Made by a program: the position numbers and the translations under genes. A model generated the notes under the pieces. That model did no database searches, was not told where the DNA came from, and saw only the letters and a list, made by a program, of their open reading frames with translations. From Streptomyces katrae (GTDB taxonomy: Bacteria > Actinomycetota > Actinomycetes > Streptomycetales > Streptomycetaceae): a stretch of DNA of 64,000 bases. Each line of letters begins with the position of its first letter. The stretch's first letter is position 1. Shown here in pieces: positions 1 through 64,000 of this stretch. The stretch spans positions 3,782,001 to 3,846,000 of the forward strand of contig NZ_CP020042.1 in the NCBI RefSeq assembly GCF_002028425.1, read 5' to 3'.

Positions 1-102
1 GGGCGCGCCTTCGCCGTCCGCCGCCCGGGACGGGGCCGGCGGTGCCTCAGATCCAGCCCCGGCCGCCAGGTAGAGCTCGGCCGCGAACGAGCGAGCCTCT
101 AG

Positions 103-551
103 GCGAGCGAACCCCTCGACCGCGACTCCCTGGACCGTGGTGTCCGGATGCGCACGGTCCACCTGGACAGCGTCCGCAACGACGCGGTCACCACCGAGTA
201 CGCGGAATGGCTCACCGACCTGGGCGGCGAGGTCCGCACCGTGCCGACGCTGCCGCTGCCGCTGCGCATGCTCGTTTTCGACCGGAAGACGGTCATCGTC
301 CCGGCCGACCCGGAGAACACCCGCAAGGGCGCCGTCCAGTTGACCGAATCTGGCGTGGTCGTCGGCCTGGCCGGGCTGTTCGACCAGATCTGGGACTGCT
401 GGGCAGCGGGCTCACCGACGAGGCCGCCGGCCGCCGGCTGGGGCTGTCCCTGCGCACGGTGCGGCGGATGACGGCGGAGCTGATGAAACGTCTCGGCGCG
501 GGCAGCCGCTTCGAGGCGGGCCTGCGCGCGGCCCAGCGCGAGTGGATCTGA
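103..551 (+). pseudogene. Broken LuxR-type helix-turn-helix regulator
   Basis: The readable part starts near position 121 and runs in one frame to about position 391 (ending FDQIWD). The conserved LuxR-type helix-turn-helix (LLGSGLTDEAAGRRLGLSLR) then continues in the next frame to the stop at 551. In relatives known to me, a linker of some 20-25 residues separates these two parts, so the join looks like a deletion that also shifted the frame. An in-frame TAG at 100-102 interrupts the upstream part. If unbroken, it would be a regulator with an N-terminal ligand-sensing part and a C-terminal DNA-binding domain. An assembly error could give the same picture. No function is expected from the sequence as it stands. 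Confidence 0.6.
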
Positions 552-653
552 CCTGACGAACTCGGCCGTACCGGTGGGACGTGCGCGCACCGCTGGTTAG
601 CGTTCCCCGGGGGATCGGAAGATCGCCGGAGCAGACGATCAGCACCGGGGGAC

Positions 654-1550
654 GTGACGGTGAACGAGAAGGACGATCTGGCGCGGCGGTTCGACGCACA
701 CCGGCCCCACCTGCGGGCGGTCGCCTACCGGATGCTGGGCTCGCTCGGCGACGCCGACGACGCCGTGCAGGAGGCGTGGTTCAAGCTGAGCCGCTCCGAC
801 GTGAGCGCGGTGGAGAACCTGGGCGGCTGGCTGACGACCGTCGTGGGCCGGGTGTGCCTGGACATGCTCCGCTCGCGCGCCACCCGGCGCGAGGACTCCC
901 TCGACGGGCCGGACGGGCCGCTGCGGCTGCCCGACCCGGTGGTCGGCGATCCCGGCCGGATCGACCCCGAGCAGGAGGTCCTGCTGGCCGACTCGGTCGG
1001 CATCGCGCTGATGGTCGTCCTGGAGACCCTGGCCCCGGCCGAACGGCTGGCCTTCGTCCTGCACGACATGTTCGCCGTGCCGTTCGAGGACATCGCCCCG
1101 CTGGTGGAGAAGTCCTCGGCCGCGACCCGCCAGCTCGCCAGCCGCGCCCGGCGCCGCGTCCAGGGCGCGGCGCCCGCCCCGGACCGCGACCCGGTCCGGG
1201 TGCGGCAGGTCGTCGACGCCTTCCTGTCTGCCGCCCGGGGCGGGGACCTGGAGGCCCTGGTCAGCGTGCTCCACCCGGAGATCACCGCACGCTCCGACGG
1301 CGGCACGCTCCTGCCTGGCACCCTGCTGCGGGGGGCCCGGAAGGTGGCCTCCCAGGCGATCGCCTACGCCCGGTTCGCGCAGGACGGCCGCCCGGTGCTG
1401 GTCAACGGCACCCCGGGGGTGCTCGCCCTCGACGCGGAGGGGCGGCCGGTGTCCCTCATGGCCTTCACCGTCCGGGACGGCCTCATCACCGCCCTGGACA
1501 TCCTCACCGACCGCGACCGCCTCGTCCGCCTCGGCCTGGGGGCACCCTGA
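654..1550 (+). CDS. ECF41-like RNA polymerase sigma factor (SigJ family) with SnoaL-like C-terminal domain
   Basis: Extracytoplasmic-function sigma factor, 298 aa. Residues about 10-70 form sigma region 2 (RRFDAHRPHLRAVAYRMLGS, DADDAVQEAW). Residues about 110-165 form region 4 (LAPAERLAFVLHDMF, FEDIA). A C-terminal extension from about residue 180 (VVDAFLSAARGGDLEALVSVL) is a SnoaL-like fold that carries the SDGG and DRDRL motifs typical of ECF41. In ECF41 factors this domain controls activity in place of a classical anti-sigma factor. The GTG start is preceded by a purine-rich ggggac; a second GTG lies 6 bases downstream. ECF41 genes usually sit beside a carboxymuconolactone decarboxylase or oxidoreductase gene, and none is visible here. 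Confidence 0.88.
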   Translation: MTVNEKDDLARRFDAHRPHLRAVAYRMLGSLGDADDAVQEAWFKLSRSDVSAVENLGGWLTTVVGRVCLDMLRSRATRREDSLDGPDGPLRLPDPVVGDPGRIDPEQEVLLADSVGIALMVVLETLAPAERLAFVLHDMFAVPFEDIAPLVEKSSAATRQLASRARRRVQGAAPAPDRDPVRVRQVVDAFLSAARGGDLEALVSVLHPEITARSDGGTLLPGTLLRGARKVASQAIAYARFAQDGRPVLVNGTPGVLALDAEGRPVSLMAFTVRDGLITALDILTDRDRLVRLGLGAP

Positions 1551-1557
1551 CGGCGCC

Positions 1558-2031
<474 letters not shown>

Positions 2032-2441
2032 CGGCGCACTCCCGTCTATGGCCTCACCCGCCCCCTCGGCGCCGCACCTACCCCCGACCAGGGGGGACAA
2101 ATCCCACGGTTTCGGCCACCAGGACACCACAGCCGTCCCACAGCGGCACCACAGCGGCGCCGGAACCCCGCCGGAGTGCGCCCCGCCGCGCAGGGAAGGG
2201 TCCCGGCGGGGGCCTCCCGCCGCCTTCCGAGCGGGGTCCCGAAGGCACGCGAAAGGCCCCCACCAGGGGCTTTCGGCCACTCTCCCCCGTGGAGCGGCCG
2301 GCCCGGGCGACGCTAATCCGGCCACGGCCACACCGTCGAGGAAGGCCGGACCGATCCGTCAAGTCCCCCCGCCGCCACCCCGGTCCCGCCACGCCTTCCG
2401 GGCACCCCCCTGTCCACATCCTGGACAACTACCCTCGGTAT
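2032..2441. other. Divergent intergenic region with a short hairpin
   Basis: About 410 bases between the ATPase gene (leftward) and the aminotransferase gene (rightward), with no convincing gene. It holds an imperfect hairpin at 2251-2274 (GAAAG...CTTTC arms with G/C tracts) that could act in either leader. A candidate promoter for the aminotransferase lies just before 2442 (ctggacaa and ggtatatg), where ATG immediately follows a TATA-like stretch, compatible with a very short leader. Confidence 0.4.
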
Positions 2442-3791
2442 ATGAACACAGATGCCGACGCCCTCCGCACCGTGAAAGACGCCGACCGGAAGCACGTCTT
2501 CCATTCCTGGTCGGCCCAGGAGCTCATCGACCCCCTCGCCGTCGCCGGGGCCGAGGGCTCGTACTTCTGGGACTACGAGGGCAACCGCTATCTCGACTTC
2601 TCCAGCGCGCTCGTCTACACCAACATCGGCTACCAGCACCCCAAGGTGGCCGCCGCCATCGCGGAGCAGGCAGCAAAGCTCTGTACCGTCGCGCCCGGTT
2701 TCGCCGTGGACGTCCGCTCCGAAGCGGCCCGCCTGATCGCCGAGCGCACCCCCGGCGACCTCGACAAGATCTTCTTCACCAATGCCGGCGCCGAGGCCGT
2801 GGAGAACGCCGTCCGCATGGCCCGGCTGCACACCGGCCGGCCCAAGGTGATGTCCGCGTACCGCTCGTACCACGGCGCCACGACCACCGCGATCAACCTC
2901 ACCGGGGACGCCCGCCGCTTCGGCAACGACACCGCGACCGCCGGCGTCGTGCACTTCTGGGGCCCCTTCCCCTACCGCTCCCCCTTCTACTCCGGCACCG
3001 AGGCCGCGGAGTGCGAGCGCGCGCTGCGCCATCTGGAGGACACGGTCGTCTTCGAAGGCCCGCAGTCCATCGCGGCGATCATCCTGGAGACGGTCGGCGG
3101 CGCCCCCGGCGTGCTCGTGCCCCCGGCCGGGTACCTGGCGGGGGTCCGCGAGATCTGCGACCGCTACGGCATCGTGTTCATCCTGGACGAGGTGATGGTC
3201 GGCTTCGGCCGCACCGGCAGGTGGTTCGCCGCCGAGAACTGGGACGTCACCCCCGACCTCCTCTGCTTCGCCAAGGGCGTCACCAGCGGCTACGTACCGC
3301 TCGGCGGCGTCGCCATCTCCGCCGCGATCGCCGAGACCTTCGCCCGCCGCCCCTACCCGGGCGGTCTGACCTACTCCGGGCACGTCCTGGCCTGCGCCGC
3401 CGCCGTCGCCACGATCAACGTGATGGAGGAGGAGGGCGTCGTGGAGCAGTCGGCCCGCACCGGCGCCGAGCTGCTGGGCCCCGGCCTGCGCGCACTCGCC
3501 GAGCGGCACCCGTCGGTGGGCGAGGTCCGCGGTCTGGGCACCTTCTGGGCCCTGGAACTCGTACGGGACGCCCGTACGCGCGAGCCGCTCGTCCCGTACA
3601 ACGCCTCGGGCGCCGAGAACGCGCCCATGGCGGCCTTCGGCGCGGCCCTGAAGAAGGGCGGCCTGTGGCCCCTGCTCGCCGGGAACCGGATGCACGTCGC
3701 GCCGCCCTGCAACATCCCGGCCGAGGACGTGGCCGAGGGGCTGGCGGTCCTGGACGAAGCGCTCGCCGTCACGGACGCGCACATGGCCTGA
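2442..3791 (+). CDS. Class III (PLP-dependent) aspartate aminotransferase-family protein
   Basis: 449-residue fold-type I aminotransferase of class III. Substrate is not predictable from sequence; relatives include taurine-pyruvate, omega-amino acid and adenosylmethionine-8-amino-7-oxononanoate transaminases. Visible signatures are the phosphate-binding FTNAGAEAVENA (about 112-123), Asp249 in ILDEV, which contacts the pyridine nitrogen, and the Schiff-base Lys278 in LLCFAKGVTSG. Length fits the family. The ATG at 2442 is chosen because conserved sequence begins soon after it; an upstream in-frame ATG at 2289 would add low-complexity sequence. Cytosolic, apparently monocistronic, followed directly by a tandem repeat that overlaps its stop codon. 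Confidence 0.88.
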   Translation: MNTDADALRTVKDADRKHVFHSWSAQELIDPLAVAGAEGSYFWDYEGNRYLDFSSALVYTNIGYQHPKVAAAIAEQAAKLCTVAPGFAVDVRSEAARLIAERTPGDLDKIFFTNAGAEAVENAVRMARLHTGRPKVMSAYRSYHGATTTAINLTGDARRFGNDTATAGVVHFWGPFPYRSPFYSGTEAAECERALRHLEDTVVFEGPQSIAAIILETVGGAPGVLVPPAGYLAGVREICDRYGIVFILDEVMVGFGRTGRWFAAENWDVTPDLLCFAKGVTSGYVPLGGVAISAAIAETFARRPYPGGLTYSGHVLACAAAVATINVMEEEGVVEQSARTGAELLGPGLRALAERHPSVGEVRGLGTFWALELVRDARTREPLVPYNASGAENAPMAAFGAALKKGGLWPLLAGNRMHVAPPCNIPAEDVAEGLAVLDEALAVTDAHMA

Positions 3792-3864
3792 GCCGCGTGC
3801 CTGAGCCGCGTGCCTGAGCCGTGTGCGTGAGCCGTCGGCCTGAGCCTCGGCCTGGGCCGCGGGC
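3788..3864. repeat. 13-bp degenerate tandem repeat, 6 copies
   Basis: Six head-to-tail units related to CTGAGCCGCGTGC. The first two are identical, the later ones diverge, and one unit is 12 bp. The first unit contains the TGA stop of the aminotransferase gene. The unit length is not a multiple of three and there is no coding potential beyond the stop, so it is a DNA-level repeat. Confidence 0.9.
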
Positions 3865-3932
3865 CGGATCCGGAGCGCCGGGCGCCCCTTGTCGGGTCGC
3901 CCAATCCGGCGGGGCGGGTGTTCGGAGGTTCC

Positions 3933-3955
3933 GTGCGGTGGTCAACCCACCGCAC
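3933..3955. promoter_or_regulatory. Perfect inverted repeat upstream of urate oxidase
   Basis: Arms GTGCGGTGG and CCACCGCAC are separated by TCAAC. There is no T-tract behind it. It lies about 200 bases before the urate oxidase start, so it may be an operator or a leader hairpin; no known motif matched. The rest of 3865-4159 shows no gene. Confidence 0.5.
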
Positions 3956-4159
3956 ACATGGTGCAATCCCGTCAGTACTTCCGTACAACAGTTACGACTC
4001 AGCACCTACGGACCGGGATGCACGTCAGTCCCGGGGCGGTCCCTCCGGGGCCGAACGGCGGGGAGCGGGACGTCCCTTCGGGGGGCGGGCGCTGGACGCC
4101 GGGCGTACGGGATCCAGAACAACGGACTCCGTGTTCCCGAGTACCCGAAGGAAGACAGC

Positions 4160-5077
4160 ATGAGCAAGCACGTCCTGGGCCAGAACCAGTACGGCAAGGC
4201 CGAGAACCGCATCGTCGTGGTGACCCGCAAGGGCGGCGACGGCTCCTGGCACGAGATCCGGGACCTCAACGTCTCGGTCGCGCTGCGCGGCGAGTTCCGC
4301 GACGTCCACCTCACCGGCGACAACGCCAACTGCCTGCCGACCGACACCACCAAGAACACGGTGTACGCCTTCGGCAAGGAACACGGCATCTCCTCCCCCG
4401 AGGCCTTCGGCATCCTGCTCGCCAAGCACTTCGTCTCCTCCCAGGCCCCGATCCGCGAGGCGCAGATCCGCATCGAGGAGTACGCCTGGGAGCGGATCCC
4501 CGTCCCCACGCGCAAGGAGCAGCACTCCTTCGTCCGCAAGGGCCAGGAGGTGCGCACCGCGCAGGTCACCTACAGCGAGACCACCGGCCTCCAGGTCATC
4601 TCGGGCCTGAAGGACCTGACCGTGATGAACTCGACCAACTCCGAGTTCCACGGCTACATCAAGGACAAGTACACGACCCTCCAGGAGGCGTACGACCGCA
4701 TCCTGGCCACCAAGGTCACCTCCCGCTGGGCGCACTCGGCGCCGGCCGCCGAAGACGCCGGGTACGACTGGGACCGGTCGTACAAGAAGGTCCGCAAGCA
4801 CATGCTCGAGGCCTTCGCGGAGACGTACTCCTACTCGCTCCAGCAGACCCTGAACCAGATGGCCGAGCGGGTGCTCGACAACTGCCCCAAGGTCAACGAG
4901 GTGCGCCTCAACCTGCCCAACAAGCACCACTTCCTCGTCGACCTGGAGCCCTTCGGCCTCAAGAACGACAACGAGGTCTACTTCGCGGCGGACCGGATGT
5001 ACGGCCTGATCGAGGGCACCGTCCACCGTGACGGCGTCCAGCCGGTGATCGCCACTTCCGACTGGATCGTGGCGTAA
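4160..5077 (+). CDS. uox: Urate oxidase (factor-independent urate hydroxylase)
   Basis: 305 aa, the normal length. Oxidises urate to 5-hydroxyisourate with O2, the first step of urate breakdown in the cytosol. The catalytic set is present: Lys13 in the N-terminal YGKAENRIVVV motif, Thr61 in LPTDTTKNTVYA, and His256/257 in NKHHFLVDL. The RBS-like CGAAGGAAGA lies 5-14 bases upstream of ATG 4160. The OHCU decarboxylase and hydroxyisourate hydrolase genes that often cluster with it are not in this window, so it stands alone here. A long leader with an inverted repeat (3933-3955) could hold purine-responsive control; that is inference. Confidence 0.96.
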   Translation: MSKHVLGQNQYGKAENRIVVVTRKGGDGSWHEIRDLNVSVALRGEFRDVHLTGDNANCLPTDTTKNTVYAFGKEHGISSPEAFGILLAKHFVSSQAPIREAQIRIEEYAWERIPVPTRKEQHSFVRKGQEVRTAQVTYSETTGLQVISGLKDLTVMNSTNSEFHGYIKDKYTTLQEAYDRILATKVTSRWAHSAPAAEDAGYDWDRSYKKVRKHMLEAFAETYSYSLQQTLNQMAERVLDNCPKVNEVRLNLPNKHHFLVDLEPFGLKNDNEVYFAADRMYGLIEGTVHRDGVQPVIATSDWIVA

Positions 5078-5099
5078 CGCCGCTTCCGCCCGGCCCGTT

Positions 5100-5132
5100 C
5101 CGGCCCGGACCGCGTCGCGGGGTCCGGGCCGG
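5100..5132. terminator. Bidirectional hairpin between uox and the phosphatase relative
   Basis: Perfect 12-bp stem (CCGGCCCGGACC / GGTCCGGGCCGG) with a 9-base loop, in the 58-base gap between two convergent stops. No U-tract, as usual in high-G+C actinobacteria. Confidence 0.75.
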
Positions 5133-5135
5133 CGG

Positions 5136-5591
5136 TCATTCCCGGGGCCGCCCGAGCAGCAGGTTCCAGCGGCCCGCGCGCCCGCTGAGGGCGGTCACGG
5201 TCTCCGGGCGGACGTCGAGCCGCCAGAACGCGGCCGCCGGCAGCTCCAGGGCGGACACCACCGCCGCCCGTACGACGGCCTGCGCGACCACCGCGTGGTG
5301 CCGGCCGGGCTCCAGGCGCGCCAGGTGCTCCCCCGTGCGGGTGATCAGCGCGGCCACGGACTCCCCGCCGCCGGGCGGGGCGAACTCCGGGTCGGTGAGC
5401 CAGCGCCGGACCGCGTCCGGGTCCTCGGCGGCGACCTCGTCCAGGGTGCGGCCGGCCCACGCGCCCATGTCCGGCGCGGCCAGGCCCTCGTGCCCCGGAC
5501 AGGGTTCCGCGTACCCGAAACGTCCCTGGCGGGCGCCCTCGTCGAGCGGGGGCGTGGTCAGGTGCAGGCGCACCGGAGGAGGCAGGGGCAT
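5136..5591 (-). CDS. Degenerate histidine-phosphatase-family protein, divergent from the B12 riboswitch
   Basis: 151 aa from ATG 5591. The middle and C-terminus resemble histidine (phosphoglycerate mutase-like) phosphatases: DMGAWAGRTLDEV, GGGESVAALITRTGEHLARL. The N-terminal Arg-His-Gly catalytic motif is absent (VRLHLTTPPLDEG instead). The second catalytic histidine is replaced (VVAQAVVRAAV). The protein is also shorter than relatives known to me, as if a segment around residue 35 were deleted. No good RBS precedes ATG 5591; an in-frame ATG at 5685 would reach into the riboswitch region. Members of this family often neighbour cobalamin genes, which fits the location, but enzymatic activity is unlikely. 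Confidence 0.65.
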   Translation of the reverse strand: MPLPPPVRLHLTTPPLDEGARQGRFGYAEPCPGHEGLAAPDMGAWAGRTLDEVAAEDPDAVRRWLTDPEFAPPGGGESVAALITRTGEHLARLEPGRHHAVVAQAVVRAAVVSALELPAAAFWRLDVRPETVTALSGRAGRWNLLLGRPRE

Positions 5592-5681
5592 AAAAAAGAG
5601 CGTAAAGCGCGCGCCCGGGGCGTGAGACGGCGGCCACACGCCGTGGTGTTCAAGCCAGGAGCACGCTACCGTCTCGGACGA

Positions 5682-5815
5682 CATGTAGAAGGTATGACGG
5701 AAGTACCGGTGAGAATCCGGCACGGTCGCGCCACTGTGAATCCTCCCGCGGCGACGGGGGAGGGAAGTCAGACCCGCCCGCCTTCGACGAGAGCACCACT
5801 GACCGGGACGCGTGT
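5682..5815 (+). promoter_or_regulatory. Cobalamin (AdoCbl) riboswitch
   Basis: Contains the conserved B12-box core GCCACTGTGAATCC (5730-5743), the preceding ACCGGTGAGAATCCGG stretch and the later GGGAAGTCAGACCCGCC segment, in the expected order and spacing for the cobalamin riboswitch family. It lies directly upstream of cbtB and cbtA, the classic target. High cobalamin is expected to reduce expression of the cobalt importer. Ends are approximate. Confidence 0.93.
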
Positions 5816-5833
5816 TCCCCTGGAGGTTCCGCC

Positions 5834-6049
5834 ATGGCCCACTCCGCCGTGCCCGCTTCGGCCCCTGTCGCCGTAGCCCCCATCTCCCTTTCCGCACTGG
5901 CCCCCTGGGCCGCCTTCGCCGCCGTCGTGACCCTCTTCCTGCTCTACCTCGTCGGCGTCGAGCAGGGTGCCGCCGCGATCTTCCAGGGCGAGACCGTCCA
6001 CGAGTGGATGCACGACGGCCGCCACCTGCTCGGCTTCCCCTGCCACTGA
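5834..6049 (+). CDS. cbtB: CbtB, small subunit of cobalt transporter
   Basis: 71 aa. One hydrophobic segment (residues about 14-37) is followed by the family-typical C-terminal pair of histidines (ETVHEWMHDGRHLLGFPCH), a likely metal-binding end. CbtB and CbtA form a cobalt uptake system found under B12 riboswitch control. RBS TGGAGG lies 8 bases before ATG. cbtA follows 42 bases downstream with its own RBS, so the two form an operon. Confidence 0.93.
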   Translation: MAHSAVPASAPVAVAPISLSALAPWAAFAAVVTLFLLYLVGVEQGAAAIFQGETVHEWMHDGRHLLGFPCH

Positions 6050-6091
6050 ATCTCCTGCTGATCCCCCGCTGATCACGCAAGGAGCTTTCAC

Positions 6092-6844
6092 GTGAACACG
6101 ATTTCCCCCCGCGTCCTCCTGGTCCGGGGCATGCTGGCCGGCCTGCTCGCGGGCGTCGCCGCCTTCCTCGTCGCGTACCTGCTCGGCGAGTCCAAGGTGG
6201 ACGCGGCGATCGCCATCGAGGAGGCCGGCGCGGCCGGGCACGACCACGCCGAGGCCGCCCCGGTCAGCCGGGCCCTCCAGGCGACGGCCGGCCTCGGCAC
6301 CGGCACCCTGCTCTACGGGGTCGCGCTCGGCGGCATCGCCGCGCTCGTCTTCTGCTTCGCCTTGGGCCGCATCGGCCGCTTCGGCCCCCGGGCCACGGCC
6401 GCCCTGGTCAGCGGCGGGCTCTTCCTCACGGTCGGCCTGGTGCCCTTCCTGAAGTACCCCGCCAATCCCCCCGCGGTCGGCGACCCGGACACGGTCGTCC
6501 GGCGGACCGCCCTGTTCCTGCTGATGATCGCCCTGAGCGTGCTGCTGGCCTCGGCCGCCCTGATCCTGGGGCGCCGGCTCGCGCCGCGCCTGGGGAACTG
6601 GAACGCCTCGGTCGTCGCCTCGCTCGCCTTCGTGGCGGCGGTCGGCATCGCGTATGCGCTGCTGCCGGGGATCAACGAGGTGCCGGCGGACTTCCCGGCG
6701 GCGCTGATCTGGCAGTTCCGGCTCTCCTCGCTGGCGATCCAGGCAGTGGTGTGGACGACTTTCGGCCTGGCCTTCGGTTTTCTAGCCGAACGCGCTATTG
6801 CCCCGGCCGCCGCCCCCAAGGAGGCTGTACAGCCGACGAGTTGA
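6092..6844 (+). CDS. cbtA: CbtA, cobalt transporter membrane subunit
   Basis: 250-aa integral membrane protein with about five to six hydrophobic helices. Helix 1 (about 10-32) is followed by a His-bearing stretch (AAGHDHAEAAP) that may bind the metal, as in other CbtA proteins. The GTG start at 6092 is preceded by AAGGAG. It works with CbtB in cobalt import for cobalamin synthesis, under the upstream riboswitch. The start codon sits in a TTTCACGTGAA string that resembles, but does not match, a parS site. Confidence 0.92.
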   Translation: MNTISPRVLLVRGMLAGLLAGVAAFLVAYLLGESKVDAAIAIEEAGAAGHDHAEAAPVSRALQATAGLGTGTLLYGVALGGIAALVFCFALGRIGRFGPRATAALVSGGLFLTVGLVPFLKYPANPPAVGDPDTVVRRTALFLLMIALSVLLASAALILGRRLAPRLGNWNASVVASLAFVAAVGIAYALLPGINEVPADFPAALIWQFRLSSLAIQAVVWTTFGLAFGFLAERAIAPAAAPKEAVQPTS

Positions 6845-6894
6845 GGACGGCACTCCGGTTGCGGACGTGCCGGTGCGAAGGGGTGGAACCGGGC

Positions 6895-7140
6895 ATGCAG
6901 TCCGCGATCCGGGAATGGCGGGGCTGGACCGGCGCCGCACCGTTCTGGCTGAACTCGGTGCTGCTGAGCCTGGCCCCGTTCACGGCGGTCCCCCTCTTAG
7001 CCCAGATCGGCGTCATCGCCGCCCTGGCCGCCCTCGGCGGGCTCGCCCGCCAGCTCTGGTACGGGGACTACGGCCACCCCGCGATGCACCTCGCCGCCGC
7101 CCTCATGGGGGCGGCGGCGGTGGTTTTCGTGGTGTTCTGA
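6895..7140 (+). CDS. Small two-helix membrane protein containing a TTA codon
   Basis: 81 aa, not recognised as a named family. After a short polar N-terminus it has two hydrophobic stretches (about 20-45 and 60-81) and ends in the second helix. Codon usage is strongly G/C-ending, arguing that it is real, except for one TTA leucine codon at 6997-6999. In Streptomyces, TTA is read by the developmentally regulated bldA tRNA. ATG 6895 is chosen; GTG 6883 is an alternative four codons upstream with a purine-rich GAAGG just before it. It may be transcribed with cbtA, 50 bases upstream. Confidence 0.6.
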   Translation: MQSAIREWRGWTGAAPFWLNSVLLSLAPFTAVPLLAQIGVIAALAALGGLARQLWYGDYGHPAMHLAAALMGAAAVVFVVF

Positions 7141-7232
7141 GCCCGCCGGCTGCCCGGCCCCCGTCCTCCCCTCCACCGAACTTCCCGCCCGACGAGGAAG
7201 AATGGGGCTTTTCGAGCGGAGCGGGGACTGGT

Positions 7233-8267
7233 GTGACGGCGGCGGGGCGGGACATACCCGAGGAGTACCTGACCGGGTACGTACGCATGCTCGGGGAGGT
7301 CTCGGCCACCGGCCGGCGGCCCGCGGACGAGGAACTGGACGCCCTCCGCGACCTCGGGGAGCACGCCGCCGAGGCCGGGTACGGCCTCGGCGCCCTGCTC
7401 GGCGCCCAGCTGACCGCCGCCCGCGCCGCGCTCGGCGACCGGGCCGCCGTCGTGGAACAGGCCGTGGACGCCGTCGCCGAGGGCCACGGCCGCGCCACAC
7501 GGCTGGCACTGCGCCAGGAGGAAGCGACCCGCCACGACTTCCTCAACGCCCTCCTCCTCGGCCACACCACCCCGGACCGCCTCGCGTCGCACGCCGGGCG
7601 GTTTGGCCTTCGTATGGCCGCGTCGTACACGGTGGCCGTCGCCCGGGCGCGGGCCCCGTATGCGGACGGCGGCCCGGAGGTGCGGCGGCTGGAGCGGGCC
7701 CTGGCCGGGACGGCCCTGCTCGCCGTCAGGGAGGGCCGGCTGATCTGCGTGGCCCCCGGCGACGACGACGCGGTACCGGCCCGCTTCGCCCGGCTGGCCC
7801 ACGCGGGCTCCGGCCCCGGCGGGCTCGTCGCGACCGGGCGCCCGCACCCCGGCGTGGGCGGAGTGGCCGCCTCGTACGCGGAGGCCCTGCGCGCCCTCGG
7901 CCTCGCGGACCGGCTCGGGCTCGACGGCCCCGTGCTGCGCGCCGCCGACCTGCTGGTCTACCCCGTGCTGACCCGGGACCAGGGAGCCCTGGCCGACCTG
8001 GTCCTGACCGTGCTCGGCCCCCTGCGGGGCGGCCGCGGCGGAGCCGTACCCCTGCTGGAGACGCTGACCGCCTTCTTCGACGCGGGCTGCGTGTCGGCGG
8101 AGGCGGCGCGGCGGCTGGACCTGAGCGTGCGGGCCCTGACGTACCGCCTGGAACGCATCCACAGCCTGACGGGCCACAACCCCGCCGACCCCGCCCACCG
8201 GTACACCCTCCAGACCGCCACCCTCGGTGCCCGCCTCCTGAACTGGCCCGCGGACCCCCTCCCGTAG
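7233..8267 (+). CDS. PucR-family transcriptional regulator
   Basis: 344 aa. The C-terminal PucR helix-turn-helix is clear (LLETLTAFFDAGCVSAEAARRLDLSVRALTYRLERIHSLTG, about residues 270-315). It is preceded by a GGDEF-like/PucR central region and an N-terminal helical sensor part (EEYLTGYVRMLGEV). Such proteins regulate purine, amino-acid or secondary metabolism; the target here is unknown. GTG 7233 is chosen because the helical region starts there; the longer open frame upstream overlaps the neighbouring membrane protein. It is not adjacent to uox. Confidence 0.85.
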   Translation: MTAAGRDIPEEYLTGYVRMLGEVSATGRRPADEELDALRDLGEHAAEAGYGLGALLGAQLTAARAALGDRAAVVEQAVDAVAEGHGRATRLALRQEEATRHDFLNALLLGHTTPDRLASHAGRFGLRMAASYTVAVARARAPYADGGPEVRRLERALAGTALLAVREGRLICVAPGDDDAVPARFARLAHAGSGPGGLVATGRPHPGVGGVAASYAEALRALGLADRLGLDGPVLRAADLLVYPVLTRDQGALADLVLTVLGPLRGGRGGAVPLLETLTAFFDAGCVSAEAARRLDLSVRALTYRLERIHSLTGHNPADPAHRYTLQTATLGARLLNWPADPLP

Positions 8268-8508
8268 CTCCAGCCCGCTGCCTCCGGCCCCGCCGGCGTT
8301 CGAGGCGCCCCTCACCCGTTCGGCGGCACCGGCCCCCGGTTTCGCAGCCACCCCCCACCCCCCACCGCCAGCTGCGAAGACTCCCCGCACACCCCCCGAC
8401 ACACCGATGACACCCCGTCAACTCGGGTACGTCACCGACGCGCCGACCCCCCGCACGTGGGCCACGCTCCGAGGAACCGGCCGCCCGAGCCGGCCCAGGA
8501 GGAATGCC

Positions 8509-9111
8509 ATGTCCCGCGCCCGATGGGCGGCCGCCGCACTGACGGTCACTCTGCTCTGTACCGGCATCGCCCTGTTGCGCGGCGCGGACGGCGCAGACGG
8601 AGCGGGCCGGGATCCGGGAACCTCGACCATCGCCGACGCCCTGCCCTCCCGCGCGCTCGGCCTGTCCGGCCACCGCCGCCTCGTGCGCGAGCTGGAGCAC
8701 TCCGGCACCCACGGCCACGCCCCGGCCCGCAGGAGCCGTACCGGAGCGGCCGGACCACTGCGCCCCTCACGGCCTCTGCGGCTGCGCATCCCCAGCCTGG
8801 GGGTGGACCTCCCGCTGGCCGAGGGCACACCCGCCGGTGAGGACACGGCCGGCTGGGACAGCGCCGGCCCGGCCCCCGGCTCGGCCGGGACCGCCGTGGT
8901 CACCGGCAACGGGCTCCCGCTCTCCCAACTCCGGCGGGGCCGCATCATCGAGATCCCGCGCGCGGACCACCGTACGGCCGTGTTCACCGTCGAGCGGGTC
9001 TCCCCGTACGGGGTGACCTCGCCCGACCGGGGCGGACGGGCACGGCTGCGGCTGGTCAGCGGCGAGACCTCCGTCCTCGCACGACTGACCGGCCCCCTGC
9101 GCACCGGCTGA
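8509..9111 (+). CDS. Class F sortase-like protein lacking catalytic residues
   Basis: 200 aa with an N-terminal signal/anchor (about 5-24) and a sortase-like barrel (LRLRIPSLGVDLPLAEG, then AGTAVVTGNGLPLSQLRRG, AVFTVERVSPYG, RARLRLVSGETS). Active class F sortases have His in the VGHVDS-type strand and Cys in the LxTCGG-type strand. Here these positions read Asn (VTGNG) and Ser (LVSGE), and the catalytic Arg strand is not evident. The protein is probably exported, keeps the fold, and cannot do transpeptidation. RBS AGGAGG lies 6 bases upstream of ATG 8509. Confidence 0.7.
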   Translation: MSRARWAAAALTVTLLCTGIALLRGADGADGAGRDPGTSTIADALPSRALGLSGHRRLVRELEHSGTHGHAPARRSRTGAAGPLRPSRPLRLRIPSLGVDLPLAEGTPAGEDTAGWDSAGPAPGSAGTAVVTGNGLPLSQLRRGRIIEIPRADHRTAVFTVERVSPYGVTSPDRGGRARLRLVSGETSVLARLTGPLRTG

Positions 9112-9159
9112 ACCCGGTGCGCGCGGCCGCCGCCCGTCAGCCGAGGGGGGTGTTCCCGT

Positions 9160-9173
9160 CCCCCGGTCGGGGG
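9160..9173 (+). terminator. Short G/C hairpin followed by cttct
   Basis: CCCCC-GGTC-GGGGG stem with a pyrimidine run behind it, 50 bases after the sortase-like gene. Weak but well placed. Confidence 0.4.
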
Positions 9174-9226
9174 CTTCTCGGCGGCGGCCGGGGAGCCGCC
9201 GGGGACGGCGGGGCAGGGAAGACCCC

Positions 9227-9580
9227 ATGAGCGGTGCGCGGTACGCGCGGACGGTGCCGGCGCGGGCCCTGACGGTGGCCTGCGTCGCCCTGCTGTGCCT
9301 GTTCGGCGCCGGCCCGGCGGCAGCCGCCACCGCCGGGGCAGATCCCCGTGCCGCCTCCTCCGCCCCGGCCGACCCCGCCGAGGGGCAGTCGGATCCGGCC
9401 GCGGATCCCGACGGCCGGGCGGACCTACGGACGGTCGTGCGCGGGGCTCCGGCCCCGCGCGGGCTGCCGGGGACGTTTCACGTGAAACACGCGGGCGAGT
9501 CCACCCGTGTGGCCCAGGGCGGACCGGCCGGGGCGGCCGTGTCCCCGCGGACGGTACGGAGTGTGGTCCTGCGCTGCTGA
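9227..9580 (+). CDS. Small secreted protein; contains parS within its reading frame
   Basis: 117 aa, no family recognised. Residues about 1-34 form a Sec signal peptide (positive start, hydrophobic core LTVACVALLCLFG, cleavage after AAAA). The rest is Ala/Pro/Asp-rich and probably disordered, ending in a cysteine. Codons 83-88 (TFHVKH) are encoded by the parS site at 9475-9488, so part of this sequence is dictated by the partition site. RBS GGGCAGGGAAG lies upstream of ATG 9227. Confidence 0.6.
   Translation: MSGARYARTVPARALTVACVALLCLFGAGPAAAATAGADPRAASSAPADPAEGQSDPAADPDGRADLRTVVRGAPAPRGLPGTFHVKHAGESTRVAQGGPAGAAVSPRTVRSVVLRC
9475..9488. other. parS: parS chromosome-partitioning site 1
   Basis: Perfect 14-bp palindrome GTTTCACGTGAAAC, identical to the Streptomyces ParB-binding consensus. 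It lies inside the coding frame of a small secreted protein. parS sites in this genus cluster around oriC. Confidence 0.93.
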
Positions 9581-9637
9581 GCGGGCCGAGCACGAGAACT
9601 CCCCCCGCACGCCCCCGGACCACCGTGAGGTTCCGTC

Positions 9638-9820
9638 ATGCCCATCGACCCGTACGCCGCCCTGAACGCCATGATCCGCGCGGAGGCGGCCCGCTTCTCC
9701 CCGGCGGCCCGCAAGGACCGGCCCGCACCACAGGTCCCGGCCCGCGAGAGCGCCGCCGAGGCCCCGGAGACCGCCCCGGCCGGCGAGCCCCAGCGGCACA
9801 CCGCGGGCCCGGCCGCGTAA
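9638..9820 (+). CDS. Small hypothetical protein, 60 aa
   Basis: Short hydrophilic protein. The N-terminus MPIDPYAALNAMIRAEAARF is helix-prone; the tail is Pro/Ala/Glu-rich. No membrane segment and no family recognised. RBS-like GTGAGG lies 8 bases before ATG. Codon bias is consistent with a real gene, but its small size limits certainty. Confidence 0.45.
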   Translation: MPIDPYAALNAMIRAEAARFSPAARKDRPAPQVPARESAAEAPETAPAGEPQRHTAGPAA

Positions 9821-9843
9821 CCGGCCGGGCCCGGCCATGAGGC

Positions 9844-9889
9844 GGCGCCGGTTGCCGCGCCCCGGCGACGGGGTACGGCAACCGGCGCC
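9844..9889. terminator. Bidirectional terminator hairpin
   Basis: Perfect 14-bp stem (GGCGCCGGTTGCCG / CGGCAACCGGCGCC) around an 18-base loop that can itself pair (CCCC/GGGG). It lies between two convergent genes. Confidence 0.8.
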
Positions 9890-9908
9890 ACGGCCCGGTG
9901 CGCGGGTT

Positions 9909-10322
9909 TCAGTCCTCCCGCGTGTAGTACCGGTAGAAGGCGACGAGCCCGACGCCGATGCCCGAGAACAGGCCGACGACGGTCGCGCGGAGCACGGACT
10001 GGTTGGTGAGGCTGTGCAGATAGCCGACGGCGCAGCCGATGAACACCCCGTAGGCGGCGGCGTGCACCTCCCGCTTGAGCCTCGGGCCGACCCGGGCGAG
10101 GGCGAACATGATCCCCGCGAAGATGACGCCGCAGAGGATTCCGTAGAAGACGTTGCCCGCGTCGACCGGGCCCATCTGGCGCTTGATGAAGGCCGCCCAG
10201 ACCCCGTAGACGAGGCCGGCCAGCAGCGGGCGGGCCAGGGCGCCCCTGGTGATGTCGTGTGCTTGCGCCGACGCCGTCGGACGGTGGTACCGCCGCGGGG
10301 CGGTGGGGGCCGCGTGTGCCAT
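9909..10322 (-). CDS. Hypothetical small integral membrane protein
   Basis: 137 aa. A polar, Ala/Pro-rich N-terminus of about 35 residues is followed by three to four hydrophobic helices with conserved-looking turns (ARPLLAGLVYGVWAAFIKRQMGP, NVFYGILCGVIFAGIMFALARVGPRLKREVHAAAYG); it ends YRYYTRED. No family name recognised. The ATG at 10322 has AGAGGAG 8 bases upstream. It is divergent from the next membrane-protein gene, sharing a 149-base region. Confidence 0.65.
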   Translation of the reverse strand: MAHAAPTAPRRYHRPTASAQAHDITRGALARPLLAGLVYGVWAAFIKRQMGPVDAGNVFYGILCGVIFAGIMFALARVGPRLKREVHAAAYGVFIGCAVGYLHSLTNQSVLRATVVGLFSGIGVGLVAFYRYYTRED

Positions 10323-10471
10323 GGCGGGCTCCTCTCTTCCAGCCTCCAGGGCACACCCGCCGCCCCGGGGCGGCAAGTGGATCACCCGTCCGGGCGGGAC
10401 TCGGCCGCCGCCGCTCCCCGTACGCAGCAACGGGGGTGGCGTCGGGCGGCGCGTCCGCCTTCCCTGGTGAC

Positions 10472-11299
10472 GTGCGCACCTACCTGTCGGCGGCCCTGAT
10501 CGTGCTCGTGGCCCTCCTCGTGCCCGCGAGCGCGGTCGCGTACTGGGCCGACCGCCAACTGGGTGACGCCGACCGCTACACCGCCGCCATGTCCCCCCTC
10601 GCGACGAACCCCGCCGTGCAGGAGGTGGTCGTCACCCAGGCCGGCCGCGCCCTGTCCGGGCAGATCGAGGCGGGCCCCTTCCAGGGCGGGGTGGACGCCC
10701 TGCTCGGGGAGGCCCTGCGCTCCTTCGCCGGGACCCCCGCCTACCGGACCGCCTGGGACGCGGCCAACCGGGCCGCCCACACCGCGTTCCTGGAGGCGCT
10801 GACCAGTGGCCACGGGAACGCCGTCACCATCGACCTCGCGCCGGTGATCGCGCAGGTCAAAGGGGAGCTGGTGGCCGACGGGGTGCCGTTCGCCGACCGC
10901 ATCCCCGAGACCCACCTGTCCGTGGAGGTCATGGAGTACGACAACCTCGGCGCCCTCCGGAAGGGGTTCCGCATGCTGCAGATCGCCGGGGTGTGGCTTC
11001 CCGTGCTGACCCTGCTGCTGGCCGTGGCGGCCGTGGCGGTGGCCGTGCGGCGGCGCCGCGCCGTGCTGGCCACCGGTGTCGGGATCGCGGTCGGGGCCGT
11101 CCTGCTGGGGATCGCGGTCGCCGTGTGCCGCCGCCTGACCCTCGACGACCTGCCGGCCGACATCGACCGGGCCGCCGCCGGAGCGGTGTACGACGCCCTC
11201 ACCGCGTTCCTGCGGACCACCGCCTGGGTGGTCCTCGGCGTCGGTCTGGTCACCGCTCTCACCGCATGGCTGACGGGCCGGCTCCGCCGCACCCCATAA
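10472..11299 (+). CDS. Hypothetical membrane protein with extracytoplasmic domain
   Basis: 275 aa. TM helix 1 is at the N-terminus (TYLSAALIVLVALLVPASAVAYW). A predicted external domain of about 150 residues follows (ADRQLGDADRYTAAMSPLATN through ADRIPETHLSV). Three further helices (WLPVLTLLLAVAAVAVAV, VGIAVGAVLLGIAVAVC, AWVVLGVGLVTALTAWL) are near the C-terminus. This topology occurs in uncharacterised actinobacterial envelope proteins. GTG 10472 is chosen by the position of helix 1; GTG 10436 is an alternative. It lies 71 bases before the FUSC gene, possibly co-transcribed. Confidence 0.7.
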   Translation: MRTYLSAALIVLVALLVPASAVAYWADRQLGDADRYTAAMSPLATNPAVQEVVVTQAGRALSGQIEAGPFQGGVDALLGEALRSFAGTPAYRTAWDAANRAAHTAFLEALTSGHGNAVTIDLAPVIAQVKGELVADGVPFADRIPETHLSVEVMEYDNLGALRKGFRMLQIAGVWLPVLTLLLAVAAVAVAVRRRRAVLATGVGIAVGAVLLGIAVAVCRRLTLDDLPADIDRAAAGAVYDALTAFLRTTAWVVLGVGLVTALTAWLTGRLRRTP

Positions 11300-11370
11300 G
11301 CTCGGAAGGTACTCATCCTCCGCAGAAAGCCCCAGAAGAACCGATTCGCGAGCGGTGACACGGAAGCGGA

Positions 11371-13368
11371 ATGACCACCGAACGACGCACCGACCACATA
11401 CCGCACGAGCCGCCCCGGGCCCGCCCCCTGGCTCCCCCCGCCTGGCTGCTCGCGGGACTGCGGCCGAGCAGGAACCCCGTCTCCTGGGCGGCGGTCGTCC
11501 GCGCCGGGATCGCGATGGCCGTACCGCTCGCCGTCGGTTTCGCCGTGGACGAGCCCGAGTACGGGGCGCTCGCCTCGATGGGCGCCCTGTCGGGGGTGAT
11601 CGGCGACACCGCCGACGCCTACCGGATGCGGGTCCTGAACATCGCGCTCCCGCAGTTGCTCGGCGCGGTCGGGGTGGCCCTGGGCACCCTCGTCTACGGC
11701 CACGGCTGGGTCGCGGTCGCCGTCCTCACCCTGATCGCCCTGGTGTCCGGGATGATCTCCTCGATCGGCACGGTCGCCTCCGCGTCCGGGCTGGTGTTCC
11801 TGCTCAACGCCGTCGTCGGGGCAGGCCTGCCGATGCCCGAGCCCTGGTGGACGGCCCCGCTGCTGCTGAGCGCGGGCGGCCTGTTCGTCCTGCTGCTCAC
11901 CCTGCTGGGCTGGCCGCTGCGCGGACGGCAGCCCGAACGGGCCGCCGTCGCGGCCGGCTACCGGGCCGTCGCCGACGCCCTGGAGGCCGCGGGTGGTCCG
12001 GCGCCCGTGTACGACGAGCGCCGACAGCAGGTCACGCACGCCCTCAACCAGGCCTACGACCTCGTCCTGGGCCGCCGCGCCCGGGTGCACGGGCGCAGCC
12101 CGTCCCTGGTGCGGATCCTGGCCCAGCTGAACGTACTGATCCCGCTGGTCGAGGCCGCGCCCGCCGCCCACCTGCGCGGCCGCCCACTGCCGCCCGAGGT
12201 CCCGGCAGCGGTGCGGGAGCTGGCCGCGGCCGTCGAGGAGGGCCGCACCGGAACCCCGGTCCTCGACCTGCCCGCCCCGCAGAGCCCGTCCGAGCGGGCC
12301 GTGGACGCCGCCCTGCGGCACGCGGCGAAGATCGTGCACCTCGCGGAGCCCGACCCGTACAACGTCGACGACCGGCTGGGGCGGCCCGCCGCCCTGCGGG
12401 TGCGGGCCGGGCGGGTGGTGCGCGACATGATGCTGTCCGAGGCCTCCTGGCGCTACGGGCTCCGGCTGGCCCTGTGCATCGGCCTGGCCCAGTCGCTGGT
12501 CTCCCTGGTCGAGGTGGAACGCTCGTACTGGGTGGCGCTGACGGTCACCTTCGTCCTCAAACCGGACTTCGGCTCGGTCTTCTCCCGCGCGGTGCTGCGT
12601 GCGCTGGGGACGGCGGCCGGACTGGTCCTGGCCGCCGGCGTGCTGGCGGAGGTGCCGCGCGGCTGGTGGGACGTCCCGGTGATGGTGGTCCTCGCCGCGC
12701 TGATCCCGGCGTTCTCCGCGAAGGGGTACGTCTTCCAGACCGCGGCCATCACCCCGGTCATCCTGCTCCTGTCGGACCTCCTCAACCACCAGGGCTTCGA
12801 CCTGATCCGGCCCCGGCTGCTGGACAGCCTCATCGGCTGCGCCATCACCCTCGTCGCCGGCTACCTGCTGTGGCCCGAGAGCTGGCACACCCGGATCGGC
12901 GACCGGCTCGCCGACGCCGTGGACGACGCGGCCCGTTACGTGGAGTGTGCCTTCGCCCCCGTCGCCGGCGAGGCCGAACTGCGGGCGGCCCGCCAGTCCC
13001 GGCTCCAGGCCCGGCGGCGGATCTACCGCGACCTGTCGGGCGTCCGCAGCGAGTTCCAGCGGGCCCTGACCGAACCCCCGCCGACCGGCAGCCGCGCCGC
13101 CGCCTGGTGGCCGCTGGTGGTGGCCGTGGAACGGATCGTGGACGCCACCACCGCGGCCCGCGTCCGCGTCAACCACGGAGCCCCCGCCCCGCCCCCGTCC
13201 GAGGTGGCCCGTATCGCCGGGCAGCTGCGCGAGCTGGCCGAGGGGGTCCGCAGCAGCCCCGTCCTGTACCGGGTCGACATCCCCCCGGAATCCGAGGAGG
13301 CCGGCGTCCTGTCCCCCCTCCACCAGGAGGTGGCGGCCGCCCGGGCCATCGCCCAACCGGAGCAGTAA
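11371..13368 (+). CDS. FUSC-family (aromatic acid exporter-like) membrane protein
   Basis: 665 aa with two membrane blocks. About residues 40-185 hold five to six helices and about 370-500 hold another set, each followed by a soluble helical region. This duplicated layout is typical of the FUSC/YccS/AaeB group, which is associated with efflux of aromatic acids and with envelope stress. A family hallmark is SYWVALTVTFVLKPDFGSVFSRAVLRALGT (split here: SYWVALTVTFVLKPDF then GSVFSRAVLRALGT). No periplasmic adaptor is expected in a Gram-positive. Substrate unknown. It precedes the lipoprotein-kinase pair by 39 bases. Confidence 0.88.
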   Translation: MTTERRTDHIPHEPPRARPLAPPAWLLAGLRPSRNPVSWAAVVRAGIAMAVPLAVGFAVDEPEYGALASMGALSGVIGDTADAYRMRVLNIALPQLLGAVGVALGTLVYGHGWVAVAVLTLIALVSGMISSIGTVASASGLVFLLNAVVGAGLPMPEPWWTAPLLLSAGGLFVLLLTLLGWPLRGRQPERAAVAAGYRAVADALEAAGGPAPVYDERRQQVTHALNQAYDLVLGRRARVHGRSPSLVRILAQLNVLIPLVEAAPAAHLRGRPLPPEVPAAVRELAAAVEEGRTGTPVLDLPAPQSPSERAVDAALRHAAKIVHLAEPDPYNVDDRLGRPAALRVRAGRVVRDMMLSEASWRYGLRLALCIGLAQSLVSLVEVERSYWVALTVTFVLKPDFGSVFSRAVLRALGTAAGLVLAAGVLAEVPRGWWDVPVMVVLAALIPAFSAKGYVFQTAAITPVILLLSDLLNHQGFDLIRPRLLDSLIGCAITLVAGYLLWPESWHTRIGDRLADAVDDAARYVECAFAPVAGEAELRAARQSRLQARRRIYRDLSGVRSEFQRALTEPPPTGSRAAAWWPLVVAVERIVDATTAARVRVNHGAPAPPPSEVARIAGQLRELAEGVRSSPVLYRVDIPPESEEAGVLSPLHQEVAAARAIAQPEQ

Positions 13369-13407
13369 CCGGGGGCCCCGGCCCCCGCCGCACGGCAGCA
13401 TCGAAGC

Positions 13408-14127
13408 ATGCGCCCCCGCCGCCGTCTGGCCGCCCCCGCCCTGGCCGCCCTCCTGGCGGTCGCGGCGGCCGGGTGCGCGGACGTGGAGGGGCTCAAGGAC
13501 CAGGGCGACCAGGGCACGGTCCACGCCCCCAGGACCCTGTGGAAGGGCTACTTCCCCGACCCTCCCGGTCCCGGGCAGCAGCCCGGCGCGGCCGCCGTGG
13601 TCCCGGGCCTGCCCAAGGTGCCGGGGCTGAGCATGCGCGGGGTGGACGCGCTGGCCGTCGTACGGGCCGACATCACCTCCGCCACCGCCGAGGACGGCGG
13701 CACCGGCCGGCTCGTGGACCCCCGGGCCGTCCAGCGGCTCGCGCTCTGCACACAGGCTGTGGACGGCGGACCCTTCTGCCCGGTGCGGCCGGGGATCCTG
13801 CACGATCTGACCGGCAACGGCAGGGAAGAGCTGATCACCGCCCTGGACGTGGACGGCCGCCTGAGCGAACTGCGGGTCTACACCGTCCAGGACGACGGCA
13901 GGATCGCCCGCATCCTCTCCCGGCGCGGCGTCCTGGAGGGCGTGGAGGTGGCCGCCGAACACCTGGCCGTCCGCGAACCGACCTCGACCCCGGTCTACAT
14001 CTCCGTCTCCGACTACGTCTGGGACCCGCACACCAAGAGCATGAGCCTGTCGCAGCTGACCCTCGACGACTGTCCCACCCTGACCGACGTCCCCTTGAGC
14101 GCGGACCGGCAGCGATGCGCGCGCTGA
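13408..14127 (+). CDS. Lipoprotein preceding a sensor kinase
   Basis: 239 aa. Signal peptide with a lipobox around AAAGC (Cys at about residue 22), then an external domain containing a short FG-GAP/VCBS-like motif (DLTGNGREELITALDVDGRL). The role may be to modulate the overlapping kinase, much as lipoprotein CseA influences the CseBC system; that analogy is inference. The 3' end overlaps the kinase start by 13 bases, so translation is coupled. Confidence 0.8.
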   Translation: MRPRRRLAAPALAALLAVAAAGCADVEGLKDQGDQGTVHAPRTLWKGYFPDPPGPGQQPGAAAVVPGLPKVPGLSMRGVDALAVVRADITSATAEDGGTGRLVDPRAVQRLALCTQAVDGGPFCPVRPGILHDLTGNGREELITALDVDGRLSELRVYTVQDDGRIARILSRRGVLEGVEVAAEHLAVREPTSTPVYISVSDYVWDPHTKSMSLSQLTLDDCPTLTDVPLSADRQRCAR

Positions 14128-15374
14128 GCAGCCTCCGCTGGAAGATCGCCCTGACCACCACCCTGGTGTGCTGCACGGTGGCCGCCGCCCTGGGGATCGC
14201 CGTGCACAACGTGGTCGCCCGGCAGGTCGTCGGGGAGGTGCGCAAGGAGGTGGACCGCGCGCTGGAGCACGCCCTCGGCCACTACGAGTACGGCACCGCC
14301 CACGGCGACGTGCACGCCGCCCTCGACCCGCCCGGCCTCCCGGGCCCCTTGCGCGAGCTCGTCGCACACGGCCGCACCGGCAGCATGGTCGGCACCTACC
14401 AGGGCAAGCCCGTCATGTGGGCCGCCGGCCCCGCCGACCGGCAGGCCCTCGCGGTCTGGATCCCGTACGAGAGCACCCGTGCCCGGCTCCGGGACCTGGA
14501 CACCGCCATCCTCGCCTCCTCGGCCCTCGCGGCCGGGGTGGTCGCCCTGGCCGGCCTGTTCCTCGCCAACCGGATCAGCCGCCGCCTCACGACCACCGCC
14601 GCCGTCGCCCGCCGGATCAGCGCCGGCGACCTGGACGCCCGGGTCGGCTTCCCCGCCGAGGGGGGCGCCCGGGGCACCCACCGCTCCCCCGACGAGGTAC
14701 GGGACGTCGCACAGGCCCTGGACTCGATGGCCGCCTCGCTCCAGGAACGGCTGGAGGCGGAGAAGCGGTTCACGGCCGACGTCGCGCACGAGCTGCGCAC
14801 CCCGCTGACGGGTTCACTGGCCGCCGCCGCGCTGCTGCCCGAGGGCCGGCCCAAGGAGATGATCGAGGACCGGCTGCGGGCCCTGCACCTGCTCACCGAG
14901 GACCTGCTGGAGATCTCCCGGCTGGACTCGGGGGTGGAGCGCGCCGACCTGGCGCGGGTGGAGCTGGGCCGGGCCGTACGGCGGGCCGTCGCCGGGTCCC
15001 GGCTCGGCGCCGAGGTCCGGGTGGTCCGGGACGCGGTGGTGCTCACCGACCGGCGGCGCCTGGACCGGATCCTGGCCAACCTGCTGGTCAACGCCCACAA
15101 GCACGGGCGGCCACCGGTCGAGGTCACGGTGGAAGGGCCGGTGGTGACGATCCACGACCATGGGTCCGGCTATCCCGCCGAACTGGTCGAACAGGGCCCC
15201 CAGCGCTTCCGCACGGGAGATCCCGGCCGCGGCCGCGGCCACGGTCTGGGACTGACGATCGCGGTGGGCCAGGCGGCCGTCCTGGACATCGCCCTCAGCT
15301 TCGCCAACGCCCCCGACGGCGGCGCCCTGACCACCCTCCGTCTCCCGGTGGGGCGGCTGCCGGAGGGGAGTTGA
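14115..15374 (+). CDS. HAMP-domain sensor histidine kinase
   Basis: 419 aa membrane kinase. TM1 (about 10-31), a short external sensor loop, TM2 (about 132-152), HAMP (about 153-210), the phospho-acceptor H-box ADVAHELRTPLTG with His225, the N-box NLLVNAHKHG, and G-boxes HDHGSGY and GRGHGLGLTIA. It overlaps the lipoprotein gene. No response regulator gene is adjacent, so the partner is encoded elsewhere. The parS site at 15393 lies 19 bases after the stop. Confidence 0.92.
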   Translation: MRALSSLRWKIALTTTLVCCTVAAALGIAVHNVVARQVVGEVRKEVDRALEHALGHYEYGTAHGDVHAALDPPGLPGPLRELVAHGRTGSMVGTYQGKPVMWAAGPADRQALAVWIPYESTRARLRDLDTAILASSALAAGVVALAGLFLANRISRRLTTTAAVARRISAGDLDARVGFPAEGGARGTHRSPDEVRDVAQALDSMAASLQERLEAEKRFTADVAHELRTPLTGSLAAAALLPEGRPKEMIEDRLRALHLLTEDLLEISRLDSGVERADLARVELGRAVRRAVAGSRLGAEVRVVRDAVVLTDRRRLDRILANLLVNAHKHGRPPVEVTVEGPVVTIHDHGSGYPAELVEQGPQRFRTGDPGRGRGHGLGLTIAVGQAAVLDIALSFANAPDGGALTTLRLPVGRLPEGS

Positions 15375-15388
15375 GGGAGGTCAGGTCG

Positions 15389-15410
15389 GGGTGTTTCACG
15401 TGAAACACCC
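15389..15410. other. parS: parS chromosome-partitioning site 2 (extended palindrome)
   Basis: Core GTTTCACGTGAAAC at 15393-15406, extended by GGGT/ACCC on each side into a perfect 22-bp palindrome. It lies between the kinase and vWA genes. The extended dyad may also help terminate the kinase transcript. Confidence 0.95.
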
Positions 15411-15765
15411 GGCTGGACAACTGGGCGTGCCCATCGGCCAGATCGCCCGGACGCACGGAACGTCTGATGATCGGCCGGAGCTCGCGCACGCCTTCCTCCG
15501 GTGGCTCCGTACGAAGAATCCGGCCGCGGCGGCAGACGCGGGCTGCGCCGATGCGGCGGCGCGGGGATGAACGGTGGATGAACCCGGCACGGCGGAGGGC
15601 CAGTTCGTGCGGGCGGGCGGGTTGGGTGGTAGGACGGGCACCACGAAGGGCGCCCCTGCCGTCGTTCCAGCCAAGGGGCCGATAACCTTACGTGTCCACT
15701 CTGGGCAGGGATCAACCGCGCAGCACGGACAAATGACGCACGCACTCATGCGAAAGGCCTGGCCC
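15411..15765. other. Intergenic region after parS 2
   Basis: No secure gene. One open frame runs from GTG 15391 to TGA 15567 (59 codons, beginning FHVKH from parS). It has no visible RBS, so it is not called. The stretch just before 15766 contains GCGAAAGG, a possible RBS for the vWA gene. Confidence 0.4.
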
Positions 15766-17451
15766 ATGGGTATTCGGAGCTTGTTGCGCAAGGTGTTCGG
15801 AAGGACTGCGGAGCCGGTCCCCGAAACGTCGGACGCCCCAGCGGCGGCCGTTCCCAACCAGGCCGAACGCACGCCCTTGGACGTGGCGGCCGAGCTGGTG
15901 GCGGCGTCCTTCGACAACCCGACGGTCCCGCCGCAGTCGGCACCGCGCGACCGTGAGGCGGGCACCCTCCTCACCGCCCCCGCCCCCACGACGGACCCCT
16001 CCGTCCCGGAGGCCCGCCGCCCGACCCCCACCCCGCCCCCCGCCGAACCGGCCAGGGAGCCCGCACCGCAGGCGCAGGGCAACCCCGAGCCCCAGGCCGA
16101 CACCGAGGCCCCCGCGGACACCGAACCCCTGGCCGCCCAGGCCGACGCAGCCGCGCCGCAGGCACAGGACACCCCCGAACCGGCGGCCGCCGAGCCCGCA
16201 CCGGAAGAGCCCCTGGCCGCCCAGGCCGACACCGAGGCCGCCGCGGACACCGAGCCCGTGGCCACCCCGGCCGAGGCCACGGCAGCGCAGGCACAGGCCC
16301 CCGCCCCCCAGGCGGAGCCGGCCCCCGCAGCCGAACCGGCCGACGAGCCCGCGGCGCAGGCGGCGGAAACCACCGCCCCCGAGCCCCAGGCCGACACCGA
16401 GGCCCCCGCGGACGCCGAACCCCTGGCCGCCCAGGCCGGCGAAGCCTCGCCGCAGCCGCAGGACACCCCCGAACCGGCAGCCGTGGCCTCCGCGCCGCAG
16501 GCGCAGGAGGCCCCCGAGCCGGTGGCCGCAGCACCCGAGCCCCTGGCCATGCAGGCCGATGCGGAGGCCGGGCAGGCGCCCGCCGCGTCCGCGCCGCAGG
16601 CGGAGGAAGCCCCCCAGCCGGTGGCCGCAGCGGCCGAGCCCGTTGAGCCGGAGGCGCAGGAGGCCCCCGAGCCCGTCGCGCCGGAGGCCCCCGCCCCGCC
16701 GGCGGAGCCGGAGGCCGAGCCCCTGGCCGCGCAGGCCGACGCCGAGCCCGAGCCCCGGCCGGAGGCGGAGCCGGAGGCCGAGCCCGTCGGCGGGCCCGCT
16801 CTGCCCGCCTCCGCGGTGCGGCGGAAGGGCGGGGCGGTCGGGGCGGCGTACAAGGCCGCCGGGCAGGTGCTGCGGGCCAAGGGGAAGGCCGGGGCCCGGG
16901 CCAAGGTGTACCTGGTCCTCGACCGCTCCGGCTCCATGCGCGGGTTCTACAAGGACGGCAGCGCCCAGTACCTCGCCGACCACGCCCTGGCCCTCGCCGC
17001 CCACCTGGACGAGGAGGCCACCGTGCACACGGTGTTCTTCTCCACCGAACTCGACGGCACCGCCGAACTGACCCTCGACGCCCACGACGAGTCCTGGGTC
17101 GAGGCCCGCCACGGTGAACTCGGCCGGATGGGCCGCACCAGCTACCACGTGGCCGTGGAGGCCGTCGTCGAGCGGTACCAGAAGGACGGCGGCACCGGCC
17201 CCGCCCTGGTCGTCTTCCAGACGGACGGCGCCCCCGACAACGTCCGCCCCGCCCGCCAGGCGATCGCCGACGCCGCCGCCACCGCCCCCGGCATCCACTG
17301 GCAGTTCGTCGCCTTCGGCGACCACGACGCCAAGGCCTTCGACTTCCTGCGCAAGCTGGACGCCGAGAACGCCGGCTTCTTCCACGCCGGCCCCGCCCCC
17401 GCGGAACTGACCTCGGCCGCCCTCCTCAAGGGCGTCCTCGACCGGTTCTGA
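15766..17451 (+). CDS. vWA-domain protein with long Pro/Ala/Glu-rich segment (TerF-like)
   Basis: 561 aa. A short conserved N-terminus ([13 protein letters not shown]) is followed by a low-complexity region of some 260-300 residues rich in Ala, Pro, Glu and Gln. The C-terminal von Willebrand A domain is about residues 370-560. Its metal-ion-dependent adhesion site is intact: VLDRSGSM (DxSxS), then GRTSYHVA and FQTDGAPDN for the later metal ligands. Related vWA proteins occur with tellurite/chemical-stress (Ter) genes, but none is nearby. No signal peptide, so cytosolic. ATG 15766 is chosen because the conserved N-terminus starts there; ATG 15733 is in frame upstream. Confidence 0.85.
16087..16438 (+). 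repeat. Long-range repeat inside the vWA gene
   Basis: A 58-base segment at 16087-16144 recurs at 16381-16438 with one mismatch. Many shorter partial copies (GCCGACACCGAGGCC, CCCCTGGCCGCCCAGGCC) lie between and after. All keep the frame, so the repeat encodes [16 protein letters not shown] units of the linker. Confidence 0.85.
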
Positions 17452-17474
17452 CGGCCGGCGGCGGCGGACAAGAC

Positions 17475-17510
17475 GAAGGGCCCGGGATCCGCGAGGATCC
17501 CGGGCCCTTC
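17475..17510. terminator. Strong bidirectional terminator between vWA gene and aspS
   Basis: Perfect 16-bp stem (GAAGGGCCCGGGATCC / GGATCCCGGGCCCTTC) with a GCGA tetraloop, midway between two convergent stops. Confidence 0.93.
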
Positions 17511-17542
17511 CCGCTCCCTACGAGAGCGCCGGCGCGGCGGCG

Positions 17543-19360
17543 TTACCGCGCGGCGTCCGGGTGCACGGCCTCGGCGACCGGCTTCGCGTCCGCGGCCTTC
17601 GTCTCGACCGGCTTGCGCAGCGCGATGTTCAGCTCGCGCAGACGGCTCTCCTCCAGCACCGTCGGCGCGCCCATCATCAGGTCCTGGGCGTTGCCGTTCA
17701 GCGGGAAGGCGATGGTCTCGCGGATGTTCGGCTCGTCGGCCAGCAGCATCACGATGCGGTCCACGCCCGGGGCGATGCCACCGTGCGGCGGGGCGCCCAG
17801 GCGGAACGCGCGCAGCATGCCCGCGAACTCGCGCTCGACGGTCTCGGCCTCGTAACCGGCGATCTCGAAGGCCTTCAGCATGACCTCGGGCTCGTGGTTG
17901 CGGATGGCGCCGGAGGACAGCTCGATGCCGTTGCAGACGATGTCGTACTGCCAGGCCAGGATGTCGAGCGGGTCCTTCTCCTGCAGGTCCTTCATGCCGC
18001 CCTGCGGCATGGAGAACGGGTTGTGGGAGAAGTCGATCTTGCCGGTCTCCTCGTCCTTCTCGTACATCGGGAAGTCGACGATCCAGCAGAAGCGGAAGAC
18101 GTTCTCCTCGAAGTGGCCGGCGCGCTTGGCGGCCTCGACCCGGACCGGGCCCATGATCTTCGAGACCTCGTCGAACTCGCCCGCGCCGAAGAACACGGCG
18201 TGCCCGGCGGCCAGGCCCAGACGCTCGGTGAGGACCTTGACGTCGTCCTCGGTGAGGAACTTGGCGATCGGGCCGGTCAGCGAACCGTCCTCGCCCACGC
18301 GCACCCAGGCCAGGCCCTTCGCGCCCAGCGAGACCGCGTAGTCGCCGAGGCCGTCGAAGAACTTGCGCGGCTGGGCGGCGGTGTCCGGCACGGCCAGCGC
18401 ACGCACGTGCTTGCCGGCGAACGCCTTGAACTCCGAGCCCTCGAAGACGTCGGAGATGTCGACGAGCTCCAGCTTGGCGCGCAGGTCGGGCTTGTCGTTG
18501 CCGTACTTCAGCATCGACTCGCGGAACGGGATCCGCGGGAACGGCGAGGTGACCTCGCGGCCGCCGCCGAACTCGGTGAAGAGCTCGGTCATCAGGCGCT
18601 CGATCGGCTGGAAGACGTCCTCCTGCTCGACGAAGGACATCTCCACGTCGAGCTGGTAGAACTCGCCCGGCGAGCGGTCGGCGCGGGCGTCCTCGTCACG
18701 GAAGCAGGGCGCGATCTGGAAGTACCGGTCGAAGCCGGAGATCATCAGCAGCTGCTTGAACTGCTGCGGGGCCTGCGGCAGGGCGTAGAACTTGCCCGGG
18801 TTCAGGCGGGAGGGGACGACGAAGTCGCGGGCGCCCTCGGGGGAGGTCGCGGTGAGGATCGGCGTCGCCATCTCGTTGAAGCCGAGGGCCACCATCTTCG
18901 AACGGATCGAGGCGATCACGGCCGAGCGCAGCATGATGTTGCGGTGCATGCGCTCGCGGCGCAGGTCGAGGAAGCGGTACTCCAGACGCCGCTCCTCGTT
19001 CACCCCGTCGTCGGTGTTGATCGTGAAGGGCAGCGGGGCGGAGGCGCCGAGCACCTCGACCTCGGTGACCTCGATCTCGATCTCGCCGGTGGCGAGCTCG
19101 GGGTTCACGTTGTCGGCACCACGGGAGACGACCTTGCCGTCCACGCGGACGACGGTCTCCTTGGTGACGCTGCTGAGGGCCTCGTTCGCCGCGGTACCGG
19201 GGCGGGCCACGAGCTGCGTGATGCCGTAGTGGTCACGCAGATCGATGAAGAGGATGCCGCCCAGGTCTCGACGATTGTGCACCCAGCCGCTCAGCCGGAC
19301 GTCGGATGCGACGTCGGAGGCACGGAGCTCGCCGCACGTGTGGGACCTGTACCGATGCAT
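17543..19360 (-). CDS. aspS: Aspartyl-tRNA synthetase
   Basis: 605 aa, bacterial-type class II synthetase. N-terminal OB-fold anticodon-binding domain ([23 protein letters not shown]). Motif 2 is in [21 protein letters not shown], followed by the bacterial GAD insertion, and motif 3 is [22 protein letters not shown]. Charges tRNA-Asp in the cytosol. Length and all motifs are normal. It is divergent from the SpoIIE-family gene, sharing a 194-base region. Confidence 0.98.
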
Positions 19361-19554
19361 CAGTCATCCAGTTCTACGCGTTTTCCAGGTGGACTCAACC
19401 CTCCCAAGGTTACCGTCCGGCAGCGGTACGTACCGGGCGTGCCCGGAGCGCGGGGGCCGACGCACCGGAGCGCAGCGGCCGGCGCACCCGCGGCGGCGCG
19501 GGCGGGGGGGCTCCGGACGGGCGGCCCGGCCGGGTGACCTGTAAAGATGGCCGG

Positions 19555-21795
19555 GTGCGCACCGAGGACGTCCTGGCCGCCATCGCGACCGGCCTGTGGC
19601 GGTGGGACAACGCTTCCGGAACGGTCACCCTCGACGGCGAGGCCGCCCGGCTGCTCGGGCTGCCCGCCGAGCCCGTCGTCCTGCCCGAGGCGGCCGCCCG
19701 CGCGCGTTTCCACCCGGTGGACTGGAACGAGATCAACGGCATCGTGAACCTCGCCGTGGCCGAGGGCACCCTCGCCGAGGCCCGGCTGCGGATCATGGAC
19801 GAGGACGGGCGGGTGCTCCGCACCGTCCGCAGCCGCTCCAAGCCCGTGGAGAACCGGACCGCCGACGGCCGCGTCGACTACGAGCTGATCGGCACCATCC
19901 AGGAGATCGCCGAACCCCAGCCCGGCACCACGGCCGCGCACACCCCGATCACCGGCGACTGGCGGCGCTCCCGCGAGGCCTTCCTGCTGGACGCCGGCCG
20001 GGCCCTTGCCGAGGCCCGCTCCACCGCCGAGGTGCTGCGGGTGGCGGCCTCGCTGTCCATGCCGGGCTTCAGCCCGGACGGGCTGGCCGTCTTCGGGATG
20101 GAGGGCGACCAGCTGTCCGTCATCGGCCACCACGGGCACGCCCCCGGCGACGAGGGCCCCTTCTCGGCCATGGCCCTGGACACCGACTACCCGGCGGCCG
20201 AGGTCGTCCGGACCGGCCGGGCGATCTACCTCCCCACGCCGGAGGACTACAAACGGCGCTTCCCGGTCACCTGGCCGCTCGCCCGGCGCTTCGACCGGGC
20301 CTCCTGGGCCTTCCTGCCGCTGATCGTGGCCGGGCGGACCCTGGGGGCCTGGATGGCCGCGTTCAAGCACCCGGTGACCTTCTCCCCGGACGAGCGGTCG
20401 GTGCTGACGACCGTGGCCCGGATGCTCGCCCAGGCCCTCCAGCGGGCCGGGGTGGCCGAATCGGAACGGGAACTCACCACCGGCCTCCAGCGGTCGATGA
20501 TGCCGCAGCTCGGCCCCGACATCCCCGGCATGACCATCGCCGCCCGCTACGTCCCCACCGGCGGCGGGCTCCAGGTCGGCGGCGACTGGTACGACGTGAT
20601 CCCGCTCCCCTCCGGCCGCTTCGCCCTGGTCATCGGCGACGTCCAGGGGCACGACGTACGGGCCGCCGGGCTGATGGGCCAGCTGCGCATCGCCGTCCGC
20701 GCCTACGCCTCCGAGGGGCACCGGCCGGACGCGGTGCTCTCGCGCGCCTCCCGCTTCCTGGCGGGGCTGTGCTCGGCGCCCGCCCGGGACGAGGACCCCG
20801 GCGCGGGTTCCGGTCCGGACGCGGACGCCGACGCCGACTTCGGCAGCCCGCGGTTCGCGACCTGCCTGTACGTGGAGTGCGACCCGCGGACCGGCACGCT
20901 GGAGATCGCCCGGGCCGGGCACCCCGACCCGGTGGTGCGGATGGCCGACGGCACGGTGCTGATGCGGCCGACGGCCGGCGGGCTGCCGCTCGGGATCGTC
21001 CCGGACACCGACTACCCCACGACGCGGTTCGCCCTGGAGCCCGGCGAGACGCTGATGCTGTGCACGGACGGGCTGATCGAGACCGGCGGGCACGACCTGG
21101 ACACGGGCTGGGCGCGGCTGCGCGCGATCCTGGAGTCCGACGCGCACGACCGCGCCGCCCCCGGTGAGGGCGGCGGGGACGCGGACAACCACCTGGAGCG
21201 CCTGGCCGACCTGCTGGTCCAGGCCGTGCACGGGCCCTCCTCGCACCACACCACGGGCCCGCTGGCCGACCGCCGCGAGGACGACATAGCCGTGGTGCTG
21301 CTGTGCCGCGAGAGCCCGAGCTGCGGCTGCGGGACCCCCGCCGAGCACCCGGTGCGGCCCGCCCGGCGCACGATGCTGACCGTGGCCCAGGCCGAGCCGG
21401 CCCGGATCGCGGGCGCCCGGCGGCAGGTGCGGGAGCTGCTGCACGACTGGGCGGACGCCGAGCAGGTGGACTCGGCGGTGCTGATGGTCTCCGAGATGGT
21501 GACGAACGTGCTGGTCCACACCGACGGGGACGCGCTGCTGGTCGCGGAGGCGGCGGGCGAGCGGGGCGTGCGGCGGCTGCGCGTGGAGGTGGCCGACGCG
21601 AGCGACGAGCTGCCGCACAAGCGCCACCCGGGCGAGATGGCCTCCAGCGGCCGCGGCGTGCTGCTGATGGAGATGCTGGCCGACGCCTGGGGCGTGGATC
21701 CGCGCGGCGAGGGCAAGTCGATCTGGTTCGAGCTGTACGAACGGGCCAAGCCGGACGGTGACGAGGACCGCGAAGCCCCCGGGCCCGCCGACTGA
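19555..21795 (+). CDS. SpoIIE-family phosphatase fused to RsbW-like kinase, with PAS and GAF sensors
   Basis: 746 aa from GTG 19555. PAS-like region (about 1-125), GAF (about 140-300, ending in TVARMLAQALQRAG), PP2C/SpoIIE phosphatase (about 310-590: VGGDWYDV, VIGDVQGHDVRAAGLMGQLR, MLCTDGLIE), and a C-terminal GHKL kinase/anti-sigma ATPase (about 605-735: VLMVSEMVTNVLVHTDG, GRGVLLMEMLADAWGV). Opposing phosphatase and kinase activities in one chain suggest it sets the phosphorylation state of an anti-sigma antagonist in response to sensed signals. No anti-anti-sigma gene is adjacent. Probably cytosolic. Confidence 0.92.
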   Translation: MRTEDVLAAIATGLWRWDNASGTVTLDGEAARLLGLPAEPVVLPEAAARARFHPVDWNEINGIVNLAVAEGTLAEARLRIMDEDGRVLRTVRSRSKPVENRTADGRVDYELIGTIQEIAEPQPGTTAAHTPITGDWRRSREAFLLDAGRALAEARSTAEVLRVAASLSMPGFSPDGLAVFGMEGDQLSVIGHHGHAPGDEGPFSAMALDTDYPAAEVVRTGRAIYLPTPEDYKRRFPVTWPLARRFDRASWAFLPLIVAGRTLGAWMAAFKHPVTFSPDERSVLTTVARMLAQALQRAGVAESERELTTGLQRSMMPQLGPDIPGMTIAARYVPTGGGLQVGGDWYDVIPLPSGRFALVIGDVQGHDVRAAGLMGQLRIAVRAYASEGHRPDAVLSRASRFLAGLCSAPARDEDPGAGSGPDADADADFGSPRFATCLYVECDPRTGTLEIARAGHPDPVVRMADGTVLMRPTAGGLPLGIVPDTDYPTTRFALEPGETLMLCTDGLIETGGHDLDTGWARLRAILESDAHDRAAPGEGGGDADNHLERLADLLVQAVHGPSSHHTTGPLADRREDDIAVVLLCRESPSCGCGTPAEHPVRPARRTMLTVAQAEPARIAGARRQVRELLHDWADAEQVDSAVLMVSEMVTNVLVHTDGDALLVAEAAGERGVRRLRVEVADASDELPHKRHPGEMASSGRGVLLMEMLADAWGVDPRGEGKSIWFELYERAKPDGDEDREAPGPAD

Positions 21796-21832
21796 CCGGC
21801 CGGCCCCGGTTGACCGAAAGGTCGGCCCGGCC

Positions 21833-22264
21833 ATGCCCATGCCCATGCCGACCCCGAGCCCGAGCCCGGCCCCGACGCCGGAAGGCACCCCGGCCGGGTC
21901 GCGGCCGCCGCTGCCCGAACCGGTGCGGCGGCCGGCGTCCTGGTGCGCCGTCGCCGTGCTGGTGGCCCTCGCCGACCGGGGGTGGGTGATCGGGCTGTGG
22001 GCGCTGGGCGTGGTGCTGGCGGTGCAGGTGCTGGAGGGGCACGTGCTCCAGCCGGTGATCCAGAGCCGGACGGTGCAGATGCACCCGGCGGCGGTGATGC
22101 TGGCGATCACCGCCGGGGCGAGCGTCGCGGGGATCCTCGGGATGCTGCTCGCGGTCCCGCTGACGGCGGCCGCCTTCGGGGTCCTGTCGGAACTCCGCGC
22201 CCGCTGCGCTCCCGCCGCCGCGGGGCCCGGGGAGGACCCCGCGCCGTCGGAGGACGGTCCTTAG
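21833..22264 (+). pseudogene. 5'-truncated AI-2E family permease remnant
   Basis: Residues about 45-125 match the C-terminal membrane part of AI-2E family transporters (WVIGLWALGVVLAVQVLEGH, VLQPVIQSRTVQMHP, AVPLTAAAFGVLSELR). The N-terminal two thirds of a normal protein of about 350 aa are missing and replaced by a Pro-rich MPMPMPTPSPSPAPT leader. Either a decaying gene or a short protein with unknown function. The stop overlaps the convergent pirin stop by 4 bases. Confidence 0.65.
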
Positions 22265-23271
22265 GCCGTCGTCTCCTCCGGCTCCGCCGCACCGGCGCCC
22301 CGGTGGCCGAGGCCCGTCACGTCGGTGCTGGGGATGACGCCCAGGCGGCCGGCCTGGAAGTCGTCGAAGGCCTGCTGGAGCTCGGCGTGGCTGTTCATGA
22401 CGAACGGCCCGTAGTGCGCCATCGGCTCGCGGATCGGCAGACCGCCGAGGACGACCACCTCGAAGTTCTCGCTGCGGGAGTCCTGCCCGGCGTCCGCGCG
22501 GACGGTCAGCCCGTCGCCGTTGCCGAAGACCACCGTCTGGCCCATGCCGAAGGGGCGCCGCTCGGCGCCGGCCGCGCCGCTGCCCGCGAGGCCGTAGGCG
22601 AGGGCGTTGAAGTCGCTCCGCCAGGGCAGCGTGACCTCGGCGCCCGGGCTGACGGTCAGGTGGATCATCGTGATCGGGGTGTGCGTGGCGCCGGGGCCGG
22701 TGTGCTCCGCGAGGTCGCCCGCGATCAGGCGGATCAGGGCGCCGCCGTCCTGCGAGGCAAGCAGCTTGACGGTGCCGCCGCGGATGTCCTGGTACTTCGG
22801 CGCGAGCATCTTGTCCTTGGCGGGCAGGTTCACCCACAGCTGGAGGCCATGGAAGAGGCCGCCGGACATCACGAGTTCCTCGGGCGGGGTCTCGATGTGC
22901 AGCAGGCCGGAGCCCGCCGTCATCCACTGGGTGTCGCCGTTGGTGATGACTCCGCCGCCGCCGTGCGAGTCACGGTGGATGAAGGTGCCGTCGATGATGT
23001 AGGTGACGGTCTCGAAGCCGCGGTGCGGGTGCCAGGGGGTGCCCTTGGGCTCGCCGGCCGCGTAGTCCACCTCGCCCATCTGGTCCATCATGATGAACGG
23101 GTCGAGGTACTCGTACTTGATCCCCGCGAAGGCTCGTCGCACCGGGAATCCCTCGCCCTCGAAGCCGGAGGGCGCGTCCACCACGGCCAGCACGGGCCGG
23201 GTCCGGTCACCTTCGGCGGGAGCGATGACGCGCGGCAGCGCGAGCGGGTTCTGGGCAGTCACTGCGGGCAT
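22261..23271 (-). CDS. Pirin family protein
   Basis: 336 aa bicupin. Metal-binding histidines are in HPHRGFETVTY and the following GSGLLHIE segment. The N-terminal pirin signature (KYEYLDPFIMMDQMGEVDY) is intact. Bacterial pirins are quercetinase-like or regulatory proteins; the exact role is unknown. Induced by stress in several organisms. An inverted repeat at 23289-23321 immediately upstream is a likely operator. Cytosolic, monocistronic. Confidence 0.93.
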   Translation of the reverse strand: MPAVTAQNPLALPRVIAPAEGDRTRPVLAVVDAPSGFEGEGFPVRRAFAGIKYEYLDPFIMMDQMGEVDYAAGEPKGTPWHPHRGFETVTYIIDGTFIHRDSHGGGGVITNGDTQWMTAGSGLLHIETPPEELVMSGGLFHGLQLWVNLPAKDKMLAPKYQDIRGGTVKLLASQDGGALIRLIAGDLAEHTGPGATHTPITMIHLTVSPGAEVTLPWRSDFNALAYGLAGSGAAGAERRPFGMGQTVVFGNGDGLTVRADAGQDSRSENFEVVVLGGLPIREPMAHYGPFVMNSHAELQQAFDDFQAGRLGVIPSTDVTGLGHRGAGAAEPEETTA

Positions 23272-23288
23272 GGTCAGGACCTCCTTCT

Positions 23289-23321
23289 GGCAGAAGTTTA
23301 GTTGAATCTAGAACTTCCTGC
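23289..23321 (-). promoter_or_regulatory. Inverted repeat (candidate operator) upstream of pirin gene
   Basis: Near-perfect dyad: GGCAGAAGTT on the left, AACTTCCTGCC on the right, and a central A/T-rich TAGTTGAATCTAG unlike the local base composition. It ends 18 bases from the pirin start. A MarR- or TetR-type repressor is plausible; none is encoded next to it. Confidence 0.6.
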
Positions 23322-23338
23322 CACCCGCACAGAACAGC

Positions 23339-23368
23339 GCACCCCCCGGAAGCATTCCCGGGGGGTGC
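23339..23368 (-). terminator. Terminator of the SseB-family gene
   Basis: Perfect 11-bp stem (GCACCCCCCGG / CCGGGGGGTGC), 8-base loop, 22 bases beyond the SseB stop. Confidence 0.85.
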
Positions 23369-23390
23369 ACAGGGCCTGGTACCGGCGCGA

Positions 23391-23852
23391 CTAGCCGTAC
23401 ATGCGGCGCATCGCGAAGTCGACCATCTGCTCGACGGCCTTGGCGTCGAAGACCATCCGGTGGTCGCCCTCCATGTCGAGGACGAAGCCGTACCCGGTCG
23501 GCAGCAGGTCGATCACCTCGGCGCCGGTGATCACGAAGTACTTGGACTCCTTGCCGGCGTACCGGCGGAGCTCCTTGAGCGTGGTGAACATCGGGATGAC
23601 CGGCTGCTGCGTGTTGTGCAGGGCCAGGAACCCGGGGGTCTCGCCGCGGGGGCAGTAGACCTTGGAGGTCGCGAAGATCTGCTGGAAGTCCTCCGCGGAC
23701 AGCGACCCGGTGGTGAAGGCCCGCACCGCGTCGGCGAGCGACGGCGGCGAGGGCTCGGGGTACAGCGGCTGCTCGCCGTACCCGCCGGCCATCTGCTGCG
23801 GGGCGGCGTACTGCTGCTGCCCCGCGCTCACGTTCTGGTCGTAGCCGTACAT
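23391..23852 (-). CDS. SseB family protein
   Basis: 153 aa. A Tyr/Gln/Pro-rich N-terminus of about 40 residues (MYGYDQNVSAGQQQYAAPQQ) precedes the SseB N-terminal-like domain (FATSKVYCPRGETPGFLAL, PVIPMFTTLKELRRYAG, GYGFVLDMEGDHRMVFDA). Domain function unknown; in enterobacteria it is linked to enhanced serine sensitivity. The ATG at 23852 is preferred over an upstream in-frame ATG at 23921 because family similarity does not extend further. Confidence 0.85.
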   Translation of the reverse strand: MYGYDQNVSAGQQQYAAPQQMAGGYGEQPLYPEPSPPSLADAVRAFTTGSLSAEDFQQIFATSKVYCPRGETPGFLALHNTQQPVIPMFTTLKELRRYAGKESKYFVITGAEVIDLLPTGYGFVLDMEGDHRMVFDAKAVEQMVDFAMRRMYG

Positions 23853-23939
23853 GGGCCGAAGCCTACCGAGCGGCCCCCGCCCCCAGGCACCCTCCAGCCG
23901 GACCCGGTTGACGCTGGTCACAGTCGCCGAAGAGGGGTT

Positions 23940-23970
23940 GCGTCTTATTACTGGTGGGTAGCATCATGAG
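23940..23970 (+). promoter_or_regulatory. Candidate promoter/operator of the acyl-CoA dehydrogenase gene
   Basis: An A/T-richer stretch with TTGCGT, CTTATTACTGGTGGGTAGCA and a following ATG-like region. The TTACTGGTGGGTAGC string looks like the operators before fatty-acid catabolism genes in actinobacteria; that assignment is from memory. Confidence 0.35.
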
Positions 23971-24028
23971 GTTACCGATTGGTATGTACGAGGAACCTGT
24001 CTCCCCGAGCCTTAACGGAGCCGTCGCC

Positions 24029-25855
24029 ATGGGGCACTACAAGTCGAATCTTCGCGACATCGAGTTCAACCTCTTCGAGGTGCTCGGCCGTGAAAAGCTG
24101 TACGGCACCGGCCCGTTCGGCGAGATGGACACCGAGACCGCCAAGAGCATCCTGTCCGAGCTGACCCGCCTCGCCGAGAACGAGCTGGCGGAGTCCTTCG
24201 CGGACGCCGACCGCAACCCCCCGGTCTTCGACCCGGCCACCAACACCGCCCCGGTCCCGGCCTCCTTCAAGAAGTCCTACGAGGCCTTCATGGACTCGGA
24301 GTACTGGCGCCTGGGCCTGCCCGAGGAGATCGGCGGCACCACCTCCCCGCGCTCCCTGATCTGGGCCTACGCGGAGCTGCTGCTCGGCTCGAACCCGGCC
24401 ATCTGGATGTACTCCTCCGGCCCGGCGTTCGCCGGCATCCTGCACGCCGAGGGCAACGAGGCGCAGAAGAAGATCGCCCAGATCGCGGTCGAGAAGCGCT
24501 GGGGCTCCACCATGGTCCTCACCGAGCCCGACGCGGGCTCGGACGTGGGCGCCGGCCGCACCAAGGCCGTCCAGCAGGAGGACGGCTCCTGGCACATCGA
24601 GGGCGTGAAGCGCTTCATCACCTCCGGTGAGCACGACATGGAGGAGAACATCCTCCACTACGTCCTCGCCCGCCCCGAGGGCCACGGCCCGGGCACCAAG
24701 GGCCTGTCCCTCTTCCTCGTCCCGAAGTTCCACTTCGACTGGGAGACCGGCGAGCTGGGCGAGCGCAACGGCGTGTACGCGACGAACGTCGAGCACAAGA
24801 TGGGCCTCAAGGCCTCCAACACGTGCGAGATGACCTTCGGCGACCAGCACCCCGCCAAGGGCTGGCTGATCGGCGACAAGCACGACGGCATCCGCCAGAT
24901 GTTCATGATCATCGAGTTCGCCCGCATGATGGTCGGCACGAAGGCGATCGCCACCCTCTCCACCGGCTACCTCAACGCGCTGGAGTACGCCAAGGAGCGC
25001 GTGCAGGGCCCGGACCTGGCGAACTTCATGGACAAGACCGCGCCCAAGGTCACCATCACGCACCACCCGGACGTGCGCCGCTCGCTCATGACGCAGAAGG
25101 CCTACGCCGAGGGCATGCGCGCGCTCGTGCTGTACACCGCCTCCATCCAGGACGCGATCCAGCTCAAGGAGGCCGCCGGCGAGGACGCCTCCGCCGAAAT
25201 CGGCCTGAACGACCTGCTCCTGCCGATCGTGAAGGGCTACGGCTCCGAGAAGTCGTACGCGCTGCTCTCCGAGTCCCTGCAGACCTTCGGCGGTTCCGGA
25301 TACCTGCAGGAGTACCCGATCGAGCAGTACATCCGGGACGCCAAGATCGACACCCTCTACGAGGGCACCACGGCCATCCAGGGCCAGGACTTCTTCTTCC
25401 GCAAGATCGTCCGCGACCAGGGCGCCTCGCTGAACGTCCTCTCCGAGACGATCAAGAAGTTCCTCGCCGAGGGCGTGGGCGGCGAGGAGCTGGCCCCGGC
25501 CCGCGACGCGCTGGCCAAGGCCGCCGTGGACCTGGAGGCCATCGTCGGCCAGATGATCGTCGACCTCACCGCCACCGGCGAGGACGTCAAGAACATCTAC
25601 AAGGTCGGCCAGAACACCACCCGCCTGCTGATGGCCTCCGGTGACGTGGTCGTCGGGTACCTGCTGCTCAAGGGCGCCGCCGTGGCCGCCGAGAAGCTGG
25701 CGACCGCCTCCGCCAAGGACGTGCCCTTCTACACCGGCAAGATCGCCGCCGCGAAGTTCTTCGCCGCCCAGGTCCTGCCGGGCGTCTCGGTCCAGCGCGC
25801 GCTGGCCGAGTCCGTCGACAACTCCCTCATGGAGCTCGACGAGGCCGCCTTCTAA
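24029..25855 (+). CDS. Acyl-CoA dehydrogenase (FadE5-like, about 600 aa type)
   Basis: 608 aa. Introduces the alpha-beta double bond into acyl-CoA, FAD-dependent, in fatty-acid beta-oxidation. It belongs to the long subgroup with an extra C-terminal domain (about 470-608), like mycobacterial FadE5. Seen: [13 protein letters not shown] (FAD/substrate contacts), [34 protein letters not shown], and catalytic Glu in [27 protein letters not shown] lies 8 bases before ATG 24029. A candidate operator lies at 23940-23970 and a strong terminator follows. Confidence 0.95.
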
Positions 25856-25890
25856 GGCAGCCCCCCAGCTGTACGCGGTGTACACGTACG

Positions 25891-25934
25891 CACCGGTGGC
25901 CGGACCCCTCCTGTCGAGGGTCCGGCCGCCGGTG
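25891..25934 (+). terminator. Terminator of the acyl-CoA dehydrogenase gene
   Basis: 17-bp stem with one wobble pair (CACCGGTGGCCGGACCC / GGGTCCGGCCGCCGGTG) and a 10-base loop, 35 bases after the stop. Confidence 0.9.
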
Positions 25935-26008
25935 TGTCCGGACCCCGGCAGCGGCTCCGCGGCCACCGGGTTCCCCGGTTGTCAGCGGTTCGTGGGACGC
26001 TCGTAGAC

Positions 26009-26746
26009 ATGAGTCCACAGGAGCAGCAGCACAGCGGCAGGGGGTACACGGTCCCCACCGGGCGCCCGTACGCCCTCAAGGAGCTCCAGGCCAACGTGGG
26101 CGCCCTCGGCGACCGGATCAAGGACCTCTACGACGGAGCCCATCCCGCCGAGTACGACCCCGTGGCCGACGCCCTGTACGTGGCCTTCCAGACGGCCGCC
26201 GGCCTCGCCCCCGCCAAGAGCTACACCGGCTGCCCCGAGCACCCCAACGGCGCCCTCGACCCCGAGGCCCCCGAGGGCTGGGGCCGCTGCCTCATCTGCA
26301 ACGACCGCCGCCGCCTCGGCCGGCGGCTGCGCGGCGGCCGCCCGGCCGCGCCCGCCGCCCCGACGGAACAGCGGCGCCTGGGCTACCCCGTACCGGATCC
26401 CCCCTACACCCTCGACGTACTGCGGCGGTACCTGCGCGGCATCGACGAACAGCGCTTCCACCTCACGCTCGGCTCACCCGACCAGGATTTCGTCCGCCTC
26501 GCCGACGACCTCCACCGGGCGTTCATCGTCGCCCGCGAACTGTCCCGGCCGCGGGGCGCCTCGGGATGCTCCGAGCACCCCGGAGCACCCGTCGACCCCG
26601 ATGCCCCGCCCGGCGAGGCCTGTATCTTCTGCGCCGGACGCAAAAGACGTGCCCAGCGCCCGCCGCAGACCCCCGAGATGCTCCCGCGCATCCGCCGGGG
26701 CGAGCGCCGGCAGCTGCAGCGCCGATTCGAGCGTCCGCCGGGCTGA
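26009..26746 (+). CDS. Hypothetical protein with duplicated CxxH...CxxC motif
   Basis: 245 aa, no named family recognised. The protein is an internal duplication. Each half has a helical segment (RIKDLYDGAHPAEYDPVADA / LRGIDEQRFHLTLGSPDQDF) followed by a compact Cys/His site: CPEHPNG...CLIC near residue 75 and CSEHPGA...CIFC near residue 190. The paired CxxH and CxxC with a 14-17 residue loop rich in Asp/Pro suggests a structural zinc knuckle, each followed by a basic stretch (DRRRLGRRLRGGR / GRKRRAQR) that could contact nucleic acid. Cytosolic. Lies between acyl-CoA dehydrogenase and M18 peptidase genes. Confidence 0.75.
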   Translation: MSPQEQQHSGRGYTVPTGRPYALKELQANVGALGDRIKDLYDGAHPAEYDPVADALYVAFQTAAGLAPAKSYTGCPEHPNGALDPEAPEGWGRCLICNDRRRLGRRLRGGRPAAPAAPTEQRRLGYPVPDPPYTLDVLRRYLRGIDEQRFHLTLGSPDQDFVRLADDLHRAFIVARELSRPRGASGCSEHPGAPVDPDAPPGEACIFCAGRKRRAQRPPQTPEMLPRIRRGERRQLQRRFERPPG

Positions 26747-26850
26747 GAACCCCGGAGTCCGCGGGCCACGCACCCCGCGGTACCCCGACCCCCTCGGCTA
26801 TCCGCCGCAGCCCGGCCATGGCGAACACGACCGTCGTTAAGGTGAACCAC

Positions 26851-28143
26851 ATGAGCTCTCCCGCCCGCTTCGACCGCGGCCACACCGACGATCTGATGAC
26901 CTTCCTGACGGCCAGTCCGTCGCCGTACCACGCCGTGGCCAACGCGGCCGAGCGGCTGGAAAAGGCAGGCTTCAGGCAGTTGTCGGAATCGGACGCCTGG
27001 GACTCGGGCACGGGAGGCCGGTTCGTCCTGCGCGGCGGCGCGCTCATCGCCTGGTACGTGCCTGAAGGCGCGGCCGCGCACACCCCCTTCCGGATCATCG
27101 GGGCGCACACCGACTCCCCCAACCTCCGCGTCAAGCCCGTCCCGGACACGGGCTCGCAGGGCTGGCGGCAGGTCGCCGTGGAGATCTACGGCGGCACCCT
27201 CCTGAACACCTGGCTCGACCGCGACCTGGGCCTCGCGGGCCGGCTCTCGCTGCGCGACGGCACCGACCGGCTCGTCAACGTCGACCGCCCGCTGCTGCGC
27301 GTCCCCCAGCTCGCCGTGCACCTGGACCGCTCGGTCAACACCGACGGCCTCAAGCTGGACAAGCAGCGGCACATGCAGCCGATCTGGGGCCTGGGCGAGG
27401 CCCGCGAGGGCGACCTGATCGCCTTCCTGGAAGAGGAAGAGGGCCTGCCCCAGGGCTCGGTGGCGGGCTGGGACCTGATGGTCCACTCGATCGAGCCGCC
27501 CGCCTACCTCGGCCGCGACCGCGAACTCCTCGCCGGCCCCCGCATGGACAACCTCCTGTCGGTGCACGCGGGCGTCGCCGCCCTCGCCGCGGTCTCCGCC
27601 TCCGACAAGCTGGACCACATCCCGGTGCTGGCCGCCTTCGACCACGAGGAGAACGGCTCCCAGTCGGACACCGGCGCGGACGGCCCCCTCCTGGGCAACG
27701 TGCTGGAACGTTCAGTCTTCTCACGCGGCGGCACCTACGAGGACAAGGCCCGCGCCTTCGCCGGCACCATCTGCCTCTCCTCCGACACCGGGCACGCCGT
27801 CCACCCCAACTACGCGGAACGGCACGACCCTTCGCACCACCCGCGCGCCAACGGCGGCCCCATCCTGAAGGTCAACGTCAACCAGCGCTACGCCACCGAC
27901 GGCAGCGGCCGCGCGGTCTTCGCCGCGGCCTGCGAGCGGGCCGGGGTGCCGTGGCAGACGTTCGTCTCCAACAACTCCATGCCCTGCGGCACGACCATCG
28001 GCCCCATCACCGCCGCCCGCCACGGCATCCAGACCGTCGACATCGGCGTGGCGATCCTCTCGATGCACTCGGCCCGCGAACTCTGCGGCTCCGACGATCC
28101 GTTCCTCCTGGCGAACGCCCTGCTGTCCTTCCTGGAGGGCTGA
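26851..28143 (+). CDS. apeB: M18 family aminopeptidase
   Basis: 430 aa zinc aminopeptidase of the aspartyl-aminopeptidase type; trims acidic or other N-terminal residues in the cytosol. Metal-binding motifs are GAHTDSPNLRVKP (His-x-Asp) and FDHEENGSQSDTGADGP (Glu-Glu). SSDTGHAVHPNY and the C-terminal MHSARELCG (final ligand His) are intact. ATG 26851 is chosen because AAGGTG lies 7 bases upstream and family similarity starts here; ATG 26818 in frame is an alternative. Convergent with the thioredoxin-NHL gene. Confidence 0.93.
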   Translation: MSSPARFDRGHTDDLMTFLTASPSPYHAVANAAERLEKAGFRQLSESDAWDSGTGGRFVLRGGALIAWYVPEGAAAHTPFRIIGAHTDSPNLRVKPVPDTGSQGWRQVAVEIYGGTLLNTWLDRDLGLAGRLSLRDGTDRLVNVDRPLLRVPQLAVHLDRSVNTDGLKLDKQRHMQPIWGLGEAREGDLIAFLEEEEGLPQGSVAGWDLMVHSIEPPAYLGRDRELLAGPRMDNLLSVHAGVAALAAVSASDKLDHIPVLAAFDHEENGSQSDTGADGPLLGNVLERSVFSRGGTYEDKARAFAGTICLSSDTGHAVHPNYAERHDPSHHPRANGGPILKVNVNQRYATDGSGRAVFAAACERAGVPWQTFVSNNSMPCGTTIGPITAARHGIQTVDIGVAILSMHSARELCGSDDPFLLANALLSFLEG

Positions 28144-28178
28144 CCCCCAGGAAGGACCAGGGCCCGCTGCCGCCCGCG

Positions 28179-30017
28179 TCAGCCGTCCATGCCTGCCAGC
28201 ACCAGCGGCAGGCGGGCGGTGCCGGAGGCCGTGACGGTGACCGGGACACCCCAGTCCTGCTGGTGGACGTGGCAGGCCGGGTACTCGTTCGCCGGGTCGT
28301 CGTCGCAGGACGCGGCCATCGCCGAGACGTGCAGCACCCCTTCGGCGACGTCGGGGTTCAGCTCCAGGTCCCGGAACAGGTCCGTGCCGGCGCCCTCGCC
28401 CGCCGCCAGGAGCTCCGGCGGGGTCGAGGAGACCAGCAGGCGGGTGGAGGGCCCGTAGCGGGTGTCCAGCTTCTGGCCCGCCGGGGCCTGGAAGACCACG
28501 TCCAGGCGGAGCGTGCCCGGGGCCACCTCGGTGGCGGCCCGCTGGGTGCGGTGGGCGACCGCGTCGACCCGTACGGCCTCCTCCGGCAGCCGCAGCCGGG
28601 TCAGCCGGTGCCGTGCGGACTCCACGACCACGATGTCCTCGCCGGCCAGCACGGCGTCACTGGGCTCGCGCAGATCGGTGGCCAGGGTGGTGACCTGGCC
28701 GGTGGCCGGGTCGAACCGGCGCAGGGCGTGGTTGTACGTGTCGCAGACCGCGACCGAGCCGTCGGGCAGGGCGGTCACCCCGAGCGGGTGCTGGAGCAGG
28801 GCCTGGGCGGCGTCACCGTCGCGGTGCCCGAAGTCGAACAGCCCGGTCCCGACGGCGGAGCGGACGGCGTACCCCTCCCCGTCCTCCTCCACGTACCGCA
28901 GCGCGCTGGTCTCGGAGTCGGCGATCCACAGCCGGTCCCCGGCGGCCGAGAGCCCGGACGGCTGCGCGAACCAGGCCTCGGCGGCGGGCCCGTCGACCAG
29001 CCCCTCGTTGGTGGTCCCGGCGGCCACCTGGACGGTGCCGGCCTCCGGGTCCCAGGTCCACAGCTGGTGCACGCCGGCCATGGCGATCCACACCCGGCCC
29101 TGCCACCAGGCCACGTCCCACGGCGAGGACAGGTCCACCTCCAGGGCCGGCCCGGAGGTCGGGGACCCCTGCCACCACTGCCGCCCGGTCCCGGCGACGG
29201 TCTCCACCGCACCCGTGGCCGGGTCGAACACCCGCAGCGCGTGGTTGACGGTGTCGGCGACCACGACCCGCCCGTCGGGCAGCAGAGCCAGCCCCTGCGG
29301 CTCGCTGAAGGCCTCCGGCCCGAACCCGCGCTCCCCGCTGCCGATGCGCCGCACGACGGTCTCCCCGTCGGCGGCGAGCTCCACCAGCTGGTGCCGCGTG
29401 GAGTCGGACACGAGCAGGTTCCCGGAGGGCAGCACGAGCGCCTTCCCGGGGAACCGCAGGTCGGTGGCGACGGGCTCGGGCGCCACGTAGGGCCCGTCCC
29501 CGCGCCGCAGCGTCCCCTTGGCCTCGTGCTCGGCCTCCAGCTCCTCCACGAGCCGCTCGATGGCGTGCGCGTGCCCCTCACCGGCGTGCTGGGCGACGAC
29601 GTACCCCTCGGGGTCGATCACCACGAGCGTGGGCCAGGCCCGCACGGCGTACTGCTTCCAGGTCGCGAGCTCGGGGTCGTCCAGCACCGGGTGGTGCACC
29701 TCGTACCGCTCGACGGCGTCGACGACGGCGGCGTGCTCGGCCTCGTGGACGAACTTCGGCGAATGCACCCCGATGATCACCACGGTGTCGCGGTGCTTCT
29801 CCTCCAGCTCGCGCAGCTCGTCAAGGACGTGCAGGCAGTTGATGCAGCAGAAGGTCCAAAAATCCAAGATCAATACGCGACCTCGGAGGTCGGAGAGCTT
29901 CAGGTCCTTGCCTCCGGTGTTCAGCCAGCCCCCCTTGCCGATCAGCTCGGGGGCACGGACACGGGCACGCTTGCGGGGTGCGGGCGCGGGGGTGGGCGCC
30001 GGGGCAGCATCGTTCAT
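28179..30017 (-). CDS. Thioredoxin-like/NHL-repeat protein (NHLRC2-like)
   Basis: 612 aa. The N-terminal thioredoxin/TlpA-like domain (about 25-170) has the redox-type motif FWTFCCINCLHVLDEL. A six-bladed NHL propeller (about 185-500) follows, with repeats such as EPQGLALLPDGRVVVADTVN and HPLGVTALPDGSVAVCDTYN. The C-terminal beta domain (about 505-612) contains CDDDPANEYPACHVHQQDWG. This is the same domain order as animal NHLRC2. No signal peptide, so cytosolic. Function unknown; the CCINC site suggests thiol chemistry. Confidence 0.9.
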   Translation of the reverse strand: MNDAAPAPTPAPAPRKRARVRAPELIGKGGWLNTGGKDLKLSDLRGRVLILDFWTFCCINCLHVLDELRELEEKHRDTVVIIGVHSPKFVHEAEHAAVVDAVERYEVHHPVLDDPELATWKQYAVRAWPTLVVIDPEGYVVAQHAGEGHAHAIERLVEELEAEHEAKGTLRRGDGPYVAPEPVATDLRFPGKALVLPSGNLLVSDSTRHQLVELAADGETVVRRIGSGERGFGPEAFSEPQGLALLPDGRVVVADTVNHALRVFDPATGAVETVAGTGRQWWQGSPTSGPALEVDLSSPWDVAWWQGRVWIAMAGVHQLWTWDPEAGTVQVAAGTTNEGLVDGPAAEAWFAQPSGLSAAGDRLWIADSETSALRYVEEDGEGYAVRSAVGTGLFDFGHRDGDAAQALLQHPLGVTALPDGSVAVCDTYNHALRRFDPATGQVTTLATDLREPSDAVLAGEDIVVVESARHRLTRLRLPEEAVRVDAVAHRTQRAATEVAPGTLRLDVVFQAPAGQKLDTRYGPSTRLLVSSTPPELLAAGEGAGTDLFRDLELNPDVAEGVLHVSAMAASCDDDPANEYPACHVHQQDWGVPVTVTASGTARLPLVLAGMDG

Positions 30018-30144
30018 GTTTCAAGCTTGCCATCCGCCCTCACGCCCCGGCGGCCCCCACCCGGACGGGTGACCGGTCCCGCCACCGGGGGACCGCGGGG
30101 CGGGCGGCGTGCGAGCGTGGAACCGTGACGGAAGGAGCTGCCTG

Positions 30145-30723
30145 ATGGCCACCGCCGCCGAGTCCGGCGACTACACCCAGGGTGTGGATCCCGAACTGGC
30201 TCTGAAGTACGCCATCCAGCACATGCAGGGTAACCGGGTGGAGATCGTCGAGGGGGTCATCCAGGGGGGAAGCGGCGAGGTCAGGACGCCGACATGGGAC
30301 CACGAACGGGCCGCCGAGCGGATCCGGTACCAGATCACGGAGCGGGTCCGGGAGCTCGGCTGCATCACCGGCTCGGGCAACCTGGACCTCCCCCGGTCGC
30401 CGAACTGGTACGTGCCGGATCTCGCGGTGGTCCCGGAAGAGCTCGCCGCGGGCGCCGCGGCGCTGGTTCCCGATCAGACGCTCCTGATCGTGGAGGTGAC
30501 CTCGGAGACCAACGCGGAGACCGACCGCATCGTGAAGCGCAGGCGGTACGCCGAGTACGGCGCGCCGCTCTACCTGCTCGTGGACCGGATGACCCGTGAG
30601 GTCACCCTGTTCTCCGAGCCCGGGCAGCTCGGGTACCAGGCCGTGGACGGGCCGCACCCCTTCGGGACCCCGGTGGCTCTGCCCGAGCCCTTCGGGATCA
30701 CGCTCGATACCGACGGGCTCTAG
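30145..30723 (+). CDS. Uma2 family (DUF820) restriction-endonuclease-fold protein
   Basis: 192 aa. The PD-(D/E)xK-like core is visible: WYVPDLAVVPEE (Asp), then LLIVEVTSETNAETD (Glu and following polar residues) and RRRYAEYGAPLYLLVD. These proteins are abundant in Streptomyces and cyanobacteria; the biological role is not settled. RBS GAAGGAG lies 8 bases before ATG. Followed 66 bases later by the LURP-one-like gene. Confidence 0.9.
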   Translation: MATAAESGDYTQGVDPELALKYAIQHMQGNRVEIVEGVIQGGSGEVRTPTWDHERAAERIRYQITERVRELGCITGSGNLDLPRSPNWYVPDLAVVPEELAAGAAALVPDQTLLIVEVTSETNAETDRIVKRRRYAEYGAPLYLLVDRMTREVTLFSEPGQLGYQAVDGPHPFGTPVALPEPFGITLDTDGL

Positions 30724-30789
30724 CCGCCGCCGGGCCGGGCGCGTGGAGAAGGGGCATGGCGGCGGCCTGTTCCGGGAAGCGATCTGCGT

Positions 30790-31320
30790 GTGAAATACCT
30801 CGTTCGGGACAAAATGCTGGCCATCGGGGACGACTACTGGATCGAGGACGAGGACGGGCGGCACGTCTTCCTCGTCGACGGGAAGGCGCTGCGGCTGCGC
30901 GACACCCTGGAGCTGGAGGATCCGGCCGGGCGGGTCCTGATCACGTTGCGGGAGCGGCTGTTCGGCGGGTTCCCCGGCGTCCGCGACGCGATGACCCTGG
31001 AGCGGGACGGGAAGCGGCTCGCGGTGATCCGCCGCAAGCGGCTGTCGCTGCTGCGCAACCACTTCCGCGTGACCATGTCCGAGGGGACGGAGCTCGACGT
31101 CAGCGGGCGGATCCTGGACCGGGAGTTCAAGGTCGAGTACGAGGGGGAGCTGCTGGCGCTGATCTCGCGCCAGTGGTACCGGATCCGGGAGACGTACGCG
31201 GTGGACGTGGTCCGGGAGGAGGCGGACGCGGCGCTGATGGTCGCGGTCGCGGTGTGCGTGATCCGGATGGCCGAGCGGGAGCGGGACGGGGAGGGGGAGC
31301 GGGAGGGTGGCGGGGACTGA
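30790..31320 (+). CDS. LURP-one-related (Tubby C-terminal-like) protein
   Basis: 176 aa. Beta-rich LOR domain (MLAIGDDYWIEDEDGRHVFL, LRLRDTLELEDPAGRVLITL, AVIRRKRLSLLRNHFRV, DVSGRILDREFKVEYEGE) folding like a Tubby C-terminal domain; in other bacteria and plants such proteins may act as membrane-phospholipid-linked scramblase-like factors. The C-terminus has a short hydrophobic stretch and a Glu/Gly/Arg-rich tail (ERERDGEGEREGGGD). GTG start with GGGAAG upstream. Confidence 0.82.
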   Translation: MKYLVRDKMLAIGDDYWIEDEDGRHVFLVDGKALRLRDTLELEDPAGRVLITLRERLFGGFPGVRDAMTLERDGKRLAVIRRKRLSLLRNHFRVTMSEGTELDVSGRILDREFKVEYEGELLALISRQWYRIRETYAVDVVREEADAALMVAVAVCVIRMAERERDGEGEREGGGD

Positions 31321-31366
31321 GGGCGGGCGGGGGGCCGCCGGTGTGGAGCGGCCCCCGGGGCCGGCG

Positions 31367-32146
31367 TCAGCGGCCCAGGGTGCGGTCCTTGAGGGCCGGG
31401 AACTGGTCGCGGGTCTCCGCCACCTTCGCCGGGTCGAGGTCCACCGTCAGGACGGTCTCGCCCGGGCCCGCCTCCGCGAGGACCTCGCCCCACGGGTCGA
31501 CCACCAGGCTGTGCCCGGACTGCTCGACGCCCGCGTGGGTGCCGGCCGTCGCGCAGGCCAGGACGTACGCCTGGTCCTCCACCGCCCGGGCCCGGCTGAG
31601 CAGGGTCCAGTGCTCGCGCCGCCGGGCCGGCCAGCCGGCCGAGACGACCATCGTCGTGGCGCCCGCGTCGACGAGCCCCCGGAAGAGCTCCGGGAAGCGC
31701 AGGTCGTAGCAGGTGGCCAGGCCCAGGGTCTGCTCGGGCAGGGTCACGGTGGTCAGGGAGTCCCCGGCGGACATCAGCACCGCCTCGCCCTGGTCGAAGC
31801 CGAACCGGTGGATCTTGCGGTAGGTCGCGGCGAGCTCGCCCGCCGGGGAGAGCACGAGCGCGGTGTTGTAGAGGGAGCCGTCTCCCGCGCGCTCCACGAC
31901 CGAGCCGGCGTGCAGCCAGACCCCGGCGTCGCGGGCGGCCTTGGACATGGCCTCGTACGTCGGCCCGTCCAGCGGCTCGGCCTCCGTCTCGAACTGCTCG
32001 TAGGCGAAGGCGCCCACCGTCCACAGTTCGGGCAGCACGACGAGGTCGGAATCGCCCTGTTCCCGGACGAGTTCGGCGGCCCGGGACCGCCGTGAGGCCA
32101 CCGACTCTCCGTCGGTCACCGCGATTTGGATCAGCGAGGCGCGCAC
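31367..32146 (-). CDS. Carbon-nitrogen hydrolase (nitrilase superfamily; omega-amidase-like)
   Basis: 259 aa with the catalytic triad Glu40 (VVLPELW), Lys111 (TYRKIHRFGFD) and Cys146 (LATCYDLRFPELFR). The surrounding sequence is closest in feel to the omega-amidase/Nit2-like branch, which hydrolyses alpha-ketoglutaramate-type amides; exact substrate is not certain. Cytosolic. GTG start at 32146. It is divergent from a mycothiol-dependent enzyme gene across a 139-base region that contains a terminator-like hairpin. Confidence 0.9.
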   Translation of the reverse strand: MRASLIQIAVTDGESVASRRSRAAELVREQGDSDLVVLPELWTVGAFAYEQFETEAEPLDGPTYEAMSKAARDAGVWLHAGSVVERAGDGSLYNTALVLSPAGELAATYRKIHRFGFDQGEAVLMSAGDSLTTVTLPEQTLGLATCYDLRFPELFRGLVDAGATTMVVSAGWPARRREHWTLLSRARAVEDQAYVLACATAGTHAGVEQSGHSLVVDPWGEVLAEAGPGETVLTVDLDPAKVAETRDQFPALKDRTLGR

Positions 32147-32206
32147 AGTACCACCGTCCTGGCATGTCAGCCGGTCAACTCAAGGCCTACGATCGTCACA
32201 CGAAAG

Positions 32207-32238
32207 CGCTGCCGGGGTGCTCATCGGCAGCGTAGTTT
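32207..32238 (+). terminator. Terminator-like hairpin in the leader of the MDMPI gene
   Basis: Perfect 8-bp stem (CGCTGCCG / CGGCAGCG), 10-base loop, followed by TAGTTTT. It sits between divergent genes, upstream of the MDMPI start, where it cannot end a gene; it may be an attenuator or insulate the two promoters. Confidence 0.55.
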
Positions 32239-32285
32239 TGGGAATAGTCCACAACGCGCCACTGAACAGCCAGCGAGGGGTCCCG

Positions 32286-33113
32286 TTGACCGTCCATCCC
32301 ACTCTTGAGCCCTACGTCGACGCGTGGACACACTCGATCGAGGCGATAACCGAACTGGTCCTCCCCCTGACGGAGGGCCAGTGGAACCTGCCGACGCCGT
32401 GCCCGGGCTGGTCCGTGCGCGATGTCGTCTCGCACATCATCGGCCTGGAGCTGGAACAGCTCGGCGACCCCCGGCCGATCCACACGCTGCCGCGCGACCT
32501 GCGGCACGTGGTGAACGAGTTCACCCGCTACATGGAGGTTCCGGTTGACGTCCGCCGGCACCACACCGCCCTTGAGATGACCTCCGAGCTGGAGTACACC
32601 GTCATCCGGCGCCAGCGCCAGCTCCGCAACGACAAGCGGGACCCGGCCACGACGCTGGTACGAGGCCCCCAGGGCGACCAGATCCCCCTGGAACTCTCGC
32701 TGCGGCTCCGGGCGTTCGACGTGTGGATCCACGAGCAGGACCTGCGGGCGGCGCTGGGCGTTCCGGGCAACTGGGGCACACCGGGGGCGCATGTGGCGCG
32801 GGACATCCTGCTGGCCGGGCTGCCCAAGGTGGTGGCGAAGGGCGCCGGCGCGCCGCCGAACACGGCGGTGGTGCTGGACGTGCACGGCGAGCTGGAGTTC
32901 CTGCGGACGGTCCGGGTGGACGCGACGGGCCGGGCCACCCTCGACTCGACGCCCTCGCTGGGCCCGGCGGTGTCGCTGTCGCTGGACTGGGAGACGTACG
33001 TCCGCCTCGCGGCGGGCCGGGTGCGGCCGCGGACGGTCGCGGACCGGGTGAAGGTGGACGGCGACACGCAGCTGGCGGACGCGATCCTGGCGAACTTCGC
33101 CGTCACGCCGTAG
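32286..33113 (+). CDS. Maleylpyruvate isomerase-family mycothiol-dependent enzyme
   Basis: 275 aa. N-terminal DinB-like MDMPI domain (YVDAWTHSIEAITELVLPLT, TPCPGWSVRDVVSHIIGLELEQL) with metal-binding-type histidines (VSHIIG and later DVWIHEQDLRAAL), and a C-terminal SCP2-like beta domain (about 190-275). Such enzymes use mycothiol, the actinobacterial thiol, for isomerisation or S-transfer reactions. TTG 32286 is the chosen start: GAGGGG precedes it and family similarity starts here; a GTG at 32217 is possible. It overlaps the convergent MFS gene by 11 bases. Confidence 0.88.
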   Translation: MTVHPTLEPYVDAWTHSIEAITELVLPLTEGQWNLPTPCPGWSVRDVVSHIIGLELEQLGDPRPIHTLPRDLRHVVNEFTRYMEVPVDVRRHHTALEMTSELEYTVIRRQRQLRNDKRDPATTLVRGPQGDQIPLELSLRLRAFDVWIHEQDLRAALGVPGNWGTPGAHVARDILLAGLPKVVAKGAGAPPNTAVVLDVHGELEFLRTVRVDATGRATLDSTPSLGPAVSLSLDWETYVRLAAGRVRPRTVADRVKVDGDTQLADAILANFAVTP

Positions 33114-34446
33114 GGGCGGGGGCGGCGGGCGCGGCAGGGCCGGCGGGAGCGCTCACCGAGAGCGGGCGCTCCCGCTCCCGCTCGCGTTCCCGCTCGCGGC
33201 CGAGGGCCTTCGGGCGGAGGCGGAGGATCTGGGTGAGGCCGAGGAGTTCCACGACGAACACCGACGCGAAGGCGATCCGGTAGTCGTCCCCGGTGGCGTC
33301 CAGCAGGACCCCCACCGCCAGCAGGGTGGTCATCGAGGCGAGGAAGCCGCCCATGTTGGTGATCCCGGACGCGGTGCCCTGCCGTTCGGCGGGGTTGGCC
33401 GGGCGGGCGAAGTCGAAGCCGATCATCGAGGCCGGCCCGCAGGTGCCCAGGACCACGCACAGGGTGCCCAGCAGCCACATCGGGGCGCGCTCGTCCGGGT
33501 AGAGCAGGACGGAGGCCCACAGCAGCGCGGTGACGCCGACCGTGCCCAGCGCCAGCGGCAGCCGCGCGGCCGGACGGCGGCCGATGACCTGGCCGTAGAC
33601 CAGCCCCCAGCCCATGTTCGCGGCGACGATCAGGGTGAGCAGCCCGGCGGCGGTCGTCCGCTCCAGGCCCTGCGCCTCGACCAGGAACGGCATGCCCCAC
33701 AGCAGCAGGAAGACCATCGCCGGGAACTGCGTCGTGAAGTGCACCCACAGCCCCAGGCGGGTACCGGGCTCCCGCCAGGAGTCGCGTATCTGGCGCCGTA
33801 CGAACCCGCCGCCGCCCGAGGGCGCGGGCGGCAGGGCGTGGCCCTCGGGGTGGTCGCGCAGGAAGAGCGTGAGCGGGACCAGGACGACCAGCCCCGCCAC
33901 CGCGCTGCCGGCGAAGGCGGGCACCCAGCCGGCGCCGTGCAGCACGGGCGCGAGGACGAGGGTGGAGACGAGGTTCCCCGCCATCCCGACCAGCCCGGCC
34001 AGCTGCGCCATGAGCGGCCCGCGGCGGGCGGGGAACCAGCGGGTGCCGAGCCGGAGCACGGAGATGAAGGTCATCGCGTCGCCGCAGCCCAGCAGGGCGC
34101 GGGCGGCCAGCGCCATCGCGTAGGTGGGCGAGAGCGCGAAGCCGATCTGCCCGGCGGTGAACAGGACGGCGCCCAGCGTCAGCACCTTCTTGGTGCCGAG
34201 GCGGTCCACCATCAGCCCGACCGGGACCTGCATGCCCGCGTAGACCAGGAGCTGGAGGAGGGAGAACGTCGCCAGGGCCGAGGCGTTGACGTGGAAGCGG
34301 TCGGCGGCCTCCAGCCCGGCCACGCCCAGACTGGTACGGAAGATCACGGCGACGAAGTAGACGGCGACGCCGATCGACCAGACGGCCGCGGCCCGCCGCC
34401 CGCCGGGCGGGTCCTGGACGGCCGCCGGGCCGGCCGGGGTGCTCAT
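33103..34446 (-). CDS. MFS transporter in operon with a GntR regulator
   Basis: 447 aa with twelve predicted helices. The MFS loop motif is visible (GLMVDRLGTKKVLTLGA, between helices 2 and 3), and relatives are anion/organic acid-type symporters. The C-terminal tail has an Arg-Glu repeat (GRERERERERERP) followed by Ala/Pro-rich sequence. The start ATG overlaps the GntR stop (ATGA), so the two are translationally coupled and the regulator likely responds to the transported substrate. Confidence 0.9.
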   Translation of the reverse strand: MSTPAGPAAVQDPPGGRRAAAVWSIGVAVYFVAVIFRTSLGVAGLEAADRFHVNASALATFSLLQLLVYAGMQVPVGLMVDRLGTKKVLTLGAVLFTAGQIGFALSPTYAMALAARALLGCGDAMTFISVLRLGTRWFPARRGPLMAQLAGLVGMAGNLVSTLVLAPVLHGAGWVPAFAGSAVAGLVVLVPLTLFLRDHPEGHALPPAPSGGGGFVRRQIRDSWREPGTRLGLWVHFTTQFPAMVFLLLWGMPFLVEAQGLERTTAAGLLTLIVAANMGWGLVYGQVIGRRPAARLPLALGTVGVTALLWASVLLYPDERAPMWLLGTLCVVLGTCGPASMIGFDFARPANPAERQGTASGITNMGGFLASMTTLLAVGVLLDATGDDYRIAFASVFVVELLGLTQILRLRPKALGRERERERERERPLSVSAPAGPAAPAAPAPTA

Positions 34447-35108
34447 CGGTCCGCCCCCCGCACCAGTGCCTCGACCCGTCCGATGTGCCCGCGCACGGCG
34501 GCCGCGGCGGCCTCCCGGTCACCGGCGCGCAGCGCGTCCAGGATCTCGGCGTGCTCGGCGAGGGTGCGCTCCACCCGGTCGGGGTGCGCGTGCAGCAGGG
34601 CCACGCCCATGCGCAGCTGGCGGTCGCGGAGCTGGTCGTAGAGGCGGGAGAGGATCTGGTTCCCGGCGCCCCGGACGATCTCGGCGTGGAAGCAGCGGTC
34701 GGCCGCCATCATCGCGGCGAGGTCGCCCTGGGCCGCGTACCGCCGGAGCTCCTCCAGCAGCTCCGTGAGCCGGTCCAGCAGCGCGGGCGGGGCGGGCACG
34801 GCCCTGCGTACGGTGAACTCCTCCACCAGCAGCCGGGTTTCCACCACGTCGGCGATCTCCTGCGCGGAGACCGGCAGCACCAGGGCGCCCTTCTTCGGGT
34901 ACAGCTTCAGCAGCCCCTCGGTCTCCAGCCGCAGCAGCGCCTCGCGCACGGGGGTGCGGGAGACGCCGACGGCCAGGGCGAGCTCGCCCTCGGTGAGGAG
35001 CACCCCGCCCTCGTAACGGCGGTCGAGCACGCCCTGCTTGACGTGCCGGTAGACGCGTTCGGCGGCGGTGGGGGCCTGGGTGGCGGGCGGCGTGGCGGCG
35101 GCTGGCAT
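34443..35108 (-). CDS. GntR-family transcriptional regulator (FCD domain)
   Basis: 221 aa. Winged HTH (about 15-80: ERVYRHVKQGVLDRRYEGG, LTEGELALAVGVSRTPVREALLRLETEGLL) and an all-helical FCD ligand domain (about 95-215: AMMAADRCFHAEIVRGAGN, HAEILDALRAGDREAAAAAV) with the metal-binding Asp/His positions. Controls the downstream transporter in all likelihood. A direct repeat TGTATC-N5-TGTATC (reverse strand, about 35115-35136) just before the start may be its operator or core promoter. Confidence 0.92.
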   Translation of the reverse strand: MPAAATPPATQAPTAAERVYRHVKQGVLDRRYEGGVLLTEGELALAVGVSRTPVREALLRLETEGLLKLYPKKGALVLPVSAQEIADVVETRLLVEEFTVRRAVPAPPALLDRLTELLEELRRYAAQGDLAAMMAADRCFHAEIVRGAGNQILSRLYDQLRDRQLRMGVALLHAHPDRVERTLAEHAEILDALRAGDREAAAAAVRGHIGRVEALVRGADR

Positions 35109-35114
35109 GCGCAC

Positions 35115-35140
35115 AGGATAGATACATGAGGGATACACAC
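35115..35140 (-). promoter_or_regulatory. TGTATC direct repeat upstream of the GntR gene
   Basis: On the reverse strand two TGTATC hexamers, 5 bases apart, lie 7 to 30 bases before the start codon. A/T-rich compared with surroundings. Candidate autoregulatory site; unproven. Confidence 0.4.
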
Positions 35141-35300
35141 GCCCTCCCCGTCCAGGATGTGGACCCCGCCCGTGCCGGGGAGCGCACGCCCCAGAGCCCG
35201 TACTGAGGAGCGCGCGCTCCCGACGCTCCGCCGAAGGATGTAGCGCGGCTTCGTCCACTGGCAGGACGTACCGGGCCCGACCCGCCGCGAGGCTGGGGAG

Positions 35301-36476
35301 ATGGCCCACACCACCCTCGTCGCCCCCGGGGTGACCGCGACCCGGCTCCCGCTCCTCGACGTCCTGCGCGGCGCCGCCATCCTCGGCACGCTCATGACCA
35401 ACGTCTGGATCTTCGCCTCCCCCGGCTCCGAATGGAGCGTGCTCCGGGGGAGCATGCACCTGCCCGACCCGCTCGCCGACCCGTCCGCCACGACCGTCGC
35501 CGAAGCCGCCTTCCGCTTCCTCGCCGACGGGAAGTTCCTCTCGCTGCTGACGGTGCTGTTCGGGGTGGGCCTGGCCATCCAGTACGACTCCGCCGCCCGC
35601 CGGGGCGAGCGGTGGCCCGGCCGCTACCCGCGGCGGGCCGCGTTCCTCTTCCTGGAGGGGACCGTCCACTTCGTCCTCGTCTTCGCCTGGGACGTGCTGA
35701 TGGGATACGCCGTCACCGCCCTGCTCGTCGCCTGGCTGCTGGCCCGCTCCGAGCGGGTGCGGCGGGTGGTGATGTGGGGCGCGGGCGGGCTGCACCTGAC
35801 CCTGATCGGCCTGGTGACGCTGGGCGAGGTCCTCACCCCGGACTCCGCGCCCGAGGGCCCCGACCCGCGGGCCGTCCGGCTGTACGCGCACGGCGGCTGG
35901 GCCGAGCAGATCGGCTTCCGGCTCGACCACGCCCTCGCGCTGCGCATCGAGCCCGTGTTCTCCTTCGGGCTGCTCGTCTTCCTCTTCCTCCTCGGTGTCC
36001 GCCTCCACCGCGCCGGCGCCTTCGCCCCGACCGACGCCGGGCGCCGGATCCGGGTCCGGATGGCCGCCTGGGGGCTCGGCCTCGGCCTGCCGCTGGGCGC
36101 CGCCGCCGCGCTCGGCGGCCACGACTTCTTCGTCCTCGGCCGCTACGGCATCGCCCCGCTGATCGCCCTCGGGTACGCCGGGCTGATCGGCTGGGCCCTG
36201 GACCGCGGCGCCGTCCCCGCGGCCCGCGCGCTCGGCTCCATCGGCCGCACCGCCCTGTCCTGCTACGTCGGCCAGAACCTGCTGTGCGTCCTGCTCTGCT
36301 ACGGGATCGGCCTCGGGCTCGCCGACCGGTTCGCCGGGTCCGGCCCCTGGTGGGTGATGGGCCTGTGGGCGGCGGTGAGCCTGACCCTGGTCGCCGCGTC
36401 CCGGCTCTGGCTGCGCCGCTTCGAGCGGGGCCCGCTGGAGGCCGTGCAGCACTGGGCGCTCAGGCCCCGCCGGTGA
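35301..36476 (+). CDS. DUF418-domain membrane protein (YeiB-like)
   Basis: 391 aa. Starts RLPLLDVLRGAAILGTLMTNVW, the family signature, and has eight to ten hydrophobic helices. The C-terminal DUF418 region (about 240-385) contains GSIGRTALSCYVGQNLLCVLLCYGIG and ends RRFERGPLEAVQHW. Acyltransferase-like topology; biochemical role unknown. The 3' end overlaps the convergent inhibitor gene by 17 bases. Confidence 0.9.
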   Translation: MAHTTLVAPGVTATRLPLLDVLRGAAILGTLMTNVWIFASPGSEWSVLRGSMHLPDPLADPSATTVAEAAFRFLADGKFLSLLTVLFGVGLAIQYDSAARRGERWPGRYPRRAAFLFLEGTVHFVLVFAWDVLMGYAVTALLVAWLLARSERVRRVVMWGAGGLHLTLIGLVTLGEVLTPDSAPEGPDPRAVRLYAHGGWAEQIGFRLDHALALRIEPVFSFGLLVFLFLLGVRLHRAGAFAPTDAGRRIRVRMAAWGLGLGLPLGAAAALGGHDFFVLGRYGIAPLIALGYAGLIGWALDRGAVPAARALGSIGRTALSCYVGQNLLCVLLCYGIGLGLADRFAGSGPWWVMGLWAAVSLTLVAASRLWLRRFERGPLEAVQHWALRPRR

Positions 36477-36795
36477 CCACCTCCACGTCCAGCACGAACT
36501 CGTCGTACGGCGCCTCCTGCGGGTAGGGCGGCCGGACCTGCGCGAACCGGATCCGGGCCCGCCCGCCCGGGCTCCGGCCGCGGACCTCGTACGTCCGCTC
36601 CACCGCCTCTCCGGGCAGGGCCCGCGCCGCCCGCCCGGGCCCGGTCTCGCGCACGGAGACGGCGTCGGCGTGCCCGGAGACCTGCCAGGTCCACACGTAC
36701 CCGCGCGCCCCGCGGCCGGTCAGCCTCAGCTCGTACGTATCTCCGGCGCCGAGGACGATGCTGCGCACCTCCACCCGTGGGACCTCCTGGTTCAC
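36460..36795 (-). CDS. Chagasin-type (I42) cysteine-peptidase inhibitor
   Basis: 111 aa, the normal size for the family. Chagasins are small immunoglobulin-like folds that block papain-family peptidases with three loops. Two loops are clear: GYVW at residues 32-35 (canonical G-[YF]-x-W) and RPPYP at 88-92 (canonical RPW/F). The first loop (canonical NPTTG) is degenerate (LTGRGA). No signal peptide. The GTG start overlaps the peptidase stop (GTGA), so peptidase and inhibitor are made from one message with coupled translation. Inference: it restrains the upstream peptidase inside the producing cell. Confidence 0.82.
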   Translation of the reverse strand: MNQEVPRVEVRSIVLGAGDTYELRLTGRGARGYVWTWQVSGHADAVSVRETGPGRAARALPGEAVERTYEVRGRSPGGRARIRFAQVRPPYPQEAPYDEFVLDVEVVTGGA

Positions 36796-38675
36796 GCCGG
36801 GCCGATGACGGCCCCCTCGTGCCATCCCGCGCCGTCGCGCCAGTAGTGCTGGAGCATGCGGTCCGTGCGCAGGACGACGACTTCCAGGTTGAACCCGAAG
36901 CTGCCCTGGAGCATCCCGGTGACGGCCAGCGCGTCGTGGCCGAACACGGCGCCGCGCGCCCAGGGCGCCCCGGCGGCGTTGCCCCGCCACCAGTGCTCGA
37001 TCCGCCCGCCGGCGACGGCCACGCACAGTTCGTAGTTCCCGGCGGTGTCCTCGTCCGCCGCCCCGTACTGGCCCTCGATCAGGCAGGGCGCGGAGGTGAC
37101 CCCGCTGCCGAAGACCTCTCCGGGCCGCCAGACGAAGCCGTTGGGGTCGTCGCGCCACCACAGTTGCATCCGGCCGTCGGTGCGGGCGGCGACCAGGTCG
37201 AGGGTGCGGGCACGGGTCTGGACGAGGGCGGGGCCGTAGTGGGCGATGCCGGAGCCGAAGCGGCCGCCGTCGTTCCAGGTCCAGGGGGCGCCGTTGATCC
37301 GCCACCAGTGGTTGAGGCGGCCGTCGGCGGTGCGGACGACCACCTCGAAGTTGCCCGGCTTGCCGTAGTCGCTCTGGATGAAGGCGGGGGTCGAGCCGAT
37401 GGCGGCGTCCCCGGGCCCGAAGGCGCCGCCGTCGCGCCAGACGCCGACGGCCTGCTCGTAGTACCAGTGGCGGAGCCGGCCGCCGGTGGTGACGTGCAGG
37501 GTCTCCATGTTCCGGTTGTAGGTGGTGCCGGTGAAGGCGGGCTGCCCGGAGGCGTCGCCGGCGAAGGTCTCGGCGCGGGCCCAGGCGTAGGGGGCTTCGC
37601 CCTCGCGCCACCAGTGCCGCAGGCGGCCGCCGCCGGCGGTCGCGGCCAGCTCGAAGTTGCGGTGGGCCCGGCCGTTGCCGCTCTCGTAGACGCTGCCCGC
37701 GTGCAGGCGGCGTTTGCTCCAGGGGTCGATGTTGGTGTCGCGCAGGCCGCACTTGGCCCAGTAGTCGATGTTGACCTCGCCGTACGCGATCCGGCCGTAG
37801 CCGCCGACGTGGTAGCCGGTGCCCCAGGAGTTCTTGAACAGCCAGCAGCCGGCCGCGTCGTCGTAGCCGACGACGAGCACGCAGTGGCCGCCGGCGAGCC
37901 GGCCGCCGGTGCGGTGGTAGACCCCGGCGCCGAGCGCGAAGAAGTCGTCGTACACGTCGAAGCAGGCGGTCAGCGGCCCGACCGTGTCCAGCCAGACCTT
38001 CTGCTGCTCGACGTCGCCGAGGCGTACGTAGTCGGTGATCCGGACGGTCCGTCCCGAACGGTCCCAGCTGGGCGTGTACTCGGCCCGCCAGGCGTCGCGC
38101 CGCTCGGCGGGCAGGCCCGGCGGCGGGGTGCCGTACGGCCAGCAGCCGGGGTCGGCGAGACCCCCGTTGTCCTTGATCCAGTCCAGGGCGGTCTCGGGGG
38201 TGCCGCCCTGCCCGCAGGCGCACTTCAACCCGTCGTGCACGTCGCCCTCGGAGCGCGCCGCCCACACGTCGTGCTCGATCCGGGCCATCGACTCGACCAG
38301 CCCGGCCGCCCCGAACGCCCAGCAGGACGCGCACGGGTTCTGGTCCTTGACCTTCGTCAGCCAGGGCCATCCCCACCGGTTCCGCCAGTCCACGGCCACG
38401 GGCCGCCCGGGCCCCGCGACCGTCCCCGGCAGCAGCCCGTGCGCGGCCCTGCGCCGCGTCAGGTGCGGGTTGCCGCTCTCCCTCCCCACGAGCGCCCGCA
38501 GGTCGACCGCCCCCGCCTCCGCGGCGGGCGTCAGCTCCCTTCCCGGCTCCAGGCCGAGCGCGGGCCTCGGCACGGGGTCCTCGTCGGCCAGGTGCTCGCT
38601 GACCGACCACCGCGCCCCCAGCGCCGCGAGCCGCGCCCGCAGTTCCCCCACCGTATGGACAGACTCCTCCGGCAT
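36792..38675 (-). CDS. Papain-family (C1A) cysteine peptidase fused to a lectin-like repeat propeller
   Basis: 627 aa. A propeptide-like N-terminal region (about 1-90) has no signal peptide. The C1A domain (about 92-305) has oxyanion Gln112, catalytic Cys118 (DQNPCASCWAFGAAGLVES), His254 (GGHCVLVVGYDD) and Asn272 (FKNSWGTGYHVGGYGRI), all intact. The C-terminal half (about 315-627) has six repeats of the GRLxHWWR type (GRLRHWWREGEAPYAW, GRLNHWWRINGAPWTW, GRIEHWWRGNAAGAPW), resembling PLL-like beta-propeller lectins. The enzyme is therefore probably targeted to a glycan or surface. How it leaves the cell is not evident. The next gene encodes its likely inhibitor. Confidence 0.9.
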   Translation of the reverse strand: MPEESVHTVGELRARLAALGARWSVSEHLADEDPVPRPALGLEPGRELTPAAEAGAVDLRALVGRESGNPHLTRRRAAHGLLPGTVAGPGRPVAVDWRNRWGWPWLTKVKDQNPCASCWAFGAAGLVESMARIEHDVWAARSEGDVHDGLKCACGQGGTPETALDWIKDNGGLADPGCWPYGTPPPGLPAERRDAWRAEYTPSWDRSGRTVRITDYVRLGDVEQQKVWLDTVGPLTACFDVYDDFFALGAGVYHRTGGRLAGGHCVLVVGYDDAAGCWLFKNSWGTGYHVGGYGRIAYGEVNIDYWAKCGLRDTNIDPWSKRRLHAGSVYESGNGRAHRNFELAATAGGGRLRHWWREGEAPYAWARAETFAGDASGQPAFTGTTYNRNMETLHVTTGGRLRHWYYEQAVGVWRDGGAFGPGDAAIGSTPAFIQSDYGKPGNFEVVVRTADGRLNHWWRINGAPWTWNDGGRFGSGIAHYGPALVQTRARTLDLVAARTDGRMQLWWRDDPNGFVWRPGEVFGSGVTSAPCLIEGQYGAADEDTAGNYELCVAVAGGRIEHWWRGNAAGAPWARGAVFGHDALAVTGMLQGSFGFNLEVVVLRTDRMLQHYWRDGAGWHEGAVIGPA

Positions 38676-38787
38676 CCCGGCCCCCCAGCCACTCGTGTGT
38701 GAGCCCCGGGAGCGTCCCCCCGCCGCCGGACCCCGTCAAGGGGGGCCGCGCGGTCGCGCGGACGCACGGGGGTCGTACGGTTCCGGG

Positions 38788-39828
38788 ATGGACGCACGAC
38801 GCACGCAGCGCCAGCTCTCGATGATCGGGGAGGTCCGCGACCTCGGCCCCGAGGTCTGGCTGCGGGGCGGCTGGGCGATGGACTTCTGGCTCGGCGAGGT
38901 CACGCGGGAGCACGAGGACGTCGACTGGTTCGCGTGGGCCGAGGACGCTCAGCGGCTGGGGGACCTCCTCGTGGCCCGCGGGTACGAGGTCCTGAGCGCG
39001 GACGACCAGCAGCTGGACGTCGTACGCGACGGGGAGGAGCACGGCTTCGCGTTCGTCACCCGGCGCCGCAGCGACGGCCGGGTCCTGGTCGCGGGCGGCC
39101 CCTGGGCGGGCACGCCCTGGCCGGAGGGGCTGCTGGACGGGGTGGAGCCGGGTCGGCTGGGCGGCCTGGAGTGCCCGGTGGCGTCACCGGAGGCGCAGAT
39201 CGAGATCAAGCGGATGATGCCGGTGTGGGTGCCGGAGCGCCCCCGCCGTCGGAAGGACGCGGTGGACACGGCCCGGCTGGAGGCCGCCCTGGCGGCTCTG
39301 CACGCGACGGACGACACCCTCGTCCACGAGGGCAGCGCGTTCGTCAACTTCCGTACGTACGCCTCCGGGGAGGACTGGGGACACGGCTTCCGCTGGCTCG
39401 ACACCAAGCACTTCCGCCTCCCGGCCGCCCCGCTCCCGGACACGGGCCTCCTGGCCGCCCTCATCGCCCACGAGCAGTTCCGGGACGACTACGCGGGCGG
39501 CGGCGTCCTGCCGCTGGGCCGACGGCACGGCCCGTTCTGGCGGCGCCTGATCACCCCGGCCGCCTACGCGCCGGTCCCCGCCGCCGACGCGGCGCACCTC
39601 CTGCGCACCTGGGCGGACCAGTACGGGCCGGTCCCGGAAGAGTTGGAGGCGGACCTGCGGCGGGAGGCGTTCGCCCGCCTGACCCCGGCCACCACGATCC
39701 ACCACCTGACGGGGGTCGGGGAGGACGACTTCCACGACTGGGGCGGCGTACACGGCGAGTTCCACGAACTGGTCGTCATCGACCGCGCCGCGGGCCACCT
39801 GACCCTCCTGGTGGCGGCCGACGACTGA
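38788..39828 (+). CDS. Nucleotidyltransferase (ANT(2'')-like) fused to a second, unnamed domain
   Basis: 346 aa. Residues about 1-160 resemble aminoglycoside 2''-nucleotidyltransferase-type proteins: VWLRGGWAMDFWLGEVTREHEDVDWFAW contains the GGWA...D.D pattern (split here at 20: VWLRGGWAMDFWLG / EVTREHEDVDWFAW). Residues about 165-346 form another module (FVNFRTYASGEDWGHGFRWL, LIAHEQFRDDYAGGGVLP, FHDWGGVHGEFHELVVIDR) that I do not recognise as a named family. Antibiotic modification cannot be concluded; many such proteins have other or unknown substrates. ATG 38788 starts just before the conserved domain. Confidence 0.75.
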   Translation: MDARRTQRQLSMIGEVRDLGPEVWLRGGWAMDFWLGEVTREHEDVDWFAWAEDAQRLGDLLVARGYEVLSADDQQLDVVRDGEEHGFAFVTRRRSDGRVLVAGGPWAGTPWPEGLLDGVEPGRLGGLECPVASPEAQIEIKRMMPVWVPERPRRRKDAVDTARLEAALAALHATDDTLVHEGSAFVNFRTYASGEDWGHGFRWLDTKHFRLPAAPLPDTGLLAALIAHEQFRDDYAGGGVLPLGRRHGPFWRRLITPAAYAPVPAADAAHLLRTWADQYGPVPEELEADLRREAFARLTPATTIHHLTGVGEDDFHDWGGVHGEFHELVVIDRAAGHLTLLVAADD

Positions 39829-39900
39829 CCACCCGGCCCGCACCCGCCCCGGCACCCGCACCCGCACCCGGGACCGAACCGGCAGCCCCCGTCCCCGTCC

Positions 39901-41145
39901 CTACGAGGACATGGCCTGCCCCCCGATCCCCGCCGCACCCGCCAGTTGCCCCTCCCACCAGCCCGCCACCTCGGCGGCACTCATCCGCGCCCACACCGGC
40001 GTCTCCTCCACCTGCGCCCGCCCCAGCCGCCGCGCCAGCGCGACCAGCTCCCGCCCGGCCCCGCCCCGCGCCGCCTGGTAGCCGGCGACCAGCTCCTCCC
40101 AGGACCCCGCCCGCGCCCAGGCCGCGCCGAAGGCGGTGGCGTCCTGGAGGGCTTTCGCGGCCCCGCTCGTGTTGTGCGGCCGCACCACGCTCGCCGCGTC
40201 GCCGGCCAGCAGCAGCCGCCCCGCCGCGGCGGGCTCCGTCACCAGGTCGTAGATGGGCTGCACGAACGTGTCCCCCGGCGCCGTCAGCGCCAGCGCCCGC
40301 CCCCAGTACTCCGGGAACTCCCGCTCCAGCAAGGCCCGCAGGTGAGCGGCGAGTTCCTGCCCCAGCGCCCCCGGCGGAAAGCTGGTCGGGTCGTCGAAGC
40401 GCAGCCCCGCGCCCGGCGGCGGCGCCGCGTACAGCACCCAGTTCACCCGCAGGCCCTCCGGCCCGGGGATCCGGTAGATCACGCAACTGCCCCCGGGGAA
40501 GCACACGGTGGTCACCGCCGCGGGGTACGACTCGGCTCCCCCCAGCCCCTCCAGCAGCGCGGCGTCGAAGTTCCCCCGCCAGCACACGTACCCGGCGTAG
40601 TGCGGCGTCGCCCCCGGGCTCACCGCCTCCCGCACCACCGACCGGTACCCGTCGGCCCCGACGACGAGGTCGAACCGCTCCACGCCCCCGCCCCCGAACC
40701 GCACGCCGACCCGGCCCCTCCCGCGGCCCACGCCCCCGGCCCCGTCCCCGTCCCCGTCCACTCCCGCAACGGCCACGCCCTGCCGGTAGTCCACCGCCCC
40801 TGGGACCGCCTCCCGCAGCCCCCGCCACAGCAGCCCCCAGTGGTACGAGTGGAACGGGAACGGCTGCTCCCAGATGAGCCGCCCCCCGGCCCCCGCCCCG
40901 GCGTCCCGCACCACCCACCGCCGCCGCTCCAGCCGGTGCGCGGGGATCCCCGGCGGCAGCGCCCCGGCGGCCACCAGTTCCGCGGCCCGGTCGTCGTGCA
41001 CGCACAGCCCGACCCCCCGGTCCGCGAGCCGCCCCCGGGTCCGTTCCAGTACGACGACCTCCCCGGCTCCCGCCCGCACCGCGGCCGACGCGAACGCGCA
41101 CCCGGCGATGCTCCCCCCGACCACCGCGACCGTCCCACCACGCAT
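39901..41145 (-). CDS. FAD-dependent monooxygenase
   Basis: 414 aa group A flavoprotein hydroxylase. N-terminal dinucleotide fold (TVAVVGGSIAGCAFASAAVRAG), the DG motif (LVVGADGYRSVVREAV) and the GD motif (GRLLLAGDAASVVRPHNTSGA). Uses NAD(P)H and O2 to hydroxylate an aromatic or similar substrate, unknown here. A Gly/Asp/Arg-rich insert (about 128-148, DGDGDGAGGVGRGRGRVG) lies in the middle. No pathway genes adjacent. Confidence 0.9.
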   Translation of the reverse strand: MRGGTVAVVGGSIAGCAFASAAVRAGAGEVVVLERTRGRLADRGVGLCVHDDRAAELVAAGALPPGIPAHRLERRRWVVRDAGAGAGGRLIWEQPFPFHSYHWGLLWRGLREAVPGAVDYRQGVAVAGVDGDGDGAGGVGRGRGRVGVRFGGGGVERFDLVVGADGYRSVVREAVSPGATPHYAGYVCWRGNFDAALLEGLGGAESYPAAVTTVCFPGGSCVIYRIPGPEGLRVNWVLYAAPPPGAGLRFDDPTSFPPGALGQELAAHLRALLEREFPEYWGRALALTAPGDTFVQPIYDLVTEPAAAGRLLLAGDAASVVRPHNTSGAAKALQDATAFGAAWARAGSWEELVAGYQAARGGAGRELVALARRLGRAQVEETPVWARMSAAEVAGWWEGQLAGAAGIGGQAMSS

Positions 41146-41321
41146 GACGCCCTCCGCCCGCCGCCCAGTTGTCCGGCCGGCCAGCCTACTGACGCGGAGG
41201 ACCGTGCCCCGGGCGACAGAACGGATCCGGCCACCGCCGGCCCGTGTCCCCGGCCGGGGCGCCGACCCGCCGCGGCGCGCGTAGCGTGGGGAGGGGCGGG
41301 GAGGTCAAGGAGGCGAGGACC

Positions 41322-41633
41322 ATGGCCGGACAGGTGCTGAGCGAGGTCAGCGGGGTCGTCGCGGCCGGGCGCGAGGCCGACCTCGTGGCCGCCTACCGCG
41401 AGCTCGTGAGCCATCCCCTGCCCGACGGGCTGATCCGCTCGGAGCTGCTGCGCGGCCAGGACGGCGTCTGGCGCATCCACACGCTGTGGCGGGACCGGGC
41501 CGCCCTGGAGGCCGTACGGAACGTTCCCGGCGACGCCCCGGCCCCCCGCCTCTTCCGCGAGGTGGGCGCCGAGCCCGTCCTGGCGGTGTTCGAGATCGCG
41601 GTCCACCTCACCGCCCAGGTGGGCCCGGTCTGA
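41322..41633 (+). CDS. Small protein with antibiotic-biosynthesis-monooxygenase (ABM)-like fold
   Basis: 103 aa. Predicted ferredoxin-like alpha-beta protein: GREADLVAAYRELVSHPLPDG, RSELLRGQDGVWRIHTLWRD, ALEAVRNVPGDAPAPRLFREVG, PVLAVFEIAVHL, typical spacing of dimeric ABM proteins. Oxygenase activity not established. RBS AAGGAGG lies 7 bases before ATG. Confidence 0.65.
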   Translation: MAGQVLSEVSGVVAAGREADLVAAYRELVSHPLPDGLIRSELLRGQDGVWRIHTLWRDRAALEAVRNVPGDAPAPRLFREVGAEPVLAVFEIAVHLTAQVGPV

Positions 41634-41676
41634 CGCGCCGGATCCGGCGCCGCCCGTGCCGCCGTAGGGTCGGGGC

Positions 41677-42342
41677 ATGAGCGGACCCGGTGAGCTGGAC
41701 GAAGACGACGAGGCGCTCGCGGCGCGGTGCGCGGAGATGACCGTCGAACAGCGAGGTCACACGGCCCTGCTGGCGCTGTGGCGGCTGCGCGCACCGCTGC
41801 TGGTGCTCGGGCTCGATCCCGGCTGGGGGATCCACCGCTCGGCGGTGGAGGCCGCCTTCCGGGGGATGCTCCTCCCCGTGCACGACGAGCCGCTGCCGGA
41901 TCCGGGCCCGCTCTTCACGAGCCCCCCGGAGGCAGAGCCGGAGGGCGTCGTCGCGGAGGTCCAGCTGGAGGTCCTGGCCGAGCTCCACGCGTGGACGACC
42001 GCCCGGGAGCCGGGCGCCGAGGAGGCCGAGCGGGTCATCCGGCTGGCCCGCGACCTGTCCCGCTCGCTCGACCGCTCCTGCGAGGACTCCCTGTGGGACC
42101 ACCCGGCCCGGCACGCCCACGCCCGGTACCTCGCGACCGTGGCCGGCGGCGGCACCGCCGTGGGCTACCACGAAGCCCGCAACCTCCGCGTCGAGGCCGC
42201 CTGCCAGGACCTCGTGGCGGCGCTGCCGCCCGGCGCGGGGCTGCCCGGCACCGCCGCCGGCCGGGAGGCGCTCGCGCTCTGTGAGGCGTTCAGCGCGGAG
42301 CTCGTCTCGACCCTGGCCTGGCGCGAAAACCTGGGGTACTGA
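41677..42342 (+). CDS. Hypothetical helical protein
   Basis: 221 aa, soluble, Glu/Ala/Leu-rich, mostly helical. No family recognised. Conserved-looking stretches: MTVEQRGHTALLALWRLRAP, VIRLARDLSRSLDRSCEDSL, AVGYHEARNLRVEAACQDLV. It lies 43 bases after the ABM-like gene and 48 before the MFS gene on the same strand, so it may be part of a loose operon. Confidence 0.6.
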   Translation: MSGPGELDEDDEALAARCAEMTVEQRGHTALLALWRLRAPLLVLGLDPGWGIHRSAVEAAFRGMLLPVHDEPLPDPGPLFTSPPEAEPEGVVAEVQLEVLAELHAWTTAREPGAEEAERVIRLARDLSRSLDRSCEDSLWDHPARHAHARYLATVAGGGTAVGYHEARNLRVEAACQDLVAALPPGAGLPGTAAGREALALCEAFSAELVSTLAWRENLGY

Positions 42343-42390
42343 CTCCCCCCGGCCCGTAGGGTGCTCATCGCACCGAGCCCGAGGGAGATC

Positions 42391-43617
42391 ATGAAGAGCA
42401 CCGCCGAGCTGTCGGAGGACACCCGGACGCCCTGGAGGACGGCCGCCTTCCGGCGGTTCGTCTCGGCGAACCTCATCTCCGCCGCCGGGTCCGCCATGGC
42501 CCCCCTCGCCCTGGCCTACTCCGTGATCGAGCAGGGCGGAGGAGCGGGCTCCCTCGGCCTGGTCCTCGCCACGAACACCGTGCCGACGATCGTGTTCCTC
42601 CTGCTGGGCGGCGTCTTCGCCGACCGGCTGTCCCGCAGCCGGATCCTCTTCCTCGGCAACCTCCTGGCCGCCGCCGCACAGGGCGTGCTCGCCCTGACCG
42701 TGGCCACGGGACACGCGACGACGCTCTCCATAGCCGCCTGCGGCCTGATCTCGGGCACGGCGGCCTCGTTCATCGTTCCGGCCATGCAGGGCGCCGTCGC
42801 CCAGATCGTCCCCGAGGAGCACCTGCAGCAGGCCAACGCGCTGCTCCGGCTCCCGGGCAACGCCGTGAAGGTGGTGGGGCCGGTCGTGGGCGGCGTCGTC
42901 GTCGCCGCGAGCGGCGCCGCCTGGGCCCTGGCCTGGGACGCCCTCACCTTCGCCATCGCCGCCGTCCTGCTCCTCAGCCTCTCCCTGGAGACCCCGCCCA
43001 CCCCGGCCAGGGGTGTCCTGGCCGACCTCCGCGCGGGCTGGGACGGCTTCTGGTCCCGTACCTGGCTGTGGACGTACACGGCCGCGGGGGCGGTCCTCGT
43101 CGCGGCCTGGCTGGCCGGCTTCCAGCTCCTCGGCCCCCTGGTCGCCGCCGGGGAGTACGCCGGGGCGCGCGACTGGGGCCTGGTCCAGGCCGCGTTCTCG
43201 TGCGGCCTGCTGGCCGGAACCCTGGTCTGCCTGCGCTGGAAGCCGTACCGCCTCCTCACGGTCGCGGTCGTCACCTCCGGCGCCCTCGCCCTCCCCCTCG
43301 CCGCGCTGGCCCTCGCCCTGCCGCTGCCGCTCGTGCTGGCGGCCGCCCTCCTCGCCGGGATCGGCCTCGACGTGGCGATCGTCGCCTGGAACACCGCGTT
43401 CCAGCAGCACGTCCCGCAGCCGGAACAGGGCCGCATGAGCGCCTTCAACGGAGTCGGCGAACGCCTGGCCATCCCCCTCGGCTACCTGATCACGGCCCTG
43501 GCGGCCGAGCTCTGGACCACCCGCACGGCCCTCCTGGCCTGCGCCGCCCTGATCGCCGCGGCGGCCGCCCTCAACCTCTGCGTCCCGGCGGTCCACCGGA
43601 TCAACCGCCGCTCCTAG
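42391..43617 (+). CDS. MFS transporter (MdfA/EntS-like export group)
   Basis: 408 aa with about twelve helices. The family hallmark between helices 2 and 3 is GVFADRLSRSRILFLGN, and GRMSAFNGVGERLAIPLGYL is near the C-terminal half, as in the EntS-like permeases often found in Streptomyces. Substrate unknown. ATG 42391 has GAGGGAG 4 bases upstream; ATG/GTG forms from 42361 are possible but less supported. Confidence 0.88.
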   Translation: MKSTAELSEDTRTPWRTAAFRRFVSANLISAAGSAMAPLALAYSVIEQGGGAGSLGLVLATNTVPTIVFLLLGGVFADRLSRSRILFLGNLLAAAAQGVLALTVATGHATTLSIAACGLISGTAASFIVPAMQGAVAQIVPEEHLQQANALLRLPGNAVKVVGPVVGGVVVAASGAAWALAWDALTFAIAAVLLLSLSLETPPTPARGVLADLRAGWDGFWSRTWLWTYTAAGAVLVAAWLAGFQLLGPLVAAGEYAGARDWGLVQAAFSCGLLAGTLVCLRWKPYRLLTVAVVTSGALALPLAALALALPLPLVLAAALLAGIGLDVAIVAWNTAFQQHVPQPEQGRMSAFNGVGERLAIPLGYLITALAAELWTTRTALLACAALIAAAAALNLCVPAVHRINRRS

Positions 43618-43646
43618 CCCTCCGGCTCCGTCGATAGGCTCCCGGG

Positions 43647-44189
43647 ATGCATGACACCGCACTGCTGGTCATCGACATGCAGGATGCCCTGCTGAACGAC
43701 GCCCATGACGTCGAGGCCTGCCTGCTCAAGGTCGGCCGCCTTGCCGAGCAGGCTCGCTCCGCCGGCGCAGCCGTGGTCTACGTGCGCCAACGCCTCGATG
43801 ACGTGCCCGCCGACCTGGCCGATGTCCATCCAGCGGTGGCGCCCCGGCCCGGCGATGTGGTCCTGGACAAGGACAGCGCGGACTCCTTCCTCGGCACCGG
43901 GCTCGACGAGTTGCTCCACGAGCGGGCAGTGCGTCGGGTGATCGTCACCGGCTTCGCCACCGAGTACTGCGTCGACTCCACCAGTCGCGCCGCGCTCTCC
44001 CGTGGCTATGACCTCGTGATGGTCTCGGACGGACACACCACGCCGGAGCGTCCGCCCGGTGCCGCGCTGACGGCCGCCCAGGTGATCGCGCATCACAACG
44101 CGACCTTCTCGGCCATCCAGTACGCCGGGCGTTCCATCACCGTGACACCGGCGGCCGAGATCCGCTTCGCCGCCACGCTGACGGCTTAG
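43647..44189 (+). CDS. Isochorismatase-family cysteine hydrolase
   Basis: 180 aa. Catalytic triad Asp10 (LLVIDMQ), Lys75 (VVLDKDSADSF) and Cys108 (FATEYCVDST), with the usual cis-peptide region (VIVTGFATEYCVD). The family hydrolyses isochorismate, nicotinamide or related amides; with this Cys triad an amidase is likeliest. Codon usage is a little less biased than in the neighbours. Substrate unknown. Confidence 0.9.
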   Translation: MHDTALLVIDMQDALLNDAHDVEACLLKVGRLAEQARSAGAAVVYVRQRLDDVPADLADVHPAVAPRPGDVVLDKDSADSFLGTGLDELLHERAVRRVIVTGFATEYCVDSTSRAALSRGYDLVMVSDGHTTPERPPGAALTAAQVIAHHNATFSAIQYAGRSITVTPAAEIRFAATLTA

Positions 44190-44251
44190 GCGGCGAGGGC
44201 CTCGCGAGGGGGGCCAGGAGGGCTGGCCGGGCCCCCGTATAGGGTCCCCGT

Positions 44252-45457
44252 GTGGACGAGTGGACGGCGCCGAGCGTGATCGAGCGCGAGCTGTACGGGG
44301 CGAAGGCGCGCGGGGACTGGGGCGCCTACATGGACGCCCTCGCGCGGGCCGAGCTGTTCCTCCCGCAGCCCCGGGCGCAGGTCGACGCCGATCCCGCCGC
44401 GGCCCGCTTCCACCGGGCCGCCGACAACACCCTCGCCGTCTACACCCGCGGCATGCTCCCCGCCCCCGACGCGCACACCGTCTACCTCCGCCAGAGCCTC
44501 GCCTGGTTCGCCAACGCCTGGGACCACCGGGACCCCTCCCACCTCGCCGTGAACCCCGGCAGCCCCGTCGAGGCGTACCTCACGACCACCCCCGCCGACC
44601 TCGCCCGCTGGCGCGCGCACTGGGACGCCGCCCCCTCCTGGGGCCTGGCCCCCGGCGCCGTGCACGCCCTGTACACCGGCGGCCCGCTGCACGGCCCCGT
44701 GGCCCGCGGCCTGGCCGTCGGGGCGCACCTGGCGGTGTCCAACGGCGAGTTCTGGAACGCCCTCGCCTACCACGGCAACGGCTACACCCGCGAGCGCGAG
44801 CGCCTGCGCACCTCGTGGGAGATCGACGACGCCGCCGGCTGGCTGGGCGTGCTCCAGCGCATGCTGAACGCCGATGTCGTCAGCCCCGTCTGGGAGTTCG
44901 CGCTCCGCGTGCGCCGCGTCCTCGCCTCCGACTTCGCCGGGCCGGTCGACGTCGAGCACTGGCGCCACGCCGCCGAGGTCAGCCTGCGCCGCAGCGCCGA
45001 GCAGGCCGCCCAGCCCCGCCTCACCCCCGACGGGGTGACCGTCGCCGAGCCGCGCCCCGCCGCCGAGGTCGAGGGCGAGATCGCCGGGGTGCGGCGGCTC
45101 ATCGGCCGGATCACCCGCTACGAGCAGCGCTTCCGCGCCGACGGGCTCCTCCCGGCCGGCGGCTGGGTGCGCTCGGTCGAGGGGTGGGACTACGGGCGGG
45201 CCTCGCAGATGGCCCGCTGGGGCGTCGCCTGCCGCTACGGCACCCTCCAGGACGCCGAGCGCGCCGTGCTCCGCGCGGGCGAGAAGGCACGGGGCGCGTA
45301 CCGGTCGTGGACGGACTTCTCCGCCGGGTACGCGCTCGCCCGCTGCCTGCACTTCGACGAGGAGGAGTTCGGGAGCTGGTACGAGTCCTCCCTCGCCACC
45401 CACCTGACGCTGACCACCGACCCCGCCAGCCCCTTCCTCAACATCCCGTGGGAATGA
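44252..45457 (+). CDS. DUF1266-domain protein with SseB-like N-terminus
   Basis: 401 aa. The N-terminus (ELYGAKARGDWGAYMDALAR, AELFLPQPRAQVD) resembles SseB-like folds. The C-terminal DUF1266 (about 210-395) shows VRSVEGWDYGRASQMARWGV, CRYGTLQDAERAVLRAGEKA and WTDFSAGYALARCLHFDEEE. DUF1266 proteins are linked to polymorphic toxin or secretion neighbourhoods in some bacteria; that is not shown here. GTG start at 44252. Cytosolic. Confidence 0.82.
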   Translation: MDEWTAPSVIERELYGAKARGDWGAYMDALARAELFLPQPRAQVDADPAAARFHRAADNTLAVYTRGMLPAPDAHTVYLRQSLAWFANAWDHRDPSHLAVNPGSPVEAYLTTTPADLARWRAHWDAAPSWGLAPGAVHALYTGGPLHGPVARGLAVGAHLAVSNGEFWNALAYHGNGYTRERERLRTSWEIDDAAGWLGVLQRMLNADVVSPVWEFALRVRRVLASDFAGPVDVEHWRHAAEVSLRRSAEQAAQPRLTPDGVTVAEPRPAAEVEGEIAGVRRLIGRITRYEQRFRADGLLPAGGWVRSVEGWDYGRASQMARWGVACRYGTLQDAERAVLRAGEKARGAYRSWTDFSAGYALARCLHFDEEEFGSWYESSLATHLTLTTDPASPFLNIPWE

Positions 45458-45531
45458 CCGACTTCGGGTAGTACCCGGTCCTGCGTCCGCTACGGCGGTG
45501 CCCCGCGGGCCCCACAACTAGGCTGCACGGC

Positions 45532-45945
45532 ATGACGATTGCCCTGAACGACACCGTGCGGCAGCTGCTCGACTCCCCGCACCCCGCCGTGCTCTCCACC
45601 CTCAACCCCGACGGCAGTCCGCAGAGTTCCGTGGTCTGGGTGATCCGCGACGGGGACGACCTGCTGGTCTCCACCGAGCGCGGCCGCCGCAAGGAGCGCA
45701 ACCTCGTCCGGGACGGCCGGGTCGGGCTGACCGTGTTCGACCTGGCCAATCCCTACCTGTACGCCGAGATCCGCGGCACCGCCACCGTCAGCGAGGACAC
45801 CGGCCGGGCCGTCGCCGTCCGGATCGCCGAGCAGTACCTGGGGCCGGGCGCCGGCAAGGAGTACGGGGACGCCTCCGACGGGGCCGTACGGGTCGTCGTG
45901 CGCATCACCCCGTCCAAGGTGCTCGGCAACGCCGCCAAGGGCTGA
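45532..45945 (+). CDS. PPOX-class F420-dependent oxidoreductase
   Basis: 137 aa split-barrel flavin/F420-binding protein. Typical order: LLDSPHPAVLSTLNPDGSPQ, SVVWVIRDGDDLLVSTERGR, RKERNLVRDGRVGLTVFD, YAEIRGTATVSEDTGR, ending VVVRITPSKVLG. Members reduce small organic substrates with F420H2; substrate unknown. Monocistronic. Confidence 0.9.
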   Translation: MTIALNDTVRQLLDSPHPAVLSTLNPDGSPQSSVVWVIRDGDDLLVSTERGRRKERNLVRDGRVGLTVFDLANPYLYAEIRGTATVSEDTGRAVAVRIAEQYLGPGAGKEYGDASDGAVRVVVRITPSKVLGNAAKG

Positions 45946-46061
45946 GCCAGGCGGGCGGTTCGCGCGGCGAGCCGTGCGGGCGGCGGGGGCGGACCCGGAG
46001 CGGAATCTGATATTCCGATCCATGCCGCCCGCCCGCCGCCCACCGAGAGGGGCCCCGGCCC

Positions 46062-47213
46062 ATGCCGCACACTCCGAGGATCCGCCGACGCCTGCGCACG
46101 CTGCTCACCGCCTCCCTGGGCGCCCTGCTCGCCTTCACCGCTGCCACCGTCCCGGCACGGGCCGGGTCGGGACACGTGGTGAACGTGGGAGACGTGACGG
46201 AGTACCCGCTCACCACCCCCGACAGCTACCCCGCCGGCCTCACGGCCGGCCCGGACGGGGCGGTGTGGGTCGCCGAGTCCGGGGTCAACCGGATCGCCCG
46301 CCTCACCACCCGCGGCGCCGTCACCGAGTACCCGCTGCCGACCCCCGACAGCTTCCCCCAGGGCATCGCCAAGGGCCCCGACCGGGCCCTGTGGTTCACC
46401 GAGGGGAGCGTCGGCAAGATCGGCCGGATCACCACGAAGGGCCAGGTCACCGAGTTCCCGCTGCCCGGCACGGACCGCTTCCCCACGGGCATCGCGCTGG
46501 GCGCCGACCGCGCCCTGTGGTTCACCGAGCCGGGGACGAACTCCATCGGACGGATGACCACCGACGGCCGGGTGACGGAGTACCCCGTCCCCACGCCGGA
46601 CAGCGTTCCGTACTACATCGCGGCCGCCCCGGACGGCTCGCTGTGGTTCACCGAGCTGTTCGGCGGCAAGATCGGCAGGATCAGCCGCTCCGGCAGCGTC
46701 ACCGAGTACCCGCTGGCGAACGACTCCGCCTTCCCCTCCGGCATCGCGGCCGGCCCCGGCGGAATGTGGTTCACCGCGAGCGGGCTGAACGCGGTCGGGC
46801 GCGTCACCGCGCGCGGTGCGGTCGAGCTCTTCCCGGTGCCCGTCCCCGACTACCAGGTCTACGACATCACCCGCGGCCCGGACGGGCACATGTGGTACGC
46901 CGTGCAGTCCGGCCGCATCGGCCGGATCGGCCACGACGGTGCGATCACCGAGTACACCGTGCCGGGGGGCGAGGCGAAGGTGCCCTTCAACATCGCGACC
47001 GGGCCCGACCGGAACATCTGGTTCGGCGAACTGCTGGCCAGTGCGGTCGGCCGCGTCCAGGCCCGTCCGGGACGGGGCGCGGTCCACACGACCCTCCCGG
47101 CCCCCGTGACGCACCCCGCTCCCACGAAGCACGCCGTCCCCGTCGGCCACGCCGCCCTCCGCCTGCGCCTGGCCCCCGGCCTGGAACGGCTGGTCCACGC
47201 GCGCCACCGCTAG
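46062..47213 (+). CDS. Secreted virginiamycin-B-lyase-like (Vgb) propeller protein
   Basis: 383 aa. Signal peptide (about 1-34, RRRLRTLLTASLGALLAFTA then cleavage near ARA), then six to seven Vgb-type blades (VTEYPLPTPDSFPQGIAKGP, DRALWFTEGSVGKIGRITTK). A C-terminal tail rich in His/Pro/Arg lies outside the propeller. True Vgb lyases inactivate streptogramin B, but the lyase His/Glu set cannot be confirmed here and the leader peptide argues for an extracellular role. Resistance should not be assumed. Confidence 0.82.
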   Translation: MPHTPRIRRRLRTLLTASLGALLAFTAATVPARAGSGHVVNVGDVTEYPLTTPDSYPAGLTAGPDGAVWVAESGVNRIARLTTRGAVTEYPLPTPDSFPQGIAKGPDRALWFTEGSVGKIGRITTKGQVTEFPLPGTDRFPTGIALGADRALWFTEPGTNSIGRMTTDGRVTEYPVPTPDSVPYYIAAAPDGSLWFTELFGGKIGRISRSGSVTEYPLANDSAFPSGIAAGPGGMWFTASGLNAVGRVTARGAVELFPVPVPDYQVYDITRGPDGHMWYAVQSGRIGRIGHDGAITEYTVPGGEAKVPFNIATGPDRNIWFGELLASAVGRVQARPGRGAVHTTLPAPVTHPAPTKHAVPVGHAALRLRLAPGLERLVHARHR

Positions 47214-47625
47214 GGCCCGCCCCCGCCCCGCCCCAACCCCCGCCGCCGCCCCGGCAGCCGCCCGCCCGGCACGCCGCCCGCGGCGGCACACAGGGTCCGG
47301 TCGAACGTACGGCCGAGGCGGGTTCCGGGCGGAAGCGGCGGCCCGGCTACCGCCAGACACCCCCGGGGCGGTGGATCCGGACACCCGCGGCGCGCGGCCG
47401 GGCCGCCGGCCCGGGAGCCCGCTCCGTGATCTTGGCCTCGGATGATCAAGTAAATGCGCACCCGGGACGGCCCTCCGGCCCGGGTGCGCCACTCTCCGAC
47501 CGTGATCAACTCCATGGTCAGCGGCGTCTGTCCGGATATCCCCCCGTGGCCGGTTCCGGGCGCTGCCGCCCCGCCCGCCGGTTGCGTAGCGTCACCGTCC
47601 TGCGACACAGGGAGGGGACGAGGGC
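47214..47625. other. Intergenic region between the Vgb-like gene and the two-gene beta-protein unit
   Basis: About 410 bases without a gene. It contains a terminator-like hairpin (47456-47489) and TGATCAA-type A/T-richer boxes around 47427-47455 and 47502-47514 that are candidate promoter elements for the downstream unit. Confidence 0.4.
47456..47489. terminator. Hairpin downstream of the Vgb-like gene
   Basis: Perfect 11-bp stem (GCGCACCCGGG / CCCGGGTGCGC), 12-base loop. It may end the Vgb-like transcript, though 240 bases from its stop, or act in the leader of the next unit. Confidence 0.6.
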
Positions 47626-48690
47626 ATGGGACAGGGCAGCGCGCGGAACGATGTGGGCACGGCCTATATCAATGACGTGTTCATGCGGCATCCGCTGACC
47701 ACGAAGAACCAGAAGGAACTGGACATCGGCGCCAGGGCCGCCGGGATCCTGGAGCGGAACCTGCGCAGGGGGGTGTTCAAGCGGAACCGGCAGGGCGAGG
47801 GGCAGCCGCTCGACCCCATCGGGTTCTCGCTGAACAAGGAGCGCTACGGCGACTTCCCCGCGGAGGAGCCGACCGCGCAGGACCGCGGCTGGCGGGCCTT
47901 CATGAACGTCGGCGTGCCGGTCATCGAGGAGATCGGGGACGTCCGCCAGCCGCCCCCCGACATGGTCTCCAGGCAGACGTACGTCAACGGGACCGACCCG
48001 ATCGAGATCACCGTGACGGACACGGTCGAGTTCACCGTCTCGAACACGATCAGCTGGTCCCTCCAGGGGGAGGTGAAGCTCACCTTCGGCGCGAAGTCCA
48101 TCGCCTCGCTCCAGCAGCAGATGGCCAAGAGCATGGAGATGAAGCAGTACCAGAAGACCACCCTGCTCAACAGCAAGGACAACCAGGGCGTCAACACGGA
48201 GACCCAGACCGAGGCGACCAGCAACACCACCGCCACGAGTTCCGTGACCGGCACCGGCGAGCTGTGGGGCGAGCTGGCGCTCGGGATCACCGGCTCCGTC
48301 AGCGGATCGCTGACGACCGAGTGGAAGCACGTCTCCACGGTCAGCTTCCTGATCAAGAGCCGGGCCGACGTGATGGCCACCACCCGGCGCGAGATCCGGC
48401 AGTTCGCCTACGAGTTCCCCGTCACCTTCGGCGGCTGGGCCGCCCTGTACTACCCCGAGCCGGTCGAGGTGAAGGAGACCGGCAAGCAGGGCGCCGAGCC
48501 CCGGTACTCCAAGGTCATCGCGTGGAAGCTCGGCGAGGCCGACCTCGACTCCAGCCGCTTCGACCTGGCCGACGAGGGAAAGCGGTTCCTGCAGAAGGGC
48601 ATCGCCGAAACCGTCGCCGTCCGCACCGGCGAACACCGGGTGTTCCAGCCGGAGATCCTCGACTACCAGACGCAGAAGCAGCCGCTCTAG
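47626..48690 (+). CDS. Possible beta-pore-forming (aerolysin/ETX-MTX2-like) protein
   Basis: 354 aa, not matched to a named family with certainty. No signal peptide. The middle and C-terminal half is dominated by long alternating polar/hydrophobic, Ser/Thr-rich strands (DPIEITVTDTVEFTVSNTIS, SNTTATSSVTGTGELWGELA, LGITGSVSGSLTTEWKHVST, then VSFLIKSRADVMATTRREIR). A helical, Gln/Lys-rich insert (SLQQQMAKSMEMKQYQ) lies between the first strands. This is the pattern seen in aerolysin-superfamily pore formers, where such strands make the membrane-inserting hairpin. The following gene, 10 bases downstream, encodes a propeller. Function is an inference. Confidence 0.65.
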   Translation: MGQGSARNDVGTAYINDVFMRHPLTTKNQKELDIGARAAGILERNLRRGVFKRNRQGEGQPLDPIGFSLNKERYGDFPAEEPTAQDRGWRAFMNVGVPVIEEIGDVRQPPPDMVSRQTYVNGTDPIEITVTDTVEFTVSNTISWSLQGEVKLTFGAKSIASLQQQMAKSMEMKQYQKTTLLNSKDNQGVNTETQTEATSNTTATSSVTGTGELWGELALGITGSVSGSLTTEWKHVSTVSFLIKSRADVMATTRREIRQFAYEFPVTFGGWAALYYPEPVEVKETGKQGAEPRYSKVIAWKLGEADLDSSRFDLADEGKRFLQKGIAETVAVRTGEHRVFQPEILDYQTQKQPL

Positions 48691-48700
48691 GGGGGAAGCC

Positions 48701-49864
48701 ATGTCCTTCAAGAACATCTTCGACAACGGCGGGGACCAGGCCGGTTCCGCCGACCAGTCCGCGCAGAAGCTGGACCGGGACACCCCGGGAGCCGGGAGCG
48801 TCTCGGAGGAGGTGCGCAGGCTGGAGAGCGAGCGGGACCCGTGGCTCGTACGCCAGACCGCGCACGGGGCCTTCGACGTCATGGGCTTCCTCGGGCCGCT
48901 CTTCCAGAGCACCCAGGGCGTGGCGGCCGCCCAGCGGCAGGTCACCGAGAACCCCGGGTCCGCGACGGCGATGGCCTCCTCGGCCTCCAAGGCGTTCGGG
49001 CCGCCGAAGGTCTCCATCCGCGACGAGGACATGCCCAAGCTGGAGGAGCTGTCCAAGCTCATCGCCAACAAGCGGAGCTACTCCCTGATCGCGACGGGCC
49101 TGGGCACCTCCGAGGGCGTGGCGGTCGACCCGTCGGGGAGCCCGGTGTACGTCGCCGACCGGGGCGGCCAGCGGCTCATCGCGGTGAAGCCGGACACCGG
49201 CGCCCAGCGCGTGGTCGCCAGCGGCCTGGGCGACCTCGGTGACGTGGCGCTCGACACGGCGGCGGGCAAGGCCTACACCACCGACTGGAGCGGCGGACGG
49301 CTGCTCGTGGTGGACCTGGCCGGCGGCACCTCCGCCAAGGTGGCCGACGTCCCCGGCGCGTACGGCGTGGCGCTGGACACCGCGGCGCGCAAGGCGTACG
49401 TCGCCAACTGGACCGACGGGCAGCTGATCGAGGTGGCCCTGCCGGGCGGGCAGAAGACCACGCTCCTCTCCGGGCTGGGACAGGGCATCGGCGGGGTCGC
49501 CCTGTCCGGCGACGGCAAGGCGTACATCGGCCAGAAGGACAACGGCGGCAAGCTGTTCGAGGTGGACCTGGCCAAGCGGACGTACCGCGTCCTGACCGCC
49601 CTCACCGGCGCCACGACCATCCGCGTGGCGCTCGACGGCTCCGGCCGGGCCTACACCATCGACCACGCGGGCGGTCGCCTCTACGAGATCACCCTCGCCG
49701 ACGGCGCCCAGCGGGTGGTGGCCTCCGGCCTGGAGACCTGCGAGGGGCTCACCCTGGACACCGTGAACGGCTGGATCTACGTCACCAACCGCGAAGGCCG
49801 GCTGTGGCAGATCGACCGGAGTGCCGTCCAGGCCCTGGGCGGCGTCGGCAAGGTCGTGCCGTAG
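48701..49864 (+). CDS. Beta-propeller protein paired with the pore-former-like gene
   Basis: 387 aa. The N-terminal helical segment (about 1-120, EEVRRLESERDPWLVRQTAH, FLGPLFQSTQGVAAAQRQVT) has no signal peptide. The C-terminal propeller (about 125-380) has roughly six blades of 40 residues (SEGVAVDPSGSPVYVADRGG, YGVALDTAARKAYVANWTDG, CEGLTLDTVNGWIYVTNREG), like SMP-30/NHL folds. It starts 10 bases after the upstream stop with GGGGGAAG as RBS, so the two are one transcription unit. Partner or carrier of the upstream protein is a reasonable guess; no catalytic site seen. Confidence 0.72.
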   Translation: MSFKNIFDNGGDQAGSADQSAQKLDRDTPGAGSVSEEVRRLESERDPWLVRQTAHGAFDVMGFLGPLFQSTQGVAAAQRQVTENPGSATAMASSASKAFGPPKVSIRDEDMPKLEELSKLIANKRSYSLIATGLGTSEGVAVDPSGSPVYVADRGGQRLIAVKPDTGAQRVVASGLGDLGDVALDTAAGKAYTTDWSGGRLLVVDLAGGTSAKVADVPGAYGVALDTAARKAYVANWTDGQLIEVALPGGQKTTLLSGLGQGIGGVALSGDGKAYIGQKDNGGKLFEVDLAKRTYRVLTALTGATTIRVALDGSGRAYTIDHAGGRLYEITLADGAQRVVASGLETCEGLTLDTVNGWIYVTNREGRLWQIDRSAVQALGGVGKVVP

Positions 49865-49879
49865 GGGCCGGGGGCCGGG

Positions 49880-49910
49880 GCCCCGGGGTGTCCGGCCGAC
49901 ACCCCGGGGC
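49880..49910. terminator. Bidirectional terminator
   Basis: Perfect 13-bp stem (GCCCCGGGGTGTC / GACACCCCGGGGC), CGGCC loop, between the propeller and efflux genes that converge here. Confidence 0.88.
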
Positions 49911-51317
49911 TCAGCGCCGCCCCGGCAGCCGCAGGGCCGGGAGGAGGGACAGGGCGAGGAGGCCCGCCGCGACCGCGTACGCGGTGCGGAAGCCGGACGG
50001 GGTGGTGCCCGCCGCGCCCAGGACCACCGAGGTCAGAGCCGTTCCGACCGAGGCGCACAGCTGGGAGTTGATGCTGAGGGCCGTGCTCGCCGCCGCCATG
50101 CGGGCGGCAGGCAGGTCCCGGCCGGCGGTGGTCATCGTCGGCATCAGCACCATCCCGGCGCCGACGCCCATCACCATCAGCGAGCCCACGACCTGCCACC
50201 CCGGCACCCCCGCCGTGCCGGTCCGCAGCCCGGTGAGCAGCATGCCGAGGGCCGCCACCGCCACCCCGGCGGGGATCAGCCGGCGCGGGGCGACCCGGTC
50301 CACGCGCCGGGAGGCGATCTGCATGGTCGTCCCGACCACGAGCCCGACGGGCGCCACCAGCAGCCCCGCCGCGCTCGCGCTCAGTCCGCGCGCCTGCTGC
50401 CAGTACACCGGGGCCAGCAGCATCGAGCCGAAGTAGCCGCAAGTGAACGGCGCGAGCGTGCCGATGGCGGCGGCGAAGGTGCGGTCGCCCAGCAGCCGCA
50501 GGTCGAGCAGGGGCTCCGGCACGCGCAGGGCGCGCCGCACGAAGGCCGCGACGAGGACGGCCCCGCCCAGCAGGGGCAGCAGCACCCCCGGGGAGAGGAA
50601 CGCACCGCTCCCGCCGCCCCGGGACAGCCCGTACAGGAGCAGCGCGAGGCCCGGGGACAGGCTCAGCAGTCCCGGCAGGTCGAGCCGCGGCGAAGCCGCC
50701 GCACCCGGGGGGGAATCCGGGCGCAGCAGCTTCGCCGCGAGTATCAGGGCGGCCGCTCCGACGGGCAGGTTGACGAGGAAGATCCACTGCCAGGAGGCGG
50801 TGTCGATCAGCCAGCCGCCCAGCACCGGCCCGGCCACCGGGCCGACCAGCACGGGCAGCCCCAGCAGGGCCATGGCCCGCCCGAGCCGGTTGCGGTCGGC
50901 GGCCCGCATCACCATCGTCATGCCGACCGGCATCAGCAGCCCGCCGCCGAGCCCCTGGACGGCGCGGAAGGCGATCAGGCTGCCGGCGTTCCACGCACAG
51001 GCCGCGAGCAGGGAGCCGAGGGTGAACAGGGACAGGGCCGTCAGGTAGGTGCGCTTGGCTCCGATCCGGCCCATCGCCCAGGCGGCCGCCGGGATGACGG
51101 CCGCCAGGGCCAGGGTGTAGGCGGTGGCGGTCCACTGGATGGTCTCCAGCGGGGCCCCGAAGGACTCGGAGAGCCTGTCGAGGGCCACGTTGACGATCGT
51201 CATGTCGAGGACGGACATGACGGCGCCGGTGATCACGACGGTGAGGATGCGCCCGAGCTGCCCGGGCGCGGTCCCTAATGCGGCGGGCGAGTCCTCGGCG
51301 GTGGGTGTGGTCGGCAT
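49911..51317 (-). CDS. MFS drug-efflux transporter (DHA2, 14-TM, EmrB/QacA type)
   Basis: 468 aa with about fourteen helices. Family motifs: VVITGAVMSVLDMTIVNVAL (helix 1, with the D34-type Asp), AYTLALAAVIPAAAWAMGRIG, AKRTYLTALS and LGLPVLVGPVAGPVLGGWL (motif C, antiporter signature). Exports hydrophobic or cationic drugs with proton antiport; specificity unknown. ATG 51317 has GGAGGG 9 bases upstream. It is divergent from a TetR gene, with tandem operators between. Confidence 0.9.
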   Translation of the reverse strand: MPTTPTAEDSPAALGTAPGQLGRILTVVITGAVMSVLDMTIVNVALDRLSESFGAPLETIQWTATAYTLALAAVIPAAAWAMGRIGAKRTYLTALSLFTLGSLLAACAWNAGSLIAFRAVQGLGGGLLMPVGMTMVMRAADRNRLGRAMALLGLPVLVGPVAGPVLGGWLIDTASWQWIFLVNLPVGAAALILAAKLLRPDSPPGAAASPRLDLPGLLSLSPGLALLLYGLSRGGGSGAFLSPGVLLPLLGGAVLVAAFVRRALRVPEPLLDLRLLGDRTFAAAIGTLAPFTCGYFGSMLLAPVYWQQARGLSASAAGLLVAPVGLVVGTTMQIASRRVDRVAPRRLIPAGVAVAALGMLLTGLRTGTAGVPGWQVVGSLMVMGVGAGMVLMPTMTTAGRDLPAARMAAASTALSINSQLCASVGTALTSVVLGAAGTTPSGFRTAYAVAAGLLALSLLPALRLPGRR

Positions 51318-51387
51318 CGTGCGACGTCCCTCCCTGGAGAACGGTGAACCAGACCATTTGGTTTGTTTGTGCGGCCCTCCGGTAAAG

Positions 51388-51424
51388 TACAACGACCGTT
51401 GTAAAAGGCACAACGACCGTTGTA
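51388..51424. promoter_or_regulatory. Two tandem palindromic operators for the divergent TetR regulator
   Basis: TACAACGACCGTTGTA at 51388-51403 and CACAACGACCGTTGTA at 51409-51424. Each is a dyad with 6-7 base arms around AC, 21 bases apart (two helical turns). The pair sits between the efflux and TetR genes. This is the standard layout of a TetR regulator that represses its divergent efflux pump and itself. Confidence 0.85.
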
Positions 51425-51454
51425 GAGAACGGGTCGAGAGACGCTGGAGGCGTG

Positions 51455-52144
51455 ATGGAGGGGGAAGCCCCGGACCGCGGACCGGAGGGGACGGCGGACG
51501 TGCTCCCGCCCCGCAAGCAGGCCAGACGGATCGCCCTCGCCCGCCCCACCTGCGCGGTCTTCGGCCGCGAGGGGTACGCGCGCGCGTCCGTCGACGCCCT
51601 CGCCGCGGCGGCCGGCGTCTCGACGCGGACGCTCTACAACCACTTCCCCGGCGGCAAGTCGGAGCTCTTCCGCGCCGTGGTCACCTGGAGCTCGGGCGAG
51701 GTGCGCGACGCCCACGTGGCCGTCGTGCGCGCCCTGCTGGACCCCGGGCGCCCGCCCCACCCGGACAACCTGGAACGGGACCTGACCGCCGTCGCCCGCG
51801 CGCTGATCGACGTGATGGTGGAACACCCCGACCACTTCGCCCTCGTCCGCCACATCCACGCCGAGGCCGACCACGTGCCGCCCGAGGTGCTGGCCGCCTG
51901 GAAGGCCGCGGGCCCCGGCCCGGTCGCCGACGCCCTCGCCGATGCCCTGGCGGCCCTGGAGCGGGCCGGGCTGCTCGACCTGCACGGCGACGCGGCACTG
52001 GCGGGCGCCCACTTCACGGCGCTGACCTCCACCTCCGTCGCGCAGCTCTCCCACTACGGGGTCCTGCCCCTGTCCCCGGCGCAGACCGACCGGATCGTCC
52101 GGGGCGGCACCGCGGCCTTCGTGCGTGCCTACCGCGTCCGCTGA
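51455..52144 (+). CDS. TetR/AcrR-family transcriptional regulator
   Basis: 229 aa. N-terminal HTH (about 22-70: ARPTCAVFGREGYARASVDA, LAAAAGVSTRTLYNHFPGGK). The C-terminal ligand-binding helices are typical of drug-efflux repressors (LAHGDA..., LPLSPAQTDRIVRGGTAAFV). GGAGG lies 4 bases before ATG 51455. A GTG codon 3 bases upstream is too near the RBS to be used. Likely binds the tandem operators at 51388-51424. Confidence 0.92.
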   Translation: MEGEAPDRGPEGTADVLPPRKQARRIALARPTCAVFGREGYARASVDALAAAAGVSTRTLYNHFPGGKSELFRAVVTWSSGEVRDAHVAVVRALLDPGRPPHPDNLERDLTAVARALIDVMVEHPDHFALVRHIHAEADHVPPEVLAAWKAAGPGPVADALADALAALERAGLLDLHGDAALAGAHFTALTSTSVAQLSHYGVLPLSPAQTDRIVRGGTAAFVRAYRVR

Positions 52145-52199
52145 GGCCCCGTCACGTCCGCTTCGGGCGTGCACGGGCCGCGGCGGGGCGGACGGGATC

Positions 52200-52964
52200 T
52201 CAGGGCAGCTCCCTCCCCACCCGTGACCAGGCGTCCAAGGCCAGGGCCAGCGGGTCGCCCGGCGCCAGGTACGGCCGGGCCGCGCCGGTCCACCGCACGA
52301 GGTGCCTGATCCGCCGCAGGTGCACGATCCGCTCCCGGGGCAGCTCACGCCAGACGCGGGCCCGCGCGGCCGCCTCCGCCGGGGTGAGGTCGATCAGCGC
52401 GAGCGCCTCCCGGCACACGGCGGCCGGGTCCCCGCCCGGCCCGGGGCCGAACTCCCGCAGCAGGTAGGCCCGTACGAAGGCCAGCTCGATCCCCCGCACC
52501 AGGCCGGACGCCCCCTCCGCCGCCGCGCAGCGGTACGCCGCCGCCAGGGCCACCCGGCCCCAGCGCAGCCGTACCCCCTCCGGCAGCCGCTCGTCCTGCA
52601 TCCCCCCGATGGCCAGGGAGCGCAGCGTTCGCGGCAGGGGTTCGTCCGCGAGCGGGGGACCGGTGGCCAGCCAGGCCTCCAGTTCCGCGAGGCCGTGCCC
52701 GTCGGGCGGTACGGAGGTCAGCACCTGGCCCCGGCTGAGCAGCGCGACCACCGGTCCGGCGAGGCGGACCCGGGCGGTGTGGCCGGCGCCGAAGGCGTCG
52801 ACCGCGCGCCCGTGCCGCTCTATCCCGCGCAGCCAGACCCGCGACTGGCCCGCCGCGTACACCTGCCCGGACCGGGCCGTGCCGCCGACGCACCGGACGA
52901 GGCACAGTCCGCCGGTGACGTCGGCCTCCTCGACGCGATACACCTGCAACTCGGCGATGGGCAT
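52200..52964 (-). CDS. Hypothetical protein with an EF-Tu domain-2-like beta-barrel N-terminus
   Basis: 254 aa. Residues about 1-85 look like the small beta-barrel of translation factors (GGTARSGQVYAAGQSRVWLR, VDAFGAGHTARVRLAGPVVA, LLSRGQVLTS), with the G-x-x-R-x-G spacing of EF-Tu domain 2. No GTPase domain accompanies it. The rest is helical and Arg-rich, ending WSRVGRELP. ATG 52964 is chosen; a longer form from 53069 adds Gly/Pro-rich sequence. Function unknown. Confidence 0.6.
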   Translation of the reverse strand: MPIAELQVYRVEEADVTGGLCLVRCVGGTARSGQVYAAGQSRVWLRGIERHGRAVDAFGAGHTARVRLAGPVVALLSRGQVLTSVPPDGHGLAELEAWLATGPPLADEPLPRTLRSLAIGGMQDERLPEGVRLRWGRVALAAAYRCAAAEGASGLVRGIELAFVRAYLLREFGPGPGGDPAAVCREALALIDLTPAEAAARARVWRELPRERIVHLRRIRHLVRWTGAARPYLAPGDPLALALDAWSRVGRELP

Positions 52965-53030
52965 GGCCGGGAGGCTACCGCCCCGGGGCCCGGGCGGGGC
53001 CGGCTTCCCACCACCCGGCCCGCGAACGCC

Positions 53031-53071
53031 CGATGGCCGGGCACCCTCCCTGCGGAGGGGCCCGGCCATCG
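53031..53071 (-). terminator. Terminator of the bkd operon
   Basis: 12-bp perfect outer stem (CGATGGCCGGGC / GCCCGGCCATCG) with a 5-bp inner CCTCC/GGAGG stem and a CTGC loop, 24 bases beyond the E2 stop. Confidence 0.9.
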
Positions 53072-53094
53072 GCGGGTGTCGGCTGCCCGTGCGG

Positions 53095-54564
53095 CTACGA
53101 CCAGGTGACCAGCCGGCGCGGGTGCTCCAGGACCGCCGCGATGTCGGCGAGGAACTTGGAGCCCAGTTCGCCGTCGATCAGGCGGTGGTCGAACGACAGG
53201 GCCAGGGTGGTGACCTGACGCGGCTTCACCTTGCCCTTGTGGACCCACGGCTGGAGCTTGATCGCGCCGACCGCGAGGATCGCGGACTCGCCGGGGTTCA
53301 GGATGGGCGTACCGGTGTCGACCCCGAACACGCCGACGTTGGTGATGGTGATGGTGCCGTTCTGCATGTCGGCCGGGGAGGTCTTGCCCTCGCGGGCCGT
53401 CGCGACCAGGTCCGACAGGGAGGTGGACAGCTCGGCCAGCGTCTTGGCGTGGGCGTCCTTGATGTTCGGGACGATCAGCCCGCGCGGGGTGGCCGCCGCG
53501 ATGCCCAGGTTCACGTAGTGCTTGAGCACGATCTCCTGGGCCGCCTCGTCCCAGGACGCGTTGACGTCCGGGTTGCGGCGGATGGCGACGAGGACCGCCT
53601 TGGCGATCAGGAGCAACGGGTTGATCCGGAGCCCCGCGAGGTCCGGGTCGTCCTTGAGCTCCTGGACCAGCTTCATCGTGCGCGTCACGTCGAGGGTGAT
53701 GAACTCGGTGACGTGCGGGGCGGTGAAGGCGGAGCCGACCATGGCCTGGGCGGTGACCTTGCGGACGCCCTTGACCGGGATACGGGTCTCCCGCGCGCCC
53801 GGCGCCGCCACGGCCGCGGCCGCCTCGGCGGGGGCCGCCACGGGGGCCTGGACGGGCGCGGGGGCCGCGGCCGGGGCCGGGACCTGGGCGGGGGCCTGCG
53901 GGGCGAGCGCGGCCGCGGCGGCGGCGTGCACGTCCTCGCGGGTCACGACACCGCCGTCACCGGTGGGGACCACCGAGGCCAGGTCGATGCCGAGGTCCTT
54001 GGCGAGCTTGCGCACGGGCGGCTTGGCGAGCGGCCGCTCGGCGGTGGCCGCACCGTGGCCGTTGGCGTACGCGGTGCCGTTCTGCGCCGCCGGAGCGGGC
54101 ACGACGGGCGCCGGGGCGGCGGGGGCCGGCACCACGGGGGCGGCGACCGGAGCGGCGGCGGGGGCACCCGCCACCGCCTTGCGCGGGCGGCGCTTCGTGG
54201 AGGACTGGGAGACCCCGTAGCCCACCAGCACGGGCTGGCGGCCCTCGGGCGCCGGCTCCTCGGCCGCCTCAGGGGCGGCCGGGGCGGCGGCAGCGGCGGC
54301 CGGGGCCTCCGTCGCGCCGGCCCCGCCGGTCTCGACGGAGATGATCACCTGGCCGACGTCGACCGTCACGCCCTCTTCGAAGAGCAGCGCGTGCACCACC
54401 CCGTCGAAGGGGATCGGCAGCTCCACGGCCGCCTTCGCCGTCTCCACCTCGCAGACGACCTGCCCGTCGGTGACCGTGTCACCCGGCTGGACGTACCACT
54501 TGAGGATCTCGGCCTCGGTCAGGCCCTCGCCCACGTCGGGCATCTTGAATTCGCGGATCGTCAT
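53095..54564 (-). CDS. bkdC: Branched-chain 2-oxoacid dehydrogenase E2 (dihydrolipoyl acyltransferase)
   Basis: 489 aa. One lipoyl domain (about 1-80) with the lipoylated Lys44 in VCEVETAKAAVELP. A very long Ala/Pro linker with swinging-arm character follows, then a peripheral subunit-binding domain (about 185-230, PPVRKLAKDLGIDLASVVPT) and the catalytic core, where TTLALSFDHRLIDGELGSKF holds the catalytic His. Transfers the acyl group from E1 to CoA. Last gene of the operon; E1beta ends 13 bases upstream. The E3 (lipoamide dehydrogenase) gene is not here. Confidence 0.95.
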   Translation of the reverse strand: MTIREFKMPDVGEGLTEAEILKWYVQPGDTVTDGQVVCEVETAKAAVELPIPFDGVVHALLFEEGVTVDVGQVIISVETGGAGATEAPAAAAAAPAAPEAAEEPAPEGRQPVLVGYGVSQSSTKRRPRKAVAGAPAAAPVAAPVVPAPAAPAPVVPAPAAQNGTAYANGHGAATAERPLAKPPVRKLAKDLGIDLASVVPTGDGGVVTREDVHAAAAAALAPQAPAQVPAPAAAPAPVQAPVAAPAEAAAAVAAPGARETRIPVKGVRKVTAQAMVGSAFTAPHVTEFITLDVTRTMKLVQELKDDPDLAGLRINPLLLIAKAVLVAIRRNPDVNASWDEAAQEIVLKHYVNLGIAAATPRGLIVPNIKDAHAKTLAELSTSLSDLVATAREGKTSPADMQNGTITITNVGVFGVDTGTPILNPGESAILAVGAIKLQPWVHKGKVKPRQVTTLALSFDHRLIDGELGSKFLADIAAVLEHPRRLVTWS

Positions 54565-54577
54565 GGGGCGGCTCTCC

Positions 54578-55558
54578 TCAGAACGCCAGCGAGCGGTCGA
54601 CGGCGTCGAGCACGCGGTCCAGGCCGGGCAGGTACTCGTCCTCCAGGCGGGCCGGCGGGTACGGGGCGTGGAAGCCGCCGACGCGCAGCACCGGCGCCTC
54701 CAGGTGGTAGAAGCACCGCTCCGTGATGCGGGCGGCGATCTCGGAACCGGTGCCGAGGAAGACCGGGGCCTCGTGGACCACGACCAGCCGGCGGGTCTTC
54801 TCCACCGAGGCCTGGATCCCGTCGAAGTCGATCGGGGACATCGAGCGCAGGTCCAGGACCTCGACCGACTTGCCCTCCTCGGCGGCCGCGGCCGCCGCCT
54901 CCAGGCAGACCTTCACCATCGGGCCGTACGCGGCCAGGGTGAGGTCGGCGCCCTCGCGGACCACCCGTGCCTTGTGCAGCTCGCCCGGGATGGCGTCGGT
55001 GTCGACCTCGCCCTTGTCCCAGTAGCGGCGCTTCGGCTCGAAGAAGATCACCGGGTCGTCGCTGAGGATCGCCTGCTGGAGCATCCAGTACGCGTCGCTG
55101 GCGTTCGACGGGGAGACCACCTTCAGGCCCGCGACGTGCGCGAAGAGCGTTTCGGGGGACTCGCTGTGGTGCTCGACCGCGCCGATGGCGCCGCCGTAGG
55201 GGATGCGGACGACGACCGGCAGCTTGATCTTGCCGAGGGCGCGGGCGTGCATCTTCGCGAGCTGCGTGACGATCTGGTCGTACGCGGGGAAGACGAACCC
55301 GTCGAACTGGATCTCCACGACCGGCCGGTAGCCGCGCAGGGCCAGGCCGATGGCGGTGCCGACGATGCCGGACTCGGCCAGCGGGGTGTCGATGACCCGC
55401 TCCTCGCCGAAGTCCTTCTGCAGCCCGTCGGTGATGCGGAAGACACCGCCCAGCTTGCCGACGTCCTCGCCCATGATCAGGACCTTGGGGTCGGTGTCCA
55501 TGGCCTTGCGCAGCGACTCGTTGAGCGCCTTCGCGATCGACATCTTCTCGACAGCCAT
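54578..55558 (-). CDS. bkdB: Branched-chain 2-oxoacid dehydrogenase E1 beta subunit
   Basis: 326 aa. Transketolase-type E1beta: SIAKALNESLRKAMDTDPKV, MGEDVGKLGGVFRITDGLQK, ERVIDTPLAESGIVGTAIGL, EIQFDGFVFPAYDQIVTQLA, then the C-terminal domain with KTRRLVVVHEAPVFLGTGSE. Pairs with E1alpha to decarboxylate branched-chain 2-oxoacids, giving the acyl-CoA starters for branched fatty acids and many polyketides. The ATG overlaps the E1alpha stop by one base (TGATG), coupling translation. Cytosolic. Confidence 0.95.
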   Translation of the reverse strand: MAVEKMSIAKALNESLRKAMDTDPKVLIMGEDVGKLGGVFRITDGLQKDFGEERVIDTPLAESGIVGTAIGLALRGYRPVVEIQFDGFVFPAYDQIVTQLAKMHARALGKIKLPVVVRIPYGGAIGAVEHHSESPETLFAHVAGLKVVSPSNASDAYWMLQQAILSDDPVIFFEPKRRYWDKGEVDTDAIPGELHKARVVREGADLTLAAYGPMVKVCLEAAAAAAEEGKSVEVLDLRSMSPIDFDGIQASVEKTRRLVVVHEAPVFLGTGSEIAARITERCFYHLEAPVLRVGGFHAPYPPARLEDEYLPGLDRVLDAVDRSLAF

Positions 55559-56775
55559 CAGTGACCCTCCTCGGCCGGCTCGAAGGAAGCGAGGTAGGCG
55601 GCGAACTGGGCGCGCTCCTCGTCGACGAGCGCGTGCCCGTCCGCGTAGACGTTCTCGAAGATCGCCATGGTGTCCGGGTCGGGCATGGCGCGCACGACCT
55701 CGCGGACCCGCTTGCCGAGGGCTTCGCTCTCCGCCTCCAGCTCCTCGAAGAACGCCTCGTCGGCGCCGCCGGAGGCCAGCAGGTGGGCCTTCAGGCGCAG
55801 GATCGGGTCCTTCGCCTCCCAGGCCGCCGTCTCCTCGTCCGCGCGGTACTTCGTCGGGTCGTCGGAGGTGGTGTGGGCGCCCATGCGGTACGTGAACGCC
55901 TCGATCAGGGCCGGGCCCTCGCCGCGGCGGGCGCGGTCCAGCGCCCAGCGGGTGACGGCCAGGCAGGCGAGGACGTCGTTGCCGTCGACGCGGATGCCGG
56001 GGAAGCCGAAGCCCTGGGCGCGCTGGTAGAGCGGCACGCGCATCTGGCGCTCGGTCGGCTCGGAGATCGCCCACTGGTTGTTCTGGCAGAAGAACACCAC
56101 GGGGGAGTTGTAGACGGCCGAGAAGTTGAAGGCCTCCATCACGTCGCCCTGGCTGGAGGCGCCGTCGCCGAAGTAGGCGATGACCGCGGAGTCCGCGCCG
56201 TCCTTGGCCACGCCCATGGCGTAACCGGTCGCGTGCAGCGTCTGCGAGCCGATGACGATCGTGTAGAGGTGGAAGTTGTTGGTGTTCGGGTCCCAGCCGC
56301 CGTGGTTCACGCCGCGGAACATGCCGAGCAGGTTCGTCGGGTCGACGCCGCGGCACCAGGCCACACCGTGCTCGCGGTAGGTCGGGAAGACGTAGTCGTC
56401 GTCGCGGAGTGCCCGGCCGGAGCCGATCTGGGCGGCCTCCTGGCCCAGCAGCGAGGCCCACAGGCCCAGCTCGCCCTGGCGCTGGAGGGCGGTCGCCTCG
56501 CCGTCGAAGCGGCGGGTCAGGACCATGTCGCGGTACAGGCCGCGCAGGTCCTCGGTGGTGACGTCCGCGACGAAGGCCGCGAACTCGGCCACCTCGGGGT
56601 GGCTGTCGACCTCGACCCGTTCACCCTCGGGCGTCAGCAGTTGTACGAGCTGAGGCTCGGCGTCGTGCGGCTGTGCGGTGGCAGCGGCGGTCTTGCGGGC
56701 GCTCGCCGCGCCTGCCGCCCGCTTGGTGCCGCTGCTGCGTCGCGGCTTGCGCGCGGCAGTGCTCTCCACGGTCAC
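55558..56775 (-). CDS. bkdA: Branched-chain 2-oxoacid dehydrogenase E1 alpha subunit
   Basis: 405 aa. Thiamine diphosphate-binding motif GDGASSQGDVMEAFNFSAVY...NN is intact (FFCQNNQWAISEPTERQM follows). YVFPTYREHGVAWCRGVDP and YRMGAHTTSDDPTKYR mark the phosphorylation-loop region. A basic, Ala/Lys/Arg-rich N-terminal extension of about 35 residues (RKPRRSSGTKRAAGAASARK) precedes the catalytic part. GTG start at 56775. First gene of bkdA-bkdB-bkdC; the upstream region holds an AsnC/Lrp-like palindrome. Confidence 0.95.
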   Translation of the reverse strand: MTVESTAARKPRRSSGTKRAAGAASARKTAAATAQPHDAEPQLVQLLTPEGERVEVDSHPEVAEFAAFVADVTTEDLRGLYRDMVLTRRFDGEATALQRQGELGLWASLLGQEAAQIGSGRALRDDDYVFPTYREHGVAWCRGVDPTNLLGMFRGVNHGGWDPNTNNFHLYTIVIGSQTLHATGYAMGVAKDGADSAVIAYFGDGASSQGDVMEAFNFSAVYNSPVVFFCQNNQWAISEPTERQMRVPLYQRAQGFGFPGIRVDGNDVLACLAVTRWALDRARRGEGPALIEAFTYRMGAHTTSDDPTKYRADEETAAWEAKDPILRLKAHLLASGGADEAFFEELEAESEALGKRVREVVRAMPDPDTMAIFENVYADGHALVDEERAQFAAYLASFEPAEEGH

Positions 56776-57082
56776 GTGTGCTCCTCCGTCGGTCCGGCAC
56801 CCGGGTTCTCCGGGGACCAGTGCGGCTCACCTGTATCCGTACCCGCACACGGGGTGGGTGCACGGCGCGATTCGGATTCAGGCGTGACAGGTGCCCCGGC
56901 GAGTGCCCTGCGCACAGCACGTTACCCAGTGCGACGCATAACTGCGAAACCCCGTTTGACCTGCGATTTTGCTTGGATATCCAAGTAAATCGGCCGCTGC
57001 GGGAACAACCACTGGTCACAGCCTTGCAGGGGGCCGGAACAACGGCACGTTATCCCGGGTAACTCCGGCAGGGAAGAGGTGA
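56776..57082. promoter_or_regulatory. Divergent promoter region of bkd operon and response regulator
   Basis: A 307-base region, A/T-richer in 56940-57000, with a perfect 14-bp palindrome CTTGGATATCCAAG at 56972-56985. The dyad resembles sites bound by Lrp/AsnC-family regulators, which control branched-chain amino-acid genes (including Bkd systems) elsewhere. No Lrp gene is adjacent. Otherwise no gene. Confidence 0.5.
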
Positions 57083-57760
57083 GTGTGTGAAGATGAGCTT
57101 GTGCGCGAAAACGGAAAAATCAAGGTATTTCTCCTGGACGACCACGAAGTAGTACGTCGGGGCGTTCATGAGCTTTTGTCGGTCGAAGAGGACATCGAGA
57201 TCGTCGGCGAGGCCGGTACCGCCGCGGACGCCCTGGTCCGCATCCCGGCGACCCGCCCCGACGTGGCCGTGCTCGACGTGCGCCTGCCGGACGGCAGCGG
57301 TGTCGAGGTGTGCCGCGAGGTCCGCTCGCAGGACGAGGACATCAAGTGCCTGATGCTCACCTCGTTCGCCGACGACGAGGCGCTGTTCGACGCGATCATG
57401 GCGGGCGCCTCGGGCTACGTCCTCAAGGCCATCCGGGGGAACGAGCTGCTCAGCGCGGTGCGCGACGTGGCGGCGGGCAAGTCCCTGCTGGACCCGGTGG
57501 CGACCGCGCGGGTGCTGGAACGGCTGCGCGACGGCAAGAACGGCAAGGGCGACGACCGGCTCGCGAACCTCACCGAGCAGGAGCGCAAGATCCTCGACCT
57601 GATCGGCGAGGGCCTGACGAACCGGGTCATCGGCGAGCGGCTGCACCTGGCCGAGAAGACCATCAAGAACTACGTCTCCAGCCTGCTGTCGAAGCTGGGC
57701 ATGGAGCGCCGCTCCCAGGCCGCCGCGTACGTCGCCCGCCTCCAGGCGGAGAAGCGCTAG
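57083..57760 (+). CDS. DevR/NarL-type response regulator (orphan)
   Basis: 225 aa. Receiver domain (about 12-130): acidic pocket LLDDHEVVRRG (Asp19/20), phospho-acceptor Asp65 (VAVLDVRLPDG) and conserved Lys near 115 (YVLKAIRG). LuxR-type HTH (about 160-222: LTEQERKILDLIGEGLTNRV, LAEKTIKNYVSSLLSKLGME), close in type to mycobacterial DevR. GTG 57083 is chosen for the GGGAAGAGG ribosome-binding site 4-12 bases upstream; GTG 57101 (6 codons in) is an alternative. No kinase gene adjacent. Confidence 0.92.
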   Translation: MCEDELVRENGKIKVFLLDDHEVVRRGVHELLSVEEDIEIVGEAGTAADALVRIPATRPDVAVLDVRLPDGSGVEVCREVRSQDEDIKCLMLTSFADDEALFDAIMAGASGYVLKAIRGNELLSAVRDVAAGKSLLDPVATARVLERLRDGKNGKGDDRLANLTEQERKILDLIGEGLTNRVIGERLHLAEKTIKNYVSSLLSKLGMERRSQAAAYVARLQAEKR

Positions 57761-57765
57761 CCGCA

Positions 57766-57881
57766 CTCGACCCGGCCCCGAGACGGCGCGAGAGGCGCTC
57801 GATCCGGACGCGAGACGGCGCGAGAGGCGCTCGACCCGGAGCCAAGGCCGCGCGAGAAGCGCTCGATCCGGCGTCGAGCGG
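57766..57881. repeat. 32-bp tandem repeat, 3.6 copies
   Basis: Units begin CTCGA(C/T)CCGG and end with GCGCGAGAGGCG or a variant: 57766-57797, 57798-57829, 57830-57861, plus a partial copy from 57862. Copies 1 and 2 are nearly identical. Starts 6 bases after the response regulator stop. Each unit can form a small GAGCGCC/GGCGCTC-type stem with its neighbour. Noncoding; the whole 57761-58106 gap has no gene. Confidence 0.9.
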
Positions 57882-58106
57882 AGGCGAGGCCTCCGCGACG
57901 GGGCGCCGCGCGGGGCGCAACCCTGTTCGAGCGCTTCACGAGCGGGCGCCGAGTGGACGTCGACGAGATCTCGGGCGGCCTTCGAGGGTGACGCCCCGTG
58001 GCCGCCCGCTTCCCCGCGGCACATGGTTCGATTCGGGACCAACGTCCTCGGTGATCGGGGCGGGCTCCTCTTTCCCGGCCGCCCGCCGGGGCCCGAGAGT
58101 GGTCGC

Positions 58107-58535
58107 ATGTCACCGGAGGAAATAAACGCCGTCGAAATGCTGCGCCGTGTGCCGTACGGCCGCGTCGCCACCAGCATGCGCGCGCTCCCGTTCCTCGCCG
58201 TCGCCCGTCACATCGTGGTGGGCGGCAGGATCGTCCTGAGAATGCACGCCGGTTTCGGCTATCACCACGCCTGCAATGGAAGCGTGGTCTCCTACGGGGC
58301 CGACAACGTCAATTCGGGCGCGCCCCGGCTCTGGTCCGTGCAGGTCACGGGCACGGCGCAGCTCACCGAACCGACCACCGCGGAACTGGAACTATTCGGC
58401 CCGGCACCGCATTTCGTGGACGGGGAGGTGTTCGATCCGGTGTACATGCGCATCGAACCCCAGCTGGTCACCGTGCACACCCTCGGGGCGCAAAATGCCG
58501 GTCGCTGCGACCGGCCCCGCCTGCACGCGCACTGA
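58107..58535 (+). CDS. Pyridoxamine 5'-phosphate oxidase-like (split-barrel) protein
   Basis: 142 aa. Order typical of PNPOx-like family: AVEMLRRVPYGRVATSMRAL, PFLAVARHIVVGGRIVLRMH, SVVSYGADNVNSG, WSVQVTGTAQLTEPTTAELE and MRIEPQLVTVHTLGA. Such proteins bind FMN, F420 or haem; which applies is unknown. Codon usage is less G/C-biased than neighbours (AAATAA..., GAAATG in the start region). ATG 58107 lacks a strong RBS. Confidence 0.8.
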   Translation: MSPEEINAVEMLRRVPYGRVATSMRALPFLAVARHIVVGGRIVLRMHAGFGYHHACNGSVVSYGADNVNSGAPRLWSVQVTGTAQLTEPTTAELELFGPAPHFVDGEVFDPVYMRIEPQLVTVHTLGAQNAGRCDRPRLHAH

Positions 58536-58559
58536 CGGCCGGAAAGGCGAGCGGATGTG

Positions 58560-58599
58560 AAAGGGGCCCGGCGGAATGGGAATTCCGCCGGGCCCCTTT
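58560..58599. terminator. Bidirectional terminator between PNPOx-like and kinase genes
   Basis: 18-bp stem (AAAGGGGCCCGGCGGAA... / ...TTCCGCCGGGCCCCTTT) with a 4-base loop. Clean A/T ends on both sides, so it can work in both directions. Confidence 0.93.
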
Positions 58600-58612
58600 G
58601 ACGTATGCACCG

Positions 58613-60235
58613 CTAGCCGGCGCCCTCGGCGCCGGCCGGGCTGCCGCCGCCGCCCCCGCTGGGCGGGGTCGGCTTGTTGGTCGGCGGCTCCGCCGTGGGG
58701 GACTTCGGCGGCGGGGTCGTCGGGTTCTTGGTCTCCGGGCTCGACGAGCTGCCCGAGGAGGGCGACAGGCTGGTGCTCGGAGTGGACTTGCTGCGGCTCG
58801 GGGTGGGCGTGAAGGTGTCCTCGTCGTGCGAGCCGCCCGTCTCCGGGCTCGGCGAGGTCGACGGGGTGTCCTGCGAGCCCGGGCTGCTCTGCGAGGTGCC
58901 CGGGCTGCTCACGCTGGTCTTGGGCTTGTTGCCGCTGCCCGTGCCGAGGCCGTTCTTGACCGCGTACGCGGCCCCGCCGGCGATGGCCAGCACCGCGAGC
59001 AGGACGAAGAGCCAGACCTTCCACTTCCCGCCGCCGGAGCGGTTGTCGTACCCGTCGTAGCCGTCATAGCCGTCGTACCCGCCGTGGCCGCCCGGTCCGC
59101 CGCCGGGGCCGTGGCCGCCGCCGGGGAAGGCGGTGCCGTCGTCCGGGTTCAGCGGGGGCACCATCGGCCGCTGGAACTGCGAGGTGGTGCTGGGCGAGGG
59201 GTAGGGGGTGTGGGGGCCGCCGCCCGGGCCCGCGGGCATCATCGAGGTCGGCGCGCCGCCGGGCTGACCGTGCGGGAGCGCCATGCCGACCGGCCCGGTG
59301 TTCCAGGTGCCGGTGTTCGGGCCCTGGTCCTGGAGCATCTGGAGGGCGTACTGGACGAGCCCGCGCATCTCCTCGGCGCTCTGGAACCGGTCGTCCGGGT
59401 CCTTGGCGAGCGACCGCATGACGAGGCCGTCGAGCTCCTGCGGGATGTGGTGCCCCTCGGGCAGCTGCGAGGGCGGGACCGGCGCGTCCTGGACGTGCTG
59501 GTAGACCACCGACAGCGGGGTCTCACCGGTGAAGGGGGGCCGCAGCGCGAGGAGTTCGTAGAGCAGGCAGCCGGTGGCGTACAGGTCGCTGCGGTGGTCG
59601 ACGGCCTTGCCGAGGGCCTGTTCCGGCGAGAGGTACTGCGGGGTGCCCATGACCATGCCGGTCTGGGTCATCGTGGACTGCGCGCCGTGCAGGGCGCGGG
59701 CGATGCCGAAGTCCATCACCTTCACCGCGCCGGAGTGGGTGATGATGACGTTCGCGGGCTTGATGTCGCGGTGCACGATGCCGTGCTGGTGCGAGTACGC
59801 CAGCGCCTCCAGCACGCCCGACACGATGATGAGCGCCTGCTCGGGCCCGGGGGCCTCGGCGCTGATCAGCAGGTCGCGGATGGTGCGGCCCTCGACCAGC
59901 TCCATCACGATGTACGGAACCACGTTCGGGCCGACCCGGTCCTCGCCGGAGTCGTAGACGGCGACGACGGCGTGGTGGTTGAGGCCGGCGACCGACTGTG
60001 CCTCACGGGTGAAGCGGGCCTTGGACACCGGGTCCTCGGCCAGGTCGGCGCGCAGCAGCTTCACGGCCACGGTGCGGCCCAGCCGGACGTCCTCGGCGGC
60101 GAAGACCTCCGCCATGCCGCCGCGGCCCAGGCGGTGGGTCAGCCGGTAACGGCCGTCGCCCACGAGACCGCCCGCGCCCCAGTGCTCAGGACCGTCGGCC
60201 ATCCCGGCGCCGTTTCCCTCGGGTTCGGGTGCCAT
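58613..60235 (-). CDS. Membrane Ser/Thr protein kinase 1 (Ser/Pro-rich external domain)
   Basis: 540 aa. Hanks-type kinase domain (about 28-290) with Lys59, HRDIKPAN (Asp157) and DFG (Asp175); GTPQYLSPEQ matches the usual activation segment. A Gly/Tyr/Asp-rich juxtamembrane region (GGYDGYDGYDGYDN) leads to one TM helix (about 410-430) and a long external tail rich in Ser, Thr, Pro (residues about 435-540) without PASTA domains. The tail lacks a recognisable ligand-binding fold. Divergent from kinase 2; both probably sense the envelope. Confidence 0.93.
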   Translation of the reverse strand: MAPEPEGNGAGMADGPEHWGAGGLVGDGRYRLTHRLGRGGMAEVFAAEDVRLGRTVAVKLLRADLAEDPVSKARFTREAQSVAGLNHHAVVAVYDSGEDRVGPNVVPYIVMELVEGRTIRDLLISAEAPGPEQALIIVSGVLEALAYSHQHGIVHRDIKPANVIITHSGAVKVMDFGIARALHGAQSTMTQTGMVMGTPQYLSPEQALGKAVDHRSDLYATGCLLYELLALRPPFTGETPLSVVYQHVQDAPVPPSQLPEGHHIPQELDGLVMRSLAKDPDDRFQSAEEMRGLVQYALQMLQDQGPNTGTWNTGPVGMALPHGQPGGAPTSMMPAGPGGGPHTPYPSPSTTSQFQRPMVPPLNPDDGTAFPGGGHGPGGGPGGHGGYDGYDGYDGYDNRSGGGKWKVWLFVLLAVLAIAGGAAYAVKNGLGTGSGNKPKTSVSSPGTSQSSPGSQDTPSTSPSPETGGSHDEDTFTPTPSRSKSTPSTSLSPSSGSSSSPETKNPTTPPPKSPTAEPPTNKPTPPSGGGGGSPAGAEGAG

Positions 60236-60372
60236 CAGTCCTCGCCGTCGTCTCTCTCGTCCGCTCTAGCGGTGGGCCTCTTCGGGTGCTCCGGTGAACG
60301 CTACAGCCTCCGAACCCGTCACCGTTCGGCTACAGACACCGCGTAGGCCCGTGGTCACGCAGCGGGCACCGG

Positions 60373-60401
60373 CTTGACGTGTGCTTGCCCTCCGGCAGAC
60401 T
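60373..60401 (+). promoter_or_regulatory. Candidate promoter for kinase 2
   Basis: TTGACG at 60374-60379, a good -35 hexamer, with CAGACT at 60396-60401 as a weak -10 (16-base spacing), 60 bases before the ATG. Also in the divergent region with kinase 1. Confidence 0.35.
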
Positions 60402-60460
60402 GGGCGCGACATGCGCTCAGCCAGACGCGTAGCAACAGAGCCCGAGGGGAAGCAACAGTC

Positions 60461-62128
60461 ATGAGCCAGGACGGCACACAGGGCCGGTACGCAGGCGGCT
60501 CCCTGGCCGGTGGCCGTTACCAGCTAAGGGATTTGCTGGGCGAGGGGGGCATGGCCTCGGTCTACCTCGCGTACGACTCCGCGCTCGACCGCCAGGTCGC
60601 CATCAAGACGCTCCACAGCGAGCTGGGGCGCGAGGCGTCCTTCCGCGAGCGCTTCCGGCGCGAGGCGCAGGCTGTTGCGAAACTGTCGCACACCAACATC
60701 GTCTCGGTGTTCGACACGGGTGAGGGAACCGTCACCTTCGGCGCCGGCGGCGGCGACGAGGCGGTCATGCCCTACATCGTCATGGAGTACGTGGAGGGCC
60801 GGCCGCTCGGCTCGGTCCTCGACGCGGACGTGCAGCAGTACGGGGCGATGCCGGCGGACAAGGCGCTGAAGGTGACGTCCGACGTGCTGGCCGCGCTGGA
60901 GACCAGCCACGAGATGGGCCTGGTCCACCGCGACATCAAGCCGGGCAACGTGATGATGACCAAGCGCGGCGTGGTCAAGGTGATGGACTTCGGCATCGCC
61001 CGGGCCATGCAGTCGGGGGTCACCTCGATGACGCAGACCGGCATGGTCGTCGGCACCCCGCAGTACCTGTCGCCGGAACAGGCGCTGGGGCGCGGCGTGG
61101 ACGCCCGCTCCGACCTGTACTCGGTCGGCATCATGCTGTTCCAGCTGCTGACGGGCCGTATCCCCTTCGACGCCGACTCCCCGCTGGCGATCGCGTACGC
61201 GCACGTCCAGGAGGAGCCGGTGGCACCCTCCTCCATCAACCGCTCCATCACCCCGGCGATGGACGCGCTGGTGGCGCGGGCGCTGAAGAAGAACCCGAAC
61301 GAGCGCTTCCCCACGGCCGCGGCCATGCGGGACGAGATCGTGCGGATCCTCTCGGCCGGCCAGACCGGCGCCCCGGCCATCGTCCCGGGCGTGGCCACGG
61401 GCGGCAGCGGCGCGGGCGTGGGCTCGACGGTGTTCCCGCCGGTGGACGCCGCCTTCCAGGCGCCGCCCGCGCACTCGCTCCAGCAGCCCTACCAGGCCCC
61501 GCAGACCCCGGCGCCGTCCCCGTACGCGCAGCCCTCGGCGGCGCAGCAGCAGCCGGGTTACGCGTACCCGCCCACGGCGCAGGCGCCGCAGCACCAGCAC
61601 CAGTACGCGCCGCAGACGCCGCCGCCGTTCACCATCTCGCCCAGCCCGGCGCCCGCTGCGGCGGCCTCCTCGGGCGGCGGGAAGAAGAACATGCCGGTCG
61701 TGGTCGGCGCGATCGCGGTGGCCCTGGTGGCCATCGGCGGGCTGATCGCCGTGCTGAACATGGGCGACGACCCCAAGGACAAGAACAAGGCGGCGGGCCC
61801 CGGCGCCTCGTCGTCGGCGTCCGCCTCGGCCGTGGCGGGGCACAAGGGCCCGGACCCCTCGCGCACGATCGACGCGGAGCAGTGCAAGAGCCCGACGAAG
61901 TCCTTCCGGGACGCGACGAAGGTCGTCGCGCCGGACTTCCGGTACAAGAACCTGCTGTCGGTCAAGCTGTGCATCCAGGCGGCCGGCTGGAGGTACAAGA
62001 TCACCGAGCGCGACGAGGCCATCTACGGCCAGGACACGGTCCTGGAGCAGCTGCCCGAGGCCGGGACGGACGTGGCCAAGGACGGCACGGAGTTCACGCT
62101 GATCGTCTCCACCGGCGATCCGTCGTAG
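60461..62128 (+). CDS. Membrane Ser/Thr protein kinase 2 (PASTA-like external domain)
   Basis: 555 aa. Kinase domain (about 20-285) with Lys49, HRDIKPGN (Asp158) and DFG (Asp176). A Pro/Gln/Ala/Tyr-rich cytosolic linker precedes one TM helix (about 418-440). The external region ends in a single PASTA-like unit (LLSVKLCIQAAGWRYKITER then VLEQLPEAGTDV). PASTA units bind peptidoglycan fragments or beta-lactams in other kinases, so a wall-sensing role is plausible. RBS GAGGGGAAG 9-17 bases before ATG 60461. Confidence 0.92.
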   Translation: MSQDGTQGRYAGGSLAGGRYQLRDLLGEGGMASVYLAYDSALDRQVAIKTLHSELGREASFRERFRREAQAVAKLSHTNIVSVFDTGEGTVTFGAGGGDEAVMPYIVMEYVEGRPLGSVLDADVQQYGAMPADKALKVTSDVLAALETSHEMGLVHRDIKPGNVMMTKRGVVKVMDFGIARAMQSGVTSMTQTGMVVGTPQYLSPEQALGRGVDARSDLYSVGIMLFQLLTGRIPFDADSPLAIAYAHVQEEPVAPSSINRSITPAMDALVARALKKNPNERFPTAAAMRDEIVRILSAGQTGAPAIVPGVATGGSGAGVGSTVFPPVDAAFQAPPAHSLQQPYQAPQTPAPSPYAQPSAAQQQPGYAYPPTAQAPQHQHQYAPQTPPPFTISPSPAPAAAASSGGGKKNMPVVVGAIAVALVAIGGLIAVLNMGDDPKDKNKAAGPGASSSASASAVAGHKGPDPSRTIDAEQCKSPTKSFRDATKVVAPDFRYKNLLSVKLCIQAAGWRYKITERDEAIYGQDTVLEQLPEAGTDVAKDGTEFTLIVSTGDPS

Positions 62129-62147
62129 CGGACGGCCCCTCGGCTCC

Positions 62148-62193
62148 CGGGCATCCCGGGGCACCCTGACGGGTGTCCCGGGATGCCCGTTTT
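62148..62193 (+). terminator. Intrinsic terminator of kinase 2
   Basis: 19-bp stem with one wobble (CGGGCATCCCGGGGCACCC / GGGTGTCCCGGGATGCCCG), TGAC loop, followed by TTTTG. The strongest U-tract terminator in this window. Confidence 0.95.
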
Positions 62194-62268
62194 GCCCCCC
62201 TGTGCCAATCTGAGGGCGGCGCCTCGACCTCACGGCGCCCCGGCCGCACGGAACGGGAGGGGCACCCC

Positions 62269-62796
62269 GTGAACCGACGCCTCCGCGCCCCGCACTGGAC
62301 GGCCGGAGCCGCCCTGGCGGCCGCCGCGCTGCTGGCCACCGCCCCCGCGTGCGCGACCTCCGCCCGCGCGCCCGCGGTCCGCCTGCCCGCCGCCCACCTG
62401 CCCGCCGCCGCGGTGCGGGCCGACACCGACCAGGGCGACCCCGTGCCCGAGGAGGCGTACGAGGAGCTAGCCGGAAGCGCCGCAGGGGTCGGGCGGGAGC
62501 ACCCGGGGCGGCCCGCGAACGCCCCGGCCGACCCCGAGGCCACCACCGCCTCCCGGCCCGTGCACCCGGTCCGGCCGGCCCCGCGCCCCGAGCGCCGGGA
62601 GCCCGCCGCCGCCCGGCGGCCCGCAGCCCCGCCGAGCCCCTCCCCAAGCCACAGCGCCCCGGTCTCGGCACTGGGCACCGAACCGAACGAACGGGTCGCC
62701 GACCTGGCCGCCCACCTGCTGCCCCTGGGCACCGGACTGGCCCTGATGGGCGTGGGGCTGGGGTACATGGGCGTACGGCTGCGGCGGGGCCGATAG
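62269..62796 (+). CDS. Secreted/membrane-anchored protein with Pro-rich stalk
   Basis: 175 aa. Signal peptide (about 1-33, WTAGAALAAAALLATAPACA), then a Pro/Ala/Glu/Arg-rich, probably disordered stalk, then a C-terminal hydrophobic helix with basic end (LLPLGTGLALMGVGLGYMGV, then RLRRGR). The layout (leader, stalk, C-terminal helix plus arginines) resembles cell-wall sorted proteins, but no LPxTG or LAxTG motif was found. GTG start; GGGAGGGG upstream. Confidence 0.65.
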   Translation: MNRRLRAPHWTAGAALAAAALLATAPACATSARAPAVRLPAAHLPAAAVRADTDQGDPVPEEAYEELAGSAAGVGREHPGRPANAPADPEATTASRPVHPVRPAPRPERREPAAARRPAAPPSPSPSHSAPVSALGTEPNERVADLAAHLLPLGTGLALMGVGLGYMGVRLRRGR

Positions 62797-62818
62797 GGGC
62801 GAAAGGCCGTCCGGCCAC

Positions 62819-62870
62819 GGGCATACTCGGTATACATACCGAGTATGCCCGTGTATACATACCGAGTATG
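62819..62870 (+). promoter_or_regulatory. PadR operator array with a leaderless-type promoter
   Basis: A perfect dyad at 62819-62850 with 15-base arms (GGGCATACTCGGTAT / ATACCGAGTATGCCC) around AC. The right half is repeated directly: TATACATACCGAGTATG at 62831-62847 and 62854-62870, the latter containing the PadR start codon. The TATACAT at 62854-62860 is placed as a -10 box, so transcription would begin at or next to the ATG. Autorepression by PadR is the likely reading. Confidence 0.85.
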
Positions 62871-63419
62871 TCGATCCGTCACGGCCTTCTCGCACTGCTG
62901 GAACGGGGCCCCCGTTACGGCTCCCAGCTGCGCACCGAGTTCGAATCCCGCACGGGCTCCACCTGGCCCCTCAACGTCGGGCAGGTGTACACCACCCTGG
63001 CCCGCCTGGAACGCGACGGGCTCGTCGCACCCGGCGGGGAGGACACCGCCGGGCACACCCTCTACGCCATCACCGACACCGGCCGCACCGAGCTGCACGC
63101 CTGGTACGAGCGGCCGGTGGACCGCACCAGCCCGCCCCGCGACGAGCTGGCCATCAAGCTCGCCATGGCCGTCGGGGCCCCCGGCGTGGACATCCGCGCC
63201 GTCATCCAGTCCCAGCGGCACGCCACGATCGGGGCGATGCAGGACTACACCCGGCTCAAGGCCCAGGCCCTGGCCGCCATCGAGAGCGGGCGGGCGAACG
63301 AACGCGACGACGTGGCCTGGCTGCTGGTCCTGGAACAGCTGATCTTCCAGACCGAGGCCGAGGCCCGCTGGCTCGACCACTCCGAGGCCCGGCTCGTCCG
63401 GCTGGCCGCGCTCGGCGCG
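62868..63419 (+). CDS. PadR-family transcriptional regulator (3' end unresolved)
   Basis: Winged HTH from ATG 62868 ([40 protein letters not shown]) and the PadR C-terminal helix region ([40 protein letters not shown]), ending near [10 protein letters not shown] at about 63419. From there the frame stays open to the window edge, running through the next gene in another frame. A TGA at 63524-63526 is one frame off, so a frameshift (true or from assembly) in the Pro/Ala-rich stretch may hide the true stop. Regulates the adjoining ABC transporter in all likelihood. Confidence 0.85.
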
Positions 63420-63552
63420 GTCACCGGCCCTGCCGCCGCGCCCGCCGACGACGCGGGCGCCCCGCCGCCCCCGGCAGCCGCCACCGGCCCGACCACCGGC
63501 TCCGCCCCCGCACGCGGCGGGGCTGAACGACCCTTACAAAGGGGGACCCTTC

Positions 63553-64000
63553 ATGCCCGACCAGCAGCACAGCTCCCACCCGAGCCAGCCGAACCAGCCG
63601 AACCAGCCTGGCTACGGCGGCCCCTCCGGCCGCCCGACGCATCCCGGCCGCCCCGGCCGCCCCGGCCACCCGGGGGGTCCGCACAAGCCCGCGGCCGCCC
63701 AGCCCGTGCTCCGGCTGGAGAAGCTGGTCCGCACGCACGGCAGCGGCGCCACCGAGGTGCACGCGCTGCGCGGCATCGACCTCGCGGTCCACCCCGGCGA
63801 ACTGGTCGCCGTGATGGGGCCCTCCGGCTCCGGGAAGTCCACCCTCCTCACCCTCGCCGGCGGGCTCGACACCCCCACCAGCGGCCGGGTCGTGGTCGAG
63901 GGCGTCGACATCACCACCGCCGGACGCCGCAAGCTGTCCGCGCTGCGCCGCCGGAGCATCGGCTACGTCTTCCAGGACTACAACCTCATACCGGCCCTCA
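63553..64000 (+). CDS. ABC transporter ATP-binding protein (MacB/LolD-like), partial
   Basis: The window ends inside the gene. About 149 residues are seen. A Gln/Pro/Gly/His-rich N-terminal tail of about 45 residues ([17 protein letters not shown]) precedes the ATPase core: [20 protein letters not shown], Walker [12 protein letters not shown], and the Q-loop [10 protein letters not shown]. This subfamily typically pairs with a FtsX-like permease for lipoprotein, drug or peptide export. AAAGGGGG lies 5-12 bases before ATG 63553. It follows the PadR gene; the pair is a common regulator-exporter unit. Confidence 0.9.

Follow-up and report, generated by a model that had tools for sequence, protein, structure and literature searches.

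A gene for a C1A (papain-type) cysteine peptidase is immediately followed by a gene for a chagasin-family inhibitor on the minus strand of a 64,000-nucleotide stretch from Streptomyces katrae (contig NZ_CP020042.1, positions 3,782,001 to 3,846,000), referred to as the window in the following. Does the inhibitor serve the neighboring peptidase, and in what kind of process would such a pair take part? The reading favored here, to which a probability of about 0.72 is assigned, is that of a two-gene unit in which a cognate chagasin restrains a leaderless C1A protease, in the way that the chagasin-like PoyG restrains the protease PoyH.

The peptidase and its propeller

The peptidase gene (36792..38675, minus strand; 627 amino acids plus stop) encodes a fusion of a C1A peptidase and a PLL-like (DUF346) propeller, with strand and coordinates as originally predicted. 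The divergent intergenic stretch at its 5′ side (38676..38787), read directly, is the presumed promoter region. In the Pfam scan, PF00112 matches residues 92–312 (window:36795-38675:-) with 115.4 bits against a cut-off of 20.7; this catalytic domain occupies 37740..38402 on the minus strand. It holds a full Gln-Cys-His-Asn active site consisting of Gln112, Cys118 (codon 38322..38324, minus strand), located within the motif DQNPCASCWAF of the alignment, His264 (37884..37886, minus strand), and Asn282 (37830..37832, minus strand). Cys118 had been assigned correctly before, whereas the histidine and asparagine had been numbered ten too low, as 254 and 272. The gene product is a C1A peptidase with all catalytic residues in place, and proteolysis is predicted.

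The C-terminal propeller-type region (residues 325–627; 36795..37703, minus strand) matches PF03984 (DUF346) with 27.8 bits against a cut-off of 22. The PLL-like repeats of the HWWR type described in the original prediction could all be located: they lie about 50 residues apart, with cores HWWR, HWYY, HWWR, LWWR, HWWR, and HYWR at residues 354, 403, 456, 505, 561, and 610. As counted from the sequence they number six, versus the seven blades of PLL lectins. The closest solved-structure match of this region by sequence is 5eo7_A/5eo8_A (E 6e-4 over 66 residues), and the peptidase does not reach the cut-off of the NCBIfam family beta_propeller_lectin NF052348 (33.5 bits versus 200). The probable role of the propeller is to bind a glycan or some other ligand.

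The catalytic domain is preceded by a conserved segment without signal peptide (residues 1–91; 38403..38675, minus strand), delimited by the alignment of relatives. The N-terminus, MPEESVHTVGELRARLAALGARW, lacks a hydrophobic core, and reading, alignment, and a hydropathy scan of the N-terminus in 28 relatives revealed no signal peptide on the peptidase, in agreement with the original prediction; the window I42 protein lacks a leader as well. Within residues 1–91, an alignment in which the N-termini of other clades were also compared displays the pattern LR..L......W....L.D.DP.P...LG. A rigid form of this motif occurs at 48 of 75 I42-linked loci, at 16 of 81 others, and in 24 of 3750 shuffles. 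Residues 1–91 are probably a pro-segment.

The I42 inhibitor

The downstream gene (36460..36774, minus strand) encodes an I42 protein of 104 amino acids plus stop. An overlap of the two genes by GTGA had been described, and the DNA indeed contains it (GTG at 36795–36793, minus strand 36793..36795; TGA at 36794–36792, read directly). This GTG is, however, probably unused and was set aside as the start of the I42 gene: an AGGAGG read directly at 36788–36783 (36783..36788, minus strand), the probable ribosome-binding site, precedes the GTG at 36774 by 8 nt, and 22 of 23 homologues aligned in profile A1 begin at the corresponding MEVR (starts as annotated at source), with a longer N-terminus in the remaining one. 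The GTG at 36774 is therefore most likely the true start, which leaves the genes 17 bp apart and without overlap.

Assignment to the chagasin family follows from several comparisons. PF09394 is passed narrowly (28.6 bits against a cut-off of 27.2, read from the longer start), and both motifs named before, GYVW and RPPYP, are present. The loop motifs of chagasins are NPTTG, GxGG, and RPW (PMC5014320); in the window protein, the first loop reads GARGYVW, with the glycine and the aromatic residue kept and NPTT missing, GxGG is missing, and RPPYP stands where RPW is expected. A wider profile (A4; 40 rows headed by the window I42) gave 13 matches to solved structures at E≤0.1. Eleven of them carry the name of an inhibitor of the chagasin kind, and the matches include chagasin (2nqd_A, E 5e-13) and an inhibitor of cysteine peptidase (2wgn_B, E 7e-18); the remaining two are a tail protein and a protein with an Ig-like domain. 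The Streptomyces-only profile A1 yielded no chagasin match among solved structures. The product belongs to family I42, and inhibition of a peptidase is predicted. Since 844 of 8000 scored candidates pass as relatives of the peptidase at E≤0.001 (with full-length identities of up to 89% among the best 120 of the 844, which were listed) and 194 of 250 pass as relatives of the inhibitor at the same threshold, both are beyond chance.

Recurrence of the gene pair

Whether the two genes belong together was judged from their co-occurrence elsewhere, an I42 match anywhere within the fetched locus being counted as near and the duplicates L167 (= L090) and L180 (= L088) being removed. The pair is found in other genomes, so the outcome originally named as a refutation, a lack of co-occurrence, did not arise. 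Of 48 propeller-type loci, 41 have an I42 near the C1A gene, as do 32 of 41 loci of a more distant C1A group (31 of 40 if L118 and L191, seemingly one record, are not both counted), but only 2 of 66 remoter C1A loci do, which makes the pairing specific. Outside Streptomyces, nine of ten complete propeller-type loci carry it (L091–L099, L281 being the one without), and in L091–L099 the inhibitor domain begins close to where the peptidase frame ends, from 10 bp ahead of that point to 26 bp past it. Of 75 I42 matches, 65 lie downstream on the same strand within 1.5 kb and one at 2.2 kb, eight are convergent, and one is divergent. The divergent exception, L190, has its I42 on the opposite strand, 144 bp ahead of the peptidase frame. 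DUF346 is found in two of seven scanned members of the 150–300-bit C1A group (L103 and L104).

Among 392 Streptomyces genomes, profile A1 detects an I42 in 24, including the window's own and one remnant (G518), and in each of these 24 it adjoins a C1A gene on the same strand. C1A genes at E≤1e-15 occur in 30 of the 392, and of the six not among the 24, three (G523, G540, and G591) have an I42 nearby according to a broader profile. As this broad profile was grown from same-strand ORFs near C1A genes, it favors adjacency; in an independent Pfam check, eight of ten distant I42s scored above the cut-off, while L096 fell below it with 25.9 bits and L095 gave no match. A second independent check is the match to solved chagasins, and a third covered 40 further selected C1A places, with one I42 match (L280). 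Among 198 genomes of Actinomycetota, 39 have PF09394, 19 have PF00112, and eight have both, and the two are adjacent solely in the window's own genome. Most actinobacterial I42s recognized by Pfam are thus not beside a C1A gene and do something else. Given the recurrence of the pair, the I42 protein very probably serves as self-protection against the neighboring peptidase.

Related protease–inhibitor systems

SpeB and staphopain are exported proteases of family C10 or C47, unlike the C1A enzyme of the window. In the non-C1A pairs SpeB/Spi, staphopain/staphostatin, and Bfp/Bfi, the cysteine protease gene lies beside the inhibitor gene and is co-transcribed with it (in two of four cases for Bfp), but the inhibitors are propeptide- or lipocalin-like rather than chagasins, and Bfp is likewise an exported protease of family C10 or C47 (PMC2873492). 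The closer precedent comes from the polytheonamide cluster, in which the inhibitor PoyG inhibits the C1A protease PoyH (PMC9505594, PMC10885120). Here, too, a bacterial C1A protease and an inhibitor gene reside in one cluster, so that the original view of the combination as undescribed is not supported (PMC9505594), and the inhibition of PoyH by PoyG is counted as a precedent for the window pair. PoyH differs in being a bare protease domain from a peptide-maturation cluster, whereas the window enzyme is fused to a propeller and the neighbors scanned show no cluster of that type.

Pseudomonas Cip1 shares family I42 with the window inhibitor, as judged by Pfam and by the profile match to solved chagasins. 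Cip1 carries a signal peptide and targets host plant proteases, and most Pseudomonas are described as devoid of C1A enzymes (PMC5014320), whereas the window I42 is leaderless and has degenerate loops. The PLL lectins of Photorhabdus (DUF346 = PropLec7A) have DUF346 repeats and no recognized signal peptide either (PMC12203525, PMC7778903), but they are stand-alone, seven-bladed lectins, in contrast to the six sequence repeats fused to a protease here. Tox-PL1/Imm35 joins a papain-fold effector to an immunity protein that is specific and possibly inhibitory; its toxin module bears delivery domains and belongs to another papain clade (PMC3482391), and the word "chagasin" is absent from the accessible text of that article.

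Proposed control of the protease by its own inhibitor

According to the proposed mechanism, the first gene would yield a leaderless C1A cysteine peptidase in zymogen form, with a short pro-segment at the N-terminus and a six-repeat PLL-like propeller that would bind a glycan or some other ligand. From what is probably a shared message, the second gene would provide the chagasin-family inhibitor, which would fill the active site of the peptidase and thereby keep active enzyme from harming the cell that makes it. The peptidase would act once parted from the inhibitor, e.g., after lysis or non-classical export, and its target would be the material held by the propeller. Counted in favor of this proposal, besides the recurrence of the pair, are purifying selection on the peptidase gene relative to three relatives (dN/dS 0.15–0.24) and the scarcity of I42 at loci whose active site is damaged, described below. 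Counted against it are the absence of NPTT and GxGG, the faster evolution of the window I42 (dN/dS 0.55–0.60), the small number of events behind the link between active-site loss and I42 loss, the loci that depart from this link, the Pfam-recognized I42s of Actinomycetota away from C1A genes, and the origin of the broad I42 profile from genes near C1As.

It can tentatively be suggested, at somewhat less than even odds, that the pair exemplifies a class of prokaryotic C1A peptidases that is widespread and so far undescribed. Its members would lack a leader, would each be accompanied by a chagasin of their own, and would have an interchangeable C-terminal targeting or sensing module (a PLL-like propeller, or a small domain that also exists as a protein by itself, encoded between peptidase and inhibitor); they would serve as a weapon or a response with built-in safety. 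The role of bacterial chagasins had not yet been elucidated as of 2016, when a secreted one aimed at host proteases was reported (PMC5014320). If the proposal is true, at least one set of bacterial chagasins would have an endogenous role: a chagasin gene beside a C1A clade in distant bacteria points to a concrete endogenous target, assayable with two purified proteins.

Alternative explanations

The 11 neighbors scanned (31367–45457) encode DUF418, two MFS, GntR, adenylyltransferase-like, FAD-binding, ABM, CN-hydrolase, MDMPI, and DUF1266 proteins and one protein without a family. It is rather unlikely that the peptidase works inside the cell in a conflict or stress response and is triggered by a ligand; in that case, the propeller or an alternative C-terminal domain would sense the ligand, inhibition by the I42 would be relieved, and host-cell proteins would be cleaved. 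The lack of a leader in the 28 relatives scanned would fit such a function, as would two plasmid loci: in Deinococcus aetherius, the order is C1A, small protein, I42, and caspase-family protein, and in Streptomyces canus, a trypco2 protein is encoded about 3.6 kb beyond the C1A–I42 pair. However, no relative of the Deinococcus caspase was found at the other loci compared (tblastn, E≤1e-4), no defense gene is present among the scanned window neighbors, and the two window proteins match no PADLOC model, for which reason anti-phage defense was set aside. The archaeal locus L122 encodes an I42 with a hydrophobic N-terminal stretch, which may thus sit in a membrane or be exported; this also speaks against an intracellular response.

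A strict toxin–immunity pair, in which the protease–propeller protein would be delivered to competitors or predators and the I42 would act as immunity protein, is unlikely. The original prediction had pointed to this resemblance, and part of it stands: an effector with an adjacent gene recurs across loci, the peptidase carries a lectin-type domain, two Photorhabdus PLLs were found in the extracellular fraction despite having no recognized signal peptide (PMC12203525), and papain-like toxins with a possibly inhibitory immunity protein exist (PMC3482391). What is missing is the means of delivery, as neither a delivery domain in the peptidase nor a secretion or particle gene among the 11 neighbors was detected. 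Release by a contractile particle, likewise raised before, is not supported: a genome-wide search restricted to the sheath family PF04984 gave one match of 30 bits, under the cut-off of 31.4, which lies 3.75 Mb from the locus. Moreover, the locus differs from a polymorphic toxin cassette in being syntenic in its Streptomyces clade (37 of 38 loci have the GntR neighbor), the catalytic cysteine has repeatedly been replaced while the gene was kept, and no Pfam family is shared by ten proteins that flank six loci in other phyla.

The replacement of the cysteine raises a further, distinctly doubtful explanation, namely that in Streptomyces the propeller has become the main function, the protease being lost and the inhibitor a leftover where activity persists. 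Among the best of the 844 relatives, the cysteine is replaced in 11 of 33 (P0001–P0033), with at least eight changes on a quick tree (no bootstraps; 15 of 60 inner branches below 80% support). The ratio of catalytic to propeller divergence is 1.15 in 16 rows lacking the Cys or Trp versus 0.78 in 41 intact ones (Mann–Whitney p 4e-4, rows not independent). In favor of the protease–inhibitor unit proposed above, an I42 is present in one of four loci with Cys118 or Trp119 lost versus 32 of 35 intact ones (Fisher p 0.008, kinship ignored), but a kinship-aware sign test of active-site loss against I42 loss, with two supported independent pairs, was not significant; rows with Trp119 changed to Gly (L187 and P0025) were scored as lost in both the I42-link and divergence-ratio comparisons. 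Exceptions to the link are L171, which lacks the cysteine and still has an I42, and L087, L088, and L196 in that set, and also L281, which have an intact cysteine and no I42. A search of 248 relatives of genome G186 for further Cys-less genomes led mostly to genomes already included and to four new ones with a C1A gene (G844, G862, G873, and G888). In contrast to a general loss of protease function, the window copy and most relatives keep every catalytic residue, the cysteine is lost in none of 86 proteins (P0035–P0120) among the matches listed, and the window catalytic domain is more constrained than the propeller (dN/dS 0.11–0.17 versus 0.17–0.26, three relatives). The cysteine is also absent from two more distant C1A proteins, L155 with Ser and L198 with Ala in its place. 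In one clade, the cysteine was lost repeatedly while the propeller was retained, which amounts to a natural separation of two functions.

A peptide-maturation protease with its regulator, as in polytheonamide biosynthesis, has its model in the C1A enzyme PoyH inhibited by PoyG (PMC10885120, PMC9505594) but is highly improbable and already disfavored here, because no RiPP precursor or tailoring gene was recognized among the 11 scanned neighbors, on which ground a RiPP cluster was rejected, and because C1A proteases of such clusters are described as consisting of the protease domain only (PMC10885120), unlike the present fusion. One of the proteins flanking L099, a locus of another phylum, is a radical SAM enzyme.

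A phage or plasmid origin was also set aside. None of the eight plasmid records matched covers 80% of the query, and the matches on viral contigs contain nothing past query residue 343; they comprise 31 loci with C1A cores that are 23–39% identical.

Architecture of the pair

The peptidase gene, located at 38675 to 36792 on the minus strand of the chromosome in a genome of 8.06 Mb, encodes a protein of 627 residues. A papain-family domain (PF00112, residues 92-312, 115.4 bits) with the active site residues Gln112, Cys118, His264, and Asn282 is followed C-terminally by DUF346 repeats (PF03984, 27.8 bits against a cut-off of 22). This propeller-type part consists of six repeats with an HWWR-like core at a spacing of about 50 residues, and its top match among solved structures is 5eo7_A/5eo8_A (E 6e-4 over 66 residues), which we take to be a six-bladed lectin of Aspergillus oryzae. 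The gene that follows codes for an I42 inhibitor (28.6 bits; cut-off 27.2) and most likely begins at GTG 36774, which is preceded by AGGAGG; 22 of 23 aligned homologues begin at this same position. An aminoglycoside-adenylyltransferase-like gene lies divergently upstream of the pair; downstream come a DUF418 gene in convergent orientation and a gene for a GntR regulator. Elsewhere in the window, a DUF1266 protein is encoded at 44252-45457 (plus strand).

Recurrence of C1A and I42 genes

Among 392 evenly drawn Streptomyces genomes, I42 was detected in 24 with a profile built from Streptomyces homologues (A1, E<=1e-5) and C1A in 30 (E<=1e-15). A same-strand C1A gene adjoins I42 in 24/24, the I42 of G518 being a mere remnant. 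Six C1A genomes gave no A1 match: three of them (G523, G540, G591) have a more distantly related I42 close to C1A, G365 and G227 carry a propeller-type C1A without I42, and G293 has only a C1A fragment unmatched by the propeller profile. A wider scan, with one genome per species and restricted to the best 80 of at least 265 confirmed relatives, yielded loci titled Proteobacteria, Thiotrichales, Nitrosomonadaceae, Bryobacterales, Paracidobacterium, Chlorobium, Chitinophaga, Acidimicrobiales, and Tessaracoccus, among others; since several are metagenome bins, single taxon assignments may be wrong. All nine non-Streptomyces propeller-type loci with a complete downstream side among these 80 (L091-L099) possess I42, its domain starting between -10 bp and +26 bp relative to the end of the peptidase frame. 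L100, which ends at a contig edge, stands outside these nine, and a tenth non-Streptomyces locus of this type, L281 from another genus of the same family as Streptomyces, has no I42.

The original prediction proposed looking for the pairing in other genomes, and there it was found: in a partly deduplicated tally of all loci, binned by C1A propeller-profile score, I42 lies near C1A in 41 of 48 propeller-type loci (at least 600 bits). The corresponding counts are 0/1 at 300-600 bits (L100), 32/41 at 150-300 bits (a mixed group in which L103 and L104 contain DUF346 and others do not), 2/29 at 100-150 bits, and 0/37 below 100 bits. The association thus belongs to one part of the C1A family. Nor is adjacency to C1A a general property of I42: PF09394 occurs in 39 and PF00112 in 19 of 198 Actinomycetota genomes, and among the eight with both, in some on different contigs, only the pair in the window is adjacent.

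Identity of the inhibitor

Eight of ten distant I42 proteins exceed the Pfam cut-off, L096 falling just short and L095 remaining unmatched. A wider profile of 40 such proteins, with the window I42 as first row, gave 13 matches to solved structures at E<=0.1, of which 11 are named as cysteine-peptidase-inhibitor types (chagasin, amoebiasin, inhibitor of cysteine peptidase, PbICP-C, or an amoebiasin-based design; best E 7e-18). The remaining two are an Ig-like domain protein (E 2e-12, with no single stretch passing on its own) and a tail protein (E 3e-4). The Streptomyces-only profile matched no chagasin among solved structures. NPTTGY-, GxGG-, and RPW-like motifs are kept in several partners of propeller-less C1A proteins; partners of propeller C1A proteins chiefly retain G-aromatic-x-W together with an Arg close to the third loop, in many cases as RPW.

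Localization and proposed function

The window peptidase has no hydrophobic leader, and none is apparent at the N-terminus of its I42 neighbor. Likewise, a hydropathy scan of 28 peptidase relatives showed the N-terminus continuing into a conserved segment, with no hydrophobic stretch; the highest 11-residue mean, 1.44, belongs to L104, whose automatic start, like those of L111 and L120, is probably wrong. A rigid motif of this segment, which is probably a pro-segment, occurs in 48/75 I42-linked loci versus 16/81 others and 24/3750 shuffles. At L122, from an uncultured archaeon, the I42 ORF (9880-10269) has a hydrophobic N-terminal stretch, and its product may be membrane-bound or exported.

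The chagasin-type I42 family is known for plugging C1A active sites. A leaderless peptidase adjoined by a small inhibitor of this family is most simply read as an enzyme that the cell must keep restrained internally; its propeller may serve to bring it to glycans. Published parallels exist. PoyG is reported to inhibit the C1A protease PoyH (PMC9505594). Cysteine protease and inhibitor genes are described as co-transcribed for SpeB/Spi and staphopain/staphostatin, as are inhibitors for two of four Bacteroides C10 proteases, and protection of the producer cell has been mooted for such inhibitors (PMC2873492). Photorhabdus PLL lectins resemble the window peptidase in lacking recognized signal peptides, and two are reported from the extracellular fraction (PMC12203525). 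The gene arrangement is already known as a kind; for a C1A-DUF346 protein with an I42 neighbor, no description was found in titles and abstract openings of the open-licence literature, which is weak evidence of absence. Among ten proteins encoded next to the pair at six loci from other phyla, no Pfam family is shared and three proteins have none, which fits a self-contained two-gene unit. That this unit is a mobile toxin cassette is disfavored by its constant neighbors in the Streptomyces clade, where the same GntR gene stands beside it in 37/38 loci (two duplicates included) and DUF418 near it in 23/38.

Variant loci

Many C1A genes have a small gene (about 130-200 aa) beside them, in most cases on the I42-facing side between the two (L105, L108, L111, L113, L117-L120, L123, L127, L128, L142, L143, L154, L189, L191, L280, L286, and L320:4901-5305). 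Its product is of low complexity at the N-terminus and conserved in the C-terminal part, whose last motif is often Y-x-W. Eight scanned examples, including a dissimilar one from L122, had no Pfam family above cut-off, and the L320 copy retrieved only itself among 53 candidates. The C1A proteins of L320 and L108 themselves end in sequence resembling the small protein; the propeller may take its place. L320 (Deinococcus aetherius plasmid pDAETH-2) has the order C1A, small protein, I42, caspase-family protein, the last having no relative (E<=1e-4) among the other loci compared. On a Streptomyces canus plasmid (L319), a protein of 1023 aa whose C1A domain is C-terminal is encoded ahead of an annotated I42 gene, with a trypco2 protein about 3.6 kb further on. 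In L115:8837-11309, C1A is followed by a DUF6345 protein and an ORF fusing I42 to pentapeptide-like repeats (recognized by eye), and in L101 (Nocardia crassostreae, 7620-9485) the DUF346 propeller is a separate frame after the stop of the C1A ORF. Two plasmid matches to the window peptidase, H1 and H3, carry like propeller sequence, one under a galactose-oxidase-like annotation (Burkholderia ambifaria) and the other under a matrixin metalloprotease annotation (Paenibacillus sonchi), so that the module may be common to several enzymes.

Loss of the catalytic cysteine

Purifying selection acts on the window peptidase gene (dN/dS 0.15-0.24 against three relatives) and more weakly on its I42 gene (0.55-0.60). 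Ser or Gly takes the place of Cys118 in 11 of the 33 best matches (P0001-P0033), as well as in the Streptomyces locus copies L171, L186, and L199; P0025 and L187 have Gly instead of Trp119. The cysteine is kept throughout P0035-P0120 and is absent from two more distant C1A proteins (L155, L198). At least eight changes of its state are needed on a quickly built 63-row tree. I42 accompanies 32/35 loci with intact Cys-Trp versus 1/4 without (Fisher p 0.008), a link that is no more than suggestive, since just two supported independent pairs underlie it. Relative to the propeller, the catalytic domain is more diverged in the Cys/Trp-less rows (median ratio 1.15 in 16 rows versus 0.78 in 41), their reading frames still being open. 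In Streptomyces sp. AP-93 (L180/L088), the I42 downstream of the peptidase is a remnant, yet the peptidase retains its cysteine.
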